This document shows, piece by piece, positions 1 to 64,000 of a DNA stretch of 64,000 bases (position 1 is the first letter of the stretch; each line of letters begins with the position of its first letter). Under the pieces are notes generated by a model. The model was not told the DNA's origin, did no database searches, and worked only from the letters and a program-made list of their open reading frames with translations. Origin of the DNA: Miscanthus floridulus (lineage: Eukaryota > Streptophyta > Magnoliopsida > Poales > Poaceae). Where the stretch lies: NCBI RefSeq assembly GCF_019320115.1, contig NC_089593.1, forward strand, positions 18,336,870-18,400,869. The letters run 5' to 3'. Both the position numbers and the translations under genes were made by a program.

Positions 1-1330
1 TTGGCCCAAACAAATCCATATGCAATAACTCAAATGCTTTACTAGTGCTCATCATGCTTTTTTTGGGATGGGTGTTTCCACCTTGTTTTCTGGCTTGACA
101 AGAGCTACAAAGCTTATCCTTTTCAAACACAATATCTTTCAAGCCTCTAACCAAGTCATGCTTAACCAATCTATTCAATTATTTCATTCCAACATGACCA
201 AGCCTTCTATGCCATAACCAACCCATGCTAGACTTAGTGAACAAACATGTAGATAATTTAGCTTCACTAGCATTGAAATCAACCAAGTATAGATTCTCAT
301 ATCTAAAGCCTTTGAAGATCAAATTAGAACCATCTACACTTATGATCTCTACATCATCTACCCCAAATATGCATTTGAATCCAAGATCACACAATTGAGC
401 CACGGATAGCAAATTAAAATTTAAGCTCTCTACTAGCAACACATTGAAAATGCTCATGTCATTGGATATTGCAATCTTACCAAGCCCCTTGACCTTGCCT
501 TTGCCATTGTCACCAAATGTGATACTATCATATCCAACATTGCCATTGGTGTTGATTGAGTTGAACATTCTTGCATCACCGGTCATGTGTTGAGTGCACC
601 CACTATCAAGAACCCAATGCCTTCCTTCAGCTTTGTAATTGACCTATAAAAGAAGATCAATTCTTTTTAGGTACCCAAACTTGCTTGGGTCTTTGAAGGT
701 TAGTGACCAAGCTCTTTAGCATCCAAATGGCTTTCTTCTTTGAGCCCATCCATGGTTTACCAATGAACTTAACCTTTACACCATTTGCACCCTTGGTAAG
801 CATATAGAAAGAATCAAGCTTAATGGAGGATACATCAACATTCTTGCTCTTGTTTTTGCACTCATGCTCTTTATGACCAACTTGCTTGCAACTAGTGCAA
901 AACCGATCATTGTTGTTCACAAAACTAGTCTTGTGTGGAGCAAAGGTCGCCTTGCCTTTCTTGAGGATATAGCCCAATCCCTCTTTATAGAGAGAAGCTC
1001 TTTGGCTATCCAAGCATATAAGCAAGCGGTCCTCACCACCATAGGCCTTAGCCAAGGTGTGAGTGAGCTTATTGACCTCCTTCTTGAGGGTCTCATTCTC
1101 AACCATTAGTGAGGCATCACAAGTGAAACCATCACTACTAGATGAGGTGGAAGTAGAAGTGCTACAAGAAGGGTTAGTGGGAGCAATAATGATAGGCATA
1201 GATAATGATTCATCAATTAGGTCACAAGTTAAGCCTACATTACAAGTCTTAACATGCTTCTTCTTATTTTGTTCATTAAGCAACGAAGAGTGAGCTTTTC
1301 AAGCTTCTTGTGAGCTTTGCCAAGCTTCTC
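1..1330 (-). pseudogene. Copia gag C-terminus, protease and integrase N-terminus
   Basis: This is the downstream half of the split Copia coding region. From about 1285 to 657 it encodes the gag C-terminal part: a Ser/Thr-rich stretch, a short coiled-coil segment and a CCHC zinc knuckle beginning CTSCKQVGHKEHEC. Near 575-625 lies the aspartic protease site with DSG in the context WVLDSGCTQHMTG. From 586 to 179 follows the protease C-terminus and the GAG-pre-integrase domain ending in WHRRLGHVGMK. A TAA follows, after which the frame continues to a CxxC (CSSC) that completes the HHCC zinc finger of integrase. Protease processes the polyprotein and integrase inserts the cDNA; the stop and the missing remainder make this copy inactive. 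Confidence 0.85.
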
Positions 1331-1335
1331 ATGGG

Positions 1336-3294
1336 TGTGGCAGAACCGCCCAATATAGCACACTTACAGAGGCGCTCGTCTTCCACCAGACACTAAGCAC
1401 CCCGAAAGCAAGCTACAGCAGGCGGTATCCGTCGGGCACACCCCGAGGTAGAACCCAAAAGATCCACATTTTCCCAAGGATCCAATAATGAGAATGAGTT
1501 ACAATACTTATCCATTTCATACATTAGAGTTTCTTAAAAGTACATTATTACAATACCAAATATCAGAGTGCGGAATGATACACAGCGGAATTTAAAAATA
1601 AACATCTAGCGATAGGGACGAGGATCCATCTGAGCCCACCAGAAGAATCCTCCACACAAGGTACTTCTCATGCATCACCTACAACAGGGGTAAATAAACC
1701 CTGAGTACACAATGTACTCGCAAGACTTATCCGACTAGTGGGAATAATTTCCCGACTCCAAGGAATATGATAAGCTATATGGCTTGCTGGTTTCTTTTGG
1801 CAGAAAGCAATACTAATAGTGAGTCCTTAGTTATGTATTATTATTATCAGCTCTAGAGATAGATCATGAATTTAGGAATCTAACAAAATTTATTAAATAA
1901 ATAAATTCAAATGAGCTCTAGAGATGAAGAAAATGATATTATTAGAGGAGGCCAATAAGCTTGATTAACCAACTGATCTATTCGCACCTTTGCGTGTTCT
2001 TAGAAATGGTAGAACACAAAGCGGTGAATTGGATGTGAGATGCTGGTTACTTGATTAGAGAGAAGTGAATGATCAGTGGAGCGGAACAGCTCAGCGGCTC
2101 GGCGTGCCCCTTTTAAAGGCAGGAGACGCGAGAGTGGAGGTGGAGCTAGCATTTGGCTATCTAGTCATGTGAATTGGATTTCACGTGATGGACTTGGAGT
2201 GGGTCTTTGGTCATGAGTGAATTAATTCAAAATATGGACTTTGAGTGGTCTTTGGACTTAACGAGCACATCAGAACTGGAGTGGGCTTTGGGCTGAACGT
2301 GCTTGGCGGTGGGGTGCTGGTTCATTCCTATAGGTCAAGGAATCAATAGAGGAGGAGACCACAGGTCAAAAGCAGCTGCATGCTCTCGCTCTCGCTCAGC
2401 TGTTGAAGCATCTACAGTGTTCTAGTCCTCACTCTACCAGCCTAAACATACCACCGCACACAGCACGGCAGGCTCGTTTCATCTGCCGGTACTTGTACTG
2501 CAGGCTATGGTAGAACTAGCTTGCTTAAGGGTAAAAAGAGTGATGCCGATGCAAGACGTGTTGCTTCAGATGGACAGTGATTTCCGCAAGTGAACAGTGA
2601 TTTCTATGGGTGAACAGTATCTTCTGCACTGCTACAGTACCAACATGTGGAAAAGGGGTGTCTGCCCTTCGCTTGCAAAGCAACTGAGCAGCATGCAAGC
2701 GGAGTGCTTAGCGGGCCGAGCTTGCGAGTGATATTAATGCGTAGCGTGTGCGACACACTATGGCAGCGGCAGCGCGTCATGCACTGATAATTTTGCAAGG
2801 TGATTAGCAAGCGAAGTAAAGGCGGAGTAATTAGAACAACGAGAGATGACAGTGGCGCGTCGCGAGATTGATGGAGATATAAATCTTGCCAAGTGGTATG
2901 CTAATAATTAGTGAATGATAATAATTTGTCATTGTGCGCGTGCTGCGTGGGCTAAGCAGAGCATGTGCCTTGTGCGTGCTACCGGGGTTATGAAGAAGGT
3001 GAATAATGAGAGGCGGAGCTGGATTAGGATTACAATAGTGAGTCGAGCTGTGCTGAGGCGTGCTCCGGGGATCAAGAAGGAGACGAAATAGCGAGAGATG
3101 GAGTTGGATCAGGATGACAATAGTGAGTCAAGCTATGCTGGAGAGTATTTGGACAAGGAATAAATTAGAGATCAATTTGAGAATTAGTGCAATAAAATTT
3201 AATTTCTCATTTTACCACATGCAATAATACATAAACATGATGCTCATGATATGGTTTAGTTTTTTAATTAAGGCGTAACACCAAGGGTGTTACA
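1336..3294 (-). repeat. Element 1 3' LTR (internally deleted)
   Basis: A 1959-bp LTR, the downstream one in the element's orientation. It aligns with 8412-11689 throughout except at 1850-1857. There the partner has about 1298 bp (8929-10226) that are missing here and are replaced by the short filler CTCTAG. A TTTAAAAGG promoter-like motif is retained near 2108-2117. Confidence 0.92.
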
Positions 3295-3311
3295 AATCTA
3301 TCCCCCTAAAA
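3295..3311 (-). other. Element 1 polypurine tract
   Basis: On the minus strand a purine-rich run with the core TTTTAGGGGGATAGA lies directly before the 3' LTR start TGTAACACC. This is the expected position and composition for the plus-strand DNA primer of a Gypsy element. Confidence 0.75.
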
Positions 3312-3379
3312 CAAAATCTCGACCTGAGATTTCATGTGCCTAGTGAGAAAAAGGTAGGAAATACATTTCGACGCAGCAA

Positions 3380-6300
3380 CTAACTATCAGAACCATTGAG
3401 GAGATGGGGGTAATGCTTCAATAGGTAACTCTCTTGTTCCCTCGTGGCTTCAGCCTCAGAATGATTTTGCCACTGCACCTTGTAGAATTTTACCACGCTG
3501 TTCCTGGTCACTCTCTCCTTCTCATCCAAGATTTTGATAGGGTGCTCCACATAAGTTAAATCTGGCTGGAGGGGAAGTCCTTCCATTTCCACCGCTTCAT
3601 CAGGAACTCACAAACACTTCTTCAGTTGTGATACATGGAACACATTGTGTACTGCAGATAGAATATCTGGAAGTTGTAGACGGTAAGCCACTGGACCACA
3701 TCTCTCCAACACCTGATATGGACCCACATATCGAGGGGCTAGCTTGCCATGAATGCCAAACTGATGCACCCCTCTCATCGGAGACACCTTGAGATATACA
3801 TGATCTCCAGCTGCAAACTCCAAAGGCCTTCTCCGCTTATCAGCATAAGTTTTCTATTAGCTTTGAGCTGCCTTCAAGTGACTTCGAATAATGCTTACTT
3901 TCTCTCGAGCCTCTTTTATGAATTCAGGCCCAAAATATCCGTGGTCCCCCACTTCAACCCAGTTGAGTGGTGTCCTACACTTTCTTCCGTATAGAGCTTC
4001 AAATGGTGCCATGCGGATGCTTTCCTGATAGCTATTATTGTAAGAGAATTCAGCTAACTTTAGGCAGTCATCCCACTTCTCAGGAAAAGAAATGGTACAA
4101 GCTTGCAACATGTCTTCGAGCACCTGGTTCACCATTTCTGTTTGACCATCAGTCTGGGGGTGATAAGCTGAACTGCGGAGGAGACTTGTCCCAAGGCACT
4201 CCTGGAGTCGCTCCCAGAAACGAGACATAAAAACCGATCCCCTATCAGAGATGATAGTCAGGGGAACTCCATGTAGGGTCACAATCCGATCAAAGTATAT
4301 CTCCGCATACTTCCTGGTAGTATGTGATGTCTTCACCGGAATAAAATGAGCCGACTTGGTGAGGCGGTCCATAATGACCTAGATAGAGTTATAACCATTG
4401 GTTGTGCGAGGTAAACCCACAATGAAATCCATGGAAATATCCTCCCATTTCCAAACCAGAATGGGCAAGGGCTACAAATATCCTGGGGTACGCATATGAT
4501 CTGCTTTAACCCTGCCACAAGTGTCGCACTCCGTGATGTGTCGGGTGATGTCCTGCTTCATGTTTGACCACCAGTACAAGTGGCGCATATCATGATACAT
4601 CTTGTTACTGCCAGGATGAATATACAACTTTGAATGGTGAGCTTCATTCAAAATTTTTCTTTTCAGCTCTTCATTGGATGGAACCACCAGTCTATCCTTA
4701 TATCTCACCACTCCATGTTCATCAACACTAAAGTGAGGGCCACGCCCTTCAGCCATCAACTTCCTGATATGAGGAATCTCTTCGGGGTCTTCCTTTTGCT
4801 CCCGAATAATCTGCTCCAGCAATTCTGAGGTCAATGCAATATGAGCTAGCACCTCTGTGTGGTTGAGAGACAAAGGTATTTCCTCAACCTGATGTGACTT
4901 ATGGCTCAAAGCATCTGCTACAACATTGGCCTTTCCTGGGTGATAACAAACTTCCAAATTATAATCCTTTATTAACTCTAACCATCTTCTTTGCCTCATG
5001 TTCAGCTCAGACTGAGTGAAAATATACTTGAGGCTCTTGTGGTCTGTAAAGATATGCACTTTGTTGCCCATTAGATAGCGCCTCCAAATCTTTATAGCAT
5101 GGACCACAGCGGCCAGCTCTAAGTCATGGGTGGGGTAGTTCACCTCGTGCTTCTTCAGTTGGCGCAAAGCATAAGTTATCACACGCCCATCTTGCATAAG
5201 CACACACCCCAACCCCATCTTCGAGGCATCACAGTATACATAAAAGGGCCTATCAATATCTGGTTAGGCCAACACAGGAGCAGTGGTCAGAAAAGTCTTC
5301 AGAGATTGGAAAGCTTCCTCACAAGCTAGGCTCCAATCAAACTTAGCTTCTTTCTAGAGCAGCTTGGTCATGGGCTGGGCTATCTTGGAGAAATCAGGAA
5401 TGAAACGCCGATAGTATCCAGCTAGACCAAGGAACTAACGAATCTGGTGCACAGACTTGGGAGACTTCCAATCCAATACATCTTGCACCTTGCTGGGATC
5501 TATAGAAACGCCTTTAGGTGTCAGCACATGCCCCAAAAATTGCACTCTATCTAACCAAAACTCGCACTTGCTGAATTTAGCATACAGCTTGTGCTCCCTT
5601 AGTCGAGTTAATACTATCCGAAGATGTCGGGCATGCTCTTCGTCATTCTTGGAATAGATCAAAATGTCATCAATGAAAACCACCATAAACTTATCCAGCT
5701 CTGGCATGAAAACTGAATTCATCAGGTACATGAAGAAGGCAGGAGCATTGGTGAGACCAAAAGACATCACTAGGTACTCATACAGCCCATACCTAGTAGA
5801 GAAAGCGATCTTTGGTATATCATGTGGCCTGATCTTGATCTGATGATAGCCTGATCGGAGATCAATCTTCGAGAACACCTTGGCACCAGCTAATTGGTCG
5901 AACAAAGTATCTATGCGGGGCAAAGGATACTTGTTCTTAACTATTACCGCATTAAGAGGGCGGTAATCCACACACATCCGCAGAGTACCATCCTTCTTCT
6001 TCACGAAAATAGCTGGGCAACCCCATGGTGAAGCACTAGGACGGATGAAACCTTTGTCCATTAATTCTTCCAGCTGCTTCTTCATTTCAGCTAGTTCTCT
6101 TGGAGCCATGCGGTACGGGCGTCTAGAGATAGGAGCAGTACTAGGCTCAAGCTCAATGGAGAATTCTACCTCACGGTCCAGTGGCAACCCAGGAAGATCT
6201 TCAGGGAAAACATCCGGAAACTCACAAACCATAGGGATAGAGGTAAGATCAGGAGAGGCTTCAGCATGGGCAGCAACAGGTAAGACCGGTTTTGAGGGTA

Positions 6301-6727
6301 TAATAAGAGACATCCTATCCTCAGAAGAAGGAAGCCGTAACTCCACACTTCTCCTCTTCATATCCAATACTACCCCATACACCCGCAACCAGTTTATTCC
6401 AAGAATAGCATCAATGCCTTGCCTAGGCATTACCATGAACTATAGGTGGTAAGTGTGGGTGGCTAATACCAAACTTACTGTATACGTGCGGGTATTGATG
6501 AACAATTGTGAACCCATAGTACGGATCTTATAGGCATACGGTATAGCCATAAGTGGTAAGTTGTGCCGCTCTACAAACTCCATGCTCATAAAGGAATGTG
6601 ATGCATCAGAATCGAACAACACCAAAGCTGGATGGGAGTCGATAGTAAACATACTAGCCATAACTGTCTTCTGCTGCACAACCTGCTGAGCATCCGTGAA
6701 GTGCACCTGACCAGACCTGCTAGGCAC
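3380..6727 (-). pseudogene. Element 1 pol: protease, RT, RNase H, integrase and chromodomain
   Basis: Reading right to left. Protease lies at 6727-6400, but its active site reads LFDSDASHSF, so the usual DSG glycine is Asp. RT lies at 6300-5435, with [11 protein letters not shown] and the catalytic FIDDIL. RNase H lies at 5400-4900, with [10 protein letters not shown] and ending in VVADALSHK. The integrase HHCC finger is near 4640-4520, with [10 protein letters not shown] and CDTCGRVK. The integrase core at 4372-3857 has DRLTKSAHF, SDRGSVF and HPQTDGQTE, giving the D, D and E residues. The integrase C-terminus (VYLKVSPMRG) is at 3823-3608, and a chromodomain ending in VVKFYKVQW and LLKHYPHLL is at 3592-3380. 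In-frame stops interrupt it near 6440, 5433, 5356, 5264, 4476, 4380 and 3605, mostly TAG. It would encode replication and integration enzymes but is not functional. Confidence 0.9.
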
Positions 6728-7962
6728 TTTCTTCTTGATGATGGTCCTCTTGATAAGCCTAGAGTTTGATGATGGTTGAGCGGACTGAGCTGGCTGATGC
6801 TGGGGACACTCCCTGGCATAGTGGCCATCTTTGCCACACTTGAAGCAAGCACCAGGCTTGTTCCCAAACCCCTGACGAGGTGGAATCTATTGTCCCTGAT
6901 GTTGCTGGGCAGCACCTGCTGAGGAGGTGCATGGTACTGTGTGGAGAAAGTCTGCGAAGTCTGCTGGGGCTACCGGAACGAAGGCCCGCCTGATGACTGA
7001 TAGGGCCCCCGTCAGACAACCTGAACCTTCTAAGTGTGAGGGTGGCTAGAAGACCCTGCGGCCACCCGCTTCCTCTTCCAATTAGCCTGAGACTCTCGCT
7101 GAAAACCCTCCATGGCAATGGCGGCGTTCATCAGTGCTCCAAAGGTCTGATAGTTCGTCGTGTACAGCTTCTCTTAAAGGATGGGACCAAGACCGCGAAA
7201 GAAGCGGTCCTTCTTCTTGTCATCAGAGTCCACATGGATGCCAGCATACTGAGCCAAGTGATTGAACTTGTTTACATATTCCATCACTGTCCTGTTCCCC
7301 TAGTGCAGCTCTAGGAACTCGGTCACCTTCTGGTTGATGACACCAGCAGGGATAAAGAACTCTCAGAAAGCGGTGGAGAACTCCCGCCATGTTGCCGGAT
7401 GATCTGGCTGCTCCATGGCCTGAAAAGTTTCCCACCAGGCACCTGCGGACCCCAAAAGTTGCTGCACCGCAAAGTACACCTTCTGCTCGTCGGTCACTCC
7501 GAGCAGCCGAAATTTCTGCTCCAGAGTACAAAGCCAGTGCTCCGCCTCTAGGGGCTCGTTAGACGGTGTGAACATGGGTGGGTGAGTCTTGAGGAAGTCC
7601 TGGTAAGAGGACTGTCCCTCAGGGCGGAGGGCACCACCCCCATTCCCACCGTTGCCCCCGTGGCCTCCGTGGGCGAGGCCTGCGATAGCCTGTGCCATAA
7701 TGTTCATAGCACGAGCTGTCTCCTGGCGAGCAGCAGCTGACTCCCGACGAGCAGCCAATAGCTCTTCCATTATCTCTGTGGGAGTCATCGGCGGAGGCGG
7801 TGGTGGAGGAGGAGCTAGAAGTGGAGCCCCATGGCTCTCCCCGTTGGGCTCATGGGCCCGGCCACTCTCGCCTTGGCCCTTGCCAAGACCGTGAGCTGCC
7901 CCCACACTAGTGCTCCCACGTCCTGACCTTAGATTTATCTGTAAGAGATATGAACCATCCAT
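6728..7962 (-). pseudogene. Element 1 gag
   Basis: The nucleocapsid/capsid part of element 1. The start at 7962 (MDGSYLLQINLR) opens a 199-codon stretch with a Pro-rich run, an Ala/Arg-rich helix, a Gly-rich segment, and the capsid core containing HPPMFTPSNEPLEAEHW. A TGA at 7363 is followed by the rest of the retrotransposon gag domain (VTEFLELHQGNRTVMEYV) in the same sense. A CCHC knuckle, CFKCGKDGHYAREC, lies near 6850-6805. Further stops occur around 7176, 7033 and 6888. It is degenerate. No extra ORF precedes gag in this element, unlike elements 2 and 3. Confidence 0.85.
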
Positions 7963-8396
7963 TAGAGCACCCTCCCGATCAGAATCAAGGGATTAGAGAA
8001 ATGACAGCACATTTATTAAAGCATTCCGTTAGTTAGTCCTATAAATTTACTAATTCAATTATACATGAAGGGGGATTTCAGTTGAAGTAAGATGCTATTA
8101 TCATGATGCATGCTTCGACCTAAACGTTCACTCAAGCTGAAATATAGCGGCATTCGGAAAACTTTTTGGCACATCGCACACTCACTTTCCATATACTAAG
8201 TGATTTCTTACGCAACGTAAGTCAGTGTACCTGCAGAAAACTGATTAGATAAAACCAGTGCCGCTATCCTAGATATACCATATTGCTAGGGCTTATATTT
8301 ATTTACCTAATATAATCGCATCCTACTTTTCGCAAAACTTTTGTTGGTCAAATTTTTAAGTTTTGAAAAAGAATAATGGAACTCGTAACCATTATT
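7963..8396 (-). other. Element 1 untranslated leader
   Basis: About 430 bp between the primer-binding site and the gag start. It is AT-rich and I see no coding potential in it. It probably contains the packaging signal, but no motif identifies it. Confidence 0.5.
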
Positions 8397-8409
8397 GGCT
8401 CTGGTACCA
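8397..8409 (-). other. Element 1 primer-binding site (tRNA-iMet)
   Basis: On the minus strand TGGTACCAGAGCC starts two bases inside the 5' LTR end. It differs at one base from TGGTATCAGAGCC, the usual complement of the initiator tRNA-Met 3' end in plant LTR elements. Confidence 0.85.
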
Positions 8410-8411
8410 AC

Positions 8412-11400
8412 TGTGGCAGAACCGCCCAAAATAGCACACTTACGGAGGCGCTCGTCTTCCACCAGACACTAAGCACCCCGAAAGCAAGCTACAGCGGGCG
8501 GTATCCGTCGGGCACACCCCGAGGGAGAACCCAAAAGATCCACATTTTTCTCAAGGATCCAATAATGAGAACGAGTTCCAATACTTATCCATTTCATACA
8601 TCAGAGTTTCTTAAAAGTACATTATTACAATACCAAATATCAGAGTGCAGAATGATAAATAGCGGAATTTAAAAATAAACATCTAGCGATAGGGACGAGG
8701 ATCCGTCTGAGCCCACTAGAAGAATCCTCCACACAAGGTACTTCTCATGCATCACCTGCAACAGGGGTAAATAAACCCTGAGTACACAATGTACTCGCAA
8801 GACTTATCCGACTAGTAGGAATAATTTCCCGACTCCAAGGAATATGATAAAGCTATATGTCTTGCTGGTTTCTTTTGGCAGAAAGCAATACTAATAGTGA
8901 GTCCTTAGTTATGTATTATTATTATCAGCCGTATTAAGTTATCATCTAGCCAGTCTATATAAGCACCTATTCTACTTTCAAGCAAGAGTTGAGCAATCAG
9001 TTCCATTTCTTCTCCTTTCACTTTCAGTTCTTACTATGGTGCTAAATATGAGACAAGCCGTACCGGATCGCTCGGCGATTCGTGAATCAATGTGCCTAGC
9101 TGGGTGCCCCAAAGACACACGCCTTGCTTGTACCCTAGGCACAAGCAGGACTAACCCATCACTCTCCTGTCCTGGGTGTCTAGGTCCTCGTCCAAACTTG
9201 GACTCCAAGCCCCCACATCCTGAGTCCCGGACTCAGTGTGGTGCAAGGACCTCCACCACCTCCTCTTCCCATCAGTCGGTCCGGAAAGAGCCGGATCCGC
9301 GACAAGAGAGCAACAAGTCTTCCCTGCGCCCATACCCAAGTATGTGCTCAGGACAATAAATCTGTGACTTGCCCACGATGCCTTATGCAATGACTGGTCC
9401 TTAATCGACACGGACAGGGAAAAAGTGTAACCGAGCTATGCCCTATTGGCCGCAGGACACAACCCTTTACACCCACCAAAACCCAACCATATCCCTGCCC
9501 GGTCACCATTTTCCTTTCCACCATTTTATCATGAGTGATCATATTTATCACCTATTTGCGAGTAACGGCAGGTTACTCACGCTACCGATATCCTGAGCAT
9601 AGCAGCTACTCGACCTGTACTAGTATGACTCTTAGGTAGATATATTTATGCATGTAGTTTCCATAAAATGCCTGTAACGTAAATGCACATCGTAGATATA
9701 TATTCAGTTATTATTCAAAATAAGGGTTATGTACCGGGGCTTGCCTTCAGCGGGCACGGTGTCAGCAAAGTCAGTGACGGGCGGCTCTGGAATGTCCTCC
9801 TACACAAGGATCTCCTCCTCGTACTCTTCGACGACTTCGTCATACTCCTGCTCGCCGAAGGTCATGATCTCCAGTGGCGCGTTCTCTATATGCATGCAGT
9901 GATGATGATGCAATGCTTAGTAATACAGCAACAACAACTCTTAAAATAAGAATACATCTACCAAGCTACTAAGCTAACTCTAATGACTAATACGCAAAGT
10001 TACCTATTATTCCCACTAAACAGGTATGAAACATTTCATGTATTATCTTAGCAACTAAAGGCATCCTTATTGTTAATATCAATTTACTATATAATAAAAC
10101 AAGGTGCACTAGCTACCATGCATCACAAAAATTCATTTTCTAAATAACCATAATAATAATAAGCATTTCAAAATAATAAAATAACCCTAAAGGTATCACT
10201 GAACTATACGAACTAACTACACTAATAGATAGATCATGAATTTAGGAATCTAACAAAATTTATTTCACAATAAATAAATAAATTCAAATGAGCTCTAGAG
10301 ATGAAGAAAATGATATTATTAGAGGAGGCCAATAAGCTTGATTAACCAACTGATCTATTCGCACCTTTGCGTGTTCTTGGAAATGGTAGAACACAAAGCG
10401 GTGAATTGGATGTGAGATGCTGGTTACTTGATTAGAGAGAAGTGAATGATCAGTGGAGCGGAACAGCTCAGTGGCTCGGCGTGCCCCTTTTAAAGGCAGG
10501 AGACGCGACACTGGAGGTAGAGCTGGCATTTGGCTTTCTGGTCATGTGAATTGGATTTCACGTGATGGACTTGGAGTGGGTCTTTGGTCATGAGTGAATT
10601 AATTCAAAAGATGGACTTTGAGTGGTCTTTGGACTTAACGAGCACATTAGAATTGAAGTGGGCTTTGGGCTGAACGTGCTTGGCGGTGGGGTGCTGGCTC
10701 ATTCCTGCAGGTAAAGGAATCAATGGAGGAGGAGACCACAGGTCAAAAGCAGCTGCATGCTCTCGCTCTCGCTCAGCTGTTGAAGCATCTACAGTGTTCT
10801 AGTCCTCACTCTGCCAGCCTAAACATACCACCGCACACGGCACGACAGGCTCGTTTCATCTGCCGGTACTTGTACTGCAGGCTATGGCAGAACTAGCTTG
10901 CTTAAGGGTAAAAAAAGTGATGCCGATGCAAGACGCGGTGCTTCAGATGGGCAGTGATTCCATGGCAAATAGTGATTTCCGTGAGTGAACAGTGATCTTT
11001 GCGGGTGAACAGTACTTCCTGTGCTGCTACAGTACCATCATGTGGAAGAGGGGTGTCTGTCCTTCACTTGCAAAGCAACTGAGCAGCGTGCAAACGGAGT
11101 GCTTAGCGGGCCGAGCTTGTGAGTGATATTAATGTGTAGCGTGTGCGACACACTATGGCAGCGGCAGCGCGTCATGCACTGATAATTTTGCAAGGTGATT
11201 AGCAAGCGAAGTAATGGCGGAGTAATTAGAACAACGAGAGATGACAGTGGCGCGTTGCGAGATTGATGGAGATATAAAACTTGCCAAGTGGTATGCTAAT
11301 AATTAGTGAATGATAATAATTTGTCATTGTGCGCGTGCTGCGTGGGCTAAGCAGAGCATGTGCCTTGTGCGTGCTACCGGGGTTATGAAGAAGGTGAATA

Positions 11401-11689
11401 ACGAGAGACGGAGCTGGATTAGTATGACAATAGTGAGTCGAGCTGTGCTGAGGTGTGCTCCGAGGATCAAGAAGGAGACGAAATAGCGAGAGATAGAGTT
11501 GGATCAGGATGACAATAGTGAGTCGAGCTGTGCTAGAGAGTATTTGGACAAGGAATAAATTAGAGCTCAATTTGAGAATTAGTGCAATAAAATTTATTTT
11601 CTCATTTTACCACATGCAATAATACATAAACATGATGTTCATGACATGGTTTAGTGTTTTTATTAAGGCGTAACACCAAGGGTGTTACA
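8412..11689 (-). repeat. Element 1 5' LTR (full length)
   Basis: A 3278-bp LTR with ends TGTAACACC and TCTGCCACA in element orientation. It keeps the 1298-bp block (8929-10226) that is lost from the other LTR, so it is the better template for the family. A TATA-like TTTAAAAGG lies at 10486-10494 on the minus strand. Several small shadow ORFs inside it have no recognisable protein features. Confidence 0.92.
10486..10494 (-). promoter_or_regulatory. Probable TATA box of element 1 LTR
   Basis: The minus strand reads CCTGCCTTTAAAAGGGGC in a locally GC-rich setting, and the same motif is kept in the other LTR near 2108-2117. The position in mid-LTR suits a U3 promoter. The core is nearly palindromic, so the assignment to the minus strand rests on element orientation. 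Confidence 0.45.
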
Positions 11690-11694
11690 ATGGG

Positions 11695-13068
11695 CTTCCT
11701 CTAGCCTCTCAAGAGTTACTTTGAGCTCATCAAGAGCTTGCTTAAGGGCTTTTACTTCCTTATTCAAGCTCTTGTATTTCCTTCTCTTAATGTCAAAGTG
11801 TTCTTTAGCATCTTCTAGCATGTCAAATAATTCATCTTTAGTGGGTTCATCATCATCACTATCACTATCATTTTCATTATCATATTCCTCATCACTTCCA
11901 TCATCATAAGTTTGTACCTTACTGGCCTTAGCCATGAAGTATGATGGAGTGTCGAAGAGAGAAGGCTTCTCATTGATAGCAATGCTTGCAAGTGCCTTCT
12001 TCTTGGTGGTCTTGTCATTGTCACTATCATCATCATCACTTGAGGAAGCATCACTATCCCAAGTGACCACATATGAACCACACTTCTTCTTCTTGAAGGT
12101 CATCTTGTCCTTCTTCTCTTTCTTTTCCTACTTTGTCCTTCTTCTTGTTATCATCTTTGTCACTATTGTATGGGCATTGAGCAACAAGATAATCCTTGCT
12201 TCCACAATTGAAGCACCTTCTTGACTCTTCCTTATTCTTGGATGAAGATTTCTTTCTTCTAGCATGGTAGCCTTTCTTCACCATTAACTTGCCAAATCTC
12301 TTGACAAAGAGAGCCATCTTCTCATCATCATCATCATCCCATGAACTATCATCTTCACTTGATGTGTCTTGCTTTGCCTTGCCCTTGGATGATGTGTCCT
12401 TGAATGCCACACTCTTCTTCTTGTCATCCTTCTTCTCATCTTTCTTCTCCTTTCTTTTCTTCCTTCTCATTATCATCTCTATATGTGTCATCGATCATTA
12501 TATCTCTCAACACTTGGTTTGGTGTCATGGTGTCCAAACCACTCCTTACTAGAATAGTGACCAATGTGCCAAATCTTGAAGGTAAGCATCTCAAGAACTT
12601 GTGGGAGAAGTCCTTGTCCTCAACCTCTTCTCCAAGTGTTTTGAGATCATTGACAAGCACTTGAAGCCTATGAAACATCTCCGGCACACTCTCATCCTCC
12701 TTTATCTTGAAGCTTGCAAACTTCTCCTTGAGAATGTATGCCTTTGCACCCTTCACAGCTTGAGTGCCCTCAAATGATTCCTCCAATTTCTTCCATGCCT
12801 CATGAGCTCTCTCAATGTTCTTGATTTGCTCAAATGTTCTCTCATCCAAAGCATCATGGATGGCACTAAGAGCAATGTCATTATTTTGGAGTAGCATTTC
12901 TTCGGCGGTGGTGGGAGCCTCTTCATCATCAATCTCAATCTTGGTCTCCACCACCTTCCAAACCTTCCTATTGATTGACTTGATATAAGTTGTCATCTTA
13001 GCCTTCCAATAGGGATAGTTTGAGCCATCAAATTGGGGTGGCTTCTTGGTGTTGTTGATTTGAGCCAT
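11695..13068 (-). pseudogene. Copia gag N-terminal part (UBN2/DUF4219-type)
   Basis: Starts at 13068 with MAQINNTKKPPQFDGSNYPY, followed by WKAKM, the typical start of Copia gag (DUF4219/UBN2). The capsid-like domain runs to about 12480. A Lys-rich stretch, a zinc knuckle (CFNCGSKDYLVAQC, with Tyr in place of the usual His) near 12215-12170, an acidic Asp/Ser-rich segment and a coiled coil follow. The frame changes near 12460 and near 12110, so at least two small indels break it. The coiled coil stops at LEEAH, where element 1 inserted, and resumes at 1330. Gag packages the RNA; this copy is dead. Confidence 0.87.
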
Positions 13069-13110
13069 TTTTACACCGAAGGTTGTTAAGCCTCAAATCA
13101 CGGTGACCTC

Positions 13111-13123
13111 GGCTCCGATACCA
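13111..13123 (-). other. Copia primer-binding site (tRNA-iMet)
   Basis: The minus strand reads TGGTATCGGAGCC two bases inside the LTR end. It matches the usual TGGTATCAGAGCC at all but one position. Confidence 0.8.
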
Positions 13124-14028
13124 CTTGAAAGGTCCTAATGGCTAGGGGGTGAATAGTCTATTAAAAAATTTCTACAACAACACTTAGCAAACCGGTTAGA
13201 CAAATATGAGGCGAAGCGAGTGTTGCGCTAGCCTACTAAAAATGCAAGCCACCTACCACAATTCTAGTTTATGTAGTCTCTATCCATACAATGGCTATGT
13301 CACTATACTAAGTTAGTGTGCTCTCAAAAGCTAACTAAAGAGCCACACTAATCAAACTAACAAGCTCTCATGACTAGCTACACTAAAGAGCTTGACAACT
13401 AGTTTGCGGTAATGTAAAAAGAGAGTGAGCAAGATGGTTATACCGCCGAGTCGAGGAATGAACCAATCAATCACAAGAATGAATATCAATGTAGACCAAT
13501 CACCTCGGAATCAAATGATGACACAATGATTTTTTACCGAGGTTCACTTGCTTGCCGGCAAGCTAGTCTTCGTTGTGGCGATTCACTCACTTGGAGGTTC
13601 ACGCGCTAATTGGCATCACACGCCAAACCCTTAATAATGTGCCACACAACCAACACAAGATGAGGATCACACAAGCCACGAGCAATTTACTAGAGTACAT
13701 TTTCGCTCTCCGCCGGGAAAGGTCAAGAACCCCTCATAATCACCATGATCAGAGCTGGAGATAATCACCAACCTCCGCTCGATGATCCTCTCTGCTCCAA
13801 GCTACTAGGTGGAGGCAACCACCAAGAGTAACAAGCGAATCCCACAGCGAAACACGAACACCAAGTGCCTCTAGATGCAAACACTCAAGCAATGCACTTG
13901 GATTCTCTCACAATCTCATAAAGATGACGAATCAATGATGGAGATGAGTGGGAGGGCTTTGGCTAAGCTCACAAAGTTGCTATGTCAATGCAAATGACTA
14001 AGAGAGTGAGCTTGAACCAGGCATGAGA

Positions 14029-14037
14029 CTTAAATAG
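14029..14037 (-). promoter_or_regulatory. Probable TATA box of the Copia LTR
   Basis: The minus strand reads CTATTTAAG, placed just downstream of the palindrome field. This is the arrangement described for Sirevirus LTR promoters. Confidence 0.55.
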
Positions 14038-14084
14038 AGAGCCCCATGAATATAGCCATTGGCTCAATTATTGGGCTGACTACG

Positions 14085-14645
14085 GGATGACCGGACGTGA
14101 CTAGTCAGGCACCGGACGCTTGCGTCCAGTCGATGCCTGACCGCCACATGTCCCATTCAGACAAAGTAGCCATTGTTGCCATGAGTACCACACTCAACTG
14201 CAACCGGACACGTCCGGCGTGGACGATTGGACGCAGGACGGGCAGCGTCCGGTTGAGTCCAGAGAGCACCCAGAGCCGGTGTGGGCCGATCAGACGCTTT
14301 CGGTCACACCAGACTGGACACAGGAGACTTAGCGTCTGGTCGAGTCCAAAGAGCTCCTAGAGCTACTCTAGGCCGACCGGACGCGTCCGATCACACTAGA
14401 CCGAACGCTCCCAGAGTCCGATCAATTATAGTGCTGAAACCCGAGAGTTGCTGGTTCACACCGGACGTGTCCGGTGTGGTGACCGGACGCATCCAGTCGC
14501 TTCTCTACAAACCTAAACCGAGCTAACTCACATTGACCAGACACTAAATAGTAACTCCTCAGCGTTCGGTCACTCCACTGAGCCAGAGTCCGGTCATTAA
14601 TACCGGACGTGTCCGGTCGCCATACCGGATGCGTCCGGTCACTCT
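14085..14645. repeat. Palindrome field in the Copia LTR
   Basis: Many variants of ACCGGACGCGTCCGGT and of half-sites such as ACCGGACG and CGTCCGGTC recur in both orientations. Clear palindromic copies include ACCGGACGTGTCCGGT near 14461 and again near 14603. Sirevirus LTRs are known for conserved palindromes upstream of TATA, thought to bind regulators. The function here is inferred from that family knowledge. Confidence 0.7.
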
Positions 14646-15146
14646 GTGACTAGCGCGACTAACTCCTTTTCAACTCTATCTTCTTCACCCTTGCTTAAAT
14701 GTGCCAACCACCAAGTGTATCACCTTGTGCACATGTGTTAGCATTTTTTCACAAACATTTTCAAGGGTGTTAGCACTCCACATTGATCCTAAATGCAAAT
14801 GCAATGAGTTAGAGCATCTTGTGGCACTTTGATAACCACATTTCGATATGAGTTTCACCCCTCTTAATAGTACGGCTATCGAACCTAAATGTGATCACAC
14901 TCGCTAAGTGTCTTGATCACTGAAACGAAAAGGCTCCTACCACTTATACCTTTGTCTTGAGCCTTTTGTTTTTTACTTCTTTTCCAAGTCCAAGCACTTG
15001 ATCATCACCATGGCAACACCATCATCATGTCATGATCTTCATTTGCTTCACCACTTAGAGTAGTGCTACCTATCTCATAATTACTTTGATAAACTAGGTT
15101 AGCACTTAGAGTTTCATCAATTCACCAAAAAAAACTAGAGCTTTCA

Positions 15147-15770
15147 ATATCAGAGTCCAATATGATGCTACGATTGTGGGAACACGCACACATCCAAGCA
15201 CGGACTGAAAGTTCCTGCACAGATATCTCACATGCCTTTGTCATGAAGGTTGGGGTGTCAGATGTCATCATCATTTTACCCTTCTCAGCACAAATGACCT
15301 TTTTGAGACAGGTCACGGGGATTGTGCGCTCTCCAAAGTCCTCAATCGCCTCAATTTCTTCTTGTTTCTTCTTCCAAAATTCTTCTATCATTTGTTGCTT
15401 AGACATTGACAAGGGCGTCCTTGGTGATGTACTAATTTTAATTGGACGATCCATTTCTTTCTTGTTTGCGCTTGATAGATTCACCTGGATACATAAAGCA
15501 CTCATATAGTTAATGATAAAATAAACTATTGATTCATCCAACAACTTATCTGTTCTATTCTCCTATCTTGCATAGCTTTGGAAAACAACATAGTTTCTCG
15601 AAGTACATATATACCTAGAAACAAATATTTATATGAACTACTTTCAAGAATTATAAGATAGATGCTATACCTTAATTGATAAGAGACTTTGAAAGCCAAA
15701 AGAACTAAAACTCCAAAAAGCACAATAGGTGATCGATGAGGATGGGCACCACATATAGTGGCTTTTATAG
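15147..15770 (-). pseudogene. NF-YC-like transcription factor gene, copy 1 (truncated by the Copia insertion)
   Basis: Resembles NF-YC (HAP5), the histone-fold subunit that pairs with NF-YB and then NF-YA to bind CCAAT boxes. A probable start at 15454 gives MDRPIK, then QQMIEEFWKKKQEEIE, matching the NF-YC segment before the fold. The histone fold follows: LKKVICAEKG, the TKACEISVQEL helix 2, and helix 3 up to SDI. The coding sequence then stops at 15147, where the Copia LTR begins. The normally basic residue before LKK is Cys here. The upstream side shows a splice acceptor (TATCCAG near 15485), an intron, and a TATA box at 15762-15769. The C-terminal part should lie left of the window beyond the Copia element. 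Confidence 0.75.
15762..15769 (-). promoter_or_regulatory. TATA box of NF-YC-like copy 1
   Basis: TATAAAAG on the minus strand, about 300 bp upstream of the coding exon and ahead of a 5' intron whose donor reads AATTAAG followed by GTATAG. The same arrangement is kept in copy 2. Confidence 0.55.
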
Positions 15771-16287
15771 GAGAACTAAGGGTCACCTTTTTGTGGAAAA
15801 TAAAATAGGATAAACTAATATATTAAAATGTTGTTACTTGTTGATAGATATATTTTTGTTTTTGCTATCCTTTGTAGCTATACACATCTTTTCCACAGTT
15901 TTATCAATACACTCACACATTAGTTAACACATGATGCTATCCATGCATCTTACCCTTGTATCCTTTAGCTATAATCGGTTTGTCATTTACCATCTTACAT
16001 GCTTGCTTCTTAATGGTTTCTTTGTTAAAGAAATATCAAAAAACTTTCAGGTTATACTAGATATTACTTGTGTACTTATGTATGACAACTAAGATGATCA
16101 AGTGGGCATGGGTGTGCTACTAGTTGGATTCATGCTATATGAGAAATAAAGGTGCTTGTGTAATGCATGGTTCGAGATGAAGCCGAATTTCGTGCAAGCT
16201 ATAAACACTCTCAAAAGGTTACCTTTTTTCTTGCATTGCCACTATTACATTAGATGCCAGTTTTTGTGTAAAGGTACACACTTCCTT

Positions 16288-16612
16288 TCATTTGCTTTAC
16301 CTTTCTAGTCATTTGATGATAAAGGTTATCTTGTTATTTGGCTCTGTTACTGTGGATGTTTGCTTGCGGTGTAAAGGTGTCTTTATCTAGTCATTAGCTT
16401 TATCTTTCTAGTCATTAGGGGAAGAGTTTAACTTGTTATTTGGCTTTATTATAGTGGATGTTTGTTAGCAGGTGCGCTTTCTAGTTATTTGATTGCTTTA
16501 TCTTTTGAGTCATTTTAGGTGAAAAGGTTACCTTATTATTTGGCTCTATTACTGTGGATGTTTGTCTGTGGTGTAAATGTGTGCTTTCTAGTCATTTGCT
16601 ATTTGGCTCTAT
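16288..16612. repeat. Minisatellite upstream of NF-YC-like copy 1
   Basis: About four imperfect units of roughly 85-110 bp. The unit contains CTTTATCTTTCTAGTCATTT, then a GAGGATAAAGGTTAC-like stretch, then TTGTTATTTGGCTCTATTAC, then TGTGGATGTTTG and GTGGTGTAAAGGTGT. The same unit occurs at 20450-20549, 37109-37346, 51277-51514 and 56182-56262. Confidence 0.8.
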
Positions 16613-16645
16613 TATATGGATATCTATATTTATATCCACCGTACC

Positions 16646-16647
<2 letters not shown>

Positions 16648-16737
<90 letters not shown>
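16648..16737. repeat. (AT)n microsatellite
   Basis: About 90 bp of uninterrupted AT dinucleotides, followed by a short GATA-type run (to about 16755). Long Tyr-Ile shadow ORFs here are artefacts of the repeat. Confidence 0.95.
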
Positions 16738-16739
<2 letters not shown>

Positions 16740-16755
16740 TAGATAGATAGATATA

Positions 16756-17215
16756 TCCTCTTTAATATAAGTATAGATATAGATATAAATATAGATATAT
16801 TTAATTATTAAAATATTTATTATATATATTATTTTATGACCTTCGCTATTACAAGTGCTATATAATCATATTCTTTACATGTATAGTGATTTTGTTGTAC
16901 TAAAACAAATGACAAGTAAATAGATATACCTTATCATCAAAATCTAGTAGATATCCGAATGCAAATTCTAATTCGAGATGTCTGTTTTGCATTTGTATTC
17001 AATAATATCCGTATTTGTATCTGAATTTGAATTAAAATGTAGTAAATAGTATTATCCGTATTTGATTCCATAATGATCCGATCTGAATCCATTGGTATTC
17101 GAGCTCCGCCTTCTAGGACAGCACAGGGAACTTCGTTGTAACCTACTACTATTACGCTCGGTATCAGTTTGACACCAACCACGTCACTCCGTTTTTCTCT
17201 GTTCATTCTGCGGCG
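16756..17215. other. AT-rich intergenic stretch, possibly a decayed miniature transposon
   Basis: Contains repeated GATATCCGAATGC-like and ATATCCGTATTTG-like strings in both orientations, similar in style to miniature hAT or Mutator elements of grasses. I could not define inverted ends or a target duplication. I see no gene. Confidence 0.3.
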
Positions 17216-17221
17216 GCGCGT

Positions 17222-18010
17222 GTGATTTGCCAATTCCTATCAGCCTTGCGGAATTGCAGCGACCCAACTACAAGATTACCCAACAATATCAGGTTCAGTG
17301 TCGACAACCTCTGCTCCAAGGTGGACAAGAAAGTGTTGCAACATGAGGCATCTATTCGCAGCAACAAGGAGTTCGACGTCGAGCACATTTACCTCACGAA
17401 GTCGGTCTCCGACCATCTAGCAACATCCCCCACCGAGGTGACTTCAGCGCCTAGTGGCCACCGTTCTACACATCATCTCTCCGGGGTGGTTAGCACCCTA
17501 GCACAGCCTCTGGTCACTGGTACCAAATATGGATGGAAGTCTCACCCCTGTTTCTCTGGTGTCATTAGCCAATGCAAGTAGTGGGATGACCCAGCTCTAT
17601 AATTTTATTCATGCTATGCCCCTAACTTAATTTCCCCTAATTTGGTGGAAGTCACTGTCCTAAATTGTGGAAGAGTCATCATGAGTCCTACAAGCTCTAT
17701 CAGATTCCTTCTATTGTCTGGACCAAACTAACCACTGTGCACTATACTTGTTCTTCTGCCTTTTTACTGCAATCTGTTGGTTTGGAAGTCCATTCTATTT
17801 CTAGGCATGATTTGGTAGCAGTTTTCTGTGATCGCTTTGAACGTGACCAACTGGATCCACTCTTATTCCAGTTCTTTCACATGAAACAAACTAGTCGAGT
17901 ATCTGATTTGTGGCACAATTTGATGTCTTAGTAGTCCATCATTTAATAAAGGCTGGTGCATGATCCAACCATGAAGGAAGCTGTTATCACAAACAAATTT
18001 GTTAATCCCC
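17222..18010 (+). pseudogene. Decayed Ty3/Gypsy gag fragment
   Basis: Two open pieces (17222-17581 and 17665-17931). The second holds FCDRFERDQLDPLLFQFFHM followed by KQTSRVSDLWHNLM. This matches the Gypsy gag capsid pattern, in which an RFxxDQ stretch is followed by a FxxKQ helix. The first piece is Ser/Thr-rich and may be the gag N-terminus. After 17934 several stops follow, although short stretches still resemble gag. No LTRs or other domains flank it, so it is a stray remnant lying between the two NF-YC-like copies. Confidence 0.5.
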
Positions 18011-18369
18011 TCTAGTGTGGAAGTACTATTTGTAGATCTATGTTCTCTTTGGAAGGCTTTGGTTTATCCTTACTAACATATATGTGGATTTGACTTCACT
18101 AAATTCAGCTTCAGATTACCAAACTAGAATTTTGCTGTCTTGGCCAACAACATCATTAGCTGGCCTATTTTTGCAAGGTTCAACAATAACTAGTTTATCT
18201 ATGTCCACGGACCTCATCTCTCTCCCTAGCTCAAAATTGATTGCTCAAATTTGATAAAGTGCAAGTCTATTTGTATTTATTAGAGCAGCCATATGACACA
18301 GACATAAACAAAAACAAATATTTGTCACTACATATATATGTTCTTGTTTCCTTCTCCTGCCTTTAATCC
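18011..18369. other. Intergenic DNA 3' of NF-YC-like copy 2
   Basis: About 360 bp between the gag remnant and the end of NF-YC-like copy 2. I see no gene or repeat. It may include the 3' UTR of that copy. Confidence 0.4.
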
Positions 18370-20014
18370 ATCTAGCTATGCCTTCCATCGTTACTTGTAT
18401 CAGACATGATGTCATCAAGGAGATACGGATCATGACAACATCCCTCAAGTTCTAACATATCACTGGGAAGCAGAATAGTATCATTGATAAAGGTGTTGGG
18501 TCTTCTTTCACCACTACATCTTTCCAAAACTCCATCAGCATGGAATCGCTAGCCATGTCAATTTCATCCCAATTTATATTGTTGGCATCTGCACTGACAT
18601 TAGTAGTAGTAACAACTTCTGCATCTAACTCTCCATGTACAACATTCATATGATTGGTAGCAATGGTTTCATCTCCCATATTTTGTTGTTGACCATATCA
18701 TCAACATTGAAAGTAGCTTCAAGATTAATGCCATGTGTAGAATTTGCAATATGTGTAACCTCCAGTTTGGTATGATTCAGTTCAGCGATATCAGAATATA
18801 TAGAACAACCACTATTATCCATTGGTAACAAGGATGATAAATGGAAAGGCTTTGTAGGAACAAAAGGAAAATGGAATGCCATGTCTCCATCTTCAGCAAC
18901 AAAATTACTAGTGCTGGCACCAACACAATATGTATTAGTAGAACTAATGGTACTCACGTAGCAGTTATTTGGAATATTGGATAGTGCTTCAGGAAGTAAC
19001 TGTGGAGGAGTCACAAGACCTAAAGCAGCAGCATTGTTGCTAATGATTTTCCCAAAGAATCCAAGATCTTTGGTCATGTATGCAATAGGTGGGAGTGGAA
19101 AGGGTAAATGCATGTGATTAGCATTAGTTGGTGGCAAAGGTGGGAGAATGCAAAGAAAGGGATTATATCTAGTAGATTGAGAAATAATTTGTGTCATTTG
19201 GTACTGATCAGATGGAGGTTGCAGGGATGTTGATGACTAATCTATAAACCTATTGTGATGAGGATTATTAGTAGATTGTAGACAAGGACCAGACTTGTAC
19301 TTTTCAAGATGTGTGCATAGAACACCATTTAGAAAATCATAGGACTCAATGGAGGCAATTGCCTCAGCAATATCAGAGACCAATATGATGCTACGATTGT
19401 GGGAACACGCACACATCCAAGCACGGACAGAAAGTTCCTGCACAGATATCTCACATGCCTTTGTCATGAAGGTTGGGGTGTCAAGCATCATCATGATTTT
19501 ACCCTTCTCAGCACAAATGACCTTTTTGAGTTAGGTCATGGGGATTGTGCGCTCTCCAAAGTCCTCAATCACCTCAATTTCTTCTTGTTTCTTCCTCCAA
19601 AATTCTTCTATCATTTGTTGCTCAGATAACGACAACGACGTCCTTGGTGATGTATGAATGTTAATTGGACGATCCATTTCTTTCTTGTTTGGGCTTGATA
19701 GATTCACCGAGAAAGAGAAAGCACTCATATAGTTATTGCTTACTCTTCATATTTGTAATAATGATAAAAATTGAACTATTGGTTGACGCAACAATTTATT
19801 AGTTCTATTCTCCTACCAAGCTTTGGAAAACAACATAGTTTCTCAAAGTACATATATACATAGAAACATGCCCGTATATAAACTAATTTCAAGAATTATA
19901 ATGTAGAAGTTGTACCTTAATTGATTAGAACTCTGAAAGCACATAATAGCTAAAACTCCAAAAAGCGCAATTGGTGATTGATGAGGATGTGCACCATATA
20001 CAATGGGTTTTATA
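18370..20014 (-). pseudogene. NF-YC-like transcription factor gene, copy 2 (stops and frameshifts)
   Basis: The longer copy. Probable start at 19677 (MDRPINIHT), then QQMIEEFWRKKQEEIE and the histone fold: LKKVICAEKG, TKACEISVQEL, SDIAEAIASIESYDFL. The downstream region is rich in Pro, Ser and Asn, with a Pro-rich LPPLPP stretch. It ends in an acidic segment containing INWDEIDMASDSMLMEFW, plausible as an activation region. In-frame stops lie at 19531-19533 (TAA, exactly where copy 1 has Cys and NF-YC proteins have a basic residue) and at 19237-19239 (TAG). The frame also shifts near 18680 and again near 18500. The upstream side has a 5' intron (donor near 19916) and a TATA box at 20008-20014. 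NF-YC would bind CCAAT DNA as part of the NF-Y trimer; this copy is unlikely to do so. Confidence 0.75.
20008..20014 (-). promoter_or_regulatory. TATA box of NF-YC-like copy 2
   Basis: TATAAAA on the minus strand, in the same position relative to the 5' intron as in copy 1. Its conservation between the copies supports a real promoter. Confidence 0.5.
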
Positions 20015-20449
20015 GAAAACCTAGGGGTCACCTTTTCGTGGGAAATAAAATATGAAAAACTAATAAATTATAAGGTTGTTACTTGTTGATTGATATCTTG
20101 TTTTTCTATCCTTTGTAGCTATAAGCACCTTTTCCACCGTTTTATCAATGCTTTCATGCATGATGCATTCCTTGCACCTTTCCTTTTATCCTATAGCTAT
20201 AGTTGGTTTGTCATTTTCCATGTTTCATGCTTATTTGTTGATCGTTTCTTTGTTAAAGTAATATCAAATAACTTTCTGGTTCTACTAGATATTACTTATC
20301 GACTTTTGTATGAGAACTAAGATGCTTGTGGAATGCTTGGATCGAGACGAAGCCGACTTTCATGCAACCTACTAGACACTCTCAAAAGCTTACCTTTTTT
20401 CTTGGCACTATTGCAATGGATGCATGTTTTTGTGTAAAGGTACACTTTC

Positions 20450-20549
20450 ATGTCATTTTCTTTATCTTTCTAGTCATTTGAGGATAAATGTTACCTTGTT
20501 GTTTGGCTCTATTACTAAGGATGTTTGTTTGTGGTGTAAACGTGTGTGT
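20450..20549. repeat. Minisatellite segment 1 upstream of NF-YC-like copy 2
   Basis: One unit of the same repeat as at 16288-16612, ending GTGGTGTAAACGTGTGTGT where the solo LTR begins. Confidence 0.75.
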
Positions 20550-22205
20550 TGTTGATGGTTCGTATGTGTGTATATAGGAAAGGGGATTCCGCAAGCGCAC
20601 AGAACTATCATGTAGCACTTCGCTTGGTGAGAATCAAGTGTCGAATTTATATTTTTCCCAAAGGAAGGTGGATGGGCATGTTTGGAAACTGTGGTTAGGT
20701 AGGCTAGGTAGGTGTGTTTAGCAACACGGGGTTGATGGAGGTAGTATAGATGATGGACAAAAAAAGATAAAGGGGTATATCACAACAAGCAGCGGTAGCT
20801 AGAAGTGTAGTATAGCTGAGTGGAAGAGAAGAGCAATTAATCTTAAGCAACAAAGGTAAATTAATGATAGTGAGAATGTCCTTAGTATGAGGGGCATACC
20901 TGCCCTTGATTCAATTAGTCACAAAGCACAACAAGCCCTAAGTTTTAATAACTAGACCTAACATGGTGGAATATAGAGCAAGGACAGGGCTGTCGCCACC
21001 TGCCAACTACCACAATCTATCCAGGGATCTAGCCGTACCTATAGGCAAGATATAGCCTAAGCACCACGCTTAATCTATAAACTCGCTGCTTTGATCCGAG
21101 CTCCGATGAAATGACATCGAAGCACTCTAACCAGACGGTAGAACAAGTACTAACGATGAACGAACTAAACACTAAGATAACTATGATGCTAATGCCAAAG
21201 AACAAGCACCTAAGCTCACTAATGATGAACAAGAGCAAGATAGGACTTGAACTAAGCAAAGCTATATTACTGTAACAACCCAAAAATCCACACACCAAAA
21301 ATCACAACTACAAATTTTTTCTTAAAACCCCATGTGATGATGAGTGACATTGTAGGAGCCAAACCTAAGTGTTGCATTAGAAGTAACCCAACTAGACAAT
21401 TTCATGAGCATGGCATGTCATTTGTTATCATGTTTATTTAAGTACTGACAAATGAAACATAGCATACATTGTCAACTCAAATAAGTGATTTGGATTTTCA
21501 TTTGTTTTATGTAATGTCTAACAACACCTTTAAAGGAATACACCATAAAGTAATTAATACTCAATCAAAGACTAAATACTTAAAGAGAAAACTAATTCTA
21601 TTTTTGCATAACAAAACTCCACCTAATTTTTGTTATACAAAATAGCTAAATAAATTCCTAATACACACATATAAAAGAATGTTGTGGGCCTCACATCTAA
21701 AAACTCCAATGAATAAGGTGCACCAAATTGGAATTCAAATTTCAAAACCAAATTTGAATTCAAAACAAAGAAGAAGAAAAACAAAATGGAAAAAGATAAA
21801 GAAATAAAGTAGACCCATAGCAGGCTCGGCCTGCTCGGCCCGCCAGCGCACAGCAGCCGGCCAGCCCCGCCAGCGCGCAGCAGCAGGCCAGCCCACAAGC
21901 TCGCGTAGGCCCAGCAGCCAGCCTGCACGCCGCTCACGCCCACGCGCCTCCCCACCTTCGCTTGCTATCGCTGCCTACCGAGCCCCACCCGTCAGCTTTT
22001 CCCTGTTCATCTTCTCCATGCCATGCTCAACCGCCCGCGCGACCAAGGACCGACAGCGGTGGCAGGGGCGGGCCAGGGGGTCACGCCCGGGGCATGGCCT
22101 TGCTCCCCCATGCGCCGCGGTCACGCAACCTCGCGCCACTGTCGGATGCGCCCCACGCCTCTCCACCGCACGATACCAGACGCCATTAGAGGCATGGTGC
22201 TCGGC

Positions 22206-22212
22206 TATAAAG
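22206..22212 (+). promoter_or_regulatory. TATA box of element 2 LTR
   Basis: TATAAAG in the context CTCGGCTATAAAGCCACGCC, inside a GC-rich core. It is conserved in the 3' LTR at 32889-32895. Transcription would be expected to begin about 30 bp downstream. Confidence 0.65.
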
Positions 22213-23280
22213 CCACGCCTGGCGCCTTAGCCCCTCCCTCAGCCACCGCCGCTGCTTGGTGGCTCAGTAGCCGCACCACACCATGAGTAGAGGGCCGAGA
22301 AGGAGTTCAGGAGAGGAGGATCGGAACCACCCGCGTGCTGCCGAAGTCGCCGGAGCCGAGGGCGACGCCGTCGTCATCATCACGGTCGTGGGTCAGCACT
22401 GCATGGCTTCCGGAGCTACACGGCCTCGAACCGCCACTGCATCGCCACCCTATCACCTTCGACACCAACGGTGAGCCCCCTCCCGGTCTCTCCCTGCTCA
22501 CCGCCGGACCTTACCGTGTCGGCCATGGCGCTCCACACCGGGAGCGCGCAGGCCAGGGCCGTCTCCGGCCTCTGGGAACACACGCACCCACGCGCACACC
22601 CGCGGCCACGCCGTGACCACCCCACCGGAGCCCCGTAGTGCACCCGCGCGCCTCGCCGTCATCACCATGTCGCCGTGGCCATCGGGGAGCCCCTACCGGC
22701 CACCTGGAAACCCAAAGCCCCGCCTTGAGCCCTAGACGCCCTCGCCGCGTCCCCACGAATCCGTAGAAGCTTACACGCCCCACTAGGATGCTTCTCCGAG
22801 GCCGTAGCCACCTCACCAACGCCGCCATCGTGCCCAGAAGACCGCCGCCGTGGCTGGCACACCATGGGGTCCCGCACGCCGTGTTAACCCCACCAACGAA
22901 GACACCGAGGCTCGGCGGAGCTTCCACCCGCATCAATTGCGCACCAGCGCCGCTGTCAAGGCTCACCGGGTGCTCGCCGCTGGCTTGTAAGCCACCATGG
23001 AAGAAACAAAGGAGAAGGGTGAGTTGAGCAGCGCAGCCCTGCACTTGGTGCATGTGAGTCGAGCCGAGGGGAAAAGATGGTGGACTCGGTCCACCATGGA
23101 CCCTGCCTTAGGTCCATGGACCGTGAACATGGGTCCACCATGAGCCACGCTCACGCCCACAGCCTGGAAACGAAGCCCAATAAAGGCCCAAGGTCGTGCT
23201 GTGGCAGTGCCACAGCATGCGACGTGGCGGGCCAAGCCCGGCCCAAATCCAGCCCTGTCCAGGCCCAGTTTGAACCCGGC

Positions 23281-23712
23281 CCGTATTGATCGTTGACCGG
23301 TCAATGTTGATCGTTGACCTAGCCCCACATGTCAGTGGCATGGACACTCTGGACCCACATGTCCGATGCTGACATCATGCTGATGTCACATGGGACCCAC
23401 ACGTCAGAAGCCAACACAGCTGGGGTGACGTCATGCTGACGTCACGATGACATCAGCTGCTGACATCAGCAGCCCAGGCCCCACATGTCGGTGACTCTGA
23501 CCATTGACCGTTGACTCGCCCGTTGACTGACATTGACTTTGACCAGACGCACATGTCAGTGACCCAAGAGCCCCTAGACCCACCTGTCAGAACTGATGAC
23601 GTTGCTCACGTCATGCTGACGTTAGCTGGACCCCCACCTGTCAGCTCAGAACCGAGATGCTGATGTCATGCTAACGTCAGCATGCCACGTAGACCAGTCA
23701 CAGCGTGACACG
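23281..23712 (+). promoter_or_regulatory. Cluster of W-box-like (TTGAC) and TGACGT motifs
   Basis: Within about 430 bp I count seven TTGAC on the plus strand plus one GTCAA. Several TGACGT/ACGTCA sites are also present, including the full palindrome TGACGTCA, and a CACGTG-like GACACGTG near 23706. TTGAC is the core of WRKY-binding W-boxes and TGACG the core of TGA/bZIP sites. The block is kept in the 3' LTR at 33960-34395. It lies downstream of the TATA box, so an enhancer-like role is inference. Confidence 0.5.
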
Positions 23713-25637
23713 TGTTAGCCCAGGATTAATTCAGCCTTTTTCCATTTTCAGAAATGATTTAAACTTCGGAAATTCATAACTAATTCATACGACCTCAGAA
23801 AAATAAGAAACCAGGACCAAAATTCATCTAAAATCAAGCTCTACGCAATGAACCCATGTTTGGGTGCATTTGGCTCTTTTGAATTTCCATTGCTTTTTTG
23901 TGTTATTCTATAGACGTCGCTAACGCGACTATAATGCGATCGATGCAGACTCGGAGGAGAACCAGACGGACAAGGATCGTGAGTACCGTGAGGAGTACGG
24001 AGACGACTACACTGAAGGTGCCACATCCCACCCAATCTCGTAGCACCTATTACTCATGGCTAATATAGAACTGCTATTGCTTAACTTTACTGTTATAATC
24101 GTACTATGATAGGACTTGCATGGTAGTATGCTTACTTGATGGCCTTTACCTTGACGCAACCTTACCCCTGCATACCCTGCTATTAGGCTAGACACACGCT
24201 CACTGCTATATTTCATTACTTGTACTTCTACTATGCTTATACTACATTAATACATGGCGTTATCTGAACTATGGGGAGTGTGCTGCGTGTGTGACTTGGG
24301 TGTGTGGAGGGTGAGGGTTGTGTTGACCAAGTTAGAGTATACGATGAGCCTGGGGCAAGTCTTGCCATAGGGTGCTACCTGGGCACCCCTAGAATGGATA
24401 CCTGTGGTGGGTAAATGGCATATGAGGTGGACCTGGGTGTGAACCTGTGATGGGAGGAGCCCGGGATGGAGGTGCTATGGTGGCACGATAAATGGGAACC
24501 CTGATGGAGACATTCTGGCTTGGTCATCCCTAAGGACTTACTAGTACTCAGATTCACCGGGAAGCCTTACGTACCACTTGCCCTATATGGTGCGGGACGG
24601 CCGGACTACTTGGTAGGATATTGCCACTACTGCTAGGTTGATAGCGGATAGTGTAAGGAGGTACGGGGCACGGAGGATTTCCCCCACACCCTTCCGAGAC
24701 TTCATGGAGACCTTGTGGACCCAGCTCATGACTCACAGTTTTAGCCACCCCAGACTAGACTTGGGGTGAACCAGGGCTGAATGGTAGAGTGGCATTATCC
24801 TAGGCTAGCAAGCGGCCGGAATTAGCCCAGTTGACGACGGTCAGCGAGGAAGGCGGATCTTGTGGTTATGTAAAACCTCTGCAGAGTGTATGCTTGATCG
24901 ATCGATACATGTGCCGACTTGTTGGCTATGGACCTTTCCTGGGTTTCGCTTAAACTAGATAGTGAGATGAGTCATTCCTTTCTCCCCCTATGAGAGAGTG
25001 TCGGTCGTAGCCAGGGGCTACGGGCCTTAAGACAGTGCCGAGAGGGAGTTGGCCTATCGACTGAGCGATGGTATGGTTATGGTATGGTTATGGTATGATG
25101 ATGGTGTGGTGATGGAGGTATATCGATCCTAGGATCGAAACCTAGCTCTGGAATGGAAATGGGGTGGAATGTGTGTGGGAATGGTGTTAAAACTTGACAA
25201 ACTACTATTATATACTTGATATGCTAATGCATAGGAAACCCCAGCCTTATATGTTCCTTTTGACTATATCCAACTTGCATCCAATTTTCACAAAGCAATG
25301 CTCATAGGGTTGGGAGTGGCCAGTACAAATCGTACTGATAAATTTTGGCACATGGGTTCTGCTGAGGAGTATAGCTCTGAGGAGTTTGACGGTTGAGGGG
25401 TTCGTGCCTACGCTCAAGTTTGGCGATCTTATCTTCAAGCTGTTCCGAATGAATGCTACTTTTGATTCCGCCAATACGGCGATGTAATAATTTAAGTACT
25501 TCCGCACTATTTGTACTATGATATTATCGTTGTATGAATGTGATATTCGACTAGAATTTGGGTAATATGATCTATAACGGTCTTATTACACTTCGACGTT
25601 GTGGATTTCCCTTTGCGGAAATCAAGGTCGTTTCAGT

Positions 25638-25650
25638 TGGTATCAGAGCC
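25638..25650 (+). other. Element 2 primer-binding site (tRNA-iMet)
   Basis: TGGTATCAGAGCC, a perfect match to the usual initiator-Met primer-binding site, two bases after the 5' LTR end. Confidence 0.95.
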
Positions 25651-25800
25651 ATACTTGACCATAGGACAAAACCCTTAGAAATAGACGATAGAATAGGACG
25701 TGAACAACCCTTCTTTCGGTTATATACCAACCCTGCATTTTCTTTTATGCAAGGCTTATCTAATATTGACATGCTAACACCTATTCCTTAAAACATGCAG

Positions 25801-27045
25801 ATGGCAACGAACGTCGACTGGCCGCCTCTAGGACCGCTACCTCTGGACCACGCCAAGCTTACCTTCGACCTGCGTGAGCTCGGGGGTTTTGCACAGACCC
25901 TCTACCAAGTTCTCATCACGTTAGGAGTCCCCAACGAGCTTATCAAGGTCACCTGCACCGGGAAGCCAGCTCAGGAAGGAGGAATCGAAGGACCGATTGT
26001 TGCCTCAGTCGAGTTCCCAGCTAGCACTACCTTACCTTCTGTCCTAGCTTTCACCGAGTTGACTATAGAGGACATAGTCGAGGAGGGACTGCAAGCTATC
26101 TCACACAAGGCACTTCATAGAGTGATGAGGGACCACTACGAGCACCTGAAGACAACAGAGTTCCATCTACTTCCCCAAGCCCTCGACCTCAGCCTTACCC
26201 CTAGTGAGCAGAGTTTCACAGCCGGCAGAGTTATCCTTGCCGAGGAGGACAGATGCCTTCGTGTCTCAGCTATCCACCTACTAGAGCAGGACAGGTACGT
26301 GACCTAGCTAGAGCAGAGGAGACGTCAGGACCAGGCCCTTCTATGGGAGTACTAGGAGCGAGACTCGCAGGGAGCATAGGAGCAAGCTAGTCTACTTGAG
26401 ATAGTCGCCAAGCTATAGGACAAGCTCAACCATCATGAAGAAGTCCATAGAATCAAGGTCGCAGACTTACAGGACAAAGCCGCTGACCTAGGCAACAGGA
26501 ACTGCTACCTCGACAGTAAGGTCTTGGAGTTGCAAAGAGAGTTGGATGACAAGAAGGCTGAGTTCAACCGCAGAGGAGACAGAGAGAGATCCAAGGGGAT
26601 TGATATGCTAAAGATCCAATCTTGGAACAAGACCATGACTCAAGAGCTAGAGGAGTTCAGGAAGAAGACCGTTCGCAACCAGGGTCACCTGATCGAGGCA
26701 CTTAGGTAGACCGAGTACCTATAGGACAAGTGTGAGAGGACATGGCAGGCTTGGTAGAAGTCTAACAGGAAGCGCCTTAGGGAGATGAAGGGTATGTGGG
26801 ATCAGCTGCCCAAGGAGATTCGTAGCAAGACGAAGCCTAGGATCGAGGAGTTTGAGCTAGCCCCAACTCGCCTTAACCTAGACGCCTGCCCTACCCTACC
26901 TAGAGCCAAGCCTACTGAGGAGCTCGCCAAGGCCTTGAAGTACGTATCCTGACTTCACAAGTCTGACGAGGAGATTGAGATCGAGAACAGTCGTATCCCA
27001 GCTGTGGTGTACGAGTTAGAGTAGGATGACCCTGCGTGGTCATGA
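25801..27045 (+). pseudogene. Element 2 extra ORF upstream of gag (unknown function, coiled coil)
   Basis: I do not recognise this protein family. The ATG at 25801 directly follows ACATGCAG. The frame is about 414 codons long and ends at TGA 27043-27045. It has no frameshift but nine in-frame stops: TAG at 26305, 26353, 26377, 26416, 26707, 26722, 26755 and 27022, and TGA at 26950. Residues 1-165 look globular, beginning MATNVDWPPLGPLPLDHAKL. Residues from about 170 to 330 are Glu/Lys/Gln-rich with heptad-like spacing, probably a coiled coil. The end is acidic. It sits between the primer-binding site and gag, the same place as the histone-tail-like ORF of element 3, but shares no obvious sequence with it. 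Possible roles are a regulatory or Gag-associated protein. Confidence 0.65.
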
Positions 27046-27346
27046 GTCATGTCAGTTGCTTCCATAAGTTGTACCCCATGATGTACCCCTTATGAGATGT
27101 ATTATACATTATGCATAGTACGATTCTCGCACGTCTTCAAGTGTAGCTACTGGAGATGATGCTATGTAATAAAACCCATGTAATGAATGTTTCGGATCTT
27201 ATTGCATCTTATGAATCTTATTGCTTCTTTGTAATGAGTGTTGGATAGTATAAATGTTTTTCTTTAAATCATCAAAATCATATAATCTTATTGAATTATA
27301 AGCACTTATGGCACAAGCACTAAATTCTCTATGACCCGTGTTGCAG
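27046..27346 (+). other. Spacer between extra ORF and gag of element 2
   Basis: About 300 bp, AT-rich in its second half and ending in GACCCGTGTTGCAG just before the gag ATG. No ORF. The end has the look of a plant 3' splice site, with a T-rich stretch followed by TTGCAG. Confidence 0.5.
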
Positions 27347-30300
27347 ATGCCAAGCTGCCGATCTAATCGCCTAATGAACCGTGGACGTGCGCCCACCCCT
27401 GAATTAGTCGAACCAAATGGGGGGCGTGGTGGCAACAACCGTGGTCGTGGTCGTGGCCATGGACGTGGAGGGATACCCTTCCACCTGGAGAATATCCTGC
27501 CGCCTGAGGAGAACATTCCACCACCACCACCAAACCTGGCAGAAGTGATGGCACAACAGACCCAGCTTCTTGCAGCTCTTGTTGAAGGGGCAAACCATCA
27601 CCAGGGAGGTCAGCAGAATGACTTCCAAAGGAAGCTAGAGGGATTTCTGAAGCTAAGGCCACCTACCTATGATGGCACCGACTCTGACCCGCTTGTAGCC
27701 AATGATTGGCTCAAGGAGATGGAGAAGAAGCTTGACCTCACTACTTTCACCGATGATGAGTGTGTTGGAGCAGCCGCACACCAGCTCATAGGTGCAGCAC
27801 GCGCCTGGTGGGATAGTTTTAGTGATTCCCATGAGGACCCTACCAACATCTCGTGGGATGAGTTCGCCGAAGCATTCACTGAGTATCACATTCCCAAGGG
27901 TGTCATGGAGGCCAAAGCTGAGGAGTTCCGCAACATCAAGATGGGAAAAGACAGGGTGACTGAGTACACTACTCATTTCACCAATCTTCTTCGCTATGCA
28001 CCATCCTATGTTGTGAACTCTGAGAAGGAGAAGCTATACTATTACCGCAAGGGACTTAACCCGCACATCAAGCTGAAGTTTGGCGGTATTGAGAGTAACA
28101 CGTTGCGTGCTCTGGTGGATCGCTGCATCCAGATTGAGAAAGACCATGCTGAAGCTGGAGAAGAGTACAGGGAGAGGAAGCATAAGCCTGAGGAGTCCTT
28201 CCGTGGACGTGATCGCAAGAGGTTCCGCAGAGATGCACCCTCTAGGGAACGCTCTCGCCACAACAGGGATGACAACCCTAGATCGGGTAGGGGTAGTGGA
28301 GGCTACACCGCCAAATACTCCCGCCCTGCTCAGGATCATTACACCTGGGACCATTATGCTCAGGACCGTTTCAACCATCCCCGCTCAGCGAATGAACGCC
28401 CAGCATAGAACCGCTCCGCACCAAGCACTGGAAACTAGAAGGCACCCACTCCAACCCCTACAGGCGGTACGCCTTTCACCTGCTTTGCTTATGGCCAACC
28501 AGGTCACAAAGCCACTGAGTGCCCTCAGAACTCAGCTGCTCAGAAGTCTCAGTTCAAGGGATCTACTACTCGTGGACGTCTCAACCATCTAGACACTGAG
28601 GAAGCACAGGCTGCCCCTGACGTTGTGTATGATATGTTTTTAGTTAATGGCAATACTACATCAGTTCTATTTGACTCTGGAACAACTTGTTCTTATATAT
28701 CATCCAAGTTTGCACGAGAACATGACCTGCCTGTAACCCCATGTGAAAAGCCTATCATCACCAGCTCACCTTTAGGAGACCTAAAATGCACCCACATCTG
28801 TAAGGGAGTGAGTCTTACCATCGAGGGTCTTATCTTTAAAGCCAACCTAACCCTCCTACCTTCCACTAACCTAGATGTCATCTTAGGTATGGATTGGTTA
28901 ACCATTCACAGAGGTATCATATCATGTTCACCTAGATATGTCCAAGCGACCCACCCATCAGGCCAAGTCATTAGATGTGAACCCCAGTCCGGAAAGTCCA
29001 CCTCTATCCTGTGTGCCCTTAAAGCCAGTTTAGAATCATAGAAAGAGGAGAAGATAGTTCATGATGTGCCTGTGGTCAGAGACTATCCCGATGTATTCCC
29101 TGAAGAATTACTAGGTATGCCACCAGACCATGATGTAGAGTTCATTATTGATCTTTTGCCGGGAATAGGACCTATTGCCAAGAGACCCTATCGTATGTTC
29201 GTTGATGAACTGGCTGAGCTCAAGAAATAGCTTGATGAGCTCATCTCGAAGGGATATATCAGACCCAGTGCTTCACCCTAGGGATCCCCTGTTCTGTTTG
29301 TTAAGAAGAAGGATGGCTCAATGAGAATGTGCATTGATTACCGAAACTTGAACGCAGTCATCATCAAGAACAAGTACCCTCTACCGAGAATCGATGATCT
29401 GCTTGATCAGCTTCGAGGTGCCAAGTATTTCTCTAAGATTGATCTCAGATCCGGCTATCATTAGATGAAGATTCGAGAGAGTGACATCCCGAAGACAACT
29501 TTTGTGATGAGGTATGGGCAGTTTGAGTTCACCGTGGTGTCCTTTGGACTCACGAATGCTCTCACATACTTCATGAACATGATGAATAAGACTTTCATGG
29601 ATGAACTGGATAAGTTCGTGGTAGTATTCATTGATGACATCCTTGTCTATTCATCCACCGCTGAAGAACACGAACATCATCTAAGAATGGTACTTGAGAA
29701 ACTAGCCCAACATCAGCTCTATGCAAAGGTTAGCAAATGTGAATTTTGGCTACAGGAAGTTGCCTTCTTGGGCCATGTATTATCAGCTGAAGGTGTCGCA
29801 GTTGACCCGGCCAAGATTGAAGCTATGAAAGAGTGGGATCAGCCCCGTAATGTGATAGAAGTCAGAAGCTTCTTGGGATTGGCTGGATATTATCGCCGAT
29901 TCATTGATAACTTCTCCAAGATAGCCCGTCCAATAATAAACCTTCTAAAGAAGACTAAGGAGTTTGAATGGACACCCAAGTGTGAGCAAAGCTTCCAGGA
30001 ATTGAAACAGAAGCTTACCATAACTCCTATGCTAGCATTGCCTGATATCAGCAAAGATTTCGTGGTCTATTGTGATGCATCCCGTCAAGGACTTGGTTGT
30101 GTACTGATGCAAGATGGAAGAGTGATAGCTTATGCTTCTCGATAGTTGAAAGAACACGAGAACCGTTACCCTACTCATGATCTAGCAGCAGTTGTGCATG
30201 CCTTGAAGATCTGGAGACACTACTTGATAGGCAACAAGTGTGACATCTACACCGATCACAAGAGCTTGAAGTACTTTTTCACTCAAGAAGATTTGAATAT

Positions 30301-31963
30301 GAGGCAACGCTAATGGCTTGAGTTGATCAAGGACTATGACCTAGAAATTCACAATCATCCGAGAAAAGCTAATGTAGTCGCAGATGCTCTCAGTCGCAAG
30401 AGTTACTGTCATGCTTTGATCACTGAATCCGTACCACCTGAGCTCAAGGAAGAGATTGATGATTTCCAACTAGAGATACTACCGCATGGCTTGTTGAATG
30501 AGCTCCGCATATAGTATGATCTCACAGATCGTATCCGTCAAGCTTAGAAAAGTTGTGAAGAGATCAAATATCTCCGTGGTCTGATGAAACTAGGCTACAA
30601 GACCAACCACCAGGAAGATGAACAAGGGACCATCTGGTTCAAGAACAGAATATGTGTTCCATCTGACCTAGTACTATGAGAGGAAATTCTGTTAGAAGCT
30701 TATGATTCCAAGTACTGTATTTACCCTGGAGGTTCAAAGATGTATCAAGACTTGAAGAAACACTTTTGGTGGAAAGGCATGAAGACAGACATTGCAGGAC
30801 ATATGGCACGTTGTGACACCTGCAATAGAGTCAAGGCTAAACATCAAAGGCCTACAGGTTTGCTAAAGCCTCTTGACGTTCCCGAGTGGAAATGGGAGAG
30901 CATATCCATGGATTTCATAGTTGGATTGCCCCGTTCGTAGGAAGGCCATGATTCCATCTGGGTGATTGTTGATCGTTTGACCAAGCTTGCTCACTTTGTA
31001 CCAGTTAAGACCAAGACCAATGCCGAGAAATTAGCAGACCTATATGTTGAGCATATTCTCAGACTGCATGGAGCCCCCTCTAGTATTGTATCTGATCGTG
31101 GTCCTCAGTTTGTGTCCCGATTCTGGGAAGCCCTACACAAGTCCATTGGAACCAAACTTGATTTCAGTACCGATTACCACCCACAGATAGATGAACAGAC
31201 ATAATGAGTAAATTAGATCTTAGAAGACATGCTTCGCGCTAGTGTACTGAATCATGGCTCTGATTGGGAGAAATGCCTACCCTATGCAGAGTTCTCTTAC
31301 AACAACAGCTACCAAGCTAGTATCAAGATGTCGCCATTTGAAGCTCTATATGGCAGACCTTGCAAGACGCCTTTGATGTGGTCCCAACCGGGAGAAAGGT
31401 CGTTCTTTGACTCCACTAAGATTCAAGATGCAGAAGAAGGAGTTGCGCAAGTAAAGGAGAATTTGAGAATTGCTCAAAGTCGATACAAGAGCTATGCTGA
31501 CAAAAGGAGAAGAGAACTTGAGTTCAATATGGGAGATTTCGTCTACCTCAAGGTATCCCTGCTGCGTGGAACTATCAGATTCCATGTGAAAGGAAAGCTT
31601 GCCCCTAGATTTGTTGGCCCATACAAGATTTGCAAGAGGATTGGAAAGCTCGCCTACAAACTTGAGCTACCCGAGGAATTGATGGGTGTACATCCCGTAT
31701 TCCATGTCTCACAGCTACGCAAGTGTTTGAGAGTGCCCGAAGAAGTAGTTCCAACTGGTACACTTGACATTCAAGATACACTTGAGTATAAAGAACATCC
31801 TATCAGAATTCTGGGCAGTGATACCAAAGAGACCTGAAGCAAGACCATTCCTATGTTCAAGATCCAATGGAGCAATCACACTGAGAGAGAAGCAACATGG
31901 GAGAAGGAGTCTGACCTCTGGCTACGATATCCTTACCTCTTTGAAGAGTATGTTACGCTTTAA
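27347..31963 (+). pseudogene. Element 2 gag-pol polyprotein with chromodomain, one frame, 16 internal stops
   Basis: A single reading frame of about 1538 codons. Gag begins MPSCRSNRLMNRG, with an Arg/Gly-rich N-terminus and a capsid core (27640-28130). The zinc knuckle at about 28489-28530 reads CFAYGQPGHKATEC, its second Cys replaced by Tyr. Protease (28640-28920) has FDSGTTCSY. RT (29100-29900) has [11 protein letters not shown] and FIDDILVYS. RNase H is at 29980-30400. The integrase finger and core (30700-31350) include CDTCNRVK, DRLTKLAHF and SDRGPQF. The chromodomain is at 31780-31950, with FKIQWSNHT. Stops are TAG at 28406, 28436, 29039, 29228, 29279, 29462, 30143, 30512, 30545, 30938 and 31214; TAA at 30311 and 31202; TGA at 30677, 31205 and 31835. 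There is no frameshift, although six bases seem to be missing near 30182 in RNase H. Confidence 0.93.
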
Positions 31964-31983
31964 TCTCGGGGATGAGATTCTAT

Positions 31984-31997
31984 TAAGGGGGTAGGAC
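31984..31997 (+). other. Element 2 polypurine tract
   Basis: TAAGGGGGTAGGAC directly before the 3' LTR start, the expected plus-strand primer. Confidence 0.8.
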
Positions 31998-34900
31998 TGT
32001 AACAACCCAAAAATCCACACACCAAAAATCACAACTACAAATTTTTTCTTAAAACCCCATGTGATGATGAGTGACATTGTAGGAGCCAAACCTAAGTGTT
32101 GCATTAGAAGTAACCCAACTAGACAATTTCATGAGCATGGCATGTCATTTGTTATCATGTTTATTTAAGTACTGACAAATGAAACATAGCATACATTGTC
32201 AACTCAAATAAGTGATTTGGATTTTCATTTGTTTTATGTATTGTCTAACAACACCTTTAAAGGAATACACCATAAAGTAATTAATACTCAATCAAAGACT
32301 AAATGCTTAAAGAGAAAACTAATTCTATTTTTGCATAACAAAACTCCACCTAATTTTTGTTATACAAAATAGCTAAATAAATTCCTAATACACACATATA
32401 AAAGAATGTTGTGGGCCTCACATCTAAAAACTCCAATGAATAAGGTGCACCAAATTGGAATTCAAATTTCAAAACCAAATTTGAATTCAAAACAAAGAAG
32501 AAGAAAAACAAAATGGAAAAAGATAAAGAAATAAAGCAGCCGGCCAACCCCGCCAGCGCACAGCAGCAGGCCAGCCCACGAGCTCGCATAGGCCCAGCAG
32601 CCAGCCCGCACGCCGCTCACGCCCACGTGCCTCCCCGCCTTCGCTTGCTGTCGCTGCCTGCCGAGCCCCACCCGTTAGCTTTTCCCTGTTCATCTTCTCC
32701 ATGCCACGCTCAACCGCCCGCGCGACCAAGGACCGACAGCGGTGGCAGGGACAGGCCAAGGGGTCACACCCGGGGCATGGCCTTGCTCCCCCATGCGCCG
32801 TGGTCACGCAACCTCGCGCCACCGTCGGATGCGCCCCACGCCTCTCCACCGCACAATACCAGACGCCATTGGAGGCATGGTGCTCAGCTATAAAGCCATG
32901 CCCGGTGCCTTAGCCTCTCCCTCAGCCACCGCCACCGCTTGGTGGCCCAGCAGCCGCACCGCACCGTGAGTAGAGGGCCGAGAAGGAGTTTGGGAGAGGA
33001 GGATTGGAACCACCCGCGTGCTGCCGAAGTCACCGGAGCCGAGGGTGACGCCGTCATCATCATCACGGTCGCGGGTCGGCACTGCATGGCTTTCGGAGCT
33101 ACACGGCCTCGAATCGCCACTACATCACCACCCTATCGCCTTCGACACCAATAGTGAGCCCCCTCCCGGTCTCTCCCTGCTCGCCACTGGACCTTACCGT
33201 GTTGGCCATGGCGCTCCACACCGAGAGTGCGCAGGCTAGGGCTGTCTCCGTCCTCTAGGAACACACGCACCCATGTGCGCACCCGCAGCCATGCCATGAC
33301 CACCCCACTAGAGCCCCGTAGTGCACCCGTGCGCCTCACCGTCATCACCATGTCGCCGTGGCCATCGGGGAGCCCCTACCAGCCACCTGGAAGCCCGAAG
33401 CCCCGCCTTGAGCCCTAGACGCCCTCGCCATGTCCCCATGAATCCATAGAAGCTTACACGCCCCACTAGGACGCTTCTCCGAGGCCGTAGCCACCTCACC
33501 GATGCCGCCGTCGTGCCCGGAAGACTGCCGCCATGGTCGGCACACCACGGGGTCCCGCACACCGTGTTAACCCCACCAACGAAGACGCTGAGGCTCGGTG
33601 GAGCTTCCACCCGCATCAATTGCGCACCAGCGCCGCTGTCAAGGCTCACTGGGTGCTCGCCATCGGCTTGTAAGCCGCCATGGAAGAAACAGAGGAGAAG
33701 GGGTGAGTTGAGCAGCGCAGCCCTACACTCGGTGCACGTGAGCCGAGCCGAGGGGAAAAGATGGTGGACTCGGTCCACCATGGACCCTACCTTAGGTCCA
33801 TGGTCCGTGAACATGGGTCCACCGTGAGCCACGCTCACGCCCACAGCCTGGAAACGAAGCCTAGTAAAGGCCCAAGGCCGTGACGTGGCAGCGCCACAGC
33901 ATGCCACGTGGCGGGCCAAGCCCGGCCCAAATCCAGCCCTGTCTAGGCCCAGTTTGAACCCGGCCCGTATTGACCGTTGACCGGTCAATGTTGACCATTG
34001 ACCTGGCCCCACATGTTAGTGGCACGGACACTCTGGACCCACATGTCCGATGCTAACGTCACGCAGGACCCACACGTCAGAAGCCAACACAGCCGGGGTG
34101 ACGTCATGCTGACGTCATGATGACATCAGCTGCTAACATCAGCAGCCCAGGCCCCACATGTCAGTGACTCTGACCGTTGACCGTTGACTCACCCATTGAT
34201 TGACGTTGACTTTGACCGGACCCACATGTCAGTGACCTAAGAGCCCCTGGACCCACCTGTCAGAACTAATGACGTTGCTCACGTCATGCTGACGTCAGCT
34301 GGACATCAGCTCGGAACCGAGATGCTGATGTCATGCTAACGTCATGCTGATGTCAGCATGCCACATAGACCAGTCACAACATGACACGTGTCAGCCCAGG
34401 ATTAATTCAGCCTTTTTCCATTTTCAGAAATGATTTAAACTTCGGAAATTCATAACTAATTCATACGACCTCAGAAAAATATGAAACTAGGACCAAAATT
34501 CATCTAAAATCAAGCTCTACGCAATGAACCCATGTTTGGGTGCATTTGGCTCTTTTGATTTTCCATTGCTTCTTTGTGCTATTCTATAGATGTCGCTAAC
34601 GCGACTATAATACGATCGATGCAGACTCGGAGGAGAACCAGACGGACGAGGATCGTGAGTACCGTGAGGAGTATGGAGATGACTACACTGAAGGTGCCAC
34701 ATCCCACCCAATCTCGTAGCACCTATTACTCATGGCTAATATAGAACTGCTATTGCTTAACTTTACTGTTATAATCGTACTATGATAGGACTTGCATGGT
34801 AGTATGCTTACTTGATGGCCTTTACCTTGATGCAACCTTACCCCTACATACCCTGCTATTAGGCTAGACACACGCTCACTGCTATATTTCATTACTTGTA

Positions 34901-36311
34901 CTTCTACTATGCTTATACTACATTAATGTGTCGTGTTATCTGAACTATGGGGAGTGTGCTGCGTGTGTGACTTGGGTGTGTGGAGGGTGAGGGTTGTGTT
35001 GACCAAGTTAGAGTATACGATGAGCCTGGGGCAAGTCTTGCCATAGGGTGCTACCTGGGCACCCCTGGAATGGATACCTGTGGTGGGTAAACGGCATATG
35101 AGGTGGACCTGGGTGTGAACTTGTGATGGGAGGAGCCCGGGATGGAGGTGCTGTGGTGGCAGGATAAATGGGAACCCTGATGGAGACATTCTGGCTTGGT
35201 CATCCCTAACGACTTACTAGTACTCCGATTCACTGGGAAGCCTTACGTACCACTCGCCCTATATGGTGCGGGACGGCCGGACTACTTGGTAGGATATTGC
35301 CACTACTGCTAGGTTGATAGCGGACAGTGTAAGGAGGTATGGGGCGCGGAGGATTTCCCCCACACCCTTCTGAGACTTCATGGAGAACTTGTGGACCCGG
35401 CTCATGACTCATAGTTTCAGCCACCCCAGACTAGACTTGGGGTGAACCAGGGCTGAATGGTAGAGTGGCATTATCCTAGGCTAGCAAGCGGCCGGAATCA
35501 GCCCAGTTGACGACGGTCAACGAGGAAGGCAGATCTTGTGGTTATGTAAAACTTCTGCAGAGTGTATGGTTGATTGATCGATACATGTGCCGACTTGTCG
35601 GCTATGGACCTTTCCTGGGTTTCGCTTAAACTAGATAGTGAGATGAGTCATTCCTTTCTCCCCCTGTGAGAGAGTGTCGGTCGTAGCTAGGGGCTACGGG
35701 CCTTGAGACAGTGCCGAGAGGGAGTTGGCCTGTCGACTGAGCGATGGTATGGTTATGGTATGGTTATGGTATGATGATGGTGTGGTGATGGAGGTATATC
35801 GATCCTAGGATCGAAACCTGGCTCTGGAATGGAAATGGGGTGGAATGTGTGTGGGAATGGTGTTAAAACTTGACAAACTACTATTATATACTTGATATGC
35901 TAATGCATAGGAAACCCCAGCCTTATAGGTTCCTTTTGACTATATCCAACTTGCATCCAATTTTCACAAAGCAATGCTCATAGGGTTGGGAGTGGCCAGT
36001 ACAAATCGTACTGATAAATTTTGGCACACAGGTTCTGCTGAGGAGTATAGCTCCAAGGAGTTTGACGGTTGAGGGGTTCGTGCCTACGCTCGACTCTGGC
36101 GATCTTATCTTCAAGCTGTTCCGAATGAATGCTACTTTTGATTCCGCCAATACGGCGATGTAATAATTTAAGTACTTCCACACTATTTGTACTATGATAT
36201 TATCATTGTATGGATGTGATATTCGACTGGAATTTGGGTAATATGATCTATAACAGTCTTATTACACTTCGACGTTGTGGATTTCCCTTCGCGGAAATCG
36301 GGGTCGTTTCA
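31998..36311 (+). repeat. Element 2 3' LTR
   Basis: A 4314-bp LTR matching 21271-25635, with scattered substitutions and one loss of about 50 bp in the GC-rich core near 32537. The TATA box (32889-32895) and the TTGAC/TGACGT field (33960-34395) are retained. Its last 1.1 kb occur again at 49408-50505. Confidence 0.95.
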
Positions 36312-37108
36312 ATTACTGAATAAAGTACTTGATAAAAGTAAAGTACTAAATAAAGTAAATGCTAAATAAAAGATTAAAAAGGAGCTATACCAGACTAGAA
36401 GAGTCTTCCAAACTCCGAGGCAAGCTTCGCTCTAACTCTATCACTACAAGCTAGCTACTACTTCTAAAGCTACTACTTGAGAGCTTCTTGGAGAGCTTGG
36501 AATGCTTGAGGGATGATCTTCACCGAGCACCACTGCCCCTTCATAGTGTGTAGAGGGTTGGGGGCTACTTGTAGGTAGCAATGAGGCAGTGGAGAGGCAA
36601 GGGGGCATCGGCCGACCGTCCCCTGCACTGCCTTTGCATCCAATGGCGATGGATGCCCTATAGATGGCGGTTGCATGTAGGTAGGTCAGTTGCTTTGGCA
36701 GGTAAGACGGTTTTTAGGTCAGTTTGGCCCCTCGAGTGTATGATAATGGATCCATGGATCCAAGGGAGCTCAACCTTCACCTTTGGATCACATCGGCATA
36801 GATCAATGTTGGAGAGGACTCCTAGGGGTGCTGCCTTGCAAGTCATGCGAATCAGTGACGTGGCAGGCCAAGTGAGGCGTTGGGCGATGCCATGTGGCGT
36901 CGACCGACCCCACCAAGTGGGCCCATGGCCACTTGCCTCCTATGCACCTTATTTGTCCATTTTTGTGAAAATTCCTGCATAAAAATAAATTTTTCAAGTA
37001 CAAGTGAAACTAGGTGAATTATAAACATGTAATGGCACTGTGATGTTGTTTTACCTTGGTTTTGGGTGGAATGTTGATGGTCAAAATGGGTGTTAGTGAC
37101 CATCAACA

Positions 37109-37346
37109 AGTGTATCTTGTCATTTTAGGGGAGAAGGTTAACTTGTTATTTGGCTCTATTACCATGGATGTTTGTTTGTGTTGTAAAGGTGTGCTTTCTA
37201 GTCACTTTCTTTATCTTTTTAGTCATTTGAGGACAAAAGGTTATCTTGTTATTTGGCTCTATTAATGTGGATGTTTGTTTGTGGTGTAAAGGTGCGCTTT
37301 CTCCTCATTTGCTTTATCTTTTTAGTCATTTGAGGAGAAAAGCTTA
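37109..37346. repeat. Minisatellite segment 2, ending in the target duplication GCTTA
   Basis: About two and a half further units of the same minisatellite (GGTTAACTTGTTATTTGGCT and so on), ending GAGGAGAAAAGCTTA. The last five bases, 37342-37346, are the target site of element 3. Confidence 0.8.
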
Positions 37347-40300
37347 TGTAACAGAACTGACCAAATCATAAGAACGTAAGTACAAAAACAATCACCGAAG
37401 CGATCAAATTCCTGTACTTAAGCTCCCATAATCCCGGTAGTCCGGAAATCATGAAGGATTTCAACCAACTCTTGACATACAAACTAAGACCGTAGTGATT
37501 CAACACAACACATCATTCGTTACACATTTCAAAAGTAGCATTCGGAGTACATCCATCAGAGTTCGAATAAAAATATTACAAACCAAGTTCAAATTTGCGG
37601 AAGCAACATAGTTTAGTACATAACTTCATAGTTTCAAATACATTGCCAGATCTGAGTCATGTCCCACAAAAGCATCTTCAGGTACGAGAACTAGGAGAGA
37701 CCGCGCCCAACGGTCTAGTCTTCATCCCCAGCCGGGAGAAGGCAATACTTGCAGCAACCAAAGTAGAACTGGTCATCTGTAATAGGTGGGACATAAACCC
37801 TGAGTACGAGAAGGTACTCAGCTAGACTTACTCATCAAAACTAGAAATAAAAGACACCAAGGGTCATGCAAGGCTTATGAGGTGGGCTAGCTGGACACAG
37901 TTGCATAAAAGAGCTTATGAATATAGTAAACAATTTAAAACTTCGCATCAAGTTATCATCATTTACCTGTCCACTAGATTTGCACCTGTACTAGAGCACT
38001 CACTTATTAGGAGCAAACAATATTAACCATAGCAGGTATAATAAGGCTGTCATCATCATATCATCATTTCCGAACCATTAGGTTATTTAGTGTATCTACT
38101 TTGGAGATAAGCCCGTCAAGTTCTCACTAACCGGGAGAGACGGTGACTTGAATCGAATTACAACTCAGCTGAGGGGGTATTCCTAACTCTCACCCTAGCA
38201 TACTTTGCAAGGGTAGCCGTTGGTCACCTTTGGGACAACTCAGGAACCAAATTCGCGGGTTTGATCAGCGCCAGCGCTCTCAAGGATTACCCTTCTGCCA
38301 GGACGATCAGGACTTTTAAATCACCTACCCTTGGACTCATGCCTACGGCTCCCTTCCGAGGCGTACTTTATACTTATCGACTCCCGGCCTGAGGTGAACT
38401 ACTCGGCTTCATGGTCGGTCTCCAGACCCGGCCAACTAAGAGAGAGGCATGCGTTCAACATGAATAGGAAAGGCTCCAAGATTCAGTCCTTAAGCGACAC
38501 AGACGGAGTCACTGCAAACCGGCAAGCCTCCGTCCGGTCTTCTTTTCAAATTAAGACTGGTTCTTTTCCACGATAGCAAATATAGCCAACTGTGCCATAT
38601 GTATCTTCCTATATCTTGTAGGTGACAGGAAATCACCTGACTTCTACCGTGTTTAAGCAGGGCTAAGCACTACACGAGCCTAAGCTACATAGGATTCAGG
38701 GTATCAATATCTGGACAAGGATTGGATAACCAATGCAGCAAGTGTTTGCATCCAACACCGAAACTTAATGCAATAATATATATATATATAACAATAATAC
38801 TGTAACTGCATTTCGGAAATTAGGAGGCTTAATATGCTCCGAGGCTTGCCTTTCACAAAGTTGCACGGACGGTGATCTGGGCACTCAACGGCGACCTCGT
38901 CTGGCACTTCTCCTGAAGGTTGCACCTCCTGAATCTCCGATGTTGGCTGCTGCTGCTCGCTCAGTTCCTCGAATTCCAGCAGGGTCACTCCTTCCAGTAC
39001 ACCTATTGCATGCCGATGCACAAGATAAATATCATGGATGCATAAGGAATGACATGATGCTCATGATGAATGAATCACAGTAAGTGTTTAACGCAAACAT
39101 CACTAGACACTCGTTTACCGATTAAGAATAGCTCTATTCAAATCACTTTAAAACGTGTATCTAACTTAACTTGAAGAACGAGATCAACTTACCTAACTTG
39201 CATAACCTAAGATAAAGATGCTCATCTTCAGTTAAAGGCCTAACACCTAGGAACATTACCACAAACTTAGAAATAGTAAAGGCATACTTAAAACAATAGT
39301 TAAAGTTTCATATGCACACGGGTAGTTCCTTAATTCAATCATAACCAGAGTTCTATAAATTCAAATGACTTGCAAGAGGACATTCTGGAAACCTTATGAA
39401 ATTCTCTACAAATTATTTGTAAACATCAAAGCATGATTCTTACGTTAACCAAATCGAATTCTAGTAAACCTAGAATCTGTCCAGAAATGACAGGGTTACT
39501 AAATTAAATATTTAGTGATGATGCGAAAGCAAAATTGGACCAAACCAAGTTTACCAACTTGTTGTGCATACCAGAAGAACATTAGAAAGTATAGTGCCAA
39601 CTTCTAAATAAATTATTTAATATCCTTTTCTAATTTATTTAGTTAATTAGGTGATTAAAGCAATATATAGTAAAACTATTTAGAAAAATCTACAAAAATT
39701 ACAGTAGCTATCTCATGCTTCACATAGACTATCATAAAAATTTCAAAGCCATTGGGCAAGCAGAACTTTCTGTATCCAAAATAACAGGTGGCATGTCTAT
39801 TTTTAGCATAATTAGGAAACCCTATTGAAAAGTGTCAAGCAACAGATTTCTCATTTTTCCTAGCATCATTCTAGCATAAGAACAGCACTCACCAAATTTT
39901 ACCCTTACTGGATCTATAGAAAAATTATGAAAATTCACACAAGATCCATCCATGCAAACAAGAGAATTTTATAACTCCTACATACAGTGTCCAAAATGTA
40001 TGAAAATTTGTCTACAAGCTATACATGATATGAGCAGTACACCATAAAAATTTCATGCCATTTGAAGCTACATAGAAAAAGATATAATTATCCCTATTTC
40101 CTTCATGATTAAAAGAGATATTTAGCAACTCCATTTTTCATAACAGAACATGGTATAATTTATATTTTTAATATAAACTAGACATTATCATGAACTCAAC
40201 AAAATTGGAACCACATCATTTGAATCTACCAACTAGGAGATACATATTTTTGAATATAAAGAATAAAACAAAAACGAATTTGAAACCCTACTTTACTGCT

Positions 40301-41997
40301 GGGCCAGCCCGATCAGACTCGGCGGCCCACAGTGCATGCGCAAGCGTAGCCTAGCCACGACGCGGCCCAGGCTGGCTCCCGCCTGAGAACGACGGCTGAC
40401 GCGCGGGTCCCACGCGACAGAGAGACAGACAGGGGAAGGGAGAACGGACGGCGGCGCAACTCGTCGCCGGTGGCCTCTCCGGCGAGTCCAGCAGTGCTAC
40501 GGTGTTCACCTCACCCATGCGCATCTAGTGGTGCCCTCAATTGAAGCTATTGCTGTGGCTAAAGGCAATGGCGACGACCATGGCAGCGCACGGCCACGGC
40601 ATGGCCGGCTCCGGTGAGGCTACGGCGTCTCGGCCCTAATGGCCCACTCTACGAGCTTCAGCGTCACACACAGCAGCAAGCGCAAGGGAGAGAAAGGATG
40701 GAAAGGCCGCGGTGGCAGTTGGCCACGTGGAGCGCCAACTCTGGCGAGGTCCCGCCATGGCGGCGGTGGAAGAACTGGCGATTACGCCCTTACCCAGCCT
40801 CAATCGCCCCGGCTGAAAGGTGGAGGTGGTAGAGGAGATCACGGCGAGGCTAGGAACAAGATGGCTGGCGCGTTTTTGTAGTGGCGAGCGCGCAAGGCAA
40901 CGGCGACGCTCGGTCAGAACTAGAGGAGCTACGGCGGCTCGGCGCTGCGCGCGGTGGAGGCGAAAGGGTGCAAATGGAGCAGGCGAGTGCATCGGGCAGG
41001 CGCTGGCCTTCATCTGGAGCTCGGATGCACGACGTGGAGACATTGGTAGAGCATGCGCGCCACACGGCGAGCAGCTCCTGCGCCGGTCGGCCACGGCGAA
41101 CTCTGACCGTTTTCTGAAAATTGCGATTTAGTGTTCAATGACGACGCCTGACAGCGCGACTTCAACGATCCGTAACTCCCAAACGGTGGCGATCTGGTTC
41201 ATGGTATAGTTAACAAAATTGAAGACCTAAGTGAGTACTACAACTTCTTCAATTGGAGCTCGAGTTGGTTCGGCCTGGTTAGGGAGATACAAGTCTCCAA
41301 ACATTGGTACACGAAACTATAACTCAACTTAAGGACTTAGAAAAATTCTAAGTATGAAATCAGCAGGGAAATTTGACTTGTGGGCCTTGTTTGACCATGT
41401 TCCACACATTTTCATGAGTGGGTCATAAAACAACTTTTGTTCCTTGGTAAATTGGCTACAACTTTGGTAAAGAGTGCACAGCCATGCAAAGTCTCTAAGT
41501 TGGTCTTTTGAATCAGTCAAACAGTGGCACTCTAAGGGTCAATTCAAGTCAAACCTCTCCTAAAGGGCAATTTGGTCATTTTGGTCCACATGAACAATGT
41601 CCAAACAATTACCCTAAGTGTAGTTAAGGTGTATTAGACCATAATCAACCACTTTACACAAGTGCTATACCAATTTCTAATGATCACATGTGATGAAGCA
41701 ACAAAACAAGCAATTCACTCAAATGTTGCAATTCCATGTTTCACATGTTTCATGACTTTGTTGTTATTTTGTACTTGTCATATTACTACCATGTTGCCAT
41801 GTTTCAAGGTATGAGAAACTCATGTTGCATTCACATGTTGCACTACTACCATTCATAAGCAATCAAGTATGAAACAAACAGAATTTGCGAATGTTGCAAG
41901 TGTATGTTTCAGTGACAATGGCATGATGACATAGATGATGCATATGTTTATGAAATGAAATGCACTTTTGTGGAAGCCAAACACCTAGGGTGTTACA
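37347..41997 (-). repeat. Element 3 3' LTR
   Basis: A 4651-bp LTR, starting TGTAACAGAACTGACC and ending GGGTGTTACA on the plus strand. It contains a GC-rich core (about 40300-41170) and a short (AT)n run near 38774. Small apparent ORFs in the core are not supported. It matches 51515-56181 over its whole length and 48133-49407 over its left 1.27 kb. Confidence 0.93.
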
Positions 41998-42010
41998 GCC
42001 CTCCCCCTTA
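41998..42010 (-). other. Element 3 polypurine tract
   Basis: The minus strand reads TAAGGGGGAGGGC next to the 3' LTR start TGTAACACC. Confidence 0.8.
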
Positions 42011-42039
42011 GAAAAATCTCGTTCTGAGATTTAGAAAGC

Positions 42040-43935
42040 GTACCATTTAGTATAGAAAGTTGGATTATTTTCCTTTAAATAATCTTACCGCTCCCATGTT
42101 GCATCCCGATCACTATGATTACTCCAAACTACCTTGTACAACTTAACTACTCACCTACAAGTCACTCTTTCTTGAGTATCCAGAACTTGCACGGGCTTCT
42201 CCTCATAAGAAAGATCAGATTTCAAGTTGACTTTCCTTGTTGCTATTCTTTCCTCGGGAATACGAAGACACTTCTTCAGCTGGGACACATGGAATACCGG
42301 GAATATAGCTCCCATCTCATGTGGTAGATCGAGTTTATAGGCTACTCTTCCACTTTTTTCGATAATGCGGTAAGGTCCAACATATCGAGGCTCAAGCTTC
42401 CTTTTAATTCCAAAACGTTTTACTCCTTTCATAGGGGATACCTTCAGATAAACATGGTCACCTACTTCAAACTCAATAGGTTTTCTTCTCTTATCAGCAT
42501 AGCTCTTTTGTCTAGCCTGAGTGGCAGTCATATTCTTCTGTATAGTTCGGACTTGCTCTTTGGCTTCTTTTACAAAATCAATACCATAGAATCTTCTTTC
42601 TCCGGGTTCCACCCATTTCAAAGGAGTTCTACACTTGCGGCCATAAAGAGCTTCAAAAGGAGCCATTTTGATACTCTCTTGATAACTGTTGTTATAAGAG
42701 AATTCAGCGAGAGGCAACCAGTCCTCCCAAGAGCCTTTGCAAGAGATAAGACAAGCTCTAAGCATGTCTTCAAGAATTTGATTAACACGCTCAGTATGTC
42801 CTGATGTTTGCGGATGATAGGTAGAACTGCGGATTAGATGAGTGCCAAGGTTCTGATGTAAGCACTCCCAAAAGCGAGCCGTGAATTGCAGTCCTCTATC
42901 AGAAACAATGGATTTGGGTACACCATGGAGACGTACCACTTGTTGAAAGTAAATCTCAGCATAATTGTGAGGGTGATAGGTAGACTTGACCGGAATAAAG
43001 TGAGCGGATTTAGTTAGACAATCTATGATAACCCAGATGGAATCACAACCCTTTTTGGTAGTGGGTAATCCAACAATGAAATCCATAACAATTTCTTCCC
43101 ACTTCCAGCCAGGAATAGAGAGTGGCTGCAATAATCCGAGCCTCATGTGAATAGCCTTGACTCTACAACAGTTATCACACCTTGCCACGTAGGCTGTGAT
43201 TTCTTTTTTCATCTTGGTCCACCAATAATACAGCCTGAGATCTTGATACATTTTACTGCTACCAGGATGGATGGACAATCTAGAAGAATGGGCTTCAGCC
43301 ATAATTTGATTTCTAAGTTCTTTGTCTTTGGGTACTACAAGCCTATCATTAAACCAGAGAATTCCTTTGTCATCGACCTTAAAGTGCTTGGTCTCCTGAT
43401 CTTTCATCTTCCGCTTGATATGAAACACACCCACATCAGTCTTTTGGAGTTCGATAATCCAACTTCTAAGAGAGCAATCCACAGTGATATTGTGGAGTAC
43501 TGCAGGATGAAGGAGGTGTGCCAGATGAAAGTCTTCACTAACTAAGGAATTGCAATGGGCCTTTCTGCTTAAGGCATCAGCAACCACATTTGCCTTACTA
43601 GGATGGTAGTGCACTTGAAGGTTGTAGTCTTTGATTAATTCTAACTATTGTCGTTGACGCATGTTCAACTCGGGTTGAGTAAAGATGTACTTGAGACTTT
43701 TATGGTCCGTATAGATGTTGCACACATTACCCAGCAAGTAATGTCTCCAAATCTTCAGGGCATGAACAACCATGGCTAGCTCTAAGTCATGGGTAGGATA
43801 ATTGACTTCATGTTTTCGAAGCTGGCATGAAGCATAAGCAATGACTCGGCCCTCCTGCATAAGAACACACCCCAAATCGGTGCCACATGCATCACAGTAG
43901 ACATCAAAAGGCTTCTCGATGTCAGGTTGTGCCAA
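42040..43935 (-). pseudogene. Element 3 RNase H, integrase and chromodomain
   Basis: RNase H runs from 43935 ([26 protein letters not shown]). After a stop near 43647 a 487-codon open stretch (43614-42151) continues with VVADALSRK. The HHCC finger (HPGSSKMYQD, CDNCCRVK) and the integrase core (DCLTKSAHF, SDRGLQF, HPQTSGHTE, carrying the D, D and E residues) follow. The integrase C-terminus contains VYLKVSPMKG. A TAG at about 42148 is followed in frame by chromodomain residues VVKLYKVVWSNHS, with another stop near 42090. The frame differs from that of the upstream RT because of a small deletion near 43940. Integrase inserts the cDNA; the chromodomain is expected to guide it to marked chromatin. 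Confidence 0.88.
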
Positions 43936-46379
43936 TATAAGGTCTGCAAAGTGTGGAAAGCCTCTTCACACTTTGGAGTCCACACAAACTTCTCATCCTT
44001 TTGAAGTAGTCGAGTCATGGGCTTGGTGATTTTTGAGAAATCTGAGATAAAGCGACGATAGTAGCTAGCCAAACCTAGGAAACTTCAGACTTCTATGACC
44101 GTAGTAGGTGCCTTCCACTCCAGGACTTCTTGCACCTTAGTAGGGTCAACCGAAATTCCATCTCCACATAACACATGACCTAGAAAAGGTATCTTGTTCA
44201 ACCAGAATTCGCACTTGCTGAACTTAGCATAAAGCTGGTTGTCACGTAACCGAGTTAAAACAATTCTCAGATGTTCAGCATGCTCTTCTTCATTCTAAGA
44301 ATATACAAGGATATCATCAATGAACCCGACGACGAATTTGTCCAGTTCCGGCATGAATACTGAATTCATCAGGTACATAAAGTGTGTCGGAGCATTTGTC
44401 AACCCAAAGGACATGACAAGGTATTCGAACAAGCCATAACGAGTAGAGAAAGTTGTCTTAGGTATATCTTCAGGACGAATTTTGATCTGATGGTAGCCAG
44501 ACCTCAAATCGATCTTGGAGAATACCTTAGCTTTGGAGAGCTGATCAAACAGAATATCGATGCGAGGAAGAGTGTATTTGTTCTTGATAGTAACAGCATT
44601 GAGGGGGCGATAATCTATGCACATGCATAGAGACTCGTCCTTCTTCTTCACAAATATAGCCGGACAACCCCAAGGAGAAGAACTAGGCCGAATCAAACCT
44701 TTCTTTAATAGCTCATTTAACTGACTCTTCAGCTCAGCCAACTCATTGGGCGGCATTCTATAGGGCCTTCGAGAAATAGGAGTCGTACCCAGAATGAGTT
44801 CTATCTTGAATTCTACTTCTCGGTCTGGAGGTAATCCATGCAAGTCATCAGGGAAGACATCTGGAAACTCACAGACAACCGGTATATCTTCAATGGCTTT
44901 GGCTAGGGTAGCATTGGCTGTATTGTGGATAGCGATATCATGAGGTAACTGCACTAGAAAACCCTTCTTATCCATAGGATCTCGCAACATTACCACACGG
45001 GTTGATGTATCGATCAACACTCCATTCCCGCTCATCCACTTCATCCCTAGGATTACATCGATTCCTACCCCTGGTAGAACTACAAGATCCGTAAGGAACT
45101 CTTGATCCCCAATCTCAATCTTTACATCTTTAACTACTTGGTTAGTCATGATATTATTTCTAGCAGCACTAATACAATAACCACCCTTGACAATTATAAT
45201 CACATTCATCTTATGCTTAGATGCAAAAGTAGAACTCACAAAGGAATGCAAAGCACCCGAATCAAAGAGCACAACTGTAGGGTGATCATTAACAAGGAAC
45301 TTACCAGCGGTGACAACTTCACCAGCAGGAATTTCCTCCACAGTAGTGTAGTGAACACGCCCCTGACGGACGTTTCCTTGAGCATTCTGCTTGGAAGGAT
45401 AGGGACACTTATTAGCCCAGTGACCAGGCTGGTTATAGTTCCAGCATGACCTGTTTGCTGGTGGAATATTGGAGCTGCCCTGCCTAGAGGTATTCTTTGG
45501 CAAGGAAATTGTGTACCCCTTGTGGAAACCAGTTTTAGCTTGATTCTTCTTCTGAGGTGGGCAGTACCGGACATTAGCATTGGGTGGACGATACTGGGTC
45601 TTGGATACCACTGGTGCCTTAGAATGAGAAGCACCTGCCTCAAAGTTTCTTTTATGGGTCTTGGAAGCAGCATATATCTTATCATTATTCTCCTGAGTCA
45701 GGGTGTCACTGATAAACTCATTGAAGGTGACACACTTACAGTTGCCCATAGACTTCATCAGTTTAGGGGAAAGTCTTCTCTTGAAACTAGCTATTCTTTT
45801 GGCGTTAGTATCGACGAACTCAGGAGCATACCTTGCCAGGTTGTTGAATGCCTGGAGGTATTCATTAAGACTCTTGTTGCCTTGGGTTAGCTTCATAAAC
45901 TCGGTATGCTTAATGGCCATGAGACCAGGAGGGATAAAATGTTCTCGGAAAGCTATCTGGAACTGGTCCCAAACTATCTCGACATTTGCAGGGAAGGTGG
46001 TCCTATGATGGGTCCACCAGATGCCTGCAGGGCCTTGGAGCTGGTGTCCTGCATACGAAGCCTTCATACCTTCTATCAAATGGAGCAATCCAAACCTTTG
46101 CTCTATCGTACTCAACCATTCATCAGCTTGTAATGGTTCTTCTGCCTCTCTAAAGATAGGAGGCTTTGTGTCCATGAAGTCCTTAAAGCTACTGTACTAG
46201 TTCGGCTCGGGTCCCTGGCGGACATGTCGATCATCGCGGTTAGCCATATGGCGCATAGCCTTAGCTAGCATGCGCTGACTTTCAATGACTGTCTGCATTA
46301 GCTCAGCTGGTGTGGGCGGTGGAGGAGGTGGTTGTTCCTCATCTCCCATGCTATGACCGCAATAAAGGTTATAAGCCAT
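43936..46379 (-). pseudogene. Element 3 gag, protease and RT (626 codons open)
   Basis: The frame starts at 46379 (MAYNLYCGHS) or at the internal MGDEEQPPPPP. It has a TAG at 46197-46199, then is open from 46175 to 44295. Gag has the capsid core ([11 protein letters not shown] to [18 protein letters not shown]) and a zinc knuckle near 45450, [14 protein letters not shown], with Tyr in place of the second Cys. Protease has [12 protein letters not shown] and [11 protein letters not shown] has [25 protein letters not shown] and FIDDILVYS. After a TAG at 44295 the frame continues through the RT thumb to about 43940, where a small deletion shifts it. Only two stops and one frameshift separate this from an open gag-pol. 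Before the ATG at 46379 stands TTGCAA, where elements 2 and 3 otherwise have CAG. Confidence 0.9.
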
Positions 46380-46385
46380 TTGCAA

Positions 46386-46794
46386 AATGTATAGCCAATG
46401 AGCACTGATGATGTGGAAATTTTTGTAGATGAATTGTATAATTATGCCAAACTAATTCCATTGGAGAGAATGCATTTATATAATCAACAGAGGCACAATC
46501 ATTCATCACAATCACACAACTCATCAAGCGCATCAATTGACACAGTAATGCGATGAACTTAACCAACAATGAGATCTATAGACCGCAAAGACGGAATTCA
46601 TCAAAAGCTCACATACGTGGAGCATAACACGTTTGATAGGTTACATCCAAGCCATAGAGGTTCCAAACTTACATCCAAGATAACATAGGGTTCGATATTA
46701 TATCCTAATGATTAACTTATTACAAAGCTACTCGTTCATGCATGAGGATCAACAAAAGACTAGCTCTAGCACATTAGCTAAGCAGTAAGCTAAA
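46386..46794 (-). other. Spacer between the extra ORF and gag of element 3
   Basis: About 400 bp without a credible ORF, equivalent in position to 27046-27346 of element 2. Transcript from the extra ORF would pass through it to reach gag. Confidence 0.5.
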
Positions 46795-47378
46795 CTACGC
46801 ATCGTCCTCGGAGTCAGTGTCGAAGATCTCTCCTCCATCTTCATCACTAGCAGGTTCTAACTCCTCATCTTCCTCCTCTTCAGGTGGACGTCCTCAGGTC
46901 CATTGACCTCAATGCCATCATCACCTTCAGCCATGATGACACCAGAGCCCATCTCATCCTCATCATCAGGGGGCAGGAGAGGGTGAAGTTGATTATGTAA
47001 CAGGTGAACCTCCTCATGGAGATGGTCATTGTACTCTTCGGCAACTGCCAACTGATGCTCTAGCTCCACCTGTCGCGCTCTCAACACATTCTTCTCATGC
47101 TAGGCTTCATTCCGTTGGTTCAGCACATGAATCAACATACATTCACAGTTGCGGTGAGCAACTATCAACCTCTGAACCTCCAGGGACTCTTGGTCCTGTT
47201 CCTGTGTTACTTGCTCCAAACGGTGCTGAGCCGCATTCCTCTCAGCATTCACCTGGGCCAGCTCTGCCCTCAGCCTTTCCGCCTCAGTAGGCTCCGGACG
47301 GGGCTCACGAGGAGCTAACCGGTGACGAGGCGCCCTGCCTCCAGTGGAATTGCGAGCAGTGAGTTTTGTGTGCGCCAT
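46795..47378 (-). pseudogene. Element 3 extra ORF: histone H3-tail-like start, coiled coil, acidic end
   Basis: The ATG at 47378 follows GCTACAG. Residues 1-22 match the histone H3 N-terminus at 16 positions, with the pattern AxTKxTARxSTGGxAPR then LA two residues on. H3 Lys4, Arg8, Ser10 and Thr11 are kept; Lys9 is Asn, Lys14 is Arg and Lys18 is His. No H3 histone fold follows. Instead there is a Pro/Arg-rich linker, then from about residue 35 a Glu/Gln/Leu-rich segment (RLRAELAQVNAERNAAQHRL) typical of a coiled coil. A TAG at 47100-47102 interrupts it, then the same frame continues with another coiled-coil stretch and an acidic region to a stop at 46857-46859. In another frame a Glu/Asp-rich tail continues to a stop at 46795-46797, so a small frameshift near 46890 is likely. 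I know of no named family; a chromatin-mimic role is inference. Confidence 0.7.
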
Positions 47379-48117
47379 CTGTAGCAAAAAGTTGCAACGT
47401 AAGGGGAGAATCATTTAAGGGATACGAAATTTAATTAGTCGAGACCATCAATTTTAAAGGAGGCAGTAATGCAACAATGCTATGTGTGCTTGAAAATGAT
47501 GCATGCACGATCCGTACGTCCTCACAAACCTAGAAAAATTTAAAGGCTAGCGAATACATGGTGGCATACATACATTCTCTCGTATACGGTATCTAGTCGA
47601 TCTACAACGATATGTTGTTAGTGTACCTGCAGAAAATTTCATTTTAGCCCAATAGTTTCCTAAAAAGGCATATAAAGTAAGCAGTAAACTAAATACTTTC
47701 ATACATACATCCCCCGATGTATATATTCTAGTATCACGGCTACCCGACAGAGATACCCACATTTAAGTACTCTCATAGATACATGGTCAAACATGTAAGT
47801 ATGCGAGCAACCACAACTACTCTCCCCTAGACCGACGGTTGGACGGTCATGCTCTCACAACTCCCACTTACCAGAGCGTAGAGGTATTTTGATCCATATA
47901 TTACCACCCAAGCAGATGGCATCCATACAATAGCACGCCGTATGGACAACGAAACATAAACAAGCAGGAACCCCCAAGTTAGTACTTTAACAAGCCACCT
48001 AAGAGTCCTTATTTGGGCATAAGGGATATGACCACTAGCAATACTTAGTATTTAATTTAGGATTTTCACAAATACTTTTGTTTTAAATACACAAATGACA
48101 TGTTTAGTGTCGAATCT
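47379..48117 (-). other. Element 3 untranslated leader
   Basis: About 740 bp between the primer-binding site and the extra ORF. I see no coding potential. It ends (minus strand) with AACTTTTTGCTACAG before the ATG, resembling a 3' splice site. Confidence 0.5.
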
Positions 48118-48130
48118 TGCTCTGATGCCA
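48118..48130 (-). other. Element 3 primer-binding site
   Basis: The minus strand reads TGGCATCAGAGCA, two bases inside the LTR end. It matches the initiator-Met site except for one internal base and the last position. Confidence 0.8.
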
Positions 48131-48132
48131 GC

Positions 48133-49407
48133 TGTAATAGAACCGACCAAATCATAAGAACGTAAGTACAAAAACAATCATCGAAGCGATCAAATTCCTG
48201 TACTTAAGCTCCCATAATCCCGGTAGTCCAAAAATCACGAAGGATTTCAACCAACTCTCGACATACAAACCAAGACCGTAGTGATTCAACACAACACATC
48301 ATTCGTTACACATTTCACAAGTAGCATTCGGAGTACATCCATCAGAGTTCGAATAAAAATATTACAAACCAAGTTCAAATTTGTGGAAGCAACATAGTTT
48401 AGTACATAACTTCATAGTTTCAAATACATTGCCAGATCTGAGTCATGTCCCACAAAAGCATCTTCAGGTACGAGAACTAGGAGAGACCGTGCCCAACGGT
48501 CTAGTCTTCATCCCTAGCTAGGAGAAGGCAATACTTGCAGCAACCAAAGTAGAACTGGTCCTCTGCAATAGGTGCGAGATAAACCCTGAGTACGAGAAGG
48601 TACTCAGCTAGACTTACCCGTCAAAACCAGAAATAAAAGACACCAAGGGTCATGCAAGGCTTATGAGGTGGGCTAGCAGGACACAGTTGCATAAAAGAGC
48701 TTATGAATATAGTAACCAATTTAAAACTTCGCATCAAGTTATCATCATTTACCTGTCCACTAGATTTGCACCTGTACTAGAGCACTCACTTATTAGGAGC
48801 AAACAATATTAACCATAGCAGGTATAATAAGGCTATCATCATCATATCATAATTTCCAAACCATTAGGTTATTTAGTGTATCTACTTTGGAGATAAGCCC
48901 GTCAAGTTCTCACTAACCAGGAGAGACGGCGACTTGAATTGAATTACAACTCAGCTGAGGGGGTATTCCTAACTCTCACCCTGTCATACTTTGCAAGGGT
49001 AGCCGTGGGTCACCTTTGGGACAACTCAGGAACCAAATTCGCGGGTTCGATCAGCGCCAGCGCTCTCAAGGATTACCCTTCTGCCAGGACGATCAGGACT
49101 TTTAAATCACCTACCCTTGGACTCATGCCTACGGCTCCCTTCGGAGGCGTACTTTATACTTATCGACTCCCGGCCTGAGGTGAACTACTCGGCTTCGTGG
49201 TCGGTCTCCAGACCCGGCCAACTAAGAGAGAGGCATGCATTCAACATAAATAGGAAAGGCTCCAAGATTCAGTCCTTAAGCGACACAAACGGAGTCACTA
49301 CAAACCGGAAGCCTCCGTCCGGTCTTCATTTTAAATTAAGACTGGTTCTTTTCCACGATAGCAAATATAGCCAACCGTGCCATATGTATCTTCCTATATC
49401 TCGTAGG
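48133..49407 (-). repeat. Element 3 5' LTR, truncated
   Basis: The 1275 bp nearest the internal region match 37347-38622 and 51515-52789. At 49407 (TCTCGTAGG) the match stops and sequence equivalent to 35213 of the element 2 3' LTR begins. This is a rearrangement junction, not an LTR end. Confidence 0.92.
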
Positions 49408-51514
49408 ACTTACTAGTACTCCGATTCACCGGGAAGCCTTACGTACCACTCGCCCTATATGGTGCGGGACGGCCGGACTACTTGGTAGGATATTGCCACT
49501 ACTGCTAGGTTGATAGCGGACAGTGTAAGGAGGTACGGGGCGCGGAGGATTTCCCCCACACCCTTCTGAGACTTCATGGAGACCTTATGGACCCAGCTCA
49601 TGACTCATAGTTTCAGTCACCCCAGACTAGACTTGGGGTGAACCAGGGCTGAATGGTAGAGTGGCATTATCCTAGGCTAGCAAGCGGCCGGAATCAGCCC
49701 AGTTGACGATGGTCAGCGAGGAAGGCGAATCTTGTGGTTATGTAAAACCTTTGCAGAGTGTATGGTTGATTGATCGATACATGTGCCAACTTGTCGGCTA
49801 TGGACCTTTCCTGGGTTTCGCTTAAACTAGATAGTGAGATGAGTCATTCCTTTCTCCCCCTATGAGAGTGTCGGTCGTAGCCAAGGGCTACGGGCCTTGA
49901 GACAGTGCCGAGAGGGAGTTGGCCTGTCGACTGAGCGATGGTATGGTTATGGTATGGTTATGGTATGATGATGGTGTGGTGATGGAGGTATATCGATCCT
50001 AGGATCGAAACCTAGCTCTAGAATGGAAATGGGGTGGAATGTGTGTGGGAATGGTGTTAAAACTTGATAAACTACTATTATATACTTGATATGCTAATGC
50101 ATAGGAAACCCCAGCCTTATAGGTTCCTTTTGACTATATCCAACTTGCATCCAATTTTCACAAAGCAATGCTCATAGGGTTGGGAGTGGCCAGTACAAAT
50201 CGTACTGATAAATTTTGGCACACAGGTTCTGCTGAGGAGTATAGCTCCAAGGAGTTTGACGGTTGAGGGGTTCGTGCCTACGCTCGAGTTTGGCGATCTT
50301 ATCTTCAAGCTGTTCCGAATGAATGCTACTTTTGATTCCGCCAATACGGCGATGTAATAATTTAAGTACCTCCGCACTATTTGTACTATGATATTATCAT
50401 TGTATGGATGTGATATTCGACTAGAATTTGGGTAATATGATCTATAACGGTCTTATTACACTTCGATGTTGTGGATTTCCCTTCGCGGAAATCGGGGTCG
50501 TTTCAATTACTGAATAAAGTACTTGATAAAAGTAAAGTACTAAATAAAGTAAATGCTAAATAAAAGATTAAAAAGGAGCTATACCAGACTAGAAGACTCT
50601 TCCAAACTCCGAGGCAAGCTTCGCTCTAACTCTATCACTACAAGCTAGCTACTACTTCTAAAGCTACTACTTGAGAGCTTCTTGGAGAGCTTGGAATGCT
50701 TGAGGGATGATCTTCACCGAGCACCACTGCCCCTTTATAGTGTGTAGAGGGTTGGGGGCTACTTGTAGGTAGCAATGAGGCAGTGGAGAGGCAAGGGGGC
50801 ATCGGCCGACCGTCCCCTGCACTGCCTTTGCATCCAATGGCGATGGATGCCCTATAGATGGCGGTTGCATGTAGGTAGGTCAGTTGCTTTGATAGGTAAG
50901 ACGGTTTTTAGGTCAGTTTGGCCCCTCAAGTGTATGATAATGGATCCATGGATCCAAGGGAGCTCAACCTTCACCTTTGGATCAAATCGGCATAGATCAA
51001 TGTTGGAGAGGACTCCTAATCAGTGATGTGGCAGGCCAGGTGAGGCGTTGGGCGATGCCATGTGGCGTCGACCGACCCCACCAAGTGGGCCCACGGCCAC
51101 TTGCCTCCTATGCACCTTATTTGTCCATTTTTGTGAAAATTCCTGCATAAAAATAATTTTTTCAAGTACAAGTGAAACTAGGTGAATTATAAACATGTAA
51201 TGGCACTGTGATGTTGTTTTACCTTGGTTTTGGGTGGAATGTTGATGGTCAAAATGGGTGTTAGTGACCATCAACAAGTGTATCTTGTCATTTTAGGGGA
51301 GAAGGTTAACTTGTTATTTGGCTCTATTACCATGGATGTTTGTTTGTGTTGTAAAGGTGTGCTTTCTAGTCACTTTCTTTATCTTTTTAGTCATTTGAGG
51401 ACAAAAGGTTATCTTGTTATTTGGCTCTATTAATGTGGATGTTTGTTTGTGGTGTAAAGGTGCGCTTTCTCCTCATTTGCTTTATCTTTTTAGTCATTTG
51501 AGGAGAAAAGCTTA
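49408..51514. repeat. Duplicated block: element 2 LTR end, solo LTR right part and minisatellite
   Basis: Matches 35213-37346 nearly throughout. It comprises the last 1.1 kb of the element 2 3' LTR (49408-50505), the target copy ATTAC (50506-50510), the right part of the solo LTR (50511-51276), and the minisatellite up to GCTTA (51510-51514). It differs by scattered substitutions and lacks about 26 bp near 51018 that the other copy has at about 36823-36848. Confidence 0.93.
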
Positions 51515-54500
51515 CGTAACAGAACCGACCAAATCATAAGAATGTAAGTACAAAAACAATCACCGAAGCGATCAAATTCCTGTACTTAAGCTCCCATAAT
51601 CCCGGTAGTCCGGAAATCATGAAGGATTTCAACCAACTCTCGATATACAAACCAAGACCGTAGTGATTCAACACAACACATCATTTGTTACACATTTCAA
51701 AAGTAGCATTCGGAGTACATCCATCAGAGTTCGAATAAAAATATTACAAACCAAGTTCAAATTTGCGGAAGCAACATAGTTTAGTACATAACTTCATAGT
51801 TTCAAATACATTGCCAGATCTGAGTCATGTCCCACAAAAGCATCTTTAGGTACGAGAACTAGGAGAGACCACGCCCAACGGTCTAGTCTTCATCCCCAGT
51901 CCGGAGAAGGCAATACTTGCAGCAACCAAAGTAGAACTGGTCATCTGTAACAGGTGGGAGATAAACCCTGAGTACGAGAAGGTACTCAGCTAGACTTACC
52001 CGTCAAAACCAGAAATAAAAGACACCAAGGGTCATGCAAGGCTTATGAGGTGGGCTAGCTGGACACAGTTGCATAAAAGAGCTTATGAATATAGTAAACA
52101 ATTTAAAACTTCTCATCAAGTTATCATCATTTACCTGTCCACTAGATTTGCACCTGTACTAGAGCACTCACTTATTAGGAGCAAACAATATTAACCATAG
52201 CAGGTATAATAAGGTTGTCATCATCATATCATCATTTCCGAACCATTAGGTTATTTAGTGTATCTACTTTAGAGATAAGCCCGTCAAGTTCTCACTAACC
52301 AGGAGAGACGACGACTCGAATTGAATTACAACTCAGCTGAGGGGGTATTCCTAACTCTCACCCTAGCATACTTTGCAAGGGTAGCCGTGGGTCACCTTTG
52401 GGACAACTCAGGAACCAAATTCGTGGGTTCGATCAGCGCCAGCGCTCTCAAGGATTACCCTTCTGCCAGGACGATCAGGACTTTTAAATCACCTACCCTT
52501 GGACTCATGCCTATGGCTCCCTTCCGAGGCGTACTTTATACTTATCGACTCCCAGCCTGAGGTGAACTACTCGGCTTCGTGGTCGGTCTCCAGACCCGGC
52601 CAACTAAGAGAGAGGCATGCGTTCAACATGAACAGGAAAGGCTCCAAGATTCAGTCCTTAAGCGACACAGACGGAGTCACTGCAAACCGGCAAGCCTCCG
52701 TCCAGTCTTTATTTCAAATTAAGACTAGTTCTTTTCCACGATAGCAAATATAGCCAACCGTGCCATATGTATCTTCCTATATCTCGTAGGTGACAGGAAA
52801 TCACCTGACTTCTACCATGTTTAAGCAGGGCTAAGCACTACACGAGCCTGAGCTACATAGGATTCAGGGTATCAATATCTAGACAAGGATTGGATAACCA
52901 ATGCAGCAAGTGTTTGCATCCAACACCTAAACTTAATGCAATAATATATATATATATATAACAATAATACTGTAACTGCATTTTGGAAATTAGGAGGCTT
53001 AATATGCTCCGGGGCTTGCCTTTCACAAAGTTGCACGGACGGTGATCCGGGCACTCAACGGCGACCTCATCTGGCACTTCTCCTGAAGGTTGCACCTCCT
53101 GAATCTCCGGTGTTGGCTGCTGCTGCTCGCTCAGTTCCTCGAATTCCAGCAGGGTCACTCCTTCCGGTACACCTATTGCATGCCGATGCACAAGATAAAT
53201 ATCATGGATGCATAAGGAATGACATGATGCTCATGATGAATGAATCACAGTAAGTGTTTAACGCAAACATCACTGGACACTCGTTTACCGATTAAGAATA
53301 GCTCTATTCAAATCACTTTAAAACGTGTATCTAACTTAACTTGAAGAACGAGATCAACTTACCTAACTTGCATAACCTAAGATAAAGATGCTCATCTTCA
53401 GTTAAAGGCCTAACACCTAGGAACATTACCACAAACTTAGAAATAGTAAAGGCATACTTAAAACAATAGTTAAAGTTTCATATGCACACGGGTAGTTCCT
53501 TAATTCAATCATAACTAGAGTTCTATAAATTAAATGACTTGCAAGAGGACATTCTGGAAAGCTTATGAAATTATCTACAAATCATTTGTAAACATCAAAG
53601 CATGATTCTTACGTTAACCAAATCGAATTCTAGTAACCCTAGAATCTGTCCAGAAATGACAGGGTTACTAAATTAAATATTTAGTGATGATGCAAAAGCA
53701 TAATTGGACCAAACCAAGTTTACCAACTTGTTGTGCATACCAGAGGAACATTAGAAAGTATAGTGCCAACTTCTAAATAAATTATTTAATATCCTTTTCT
53801 AATTTATTTAGTTAATTAGGTGATTAAAGCAATATATAGTACAACTATTCAGAAAAATCTACAAAAATTACAGTAGCTATCTCATGCTTCACATAGACTA
53901 CCATAAAAATTTCAAAGCTATTGGGTAAGCAGAACTTGCTGTATCCAAAATAATAGGCGGCATGTCTATTTTTAGCATAATTAGGAAACCCTATTGAAAA
54001 GTGTCGAGCAATAGATTTCTCATTTTTCCTAGCATCATTCTAGCATAAGAACAGCACTCACCAAATTTTACCCTTACTGGATCTATAGAAAAATTATGAA
54101 AATTCACACAAGATCCATCCATGCAAACAAGAGAATTTTATAACTCCTACATACAGTGTCCAAAATGTATGAAAATTTAACTACAAGCTATTCATGATAT
54201 GAGCAGTACACCATAAAAATTTCATGTCATTTGGAGCTACATAGAAAAGATATAATTATCCCTATTTCCTTCATGATTAAAAGAGATATTTAGCAACTCC
54301 ATTTTTCATAACAAAACATGGCATAATTTATATTTTTAATATAAACTAGACATTATCATGAACTCAACAAAATTGGAACCACATCATTTGAATCTACCAA
54401 CTAGGAGATACATATTTTTGAATATATACACAAATCTGTGAAAAGAATAAAACAAAAACGAATTTGAAACCCTACTCTACTGCTGGGCCGGCCCGGTCAG

Positions 54501-56181
54501 ACTCGGCGGCCCATAGTGCATGCGCAAGCGCAACCCAGCCACGACGCGGCCCAGGCTGGCTCCCGCCTGAGAACGACGGCTGACGCGCGGGTCCCACGCG
54601 ACAGAGAGACAAACAAGGGAAGGGAGAACGGACGGCGGCGCAACTCGTCGCCGGTGGCCTCTCCGGTGAGTCCAGCGGTGCTACGGCGTTCACCTCACCC
54701 GTGCGCATCTAGTGGTGCCCTCAATTGAAGCTATTGCTGCGGCTAAAGGCAATGGCGACGACCATGGCGGCGCACGGCCACGGCATGGCCGGCTCCGGCG
54801 AGGCTACGGCGTCTCGGCCCTAATGGCCCACTCTACGAGCTTTAGCGTCACACACAGCAGCAAGCGCAAGGGAGAGAAAGGATGGAAAGGCCGCGGTGGC
54901 AGTTGGCCGCGTGGAGCGCCAACTCTGGCGAGGTCCCGCCATGGCGGCGGTGGAAGAACTAGCGATTACGCCCTTACCCAGCCTCAATCGCCCCGGCTAA
55001 AAGGTAGAGGTGGTAGAGGAGATCACGGCGAGGCTAGGAACAAGATGGCCAGCGCGTTTTTGTAGTGGCGAGTGCGCAAGGCAACGGCGATGCTCGGTCG
55101 GAACTGGAGGAGCTGCGGTGGCTCGGCGTTGTGCGCGGTGGAGGCAAAAGAGTGCAAATGGAGCAGGCGAGTGCGTCGGGCAGGCGCTGGCCTTCATCTG
55201 GAGCTCGGACGCACGATGTGGAGACGTCGGCAGAGCATGCATGCCACGCGGCGAGCATCTCCTGCGCCGGTCGGCCACGGCGAACTCTGACCATTTTCTG
55301 AAAATTGCGATTCAGTGTTCAATGACAACGCCTGACAGCGTGACTTCAACGATCCGTAACTCCCAAACGGTGGCGATCTGGTTCATGGTATAGTTAACAA
55401 AATTGAAGACCTAAGTGAGTACTACAACTTCTTCAATTGGAGCTCGAGCTGGTTCGGCCTGGTTAGGGAGATACAAGTCTCCAAACATTGGTACACGAAA
55501 CTGTAACTCAACTTAAGGACTTAGAAAAATTCTAAGTATGAAATCAGCAGGGAAATTTGACTTGTGGGCCTTGTTTGACCATGTTCCACACATTTTCATG
55601 AGTGGGTCATAAAACAACTTTTGTTCCTTGGTAAATTGGCTACAACTTTGGTAAAGAGTGCACAGCCATGCAAAGTCTCTAAGTTGGTCTTTTGAATCAG
55701 TCAAACAGTGGCACTCTAAGGGTCAATTCAAGTCAAACCTCTCCTAAAGGGCAATTTGGTCATTTTGGTCCACATGAACAATGTCCAAACAATTACCCTA
55801 AGTGTAGTTAAGGTGTATTAGACCATAATCAACCACTTTACACAAGTGCTATACCAATTTCTAATGATCACATGTGATGAAGCAACAAAACAAGCAATTC
55901 ACTCAAATGTTGCAATTCCATGTTTCACATGTTTCATGACTTTGTTGTTATTTTGTACTTGTCATATTACTACCATGTTGCCATGTTTCAAGGTATGAGA
56001 AACTCATGTTGCATTCACATGTTGCACTACTACCATTTATAAGCAATCAAGTATGAAACAAACAGAATTTGCGAATGTTGCAAGTGTATGTTTCAGTGAC
56101 AATGGCATGATGACATAGATGATGCATATGTTTATGAAATGAAATGCACTTTTGTGGAAGCCAAACACCTAGTGTGTTACA
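51515..56181 (-). mobile_element. Solo LTR of the element 3 family
   Basis: A 4667-bp full-length LTR flanked by GCTTA at 51510-51514 and 56182-56186, with no internal region. Its left terminal base is C instead of T (CGTAACAG). The flanking duplication is the same as that left of element 3, so this is a second version of the same insertion, reduced to a solo LTR. Confidence 0.9.
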
Positions 56182-56262
56182 GCTTACATTGTTATTTGGC
56201 TTTATTACTATGGATGTGTGTTTGTGGTGTAAACATGTGCTTTCTTGTCATTTCCTTTATCT
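56182..56262. repeat. Minisatellite segment 3, right of the LTR cluster
   Basis: Starts with the target copy GCTTA and continues CATTGTTATTTGGCTTTATT, the same unit as at 37109-37346. Joined in thought with 20450-20549 and 37109-37346 it gives roughly 410 bp, close to the length of the array upstream of copy 1. Confidence 0.75.
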
Positions 56263-56696
56263 CTTCCTAGATCATGCAAGGATTGATAATACATCTTCTA
56301 CTTTGTGATGTTGAGTCATGGTGGTTGTAGTAATCATGAGATTCCTTTACTTCTCATTTCAGTAATGTATGTTGAAGACATCATGCAAGACCATCACAAA
56401 AAGCATCAACAAACTTTCATGCAGGCCACCTATATTTTGTGAACAAGAGACATTTTTCATCTTGTATACTCCTAAAAGTGAAACCAAAACACCATTACTT
56501 TGCCTTGAAGCAAATAATTATTGATATGGAACTGTGTTCTTAAAATCTTAAAGGGCGTGCATTCCTAGAATTTAGTTGTTAAAGATAATCTTGTTCTAAG
56601 TTTACAAAAAATGTTTATGAGTAAGATGGCAAAAAAGTAAAAATGAAGAAAATGGGTAGGGGTCTCCCATACTAACTTCAATAAAAACAAAGTACC
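56263..56696. other. Stretch downstream of the unrecognised gene
   Basis: No gene recognised. It could be intronic sequence of the minus-strand gene at 56697-57744, since a GTACTTTG splice donor candidate opens it on the minus strand. Confidence 0.3.
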
Positions 56697-57744
56697 TGTG
56701 ATAGACCAGATGGCAAATCCATAACAAATAGATACGGCGGCTTTCCTGTTTGTGGCATAAATATTTTGTATGGAAGCCAGGTCATGAGTAGGCCTGGACG
56801 AAAAACTCGTAACTCGCTAGCTCGCTCGACTCGCTCGTTAGTGGCTCGGCTCTAGCTCTGCTCGTTTGAATTTTTAATTAATGAGCCAGCTCAGTTAATT
56901 AACAAGCCAGCTCGAGCCAGCTTGCGAGCTGCTCACGAGCCAAAACAAGCCAAGATAATTGACATGACAACAACTACAATAGGCCGCTTAGTCCAATACA
57001 AATTAAAGCAGACCATATATTCCTCTGCCTATGGCCCAACACGATTAAACACTAAAACCCTAGACCAATAGACCCCATGGCCCCATCCAGTCACCCTACC
57101 GACCTACCCCATGGCATCATGTTCATGCGAGAGTCCAAAATTCATATGTATTTTGTTTATTCCATTTTGAAAATGCATGTGATGTGTTTGTTGCTAACTT
57201 GCGGTTATAATCTCTATGTACTGTGTTTTTATGCTTTGGCTCACGAGCCAAACGAGCTAGCTCGAGCTTGCTAACGAGCCGAGCCGAGCTAGTCTTCTGG
57301 CTCGTTTATATAACAAGCCGAGTCATAACAAGCCGAGCTATAATGAGCCAAGTCATAACGAGCTGTGCTGGCTCGATATCCAGCCCTAGTCATGAGAGAA
57401 GTAGGTGGATCACTGCTACTTGTTGGTTGAATTGTAGCCTCTATGTCTTCATAAGTTAAGAAAGAATCTAGATATTTGGAAGCATTTTGGCATCTCTTTG
57501 TCAATGAACTGAAGTAGAAATCATACCATAATAAAGGACCATTGTTTTCAATTACAAGGATGACACACAGTTGCACACCGATGGATACACACCACCACAT
57601 GCCACACCTAATTGCAAGTGCTTCAAAAATATAACCACAGAAAGCACTTGTTGGATTAGTGAAAATCATGCCATATTGTGTATCATAGTGGGTGGTACCA
57701 TAGTTCATTCCTCTACAAACCCCACCAAGATGTGCCTCAATCTA
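56697..57744 (-). pseudogene. Unrecognised gene exon split by a hAT miniature element
   Basis: I do not recognise the protein. On the minus strand an exon appears to begin near 57744 after ATCATAG. It is open from IEAHLGGVCRGMNYGTTHYD through a hydrophobic, Cys/Trp-containing stretch (FEALAIRCGMWWCVSIGVQL) to DPPTSLM at 57389. The hAT element (56789-57388) then interrupts. Past it the coding sense resumes (TWLPYKIFMPQTGKPPYLFV) to LPSGLSQ, ending at a likely splice donor CAG/GTACTT at 56697. The frame is uninterrupted on both sides apart from the insertion, and 8 bp of it are the target duplication. Upstream are a splice donor (AAGAG/GTAAGT near 57832) and a TATA box (58004-58010). The hydrophobic segment could be a membrane helix. 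The true start is unclear. Confidence 0.5.
56789..57388. mobile_element. hAT-type miniature transposon (600 bp) with 8-bp target duplication
   Basis: Ends TAGGCCTGGA at the left and TCCAGCCCTA at the right form imperfect terminal inverted repeats. The 8-bp sequence GTCATGAG occurs directly on both sides (56781-56788 and 57389-57396), diagnostic for hAT elements. The subterminal regions are packed with GAGCC, GCTCG and GAGCTAGCTCG motifs in both orientations. There is no transposase, so it is non-autonomous. Confidence 0.92.
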
Positions 57745-58003
57745 TGATCTGATGAAACCATAATTACAGTCAAATGAACTAAAATTTTAATATTGAAAAT
57801 ACTATGCAAAAGAAAGATATAAAACTTACCTCTTCTTATTGAAGATAAAATTATTATTGAGACTTCCATTAACCAATTGAATGTCTAACTTATAATGACA
57901 CATATGATGGTTGATGACAGAGGGGAGTTAGGAACGCTTTGAGAAACTAAATGAAGAAGAAACTAATGGCCTCCAATGTCCCTATGCTACTTGCTAGGTT
58001 GCA

Positions 58004-58010
58004 TTTTATA
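58004..58010 (-). promoter_or_regulatory. Possible TATA box for the unrecognised gene
   Basis: TATAAAA on the minus strand in the context CTCTATAAAATGC, about 170 bp upstream of a possible first splice donor (near 57832). Confidence 0.35.
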
Positions 58011-58400
58011 GAGTTCTTGCATGAGATCATCCTCTCCCTTTTACGTTGTCCGACACGACACATCAATAGTTAATGGACCCTTTAGTGTCCACAACTTAAT
58101 GGGCCATGATTGTTATTTAACTTTTAGAATTGATGTTACACTAGACATACCAAATGAAGCATAAGGTAGAATGAGTTTGGCGATTGTTATACTAGTCTTA
58201 TGAGATGATCTCGGGCAGCATTGCTCTATTGGCCCAAAACATTAATCCCTAGGCTTGGCTCATTAAACATGTAATTCAATATTTTACATTATAATAAAGT
58301 ATTGTTGAGAAAAAAATCAAGTAGCAACTTAACAGAGTTGAATAATGCATTAAAATTTTAGATTAGCATCCCATGCAAGGACCAAGAACTAAAAAAATGA
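58011..58400. other. AT-rich intergenic DNA
   Basis: I see no gene, repeat or transposon end here. It may contain upstream regulatory DNA of the gene at 56697-57744. Confidence 0.3.
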
Positions 58401-58408
58401 TTTGAAGT

Positions 58409-58530
58409 CTATGGAGGTTGAATGCCTAATACAAAGTCCACAGAGCGCCACAAGGATTTGGCACAATAACACTCGAAGAAAAGATGTTGGAAAGCTTTTG
58501 ACTTACTACAAAGGCAGCACACACTTTACA
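58409..58530 (-). pseudogene. LINE-type zf-RVT fragment
   Basis: The minus strand encodes QHLFFECYCAKSLWRSVDF, ending in GIQPP and a stop at 58409. This is the characteristic end of the zinc-binding domain that follows reverse transcriptase in plant LINEs. A CKVC-like pair lies just upstream in another frame, so the remnant is frameshifted. No reverse transcriptase core is visible nearby. Confidence 0.6.
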
Positions 58531-58759
58531 AACATTTCAATTTCTCCTAACTACATTATCCTTGGTAAGTATGACCCCTCTTTTAAAGTACCACATACAA
58601 TTTTTTTGAGAGGTATTTTCATATGCCAAATTTCCTATGTAACCTTAACCCCATTATTAACAAGATTTCTATACATAGGCTTATGTGTAAAATGCCATAT
58701 TTATGAAGACTCCACATGATAGCATACAAACCCTAATTTACATTAATAAAAGCCACATT

Positions 58760-59527
58760 AGCAATAGTAGTGTGTCAATCAATTATCCTTTTCCCCACTA
58801 AATATCTCCTGTGGGAGATCCTAAGAAGACTTGTAGTGAGCACCTTTGCCATGCTGAGCAACTTTTGATGCTCCAGTAGTAGCAGACACCTTTCGCACAC
58901 CCCCTCTGAATTGTCTTTTTTCATGGTCTAGAGGTTAGCATCTTCCCCTAGGAGGCTTTTGTGGGGCTAGCACCTTTGGACTCCCTCTTCCTCCTAGAGT
59001 AGGAGCCGCCACAAAAACTTGATCAACAACCACAAGCCAATCATGTTATGAAATAGAGATATCATCAAAACATCTTGTTCTAGCATTGATGGTTAGGAAA
59101 CTTTTCACAAATGAGCTTGATCTCCTCAGCCAACAACTTCCCAACTAGGTCCTCTATCACCTAATCAACAGTATCTAATATTTTCCCTTAGTCACATCCT
59201 CAGACAACTTAACCTCAAACACATCCCTATACGTACAGCTTTGCCATAGATTCATATATGGGCACTTGTGCCCCACATCAGAGTGATAGCCATAAAAAAC
59301 TCCTCAGTCTTCTAGCCTTCATGAAGAGGACAAACTTTGACACAAACAAATTCCTCCCATGGACACTTATATTTTGAAAGCTTCTAAATAATGGCTTGGA
59401 CCTAGTGAATGGTATTGTTTAGCCTCTAGGAGTGTTCATGCGTTACAAGTAGATCAGGGATGTTCCCATCCAAATGATTCGAACCTAAAGCTTTGACTGG
59501 GACCTTGTGATAAAACTAGTACACCTA
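58760..59527. other. Unassigned stretch, possible retroelement debris
   Basis: No gene recognised. On the minus strand near 59280 the short string FYGYHSDVGHKCPYM loosely resembles a zinc knuckle, but stops interrupt it on both sides. I would not annotate it further. Confidence 0.25.
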
Positions 59528-61459
59528 TGACATGCATCGGTAGGTACAGACACCTCTATAGGAACCTAATGTCTAAGAGGGGGTGAATTAGGCAACTAAA
59601 AACTACTTCTAACTATGGCCTCTAAAATAACCTAATCAAAACCTATGCAAGAAATAATCTATCTAGATGTGCAACTAAGGTTTTGCTAGGTGTGTTGCTA
59701 TCTCTACTGCAAAAGAGTTATGCAACCCAGCTTCTAATCCTATCACTAGCCTATCAAACTAAGCTAGTAAGTAAAACACAGAACCAAGGTACATAAACTA
59801 AAAGCGAAAGGGCCAAGCTTCCTATACGTATGGAGAGATAGAGATGCAAACTCCCCGGTATTTTTACAGAGGTATCGAGAAGCTCATGCTTCCCCCATTC
59901 CTCGTTGGAGCCCCTCACAAGGATGCCCTAGCAAGGGCCAAGCTTTCGATTAGGTAACTCTATGGATAGCCTCGGGCCCTTCCCCACATGCAAGTGGGTC
60001 TACGAGATTACCTCTCTCGGACTACTCCTCGCCGTCTTCACTATCAAGCTTCTGACCGAACTACCATGGGCCTCATTCCCTCGTGTACACGATGGTGGCT
60101 GCACCACAAAGTGGTTGGTGTGATCTCGCAAGACTACAAGCCCCTCCAAGTACAGCGACAGTGTGCGCAAGCACCATAGGAGTAAGAGGTATGCAAACGT
60201 CACTAAACACTAGGCCTAAACCTAGAGCAAGCACAATAGTGGTGGTCTAACTAGCCTAAGCACTTTGTAAAGCACCTACACTAATCACTAAGTGTTTCAC
60301 TAAGCACTATGCATGTGGAGAGCAGTAGAGTGGAGCCTCAACTCCCTTGGTATGTTTCTCAACTTCCACACACCTCTAATGGTTGGACAAGGGGTATATA
60401 TCCCCCAAACCAAAACTAGTCGTTGGAACATGCTAGCCATTGTGCTAGTCACCGAACGTGTTTGGTGGGGCTATGGACAGGTCCAGTGCCTTTCTCATAG
60501 CTAGCCGTTAAACTAGCCATTGCCTACCGTTGGAGACTATAGCTGGTCTAGTGCTTCGTCCATTGGAGACCGCCAGTGGCTCCAATGGTCGTCGCGCTAG
60601 CCCTAATGGCTACCTGCCATAGCTAATCCCACACATCAGCCTCTCATCCTAGTGCTCACACTGGCCATAACAGCGCTCTCGCCGTTAGGCGAAGTGAACC
60701 CGCCAATAGTCAAATGCATCCAGCCCAAACTCCGGACATGTCCGGTGGGCCTACGACCCAACAAGCGCCAAAACTTGGCCTCTGGACCTCTTGTCTGGTG
60801 GCCCTCCATCTGGTGCACACTAGACACACATGTGCGGCCACAAACTTCAAACGGCCTACTCCTATGCTCTAGCCCAATTGGTGGTCCAACTGCCCGGTGT
60901 CGTGATCCAACCGCCTAGCCAACCAGGCCATCCAATGGCCAGCACCCCACGTGCCACTCCGGACGCCAGTACCGGTCACACCGGTGCCTAGCGGTTCCAA
61001 CAGCATACCTGGCTGTTGGACTACTAGGCTACCAGCAACAGCCCACCAAAGCTGTCTCCATCGCCTTTTTCACCACTGCCTTCTCCAACGGTATCAACCA
61101 TTCTCAAGAAGTTTCACTAACCTTTGAAAACATGCTAACCTCAAGTGTTGTCCCACGAGACAACCACCACCTTAAGTCCATGTTAGAATTTTCACAAATC
61201 GTGTTGCAAAGATTTTCAAACTCATTTTCAACCGCCACTCGATCCTAGGAACGCATGCAAAGTTAGATCGCTCAATTGGCACTAGATGACCGATATGCAA
61301 ACAAGTTTTCCCTCTTAATAGTATAGCCATCTGTCCTAAACCGGTCAAGCACTTCTCCACTAGTGTACCTATAGACTAAACACATGTGTATCTCACATCA
61401 AACACATGTTAGTCCACCTAGGTTGTCACTCAAGTACCAAAACAAACTAGGGCCTTTCA
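59528..61459 (-). repeat. Copia-type LTR, probably solo
   Basis: The right end reads GGGCCTTTCA on the plus strand, so in minus orientation it starts TGAAAGGCCC, as in Sirevirus LTRs and like the Copia LTR at 13126-15146. The left end is probably near TGACATGCATCGG, before CTAATGTCTAAGAGGGGGTG, another typical end sequence. Inverted motifs such as CCGGACATGTCCGG near 60731 occur inside. I find no primer-binding site, coding region or clear target duplication, so the left boundary is approximate. Confidence 0.55.
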
Positions 61460-61479
61460 CCACCTCTTCTCATCTTTTC

Positions 61480-62495
61480 TTGGTTCACCAATAACCACAC
61501 TGTTTCTCACAGTGAATTTAGCTTGCTCCGGCCGAACCAAGATGGTTGGTTTGTTGCACTCAAGCACATTCACTAGGAGGTGGGCTTTGTCGATTTGCAT
61601 TTCACCAAGAGTCAATCAACCCTCATTGAGAGCGATTGGACCCACCGACGAAAAACATTACAATCATTAGTGGAATGAGAACTAGAATGCCATTTACAAT
61701 AAGCTCTTCTTTTTAATTCTTCGGGAGATGGCAAAGGATGAGTCAATTTAATATATCTATTTCTAAGCAATTCATCAAACACAATCACACTTAGCTAGAT
61801 CAAAGTAAATTCTATGTCATCTTTTTAATTCTTTTGAATCGGCTTAAGAGATGGAACCATAACATATTAGAAGCTTGCCTTCAAAAAACACATTAGAAGT
61901 TGTTGGCCATGCATATTCAGCATGATAACATTCATTACAATCATCATCCAAACTATTGGATTAGTATTCTATGGCAGGCATATTAGGACGATGTTGTTTA
62001 TGATGCTCTTTAGGTTCTTTACTTCAGCTTTCAACGTTCGAAGCTCGGTTGGATTCATGCTAAAGAAAATGATCAAAACCCTCAAGCGTTTCTTTAAAAT
62101 GAGAGTACAAACCATTAAGAGCCAAGTCGGCTAAATCCTTTTTAGCAATAAAAATATTGAAGCATCGATTTTTGGTGTCTTTTAAACCTTTTTATGTAAT
62201 CAACAATGGATTCATCACGTTGTTGCTTAACCAATGTCAAGTAAGAAAGTTTAAGCTCATTAGAACCAGAAAAGAAGTGCTCATGAAATTTCTGCTCCAA
62301 ATCATACCAAGAATTAATTGAATCAGGAGACAAAGATGCAAACCAAGAAAAAGCCGTTTCAGTTAAAGACAATGGAAACATGCGAACTTTTAAAGCATCA
62401 ACCGAACTAGCTTCTCCCAATTGAGCTAAATATTGACTTATATGCTCCCAAGTGCTCCTACTATCCTCCCCATTAAACTTAACAAAATCAAGCAA
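61480..62495 (-). pseudogene. Ty3/Gypsy gag fragment (Tat/Retand-like)
   Basis: From 62495 an open stretch of 117 codons has the retrotransposon gag domain: LDFVKFNGEDSRSTWEHISQ, FSWFASLSPDSINSWYDLEQKF, and IVDYIKRFK. Further along on the minus strand (61720-61500) disrupted pieces read CKWHSS and TNDCNVFRRWVQS, then LVNVLECNKPTILVRPEQAK. These are typical of the gag end in Tat-lineage elements. The region between is broken by stops. No LTR or pol belongs to it in this window. Confidence 0.7.
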
Positions 62496-62589
62496 TTAAA
62501 AATTAGGAGGAGACGAAGCCTAATTAGGCAATTGGATGACTAACAGGTGGTGCAAGTAAGTGTGTTGTAAATGCCAAATTTTCTACTCC

Positions 62590-63240
62590 ATTACATATTT
62601 CAGGGCTGAGCCTAATTGGCAGCGGGGCGTTGTGAATGCAGCAACCATTATGTCCTCCTTGACATCAACCTAGAGATATGCACTCCCACTGTTTTTGACT
62701 CTCAAAGGAACCCACGAGAGAATATCCAACCCTTCATTGACACTGAACAAGTAAGACAAACTACTACTCTTACATTCTTAATGATAAGATTATTTGTTAG
62801 TTAGCTTTGATCATCATATGTCACTGTCATGAACTTGTCACATAGGTCCTTTGCCAAGTACAAGAAAAAGAGCAAGAAACACCGTCCGTATTGGAATTTT
62901 GGGTTCAAAGTACTCGAGGCTGATTCGATCGCAATGCAGCCCATGGGCATTGATCAATGTGTGTTGTATGTCATCCATTACATGTGCAGCCTCATCCAAG
63001 ATGTCTACTCCGGCTCACATGTTGTCCCCTTGGCCCCTTTAGTCAATTGATGATATAGAGACCTAATTAGAGTGTATACCAAAGCATGTCTTAACTATGT
63101 TTTCACCTTTCTCTTGTGTTGTAGACACTAGTGTCATCTATAGTGGAGCTGAGCGATTTGGAGATATCTGGGTTGCAAGAAGAGCCTGCCGGTTTCATTA
63201 TGGACCAAGTCCTAATAAGTCCGGATAGAGATCGTCACCT
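62590..63240 (+). pseudogene. Ulp1-type (C48) cysteine protease-like gene fragment, probably from a CACTA element
   Basis: Three exon-like pieces. 62600-62750 encodes NHYVLLDINLEICTPTVFDS and then NIQPFIDTEQ, with a splice donor GTAAGA at 62751. From 62846 (acceptor CACATAG) come FAKYKKKSKKHRPYWNFGF and QPMGIDQCVLYVIHYMCSL. From about 63125 (acceptor GTTGTAG) comes QEEPAGFIMDQVL. The order H, D(S), Q, C fits the catalytic residues of Ulp1/SENP proteases (His in NHYVLL, Asp in FDS, Gln in QPMG, Cys in DQCVLY). Such domains are often carried by plant CACTA and Mutator elements. The exon joints are off by one base as I read them, so this may be broken. The N-terminal part is absent. Confidence 0.55.
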
Positions 63241-63402
63241 TATCTAATCAAGGTGCTAATGTTCTTCACCTTGTAATGCCGGTTTCATTATGGACTATAT
63301 GATGTTTGTTTGTGTTATGAAAACTACATATGTCGTTGTGGTTGGATTTGTTGTATGGATTTGTGTCTTGGTGGTGATGTATGTTTGGCTACAACACATT
63401 GT

Positions 63403-63405
<3 letters not shown>

Positions 63406-63481
<76 letters not shown>
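63406..63481. repeat. (AT)n microsatellite
   Basis: About 76 bp of AT dinucleotides. Tyr-Ile shadow ORFs arise from it. Confidence 0.95.
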
Positions 63482-63482
<1 letters not shown>

Positions 63483-63599
63483 TGGCGATTTAAGCCATGA
63501 AAGTTTCTATATTATTATTACATTGTATTATGAACAATGATGTATAGTGCCAATGCCAGCAGTAATGGAAAGTTAAAACTGCAAGAACAAATGCAATGA

Positions 63600-63990
63600 C
63601 GGCGGTGATGTTGTCCTTATTACCGCTGGATGGAACACCGACCGGTTGCGCTGGTACCTACATCACCGTCGGATGGAATGCGGGACCGACGTTGACGTCT
63701 CCATCATCACCGCCTTATGGTACACTCGTTCGCGTTGATGTATCCATCATCACCGCCGGATGGTACCCTGTTCGGCGTTGATGTATACAGTATCACCATC
63801 CATCAGCGTTGATGCCTCCATCATCACCACTGGATGGCACGTCGGACTGGCATTGATGTCTCCCCCATCACCGCTGAATATTTTATGCTAGTCCAACGTT
63901 GATGTCTATATCATGACTGCTGGAAGGTACGCCATACCGGTATTGATATCTCCACATCACTGCCGGATCGAACACCGATGCACCAGTGAT
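63600..63990. repeat. Subterminal-type tandem repeats, probable CACTA element end
   Basis: About eight imperfect units of roughly 45 bp built on ATCACCGCCGGATGGTAC, then a variable CCGGTCCG-like stretch, then GCGTTGATGTCTCCATC. Arrays like this lie near the ends of CACTA transposons. Together with the Ulp1-like fragment just upstream it suggests the right part of such an element. The terminal CACTA motif would lie beyond 64000. Confidence 0.6.
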
Positions 63991-64000
63991 AATAACAACA

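What the first reader, a model, noticed from the sequence alone, without database searches (positions are those of the whole stretch)
47310..47378. Histone H3 tail mimic at the start of an extra retrotransposon ORF
The first 22 residues of the minus-strand ORF at 47378 agree with the histone H3 N-terminus at 16 positions (pattern AxTKxTARxSTGGxAPR, then LA). The match stops exactly where the H3 tail gives way to the histone fold. This is too long and too ordered to be chance. H3 Lys4, Arg8, Ser10 and Thr11 are kept, while Lys9 is Asn in this copy. The element also encodes a chromodomain, a module known to read methylated H3 tails. One idea is that the mimic binds the element's own chromodomain or a host reader, writer or eraser of H3 tail marks (for example to blunt silencing or steer integration). 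I am not aware of a description of this.
Basis: partly seen in the sequence, partly recalled or inferred. Interest (0 to 1): 0.88.

Follow-up and report, generated by a model that had tools for sequence, protein, structure and literature searches.

The report
Jumping gene carrying a histone tail
A family of grass retrotransposons makes an extra protein that begins with a near-copy of the histone H3 tail, apparently taken from a host histone gene and preserved by selection, possibly as a decoy for the machinery that silences it.

Summary
The minus-strand ORF at 47378 starts with 15 of 21 residues identical to H3 A1-A21, in register with its start codon. The window copy is a decayed member: K9N is its own, stop at codon 93. 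Among 57 copies of its family in the same genome, K4 is kept in 57 and K9 in 56. In a second, longer ORF0 family K9 is kept in 40 of 40, and three copies read ARTKQTARKSTGGRAPRHQLA, differing from H3 only at K14R and K18H. Between the families the tail has dN 0.16, dS 1.65: purifying selection. In six of six H3.3 genes read here the first coding exon appears to end after K23; ORF0 has conserved splice-like signals. Capture of an H3.3 first coding exon fits best. Proposed function, inferred: an oligomeric H3-tail decoy. It keeps K9 but lacks K18 and T22, which CMT3/ZMET2 use for activation (PMC9256654), so it could bind without activating. The element's own chromodomain is an unlikely partner. 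The extra ORF was known; no description of its H3 tail was found.

The parts
47313..47378 (-). H3-like tail of ORF0 (Met + residues 1-21: AHTKLTARNSTGGRAPRHRLA)
46795..47378 (-). ORF0 (5' extra ORF): H3 tail, Pro-rich linker, long helix (coiled coil), acidic C-terminus; broken here by a stop at codon 93 and a later frame change
   Evidence: helix and acidic end seen in relatives
47379..47388 (-). TTTGCTACAG, putative 3' splice site directly before the ATG; AG at this place in 56 of 57 short-family copies and 35 of 40 long-family copies
47866..47871 (-). GTAAGT, putative 5' splice site of a leader intron of about 493 nt; GGTAAGT near this place in 55 of 57 short-family copies, GTAAGT at -529 to -535 in 3 of 3 long-family loci
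48113..48130 (-). primer binding site-like TGGCATCAGAGCAAGATT (initiator-Met type, by recall)
48133..49407 (-). remaining 3' part of the 5' LTR
44295..46175 (-). gag (Retrotrans_gag), protease, start of reverse transcriptase
42151..43614 (-). integrase part of pol (H2C2, SH3_Tf2-1; rve below its cut-off)
42043..42222 (-). group II-like chromodomain remnant with two stops
37347..41997 (-). 3' LTR (TGTAACACCC...TTACA), preceded by a polypurine tract AAGGGGGAGGG and followed by TAAGC

Best explanation
What it is (well supported): the 5' extra ORF (ORF0) of a Tekay/Del-type chromovirus LTR retrotransposon begins with a tail derived from histone H3, most simply the first coding exon of a host H3.3-type gene captured with the splice acceptor before its ATG. 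In its least changed copies it differs from H3 A1-A21 only by K14R and K18H, and it has been kept by purifying selection since two ORF0 families split. It sits on a long helix with an acidic C-terminus. How it works (inferred): ORF0 is made from a spliced leader. The initiator Met before Ala is removed as in H3, which exposes A-R-T-K4. The protein enters the nucleus as a coiled-coil oligomer that displays several H3-like tails. Host SUVH enzymes methylate its K9. The tails then occupy H3K9me2 readers, above all the BAH and chromodomains of CMT3/ZMET2 (contacts with H3 1-10). They lack K18 and T22, so they cannot give the allosteric activation that true H3 gives. The result would be a competitive, non-activating decoy that weakens the CHG-methylation/H3K9me2 loop on the element. 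Shown here: homology, register, constraint between families, exon-like boundary, conserved splice-like signals, near-fixation of R14 and H18, decay at CHG sites. Not shown: expression, splicing, oligomerisation, methylation, binding, effect on silencing. My confidence is about 0.9 that this is a conserved, H3-derived tail and about 0.35-0.4 in the CMT3 decoy mechanism.
For: Homology: the PDB rows shown are all H3 or H3-type. Short family, 57 genome copies: A1, K4, G13, R14, H18, L20, A21 and P22 57/57 each, K9 56/57 (60 loci, 3 dropped). Long family: 40 of 43 stretches hold the tail; K9 40/40, K4 39/40, S10 39/40, R14 37/40 (3 K), H18 39/40 (1 stop), P22 38/40. These copies were picked by a match outside the tail, so tail similarity did not choose them. 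Selection: short against long family dN 0.157, dS 1.648, ratio 0.10, against 0.45 within each family. Origin: in 6 of 6 H3.3 genes read, H3 coding stops after K23 at AAG|GT; TGCAG stands directly before the ATG in 2 of 6, CTAG in 2, neither in 2; 6 H3.1 genes run on without a break. That plant H3.3 genes contain introns and H3.1 genes do not is reported in PMC4357034 (passages). ORF0 has TTTGCTACAG|ATG in both families and GTAAGT about 495 or 530 nt upstream. Structure: one helix at residues 44-146 of P0127, mostly pLDDT above 90, with low-confidence ends; 26-29 Asp/Glu in 60-61 C-terminal residues in the 3 records counted. Mechanism: ZMET2 BAH contacts H3 1-10; residues 14-23 run along the MTase groove with K18, R17, L20 and T22 contacts; H3(1-17)K9me2 does not stimulate (PMC9256654; section 10 and passages read). 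ADCP1 contacts R2, K4 and K9me2 (PMC6318295, passages). C/T differences between copies: CG 0.200, CHG 0.133, CHH 0.055 per C site per pair, as expected if CHG methylation acts on these elements.
Against: No expression, splicing, peptide or binding data. Shared against rare variants in the tail alone do not reach significance (8/8 against 14/4, Fisher 0.15). Among four protein subfamilies the tail is not significantly less variable than the coil (4 of 21 against 16 of 57 sites, P 0.56). Within the short family pN/pS is higher in the tail (0.40-0.48) than in the coil (0.21-0.25) (with a faulty grouping but covering all pairs). Against the long family the tail's pN (0.133) equals that of the best-kept coil core (0.127) while the core's pS is higher (0.80 against 0.61), so the tail is not more constrained than that core. 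Short-family copies came from the best-scoring 40 of 1134 and 150 of 9006 candidates, so copies that lost the tail are under-represented. R14 and H18 may have arisen for other reasons. The window copy lacks K9. At synonymous sites the link to H3.3 rather than H3.1 is only suggestive: for the two best of ten H3 genes 8.8 identical codons of 15.6 against 4.6 expected, median P 0.016-0.017, not corrected. Upstream sequence shows no similarity to that of 4 H3.3 genes. Q5 has become R or L, and T11 mostly A, in the short family.
Confidence: 0.45

Rival explanations
1. Targeting tether: the K9-methylated tail is bound by host heterochromatin readers and carries the integration complex or ORF0-bound element products to heterochromatin, doing what the cage-less group II chromodomain cannot.
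For: Same conserved residues; the chromodomain looks cage-less, and group II and CR domains are reported to target heterochromatin by an unknown mechanism (PMC12786077, passages).
Against: Does not explain the near-fixed loss of K18 and K14; nothing seen joins ORF0 to integrase.
Confidence: 0.2
2. Nuclear import or basic peptide: the H3 tail is kept because it is a ready-made importin signal or nucleic-acid-binding peptide, not as an epigenetic mimic.
For: H3 tails are import signals (recall); 9 Lys/Arg in the first 29 residues of a composed subfamily-B-type sequence; 5' extra ORF proteins of Poaceae Tekay elements are predicted nuclear (PMC11728184, passages).
Against: A basic signal would not need uncharged positions such as T6, A7, S10, G13, P16, L20 and A21, nor the register from the start codon, which nearly all copies keep (each position 56-57 of 57 and 38-40 of 40).
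Confidence: 0.18
3. Substrate competitor of H3K4/K9 writers or erasers (SUVH, JMJ, LSD1-like) or of N-terminus-reading PHD fingers, rather than of CMT3.
For: A1-R2-T3-K4 and T6-A7-R8-K9-S10, the usual epitopes (recall), are kept in most copies.
Against: K4 is R in 7 of 127 protein records; no enzyme could be tested.
Confidence: 0.15
4. Neutral relic of a captured H3 exon.
For: Shared against rare variants of the tail alone are not significant.
Against: dN/dS 0.10 between families at near-saturated synonymous sites; 16 of 16 full-length protein records keep K4 and K9.
Confidence: 0.03
5. Convergent mimicry without capture: the ORF0 start evolved toward the H3 tail.
For: Synonymous sites are near saturation, so DNA homology cannot be shown directly.
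Against: Up to 19 of 21 residues in register, and boundaries close to those of the H3.3 exon.
Confidence: 0.08

Closest known systems
ORF0 / 5' additional ORF of Tekay/Del chromoviruses (Retrosat2, RIRE3, RIRE8, FRetro3, Poaceae and sunflower Tekay)
   Same: Position between 5' LTR and gag, Ty3/gypsy gag-pol with chromodomain, long LTRs (Retrosat2 and RIRE8 begin TGTCACACCC, this one TGTAACACCC), helical and disordered protein, grass hosts among others (PMC3485330, PMC11728184, PMC6317226; passages read; own sequence).
   Different: No H3-like tail is mentioned there as far as word counts show ('histone' occurs 0 times in PMC3485330 and PMC11728184, once in PMC6317226, about chromodomains). 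The ORF0 sequences of the named elements were not available here, so whether they carry the tail was not tested.
Histone mimics of viruses and cells (influenza NS1 tail, G9a, EZHIP; recall)
   Same: A short histone-tail look-alike on an unrelated protein.
   Different: Those are short or internal motifs (recall); here 21 residues from the start codon, apparently a captured exon, in a transposable element.
Retrotransposons carrying epigenetic genes (DNMT-bearing elements, PMC5890265; orchid AlkB element, described in PMC12786077)
   Same: A retroelement that took up host genes of gene-silencing or RNA-modification pathways (PMC5890265: title and start of abstract in the listing; PMC12786077: passage).
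   Different: Those took enzyme domains; here only the substrate/ligand tail of H3.
Geminivirus TrAP, a viral inhibitor of SUVH4/KYP (PMC4606454, start of abstract in the listing)
   Same: A parasite protein aimed at the same plant silencing pathway (for ORF0 proposed only).
   Different: TrAP binds the catalytic domain; the part of the abstract seen does not call it an H3 mimic.

Membership tests
Tekay/Del chromovirus LTR retrotransposon | Ty3/gypsy order gag-protease-RT-...-integrase | tested here: met
Tekay/Del chromovirus LTR retrotransposon | chromodomain at the integrase C-terminus, group II (first and third cage aromatics missing) | tested here: met
   (third by the alignment, first by eye); definition from PMC3605345. 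Group II is shared with Reina and Galadriel.
Tekay/Del chromovirus LTR retrotransposon | reverse-transcriptase phylogeny | not tested
   no reference set used
ORF0 of the Retrosat2/RIRE3/RIRE8 group | ORF between 5' LTR and gag, in sense orientation | tested here: met
ORF0 of the Retrosat2/RIRE3/RIRE8 group | protein sequence similarity to the published ORF0s | not tested
   those sequences were not found in the collections used
histone H3 | histone fold after the tail | tested here: not met
   no Pfam histone match; a helix of about 100 residues follows in the model of a relative
histone (H3 tail) mimic | tail similarity beyond chance | tested here: met
histone (H3 tail) mimic | tail kept by selection | tested here: met
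   the weaker within-family tests are not significant
histone (H3 tail) mimic | recognised or modified by H3 readers or writers | not testable with these tools
   needs peptide assays
H3.3 exon capture | boundaries equal to the H3.3 first coding exon | tested here: inconclusive
   Close fit: 6 of 6 H3.3 genes stop after K23, ORF0 identity stops at 21; 2 of 6 have TGCAG and 2 CTAG directly before the ATG, ORF0 has CTACAG. Exon ends were read from the DNA, not from transcripts.
H3.3 exon capture | DNA closer to H3.3 than to H3.1 or chance | tested here: inconclusive

The most novel reading that the evidence does not exclude
Grass Tekay retrotransposons carry a transposon-encoded H3 tail, taken from an H3.3 gene as an exon and edited at exactly the residues (K18, T22, also K14) that would turn it from an activator of chromomethylase into a methyl-K9-dependent, oligomeric antagonist. 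It would be a selfish-element inhibitor of the H3K9me2/CHG-methylation loop.
Probability: 0.35. Interest if true: 0.95.

Novelty: new variant of a known kind. Interest (0 to 1): 0.88.

Why it matters
ORF0 of these grass retrotransposons has had no known function. If it is an H3 decoy, it gives that ORF a function, shows histone mimicry by a transposable element, and offers a natural ligand that separates binding from activation of plant chromomethylases. The ORF is present in many copies: the 150 best matches scored in one genome (of 9006 first-look candidates) all begin at residue 1 of the tail, and by my count of the table 120 of 150 have no stop inside the match. So the effect could be large.

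Tried and rejected
Chance resemblance: rejected. A one-off in this copy: rejected.

A tail-less sister family: I first read protein records P0188 and P0189 as ORF0 relatives without the tail. Genome copies of that family (loci L075-L077, then 40 more stretches) have the tail about 114 codons upstream of where the match to P0188 begins, with a middle region in between. P0188 looks like a short gene call (its own upstream DNA was not seen), and that reading was dropped. The middle region has no convincing Pfam or PDB match. PMC11728184 likens such proteins to DRBM proteins (abstract); not confirmed here.

Self-binding to the element's chromodomain: disfavoured. Fold search of the ORF0 model in the PDB: no match. 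Viral contigs gave two weak loci (L001: query residues 17-61, 45%; L002: 43-83, 46%), not followed; genome contigs gave none. Counting K9 across the whole genome by a pattern did not complete. DNA similarity of the ORF0 leader to H3.3 upstream sequence: not above shuffles. A first grouping of copies into lineages was faulty ('4 young, 53 old') and was redone; a subfamily script failed on a wrong index and was redone. One search read many loci in the wrong orientation and was replaced.

Literature: ten searches. Those aimed at histone mimicry in transposable elements were 6, 13, 14 and 48. None of the listings seen shows an H3-tail mimic in a retrotransposon ORF; but one search was swamped (10,449 papers, the mimic terms at 0 in all 30 rows listed), one search listed 25 of 128 and one search listed 20 of 26. 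Only CC-licensed PMC papers are covered.

Full report
Observation. On the minus strand an ORF opens at 47378 with MAHTKLTARNSTGGRAPRHRLAPREPRPEP. Fifteen of the 21 residues after Met equal H3 A1-A21; 200,000 shuffles of the same letters reach 10 at most. phmmer against PDB sequences gives only H3 and H3-type chains in the 60 rows shown of 131 (best E 6.6e-4 for this copy; 5.4e-6 for a composed homolog-like sequence). A six-frame scan of the whole window has no second candidate. This copy is damaged: stop at codon 93 and a later frame change.

The element. The ORF lies between a primer-binding-site-like sequence (48130-48113), directly after the remaining 1275 bp of a 5' LTR (48133-49407), and gag-pol (46175 downward) with gag, protease, RT and integrase domains. 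A chromodomain remnant with two stops lies at about 42222-42043. It matches Clr4's chromodomain (E 3.9e-4) and keeps the middle Trp; it has His where Clr4 has the third aromatic, and by eye the first is missing (sequence). This is the group II type of Tekay, Reina and Galadriel elements (PMC3605345, PMC6317226; passages). The 3' LTR runs from 41997 to 37347. The two copies of the LTR's 3' part (48133-49407 and 37347-38622) are 96.6% identical, about 1.3 million years at a rate of 1.3e-8 (rate recalled). Such 5' extra ORFs, called ORF0 or 5' aORF, are known in Retrosat2, RIRE3, RIRE8 and other Tekay elements, with no established function (PMC3485330, PMC11728184; passages).

The family in protein databases. 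Two searches gave 186 and 237 relatives at E up to 0.001, of which the best 120 each were listed, from ENA and JGI contigs; the host plants are not named there. Of 189 records in hand, 127 have complete residues 1-24 and 62 were set aside: K9 in 125, K4 in 120 (7 Arg), R14 in 119, H18 in 123, P22 in 124. Sixteen records run from tail to acidic C-terminus; all 16 have K4, K9 and R14, 15 have H18 (1 Arg), 15 have P22 (1 Ser). AlphaFold2 on P0127 with a 29-row alignment gives one long helix at 44-146, mostly with pLDDT above 90, and low-confidence ends.

The family in the window's own genome (2.68 Gb in 2420 contigs; of contigs C1-C19 the lengths shown, for all but C13, are 85 Mb or more; by recall the number suggests Miscanthus, not tested). 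The ORF0 DNA query had 1134 first-look candidates, 40 scored; a protein query had 9006 candidates, 150 scored, all 150 matching from residue 1. These are the best-scoring copies, so copies without the tail are under-represented. Of 60 loci fetched, 57 were used (L016 no start found by the script, L031 frame change, L058 same copy as L023): K4 57/57, K9 56/57 (the window copy is the one N), R14, H18, L20, A21 and P22 57/57 each. In the more uniform lineage (27 copies) R2, K4, K9, S10, R14, R17, H18, L20 and P22 are 27/27 and R8 26/27.

A second family. A query with the distant relative P0188 (233 aa) found 12001 candidates, 150 scored, at 49-60% identity. The match does not include the tail. 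Three loci were read. Upstream of the matched part L076 reads MARTKQTAQKSTGGRAPRHQLA (18 of 21), L077 ARTKLTAHKSTGGRAPCHQLA (16 of 21, start codon lost), and L075 a frame-damaged version; all three have gag downstream, 46-59% identical to the window's. In 40 further stretches taken at the expected place, 37 hold the tail (L085, L095 and L103 do not). For the 40 of 43 in all: K9 40, K4 39, Q5 35, R14 37 (K 3), H18 39 (1 stop), P22 38; 16 copies match H3 at 18 of 21 and five at 19. Three copies (L094, L096, L112) read ARTKQTARKSTGGRAPRHQLA and thus differ from H3 only at 14 and 18.

Selection. Nei-Gojobori counts on tail codons 1-21: within each family the ratio is 0.45; between the families (57 x 37 copies; L075, L077 and L089 left out) dN is 0.157 and dS 1.648, ratio 0.10. 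Results that do not help: the tail's between-family pN with L076 and L077 (0.133) equals that of the best-kept 52-codon coil core (0.127), whose pS is higher (0.80 against 0.61), so the tail is not more constrained than that core; within the short family pN/pS is higher in the tail (0.40-0.48) than in the coil (0.21-0.25); shared against rare variants in the tail are 8/8 against 14/4 (P 0.15) while the coil is 27/39 against 119/28 (P 2e-8); among four protein subfamilies 4 of 21 tail sites against 16 of 57 coil sites differ (P 0.56). So the tail is under long-term purifying selection, of the same order as on the rest of ORF0 and not stronger.

Origin. An H3 query in the same genome gave 97 matches among 150 scored of 3869 candidates, among them separate pieces for about residues 1-25. 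Six H3.3 genes were read at their start: in all six H3 coding stops after K23 at AAG|GT. Directly before the ATG two have TGCAG, two CTAG and two neither. Six H3.1 genes read straight on through codon 23. Plant H3.3 genes are reported to contain introns and H3.1 genes not (PMC4357034, passages). ORF0 has TTTGCTACAG directly before its ATG in 49 of 57 short-family copies (AG in 56) and TTTGCTACAG or TTTGCTATAG in 29 of 40 long-family copies (AG in 35). A GGTAAGT lies about 495 nt upstream in 55 of 57 short-family copies, though 14% of leader 7-mers are kept as well or better; GTAAGT lies at -529, -532 and -535 in the 3 long-family loci. The leader has 23 upstream ATGs, so a spliced leader would help, but six lie before the putative donor. 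Synonymous sites cannot prove the source, and the leader is not similar to H3.3 upstream DNA. Capture of an H3.3 first coding exon with its splice acceptor is the simplest reading; convergence is not excluded.

Mechanism. In ZMET2, BAH binds H3 residues 1-10 with K9me2, and residues 14-23 lie along the methyltransferase, with K18 in an acidic pocket and R17, L20 and T22 touching the allosteric loop. H3(1-17)K9me2 does not stimulate appreciably, H3(1-32)K9me2 does, and K18ac cuts the stimulation (PMC9256654; section 10 and passages). ORF0 keeps residues 1-10 (except Q5 in the short family), R17 in most copies (48 of 57, 23 of 40) and L20, and has lost K18 in all 97 copies counted and T22 in all 57 and at least 38 of 40. 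ADCP1 contacts R2, K4 and K9me2 (PMC6318295), mostly kept. A K9-methylated ORF0 tail is therefore predicted to bind these readers but not to activate CMT3, and a coiled coil would make it multivalent. The copies' own decay shows raised C/T change at CHG (0.133) over CHH (0.055), and stops in the short family are mostly TAG (30 of 38), consistent with CHG methylation acting on this family. All steps from expression onward are inference. Rivals: tether to heterochromatin, import signal, competitor of other H3 enzymes.

Novelty. The ORF is known; the H3 tail was not found in the papers searched (word counts inside PMC3485330, PMC7264820, PMC6317226, PMC11728184 and PMC11963269). Subscription papers, preprints and supplements were not covered.

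Noticed in passing
35211-41999 and 49407-56183: A 6.8-kb direct repeat (96.9%) places a solo-LTR-like copy (about 56181-51516, TAAGC on both sides) and 2.1 kb of flank against the truncated 5' LTR of the element: a local duplication or unequal exchange after insertion.
   Followed up: partly
L075-L077 (second ORF0 family): Longer ORF0s have a middle region of about 100 residues between H3 tail and coil (FLGEFGMPTLLWRVL...GRTPEEAASRAAFAILRDIMDRF in L077) with no convincing Pfam or PDB match; it may be the DRBM-like part reported for Tekay extra ORFs.
   Followed up: partly
57 short-family copies, codons 1-129: Decay is strongest at CG and CHG (C/T 0.200 and 0.133 against 0.055 at CHH), and 30 of 38 internal stops are TAG: an imprint like that of CHG methylation.
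   Followed up: yes
L081, L082, L097: Three long-family copies have Lys at position 14 (codon AAA) where most have Arg (AGA): back mutation or an older state.
   Followed up: no
window 4967-6226: About 71% similar to 43629-44873, the reverse-transcriptase region: a second, more distant gypsy-type remnant in the window.
   Followed up: no
47414: An in-frame upstream ATG 12 codons before the tail; many protein records of the short family start there (MILPLRCNFLLQ). If it were the true start, the tail would be internal; the stretch differs between subfamilies and is not seen in the long family.
   Followed up: partly
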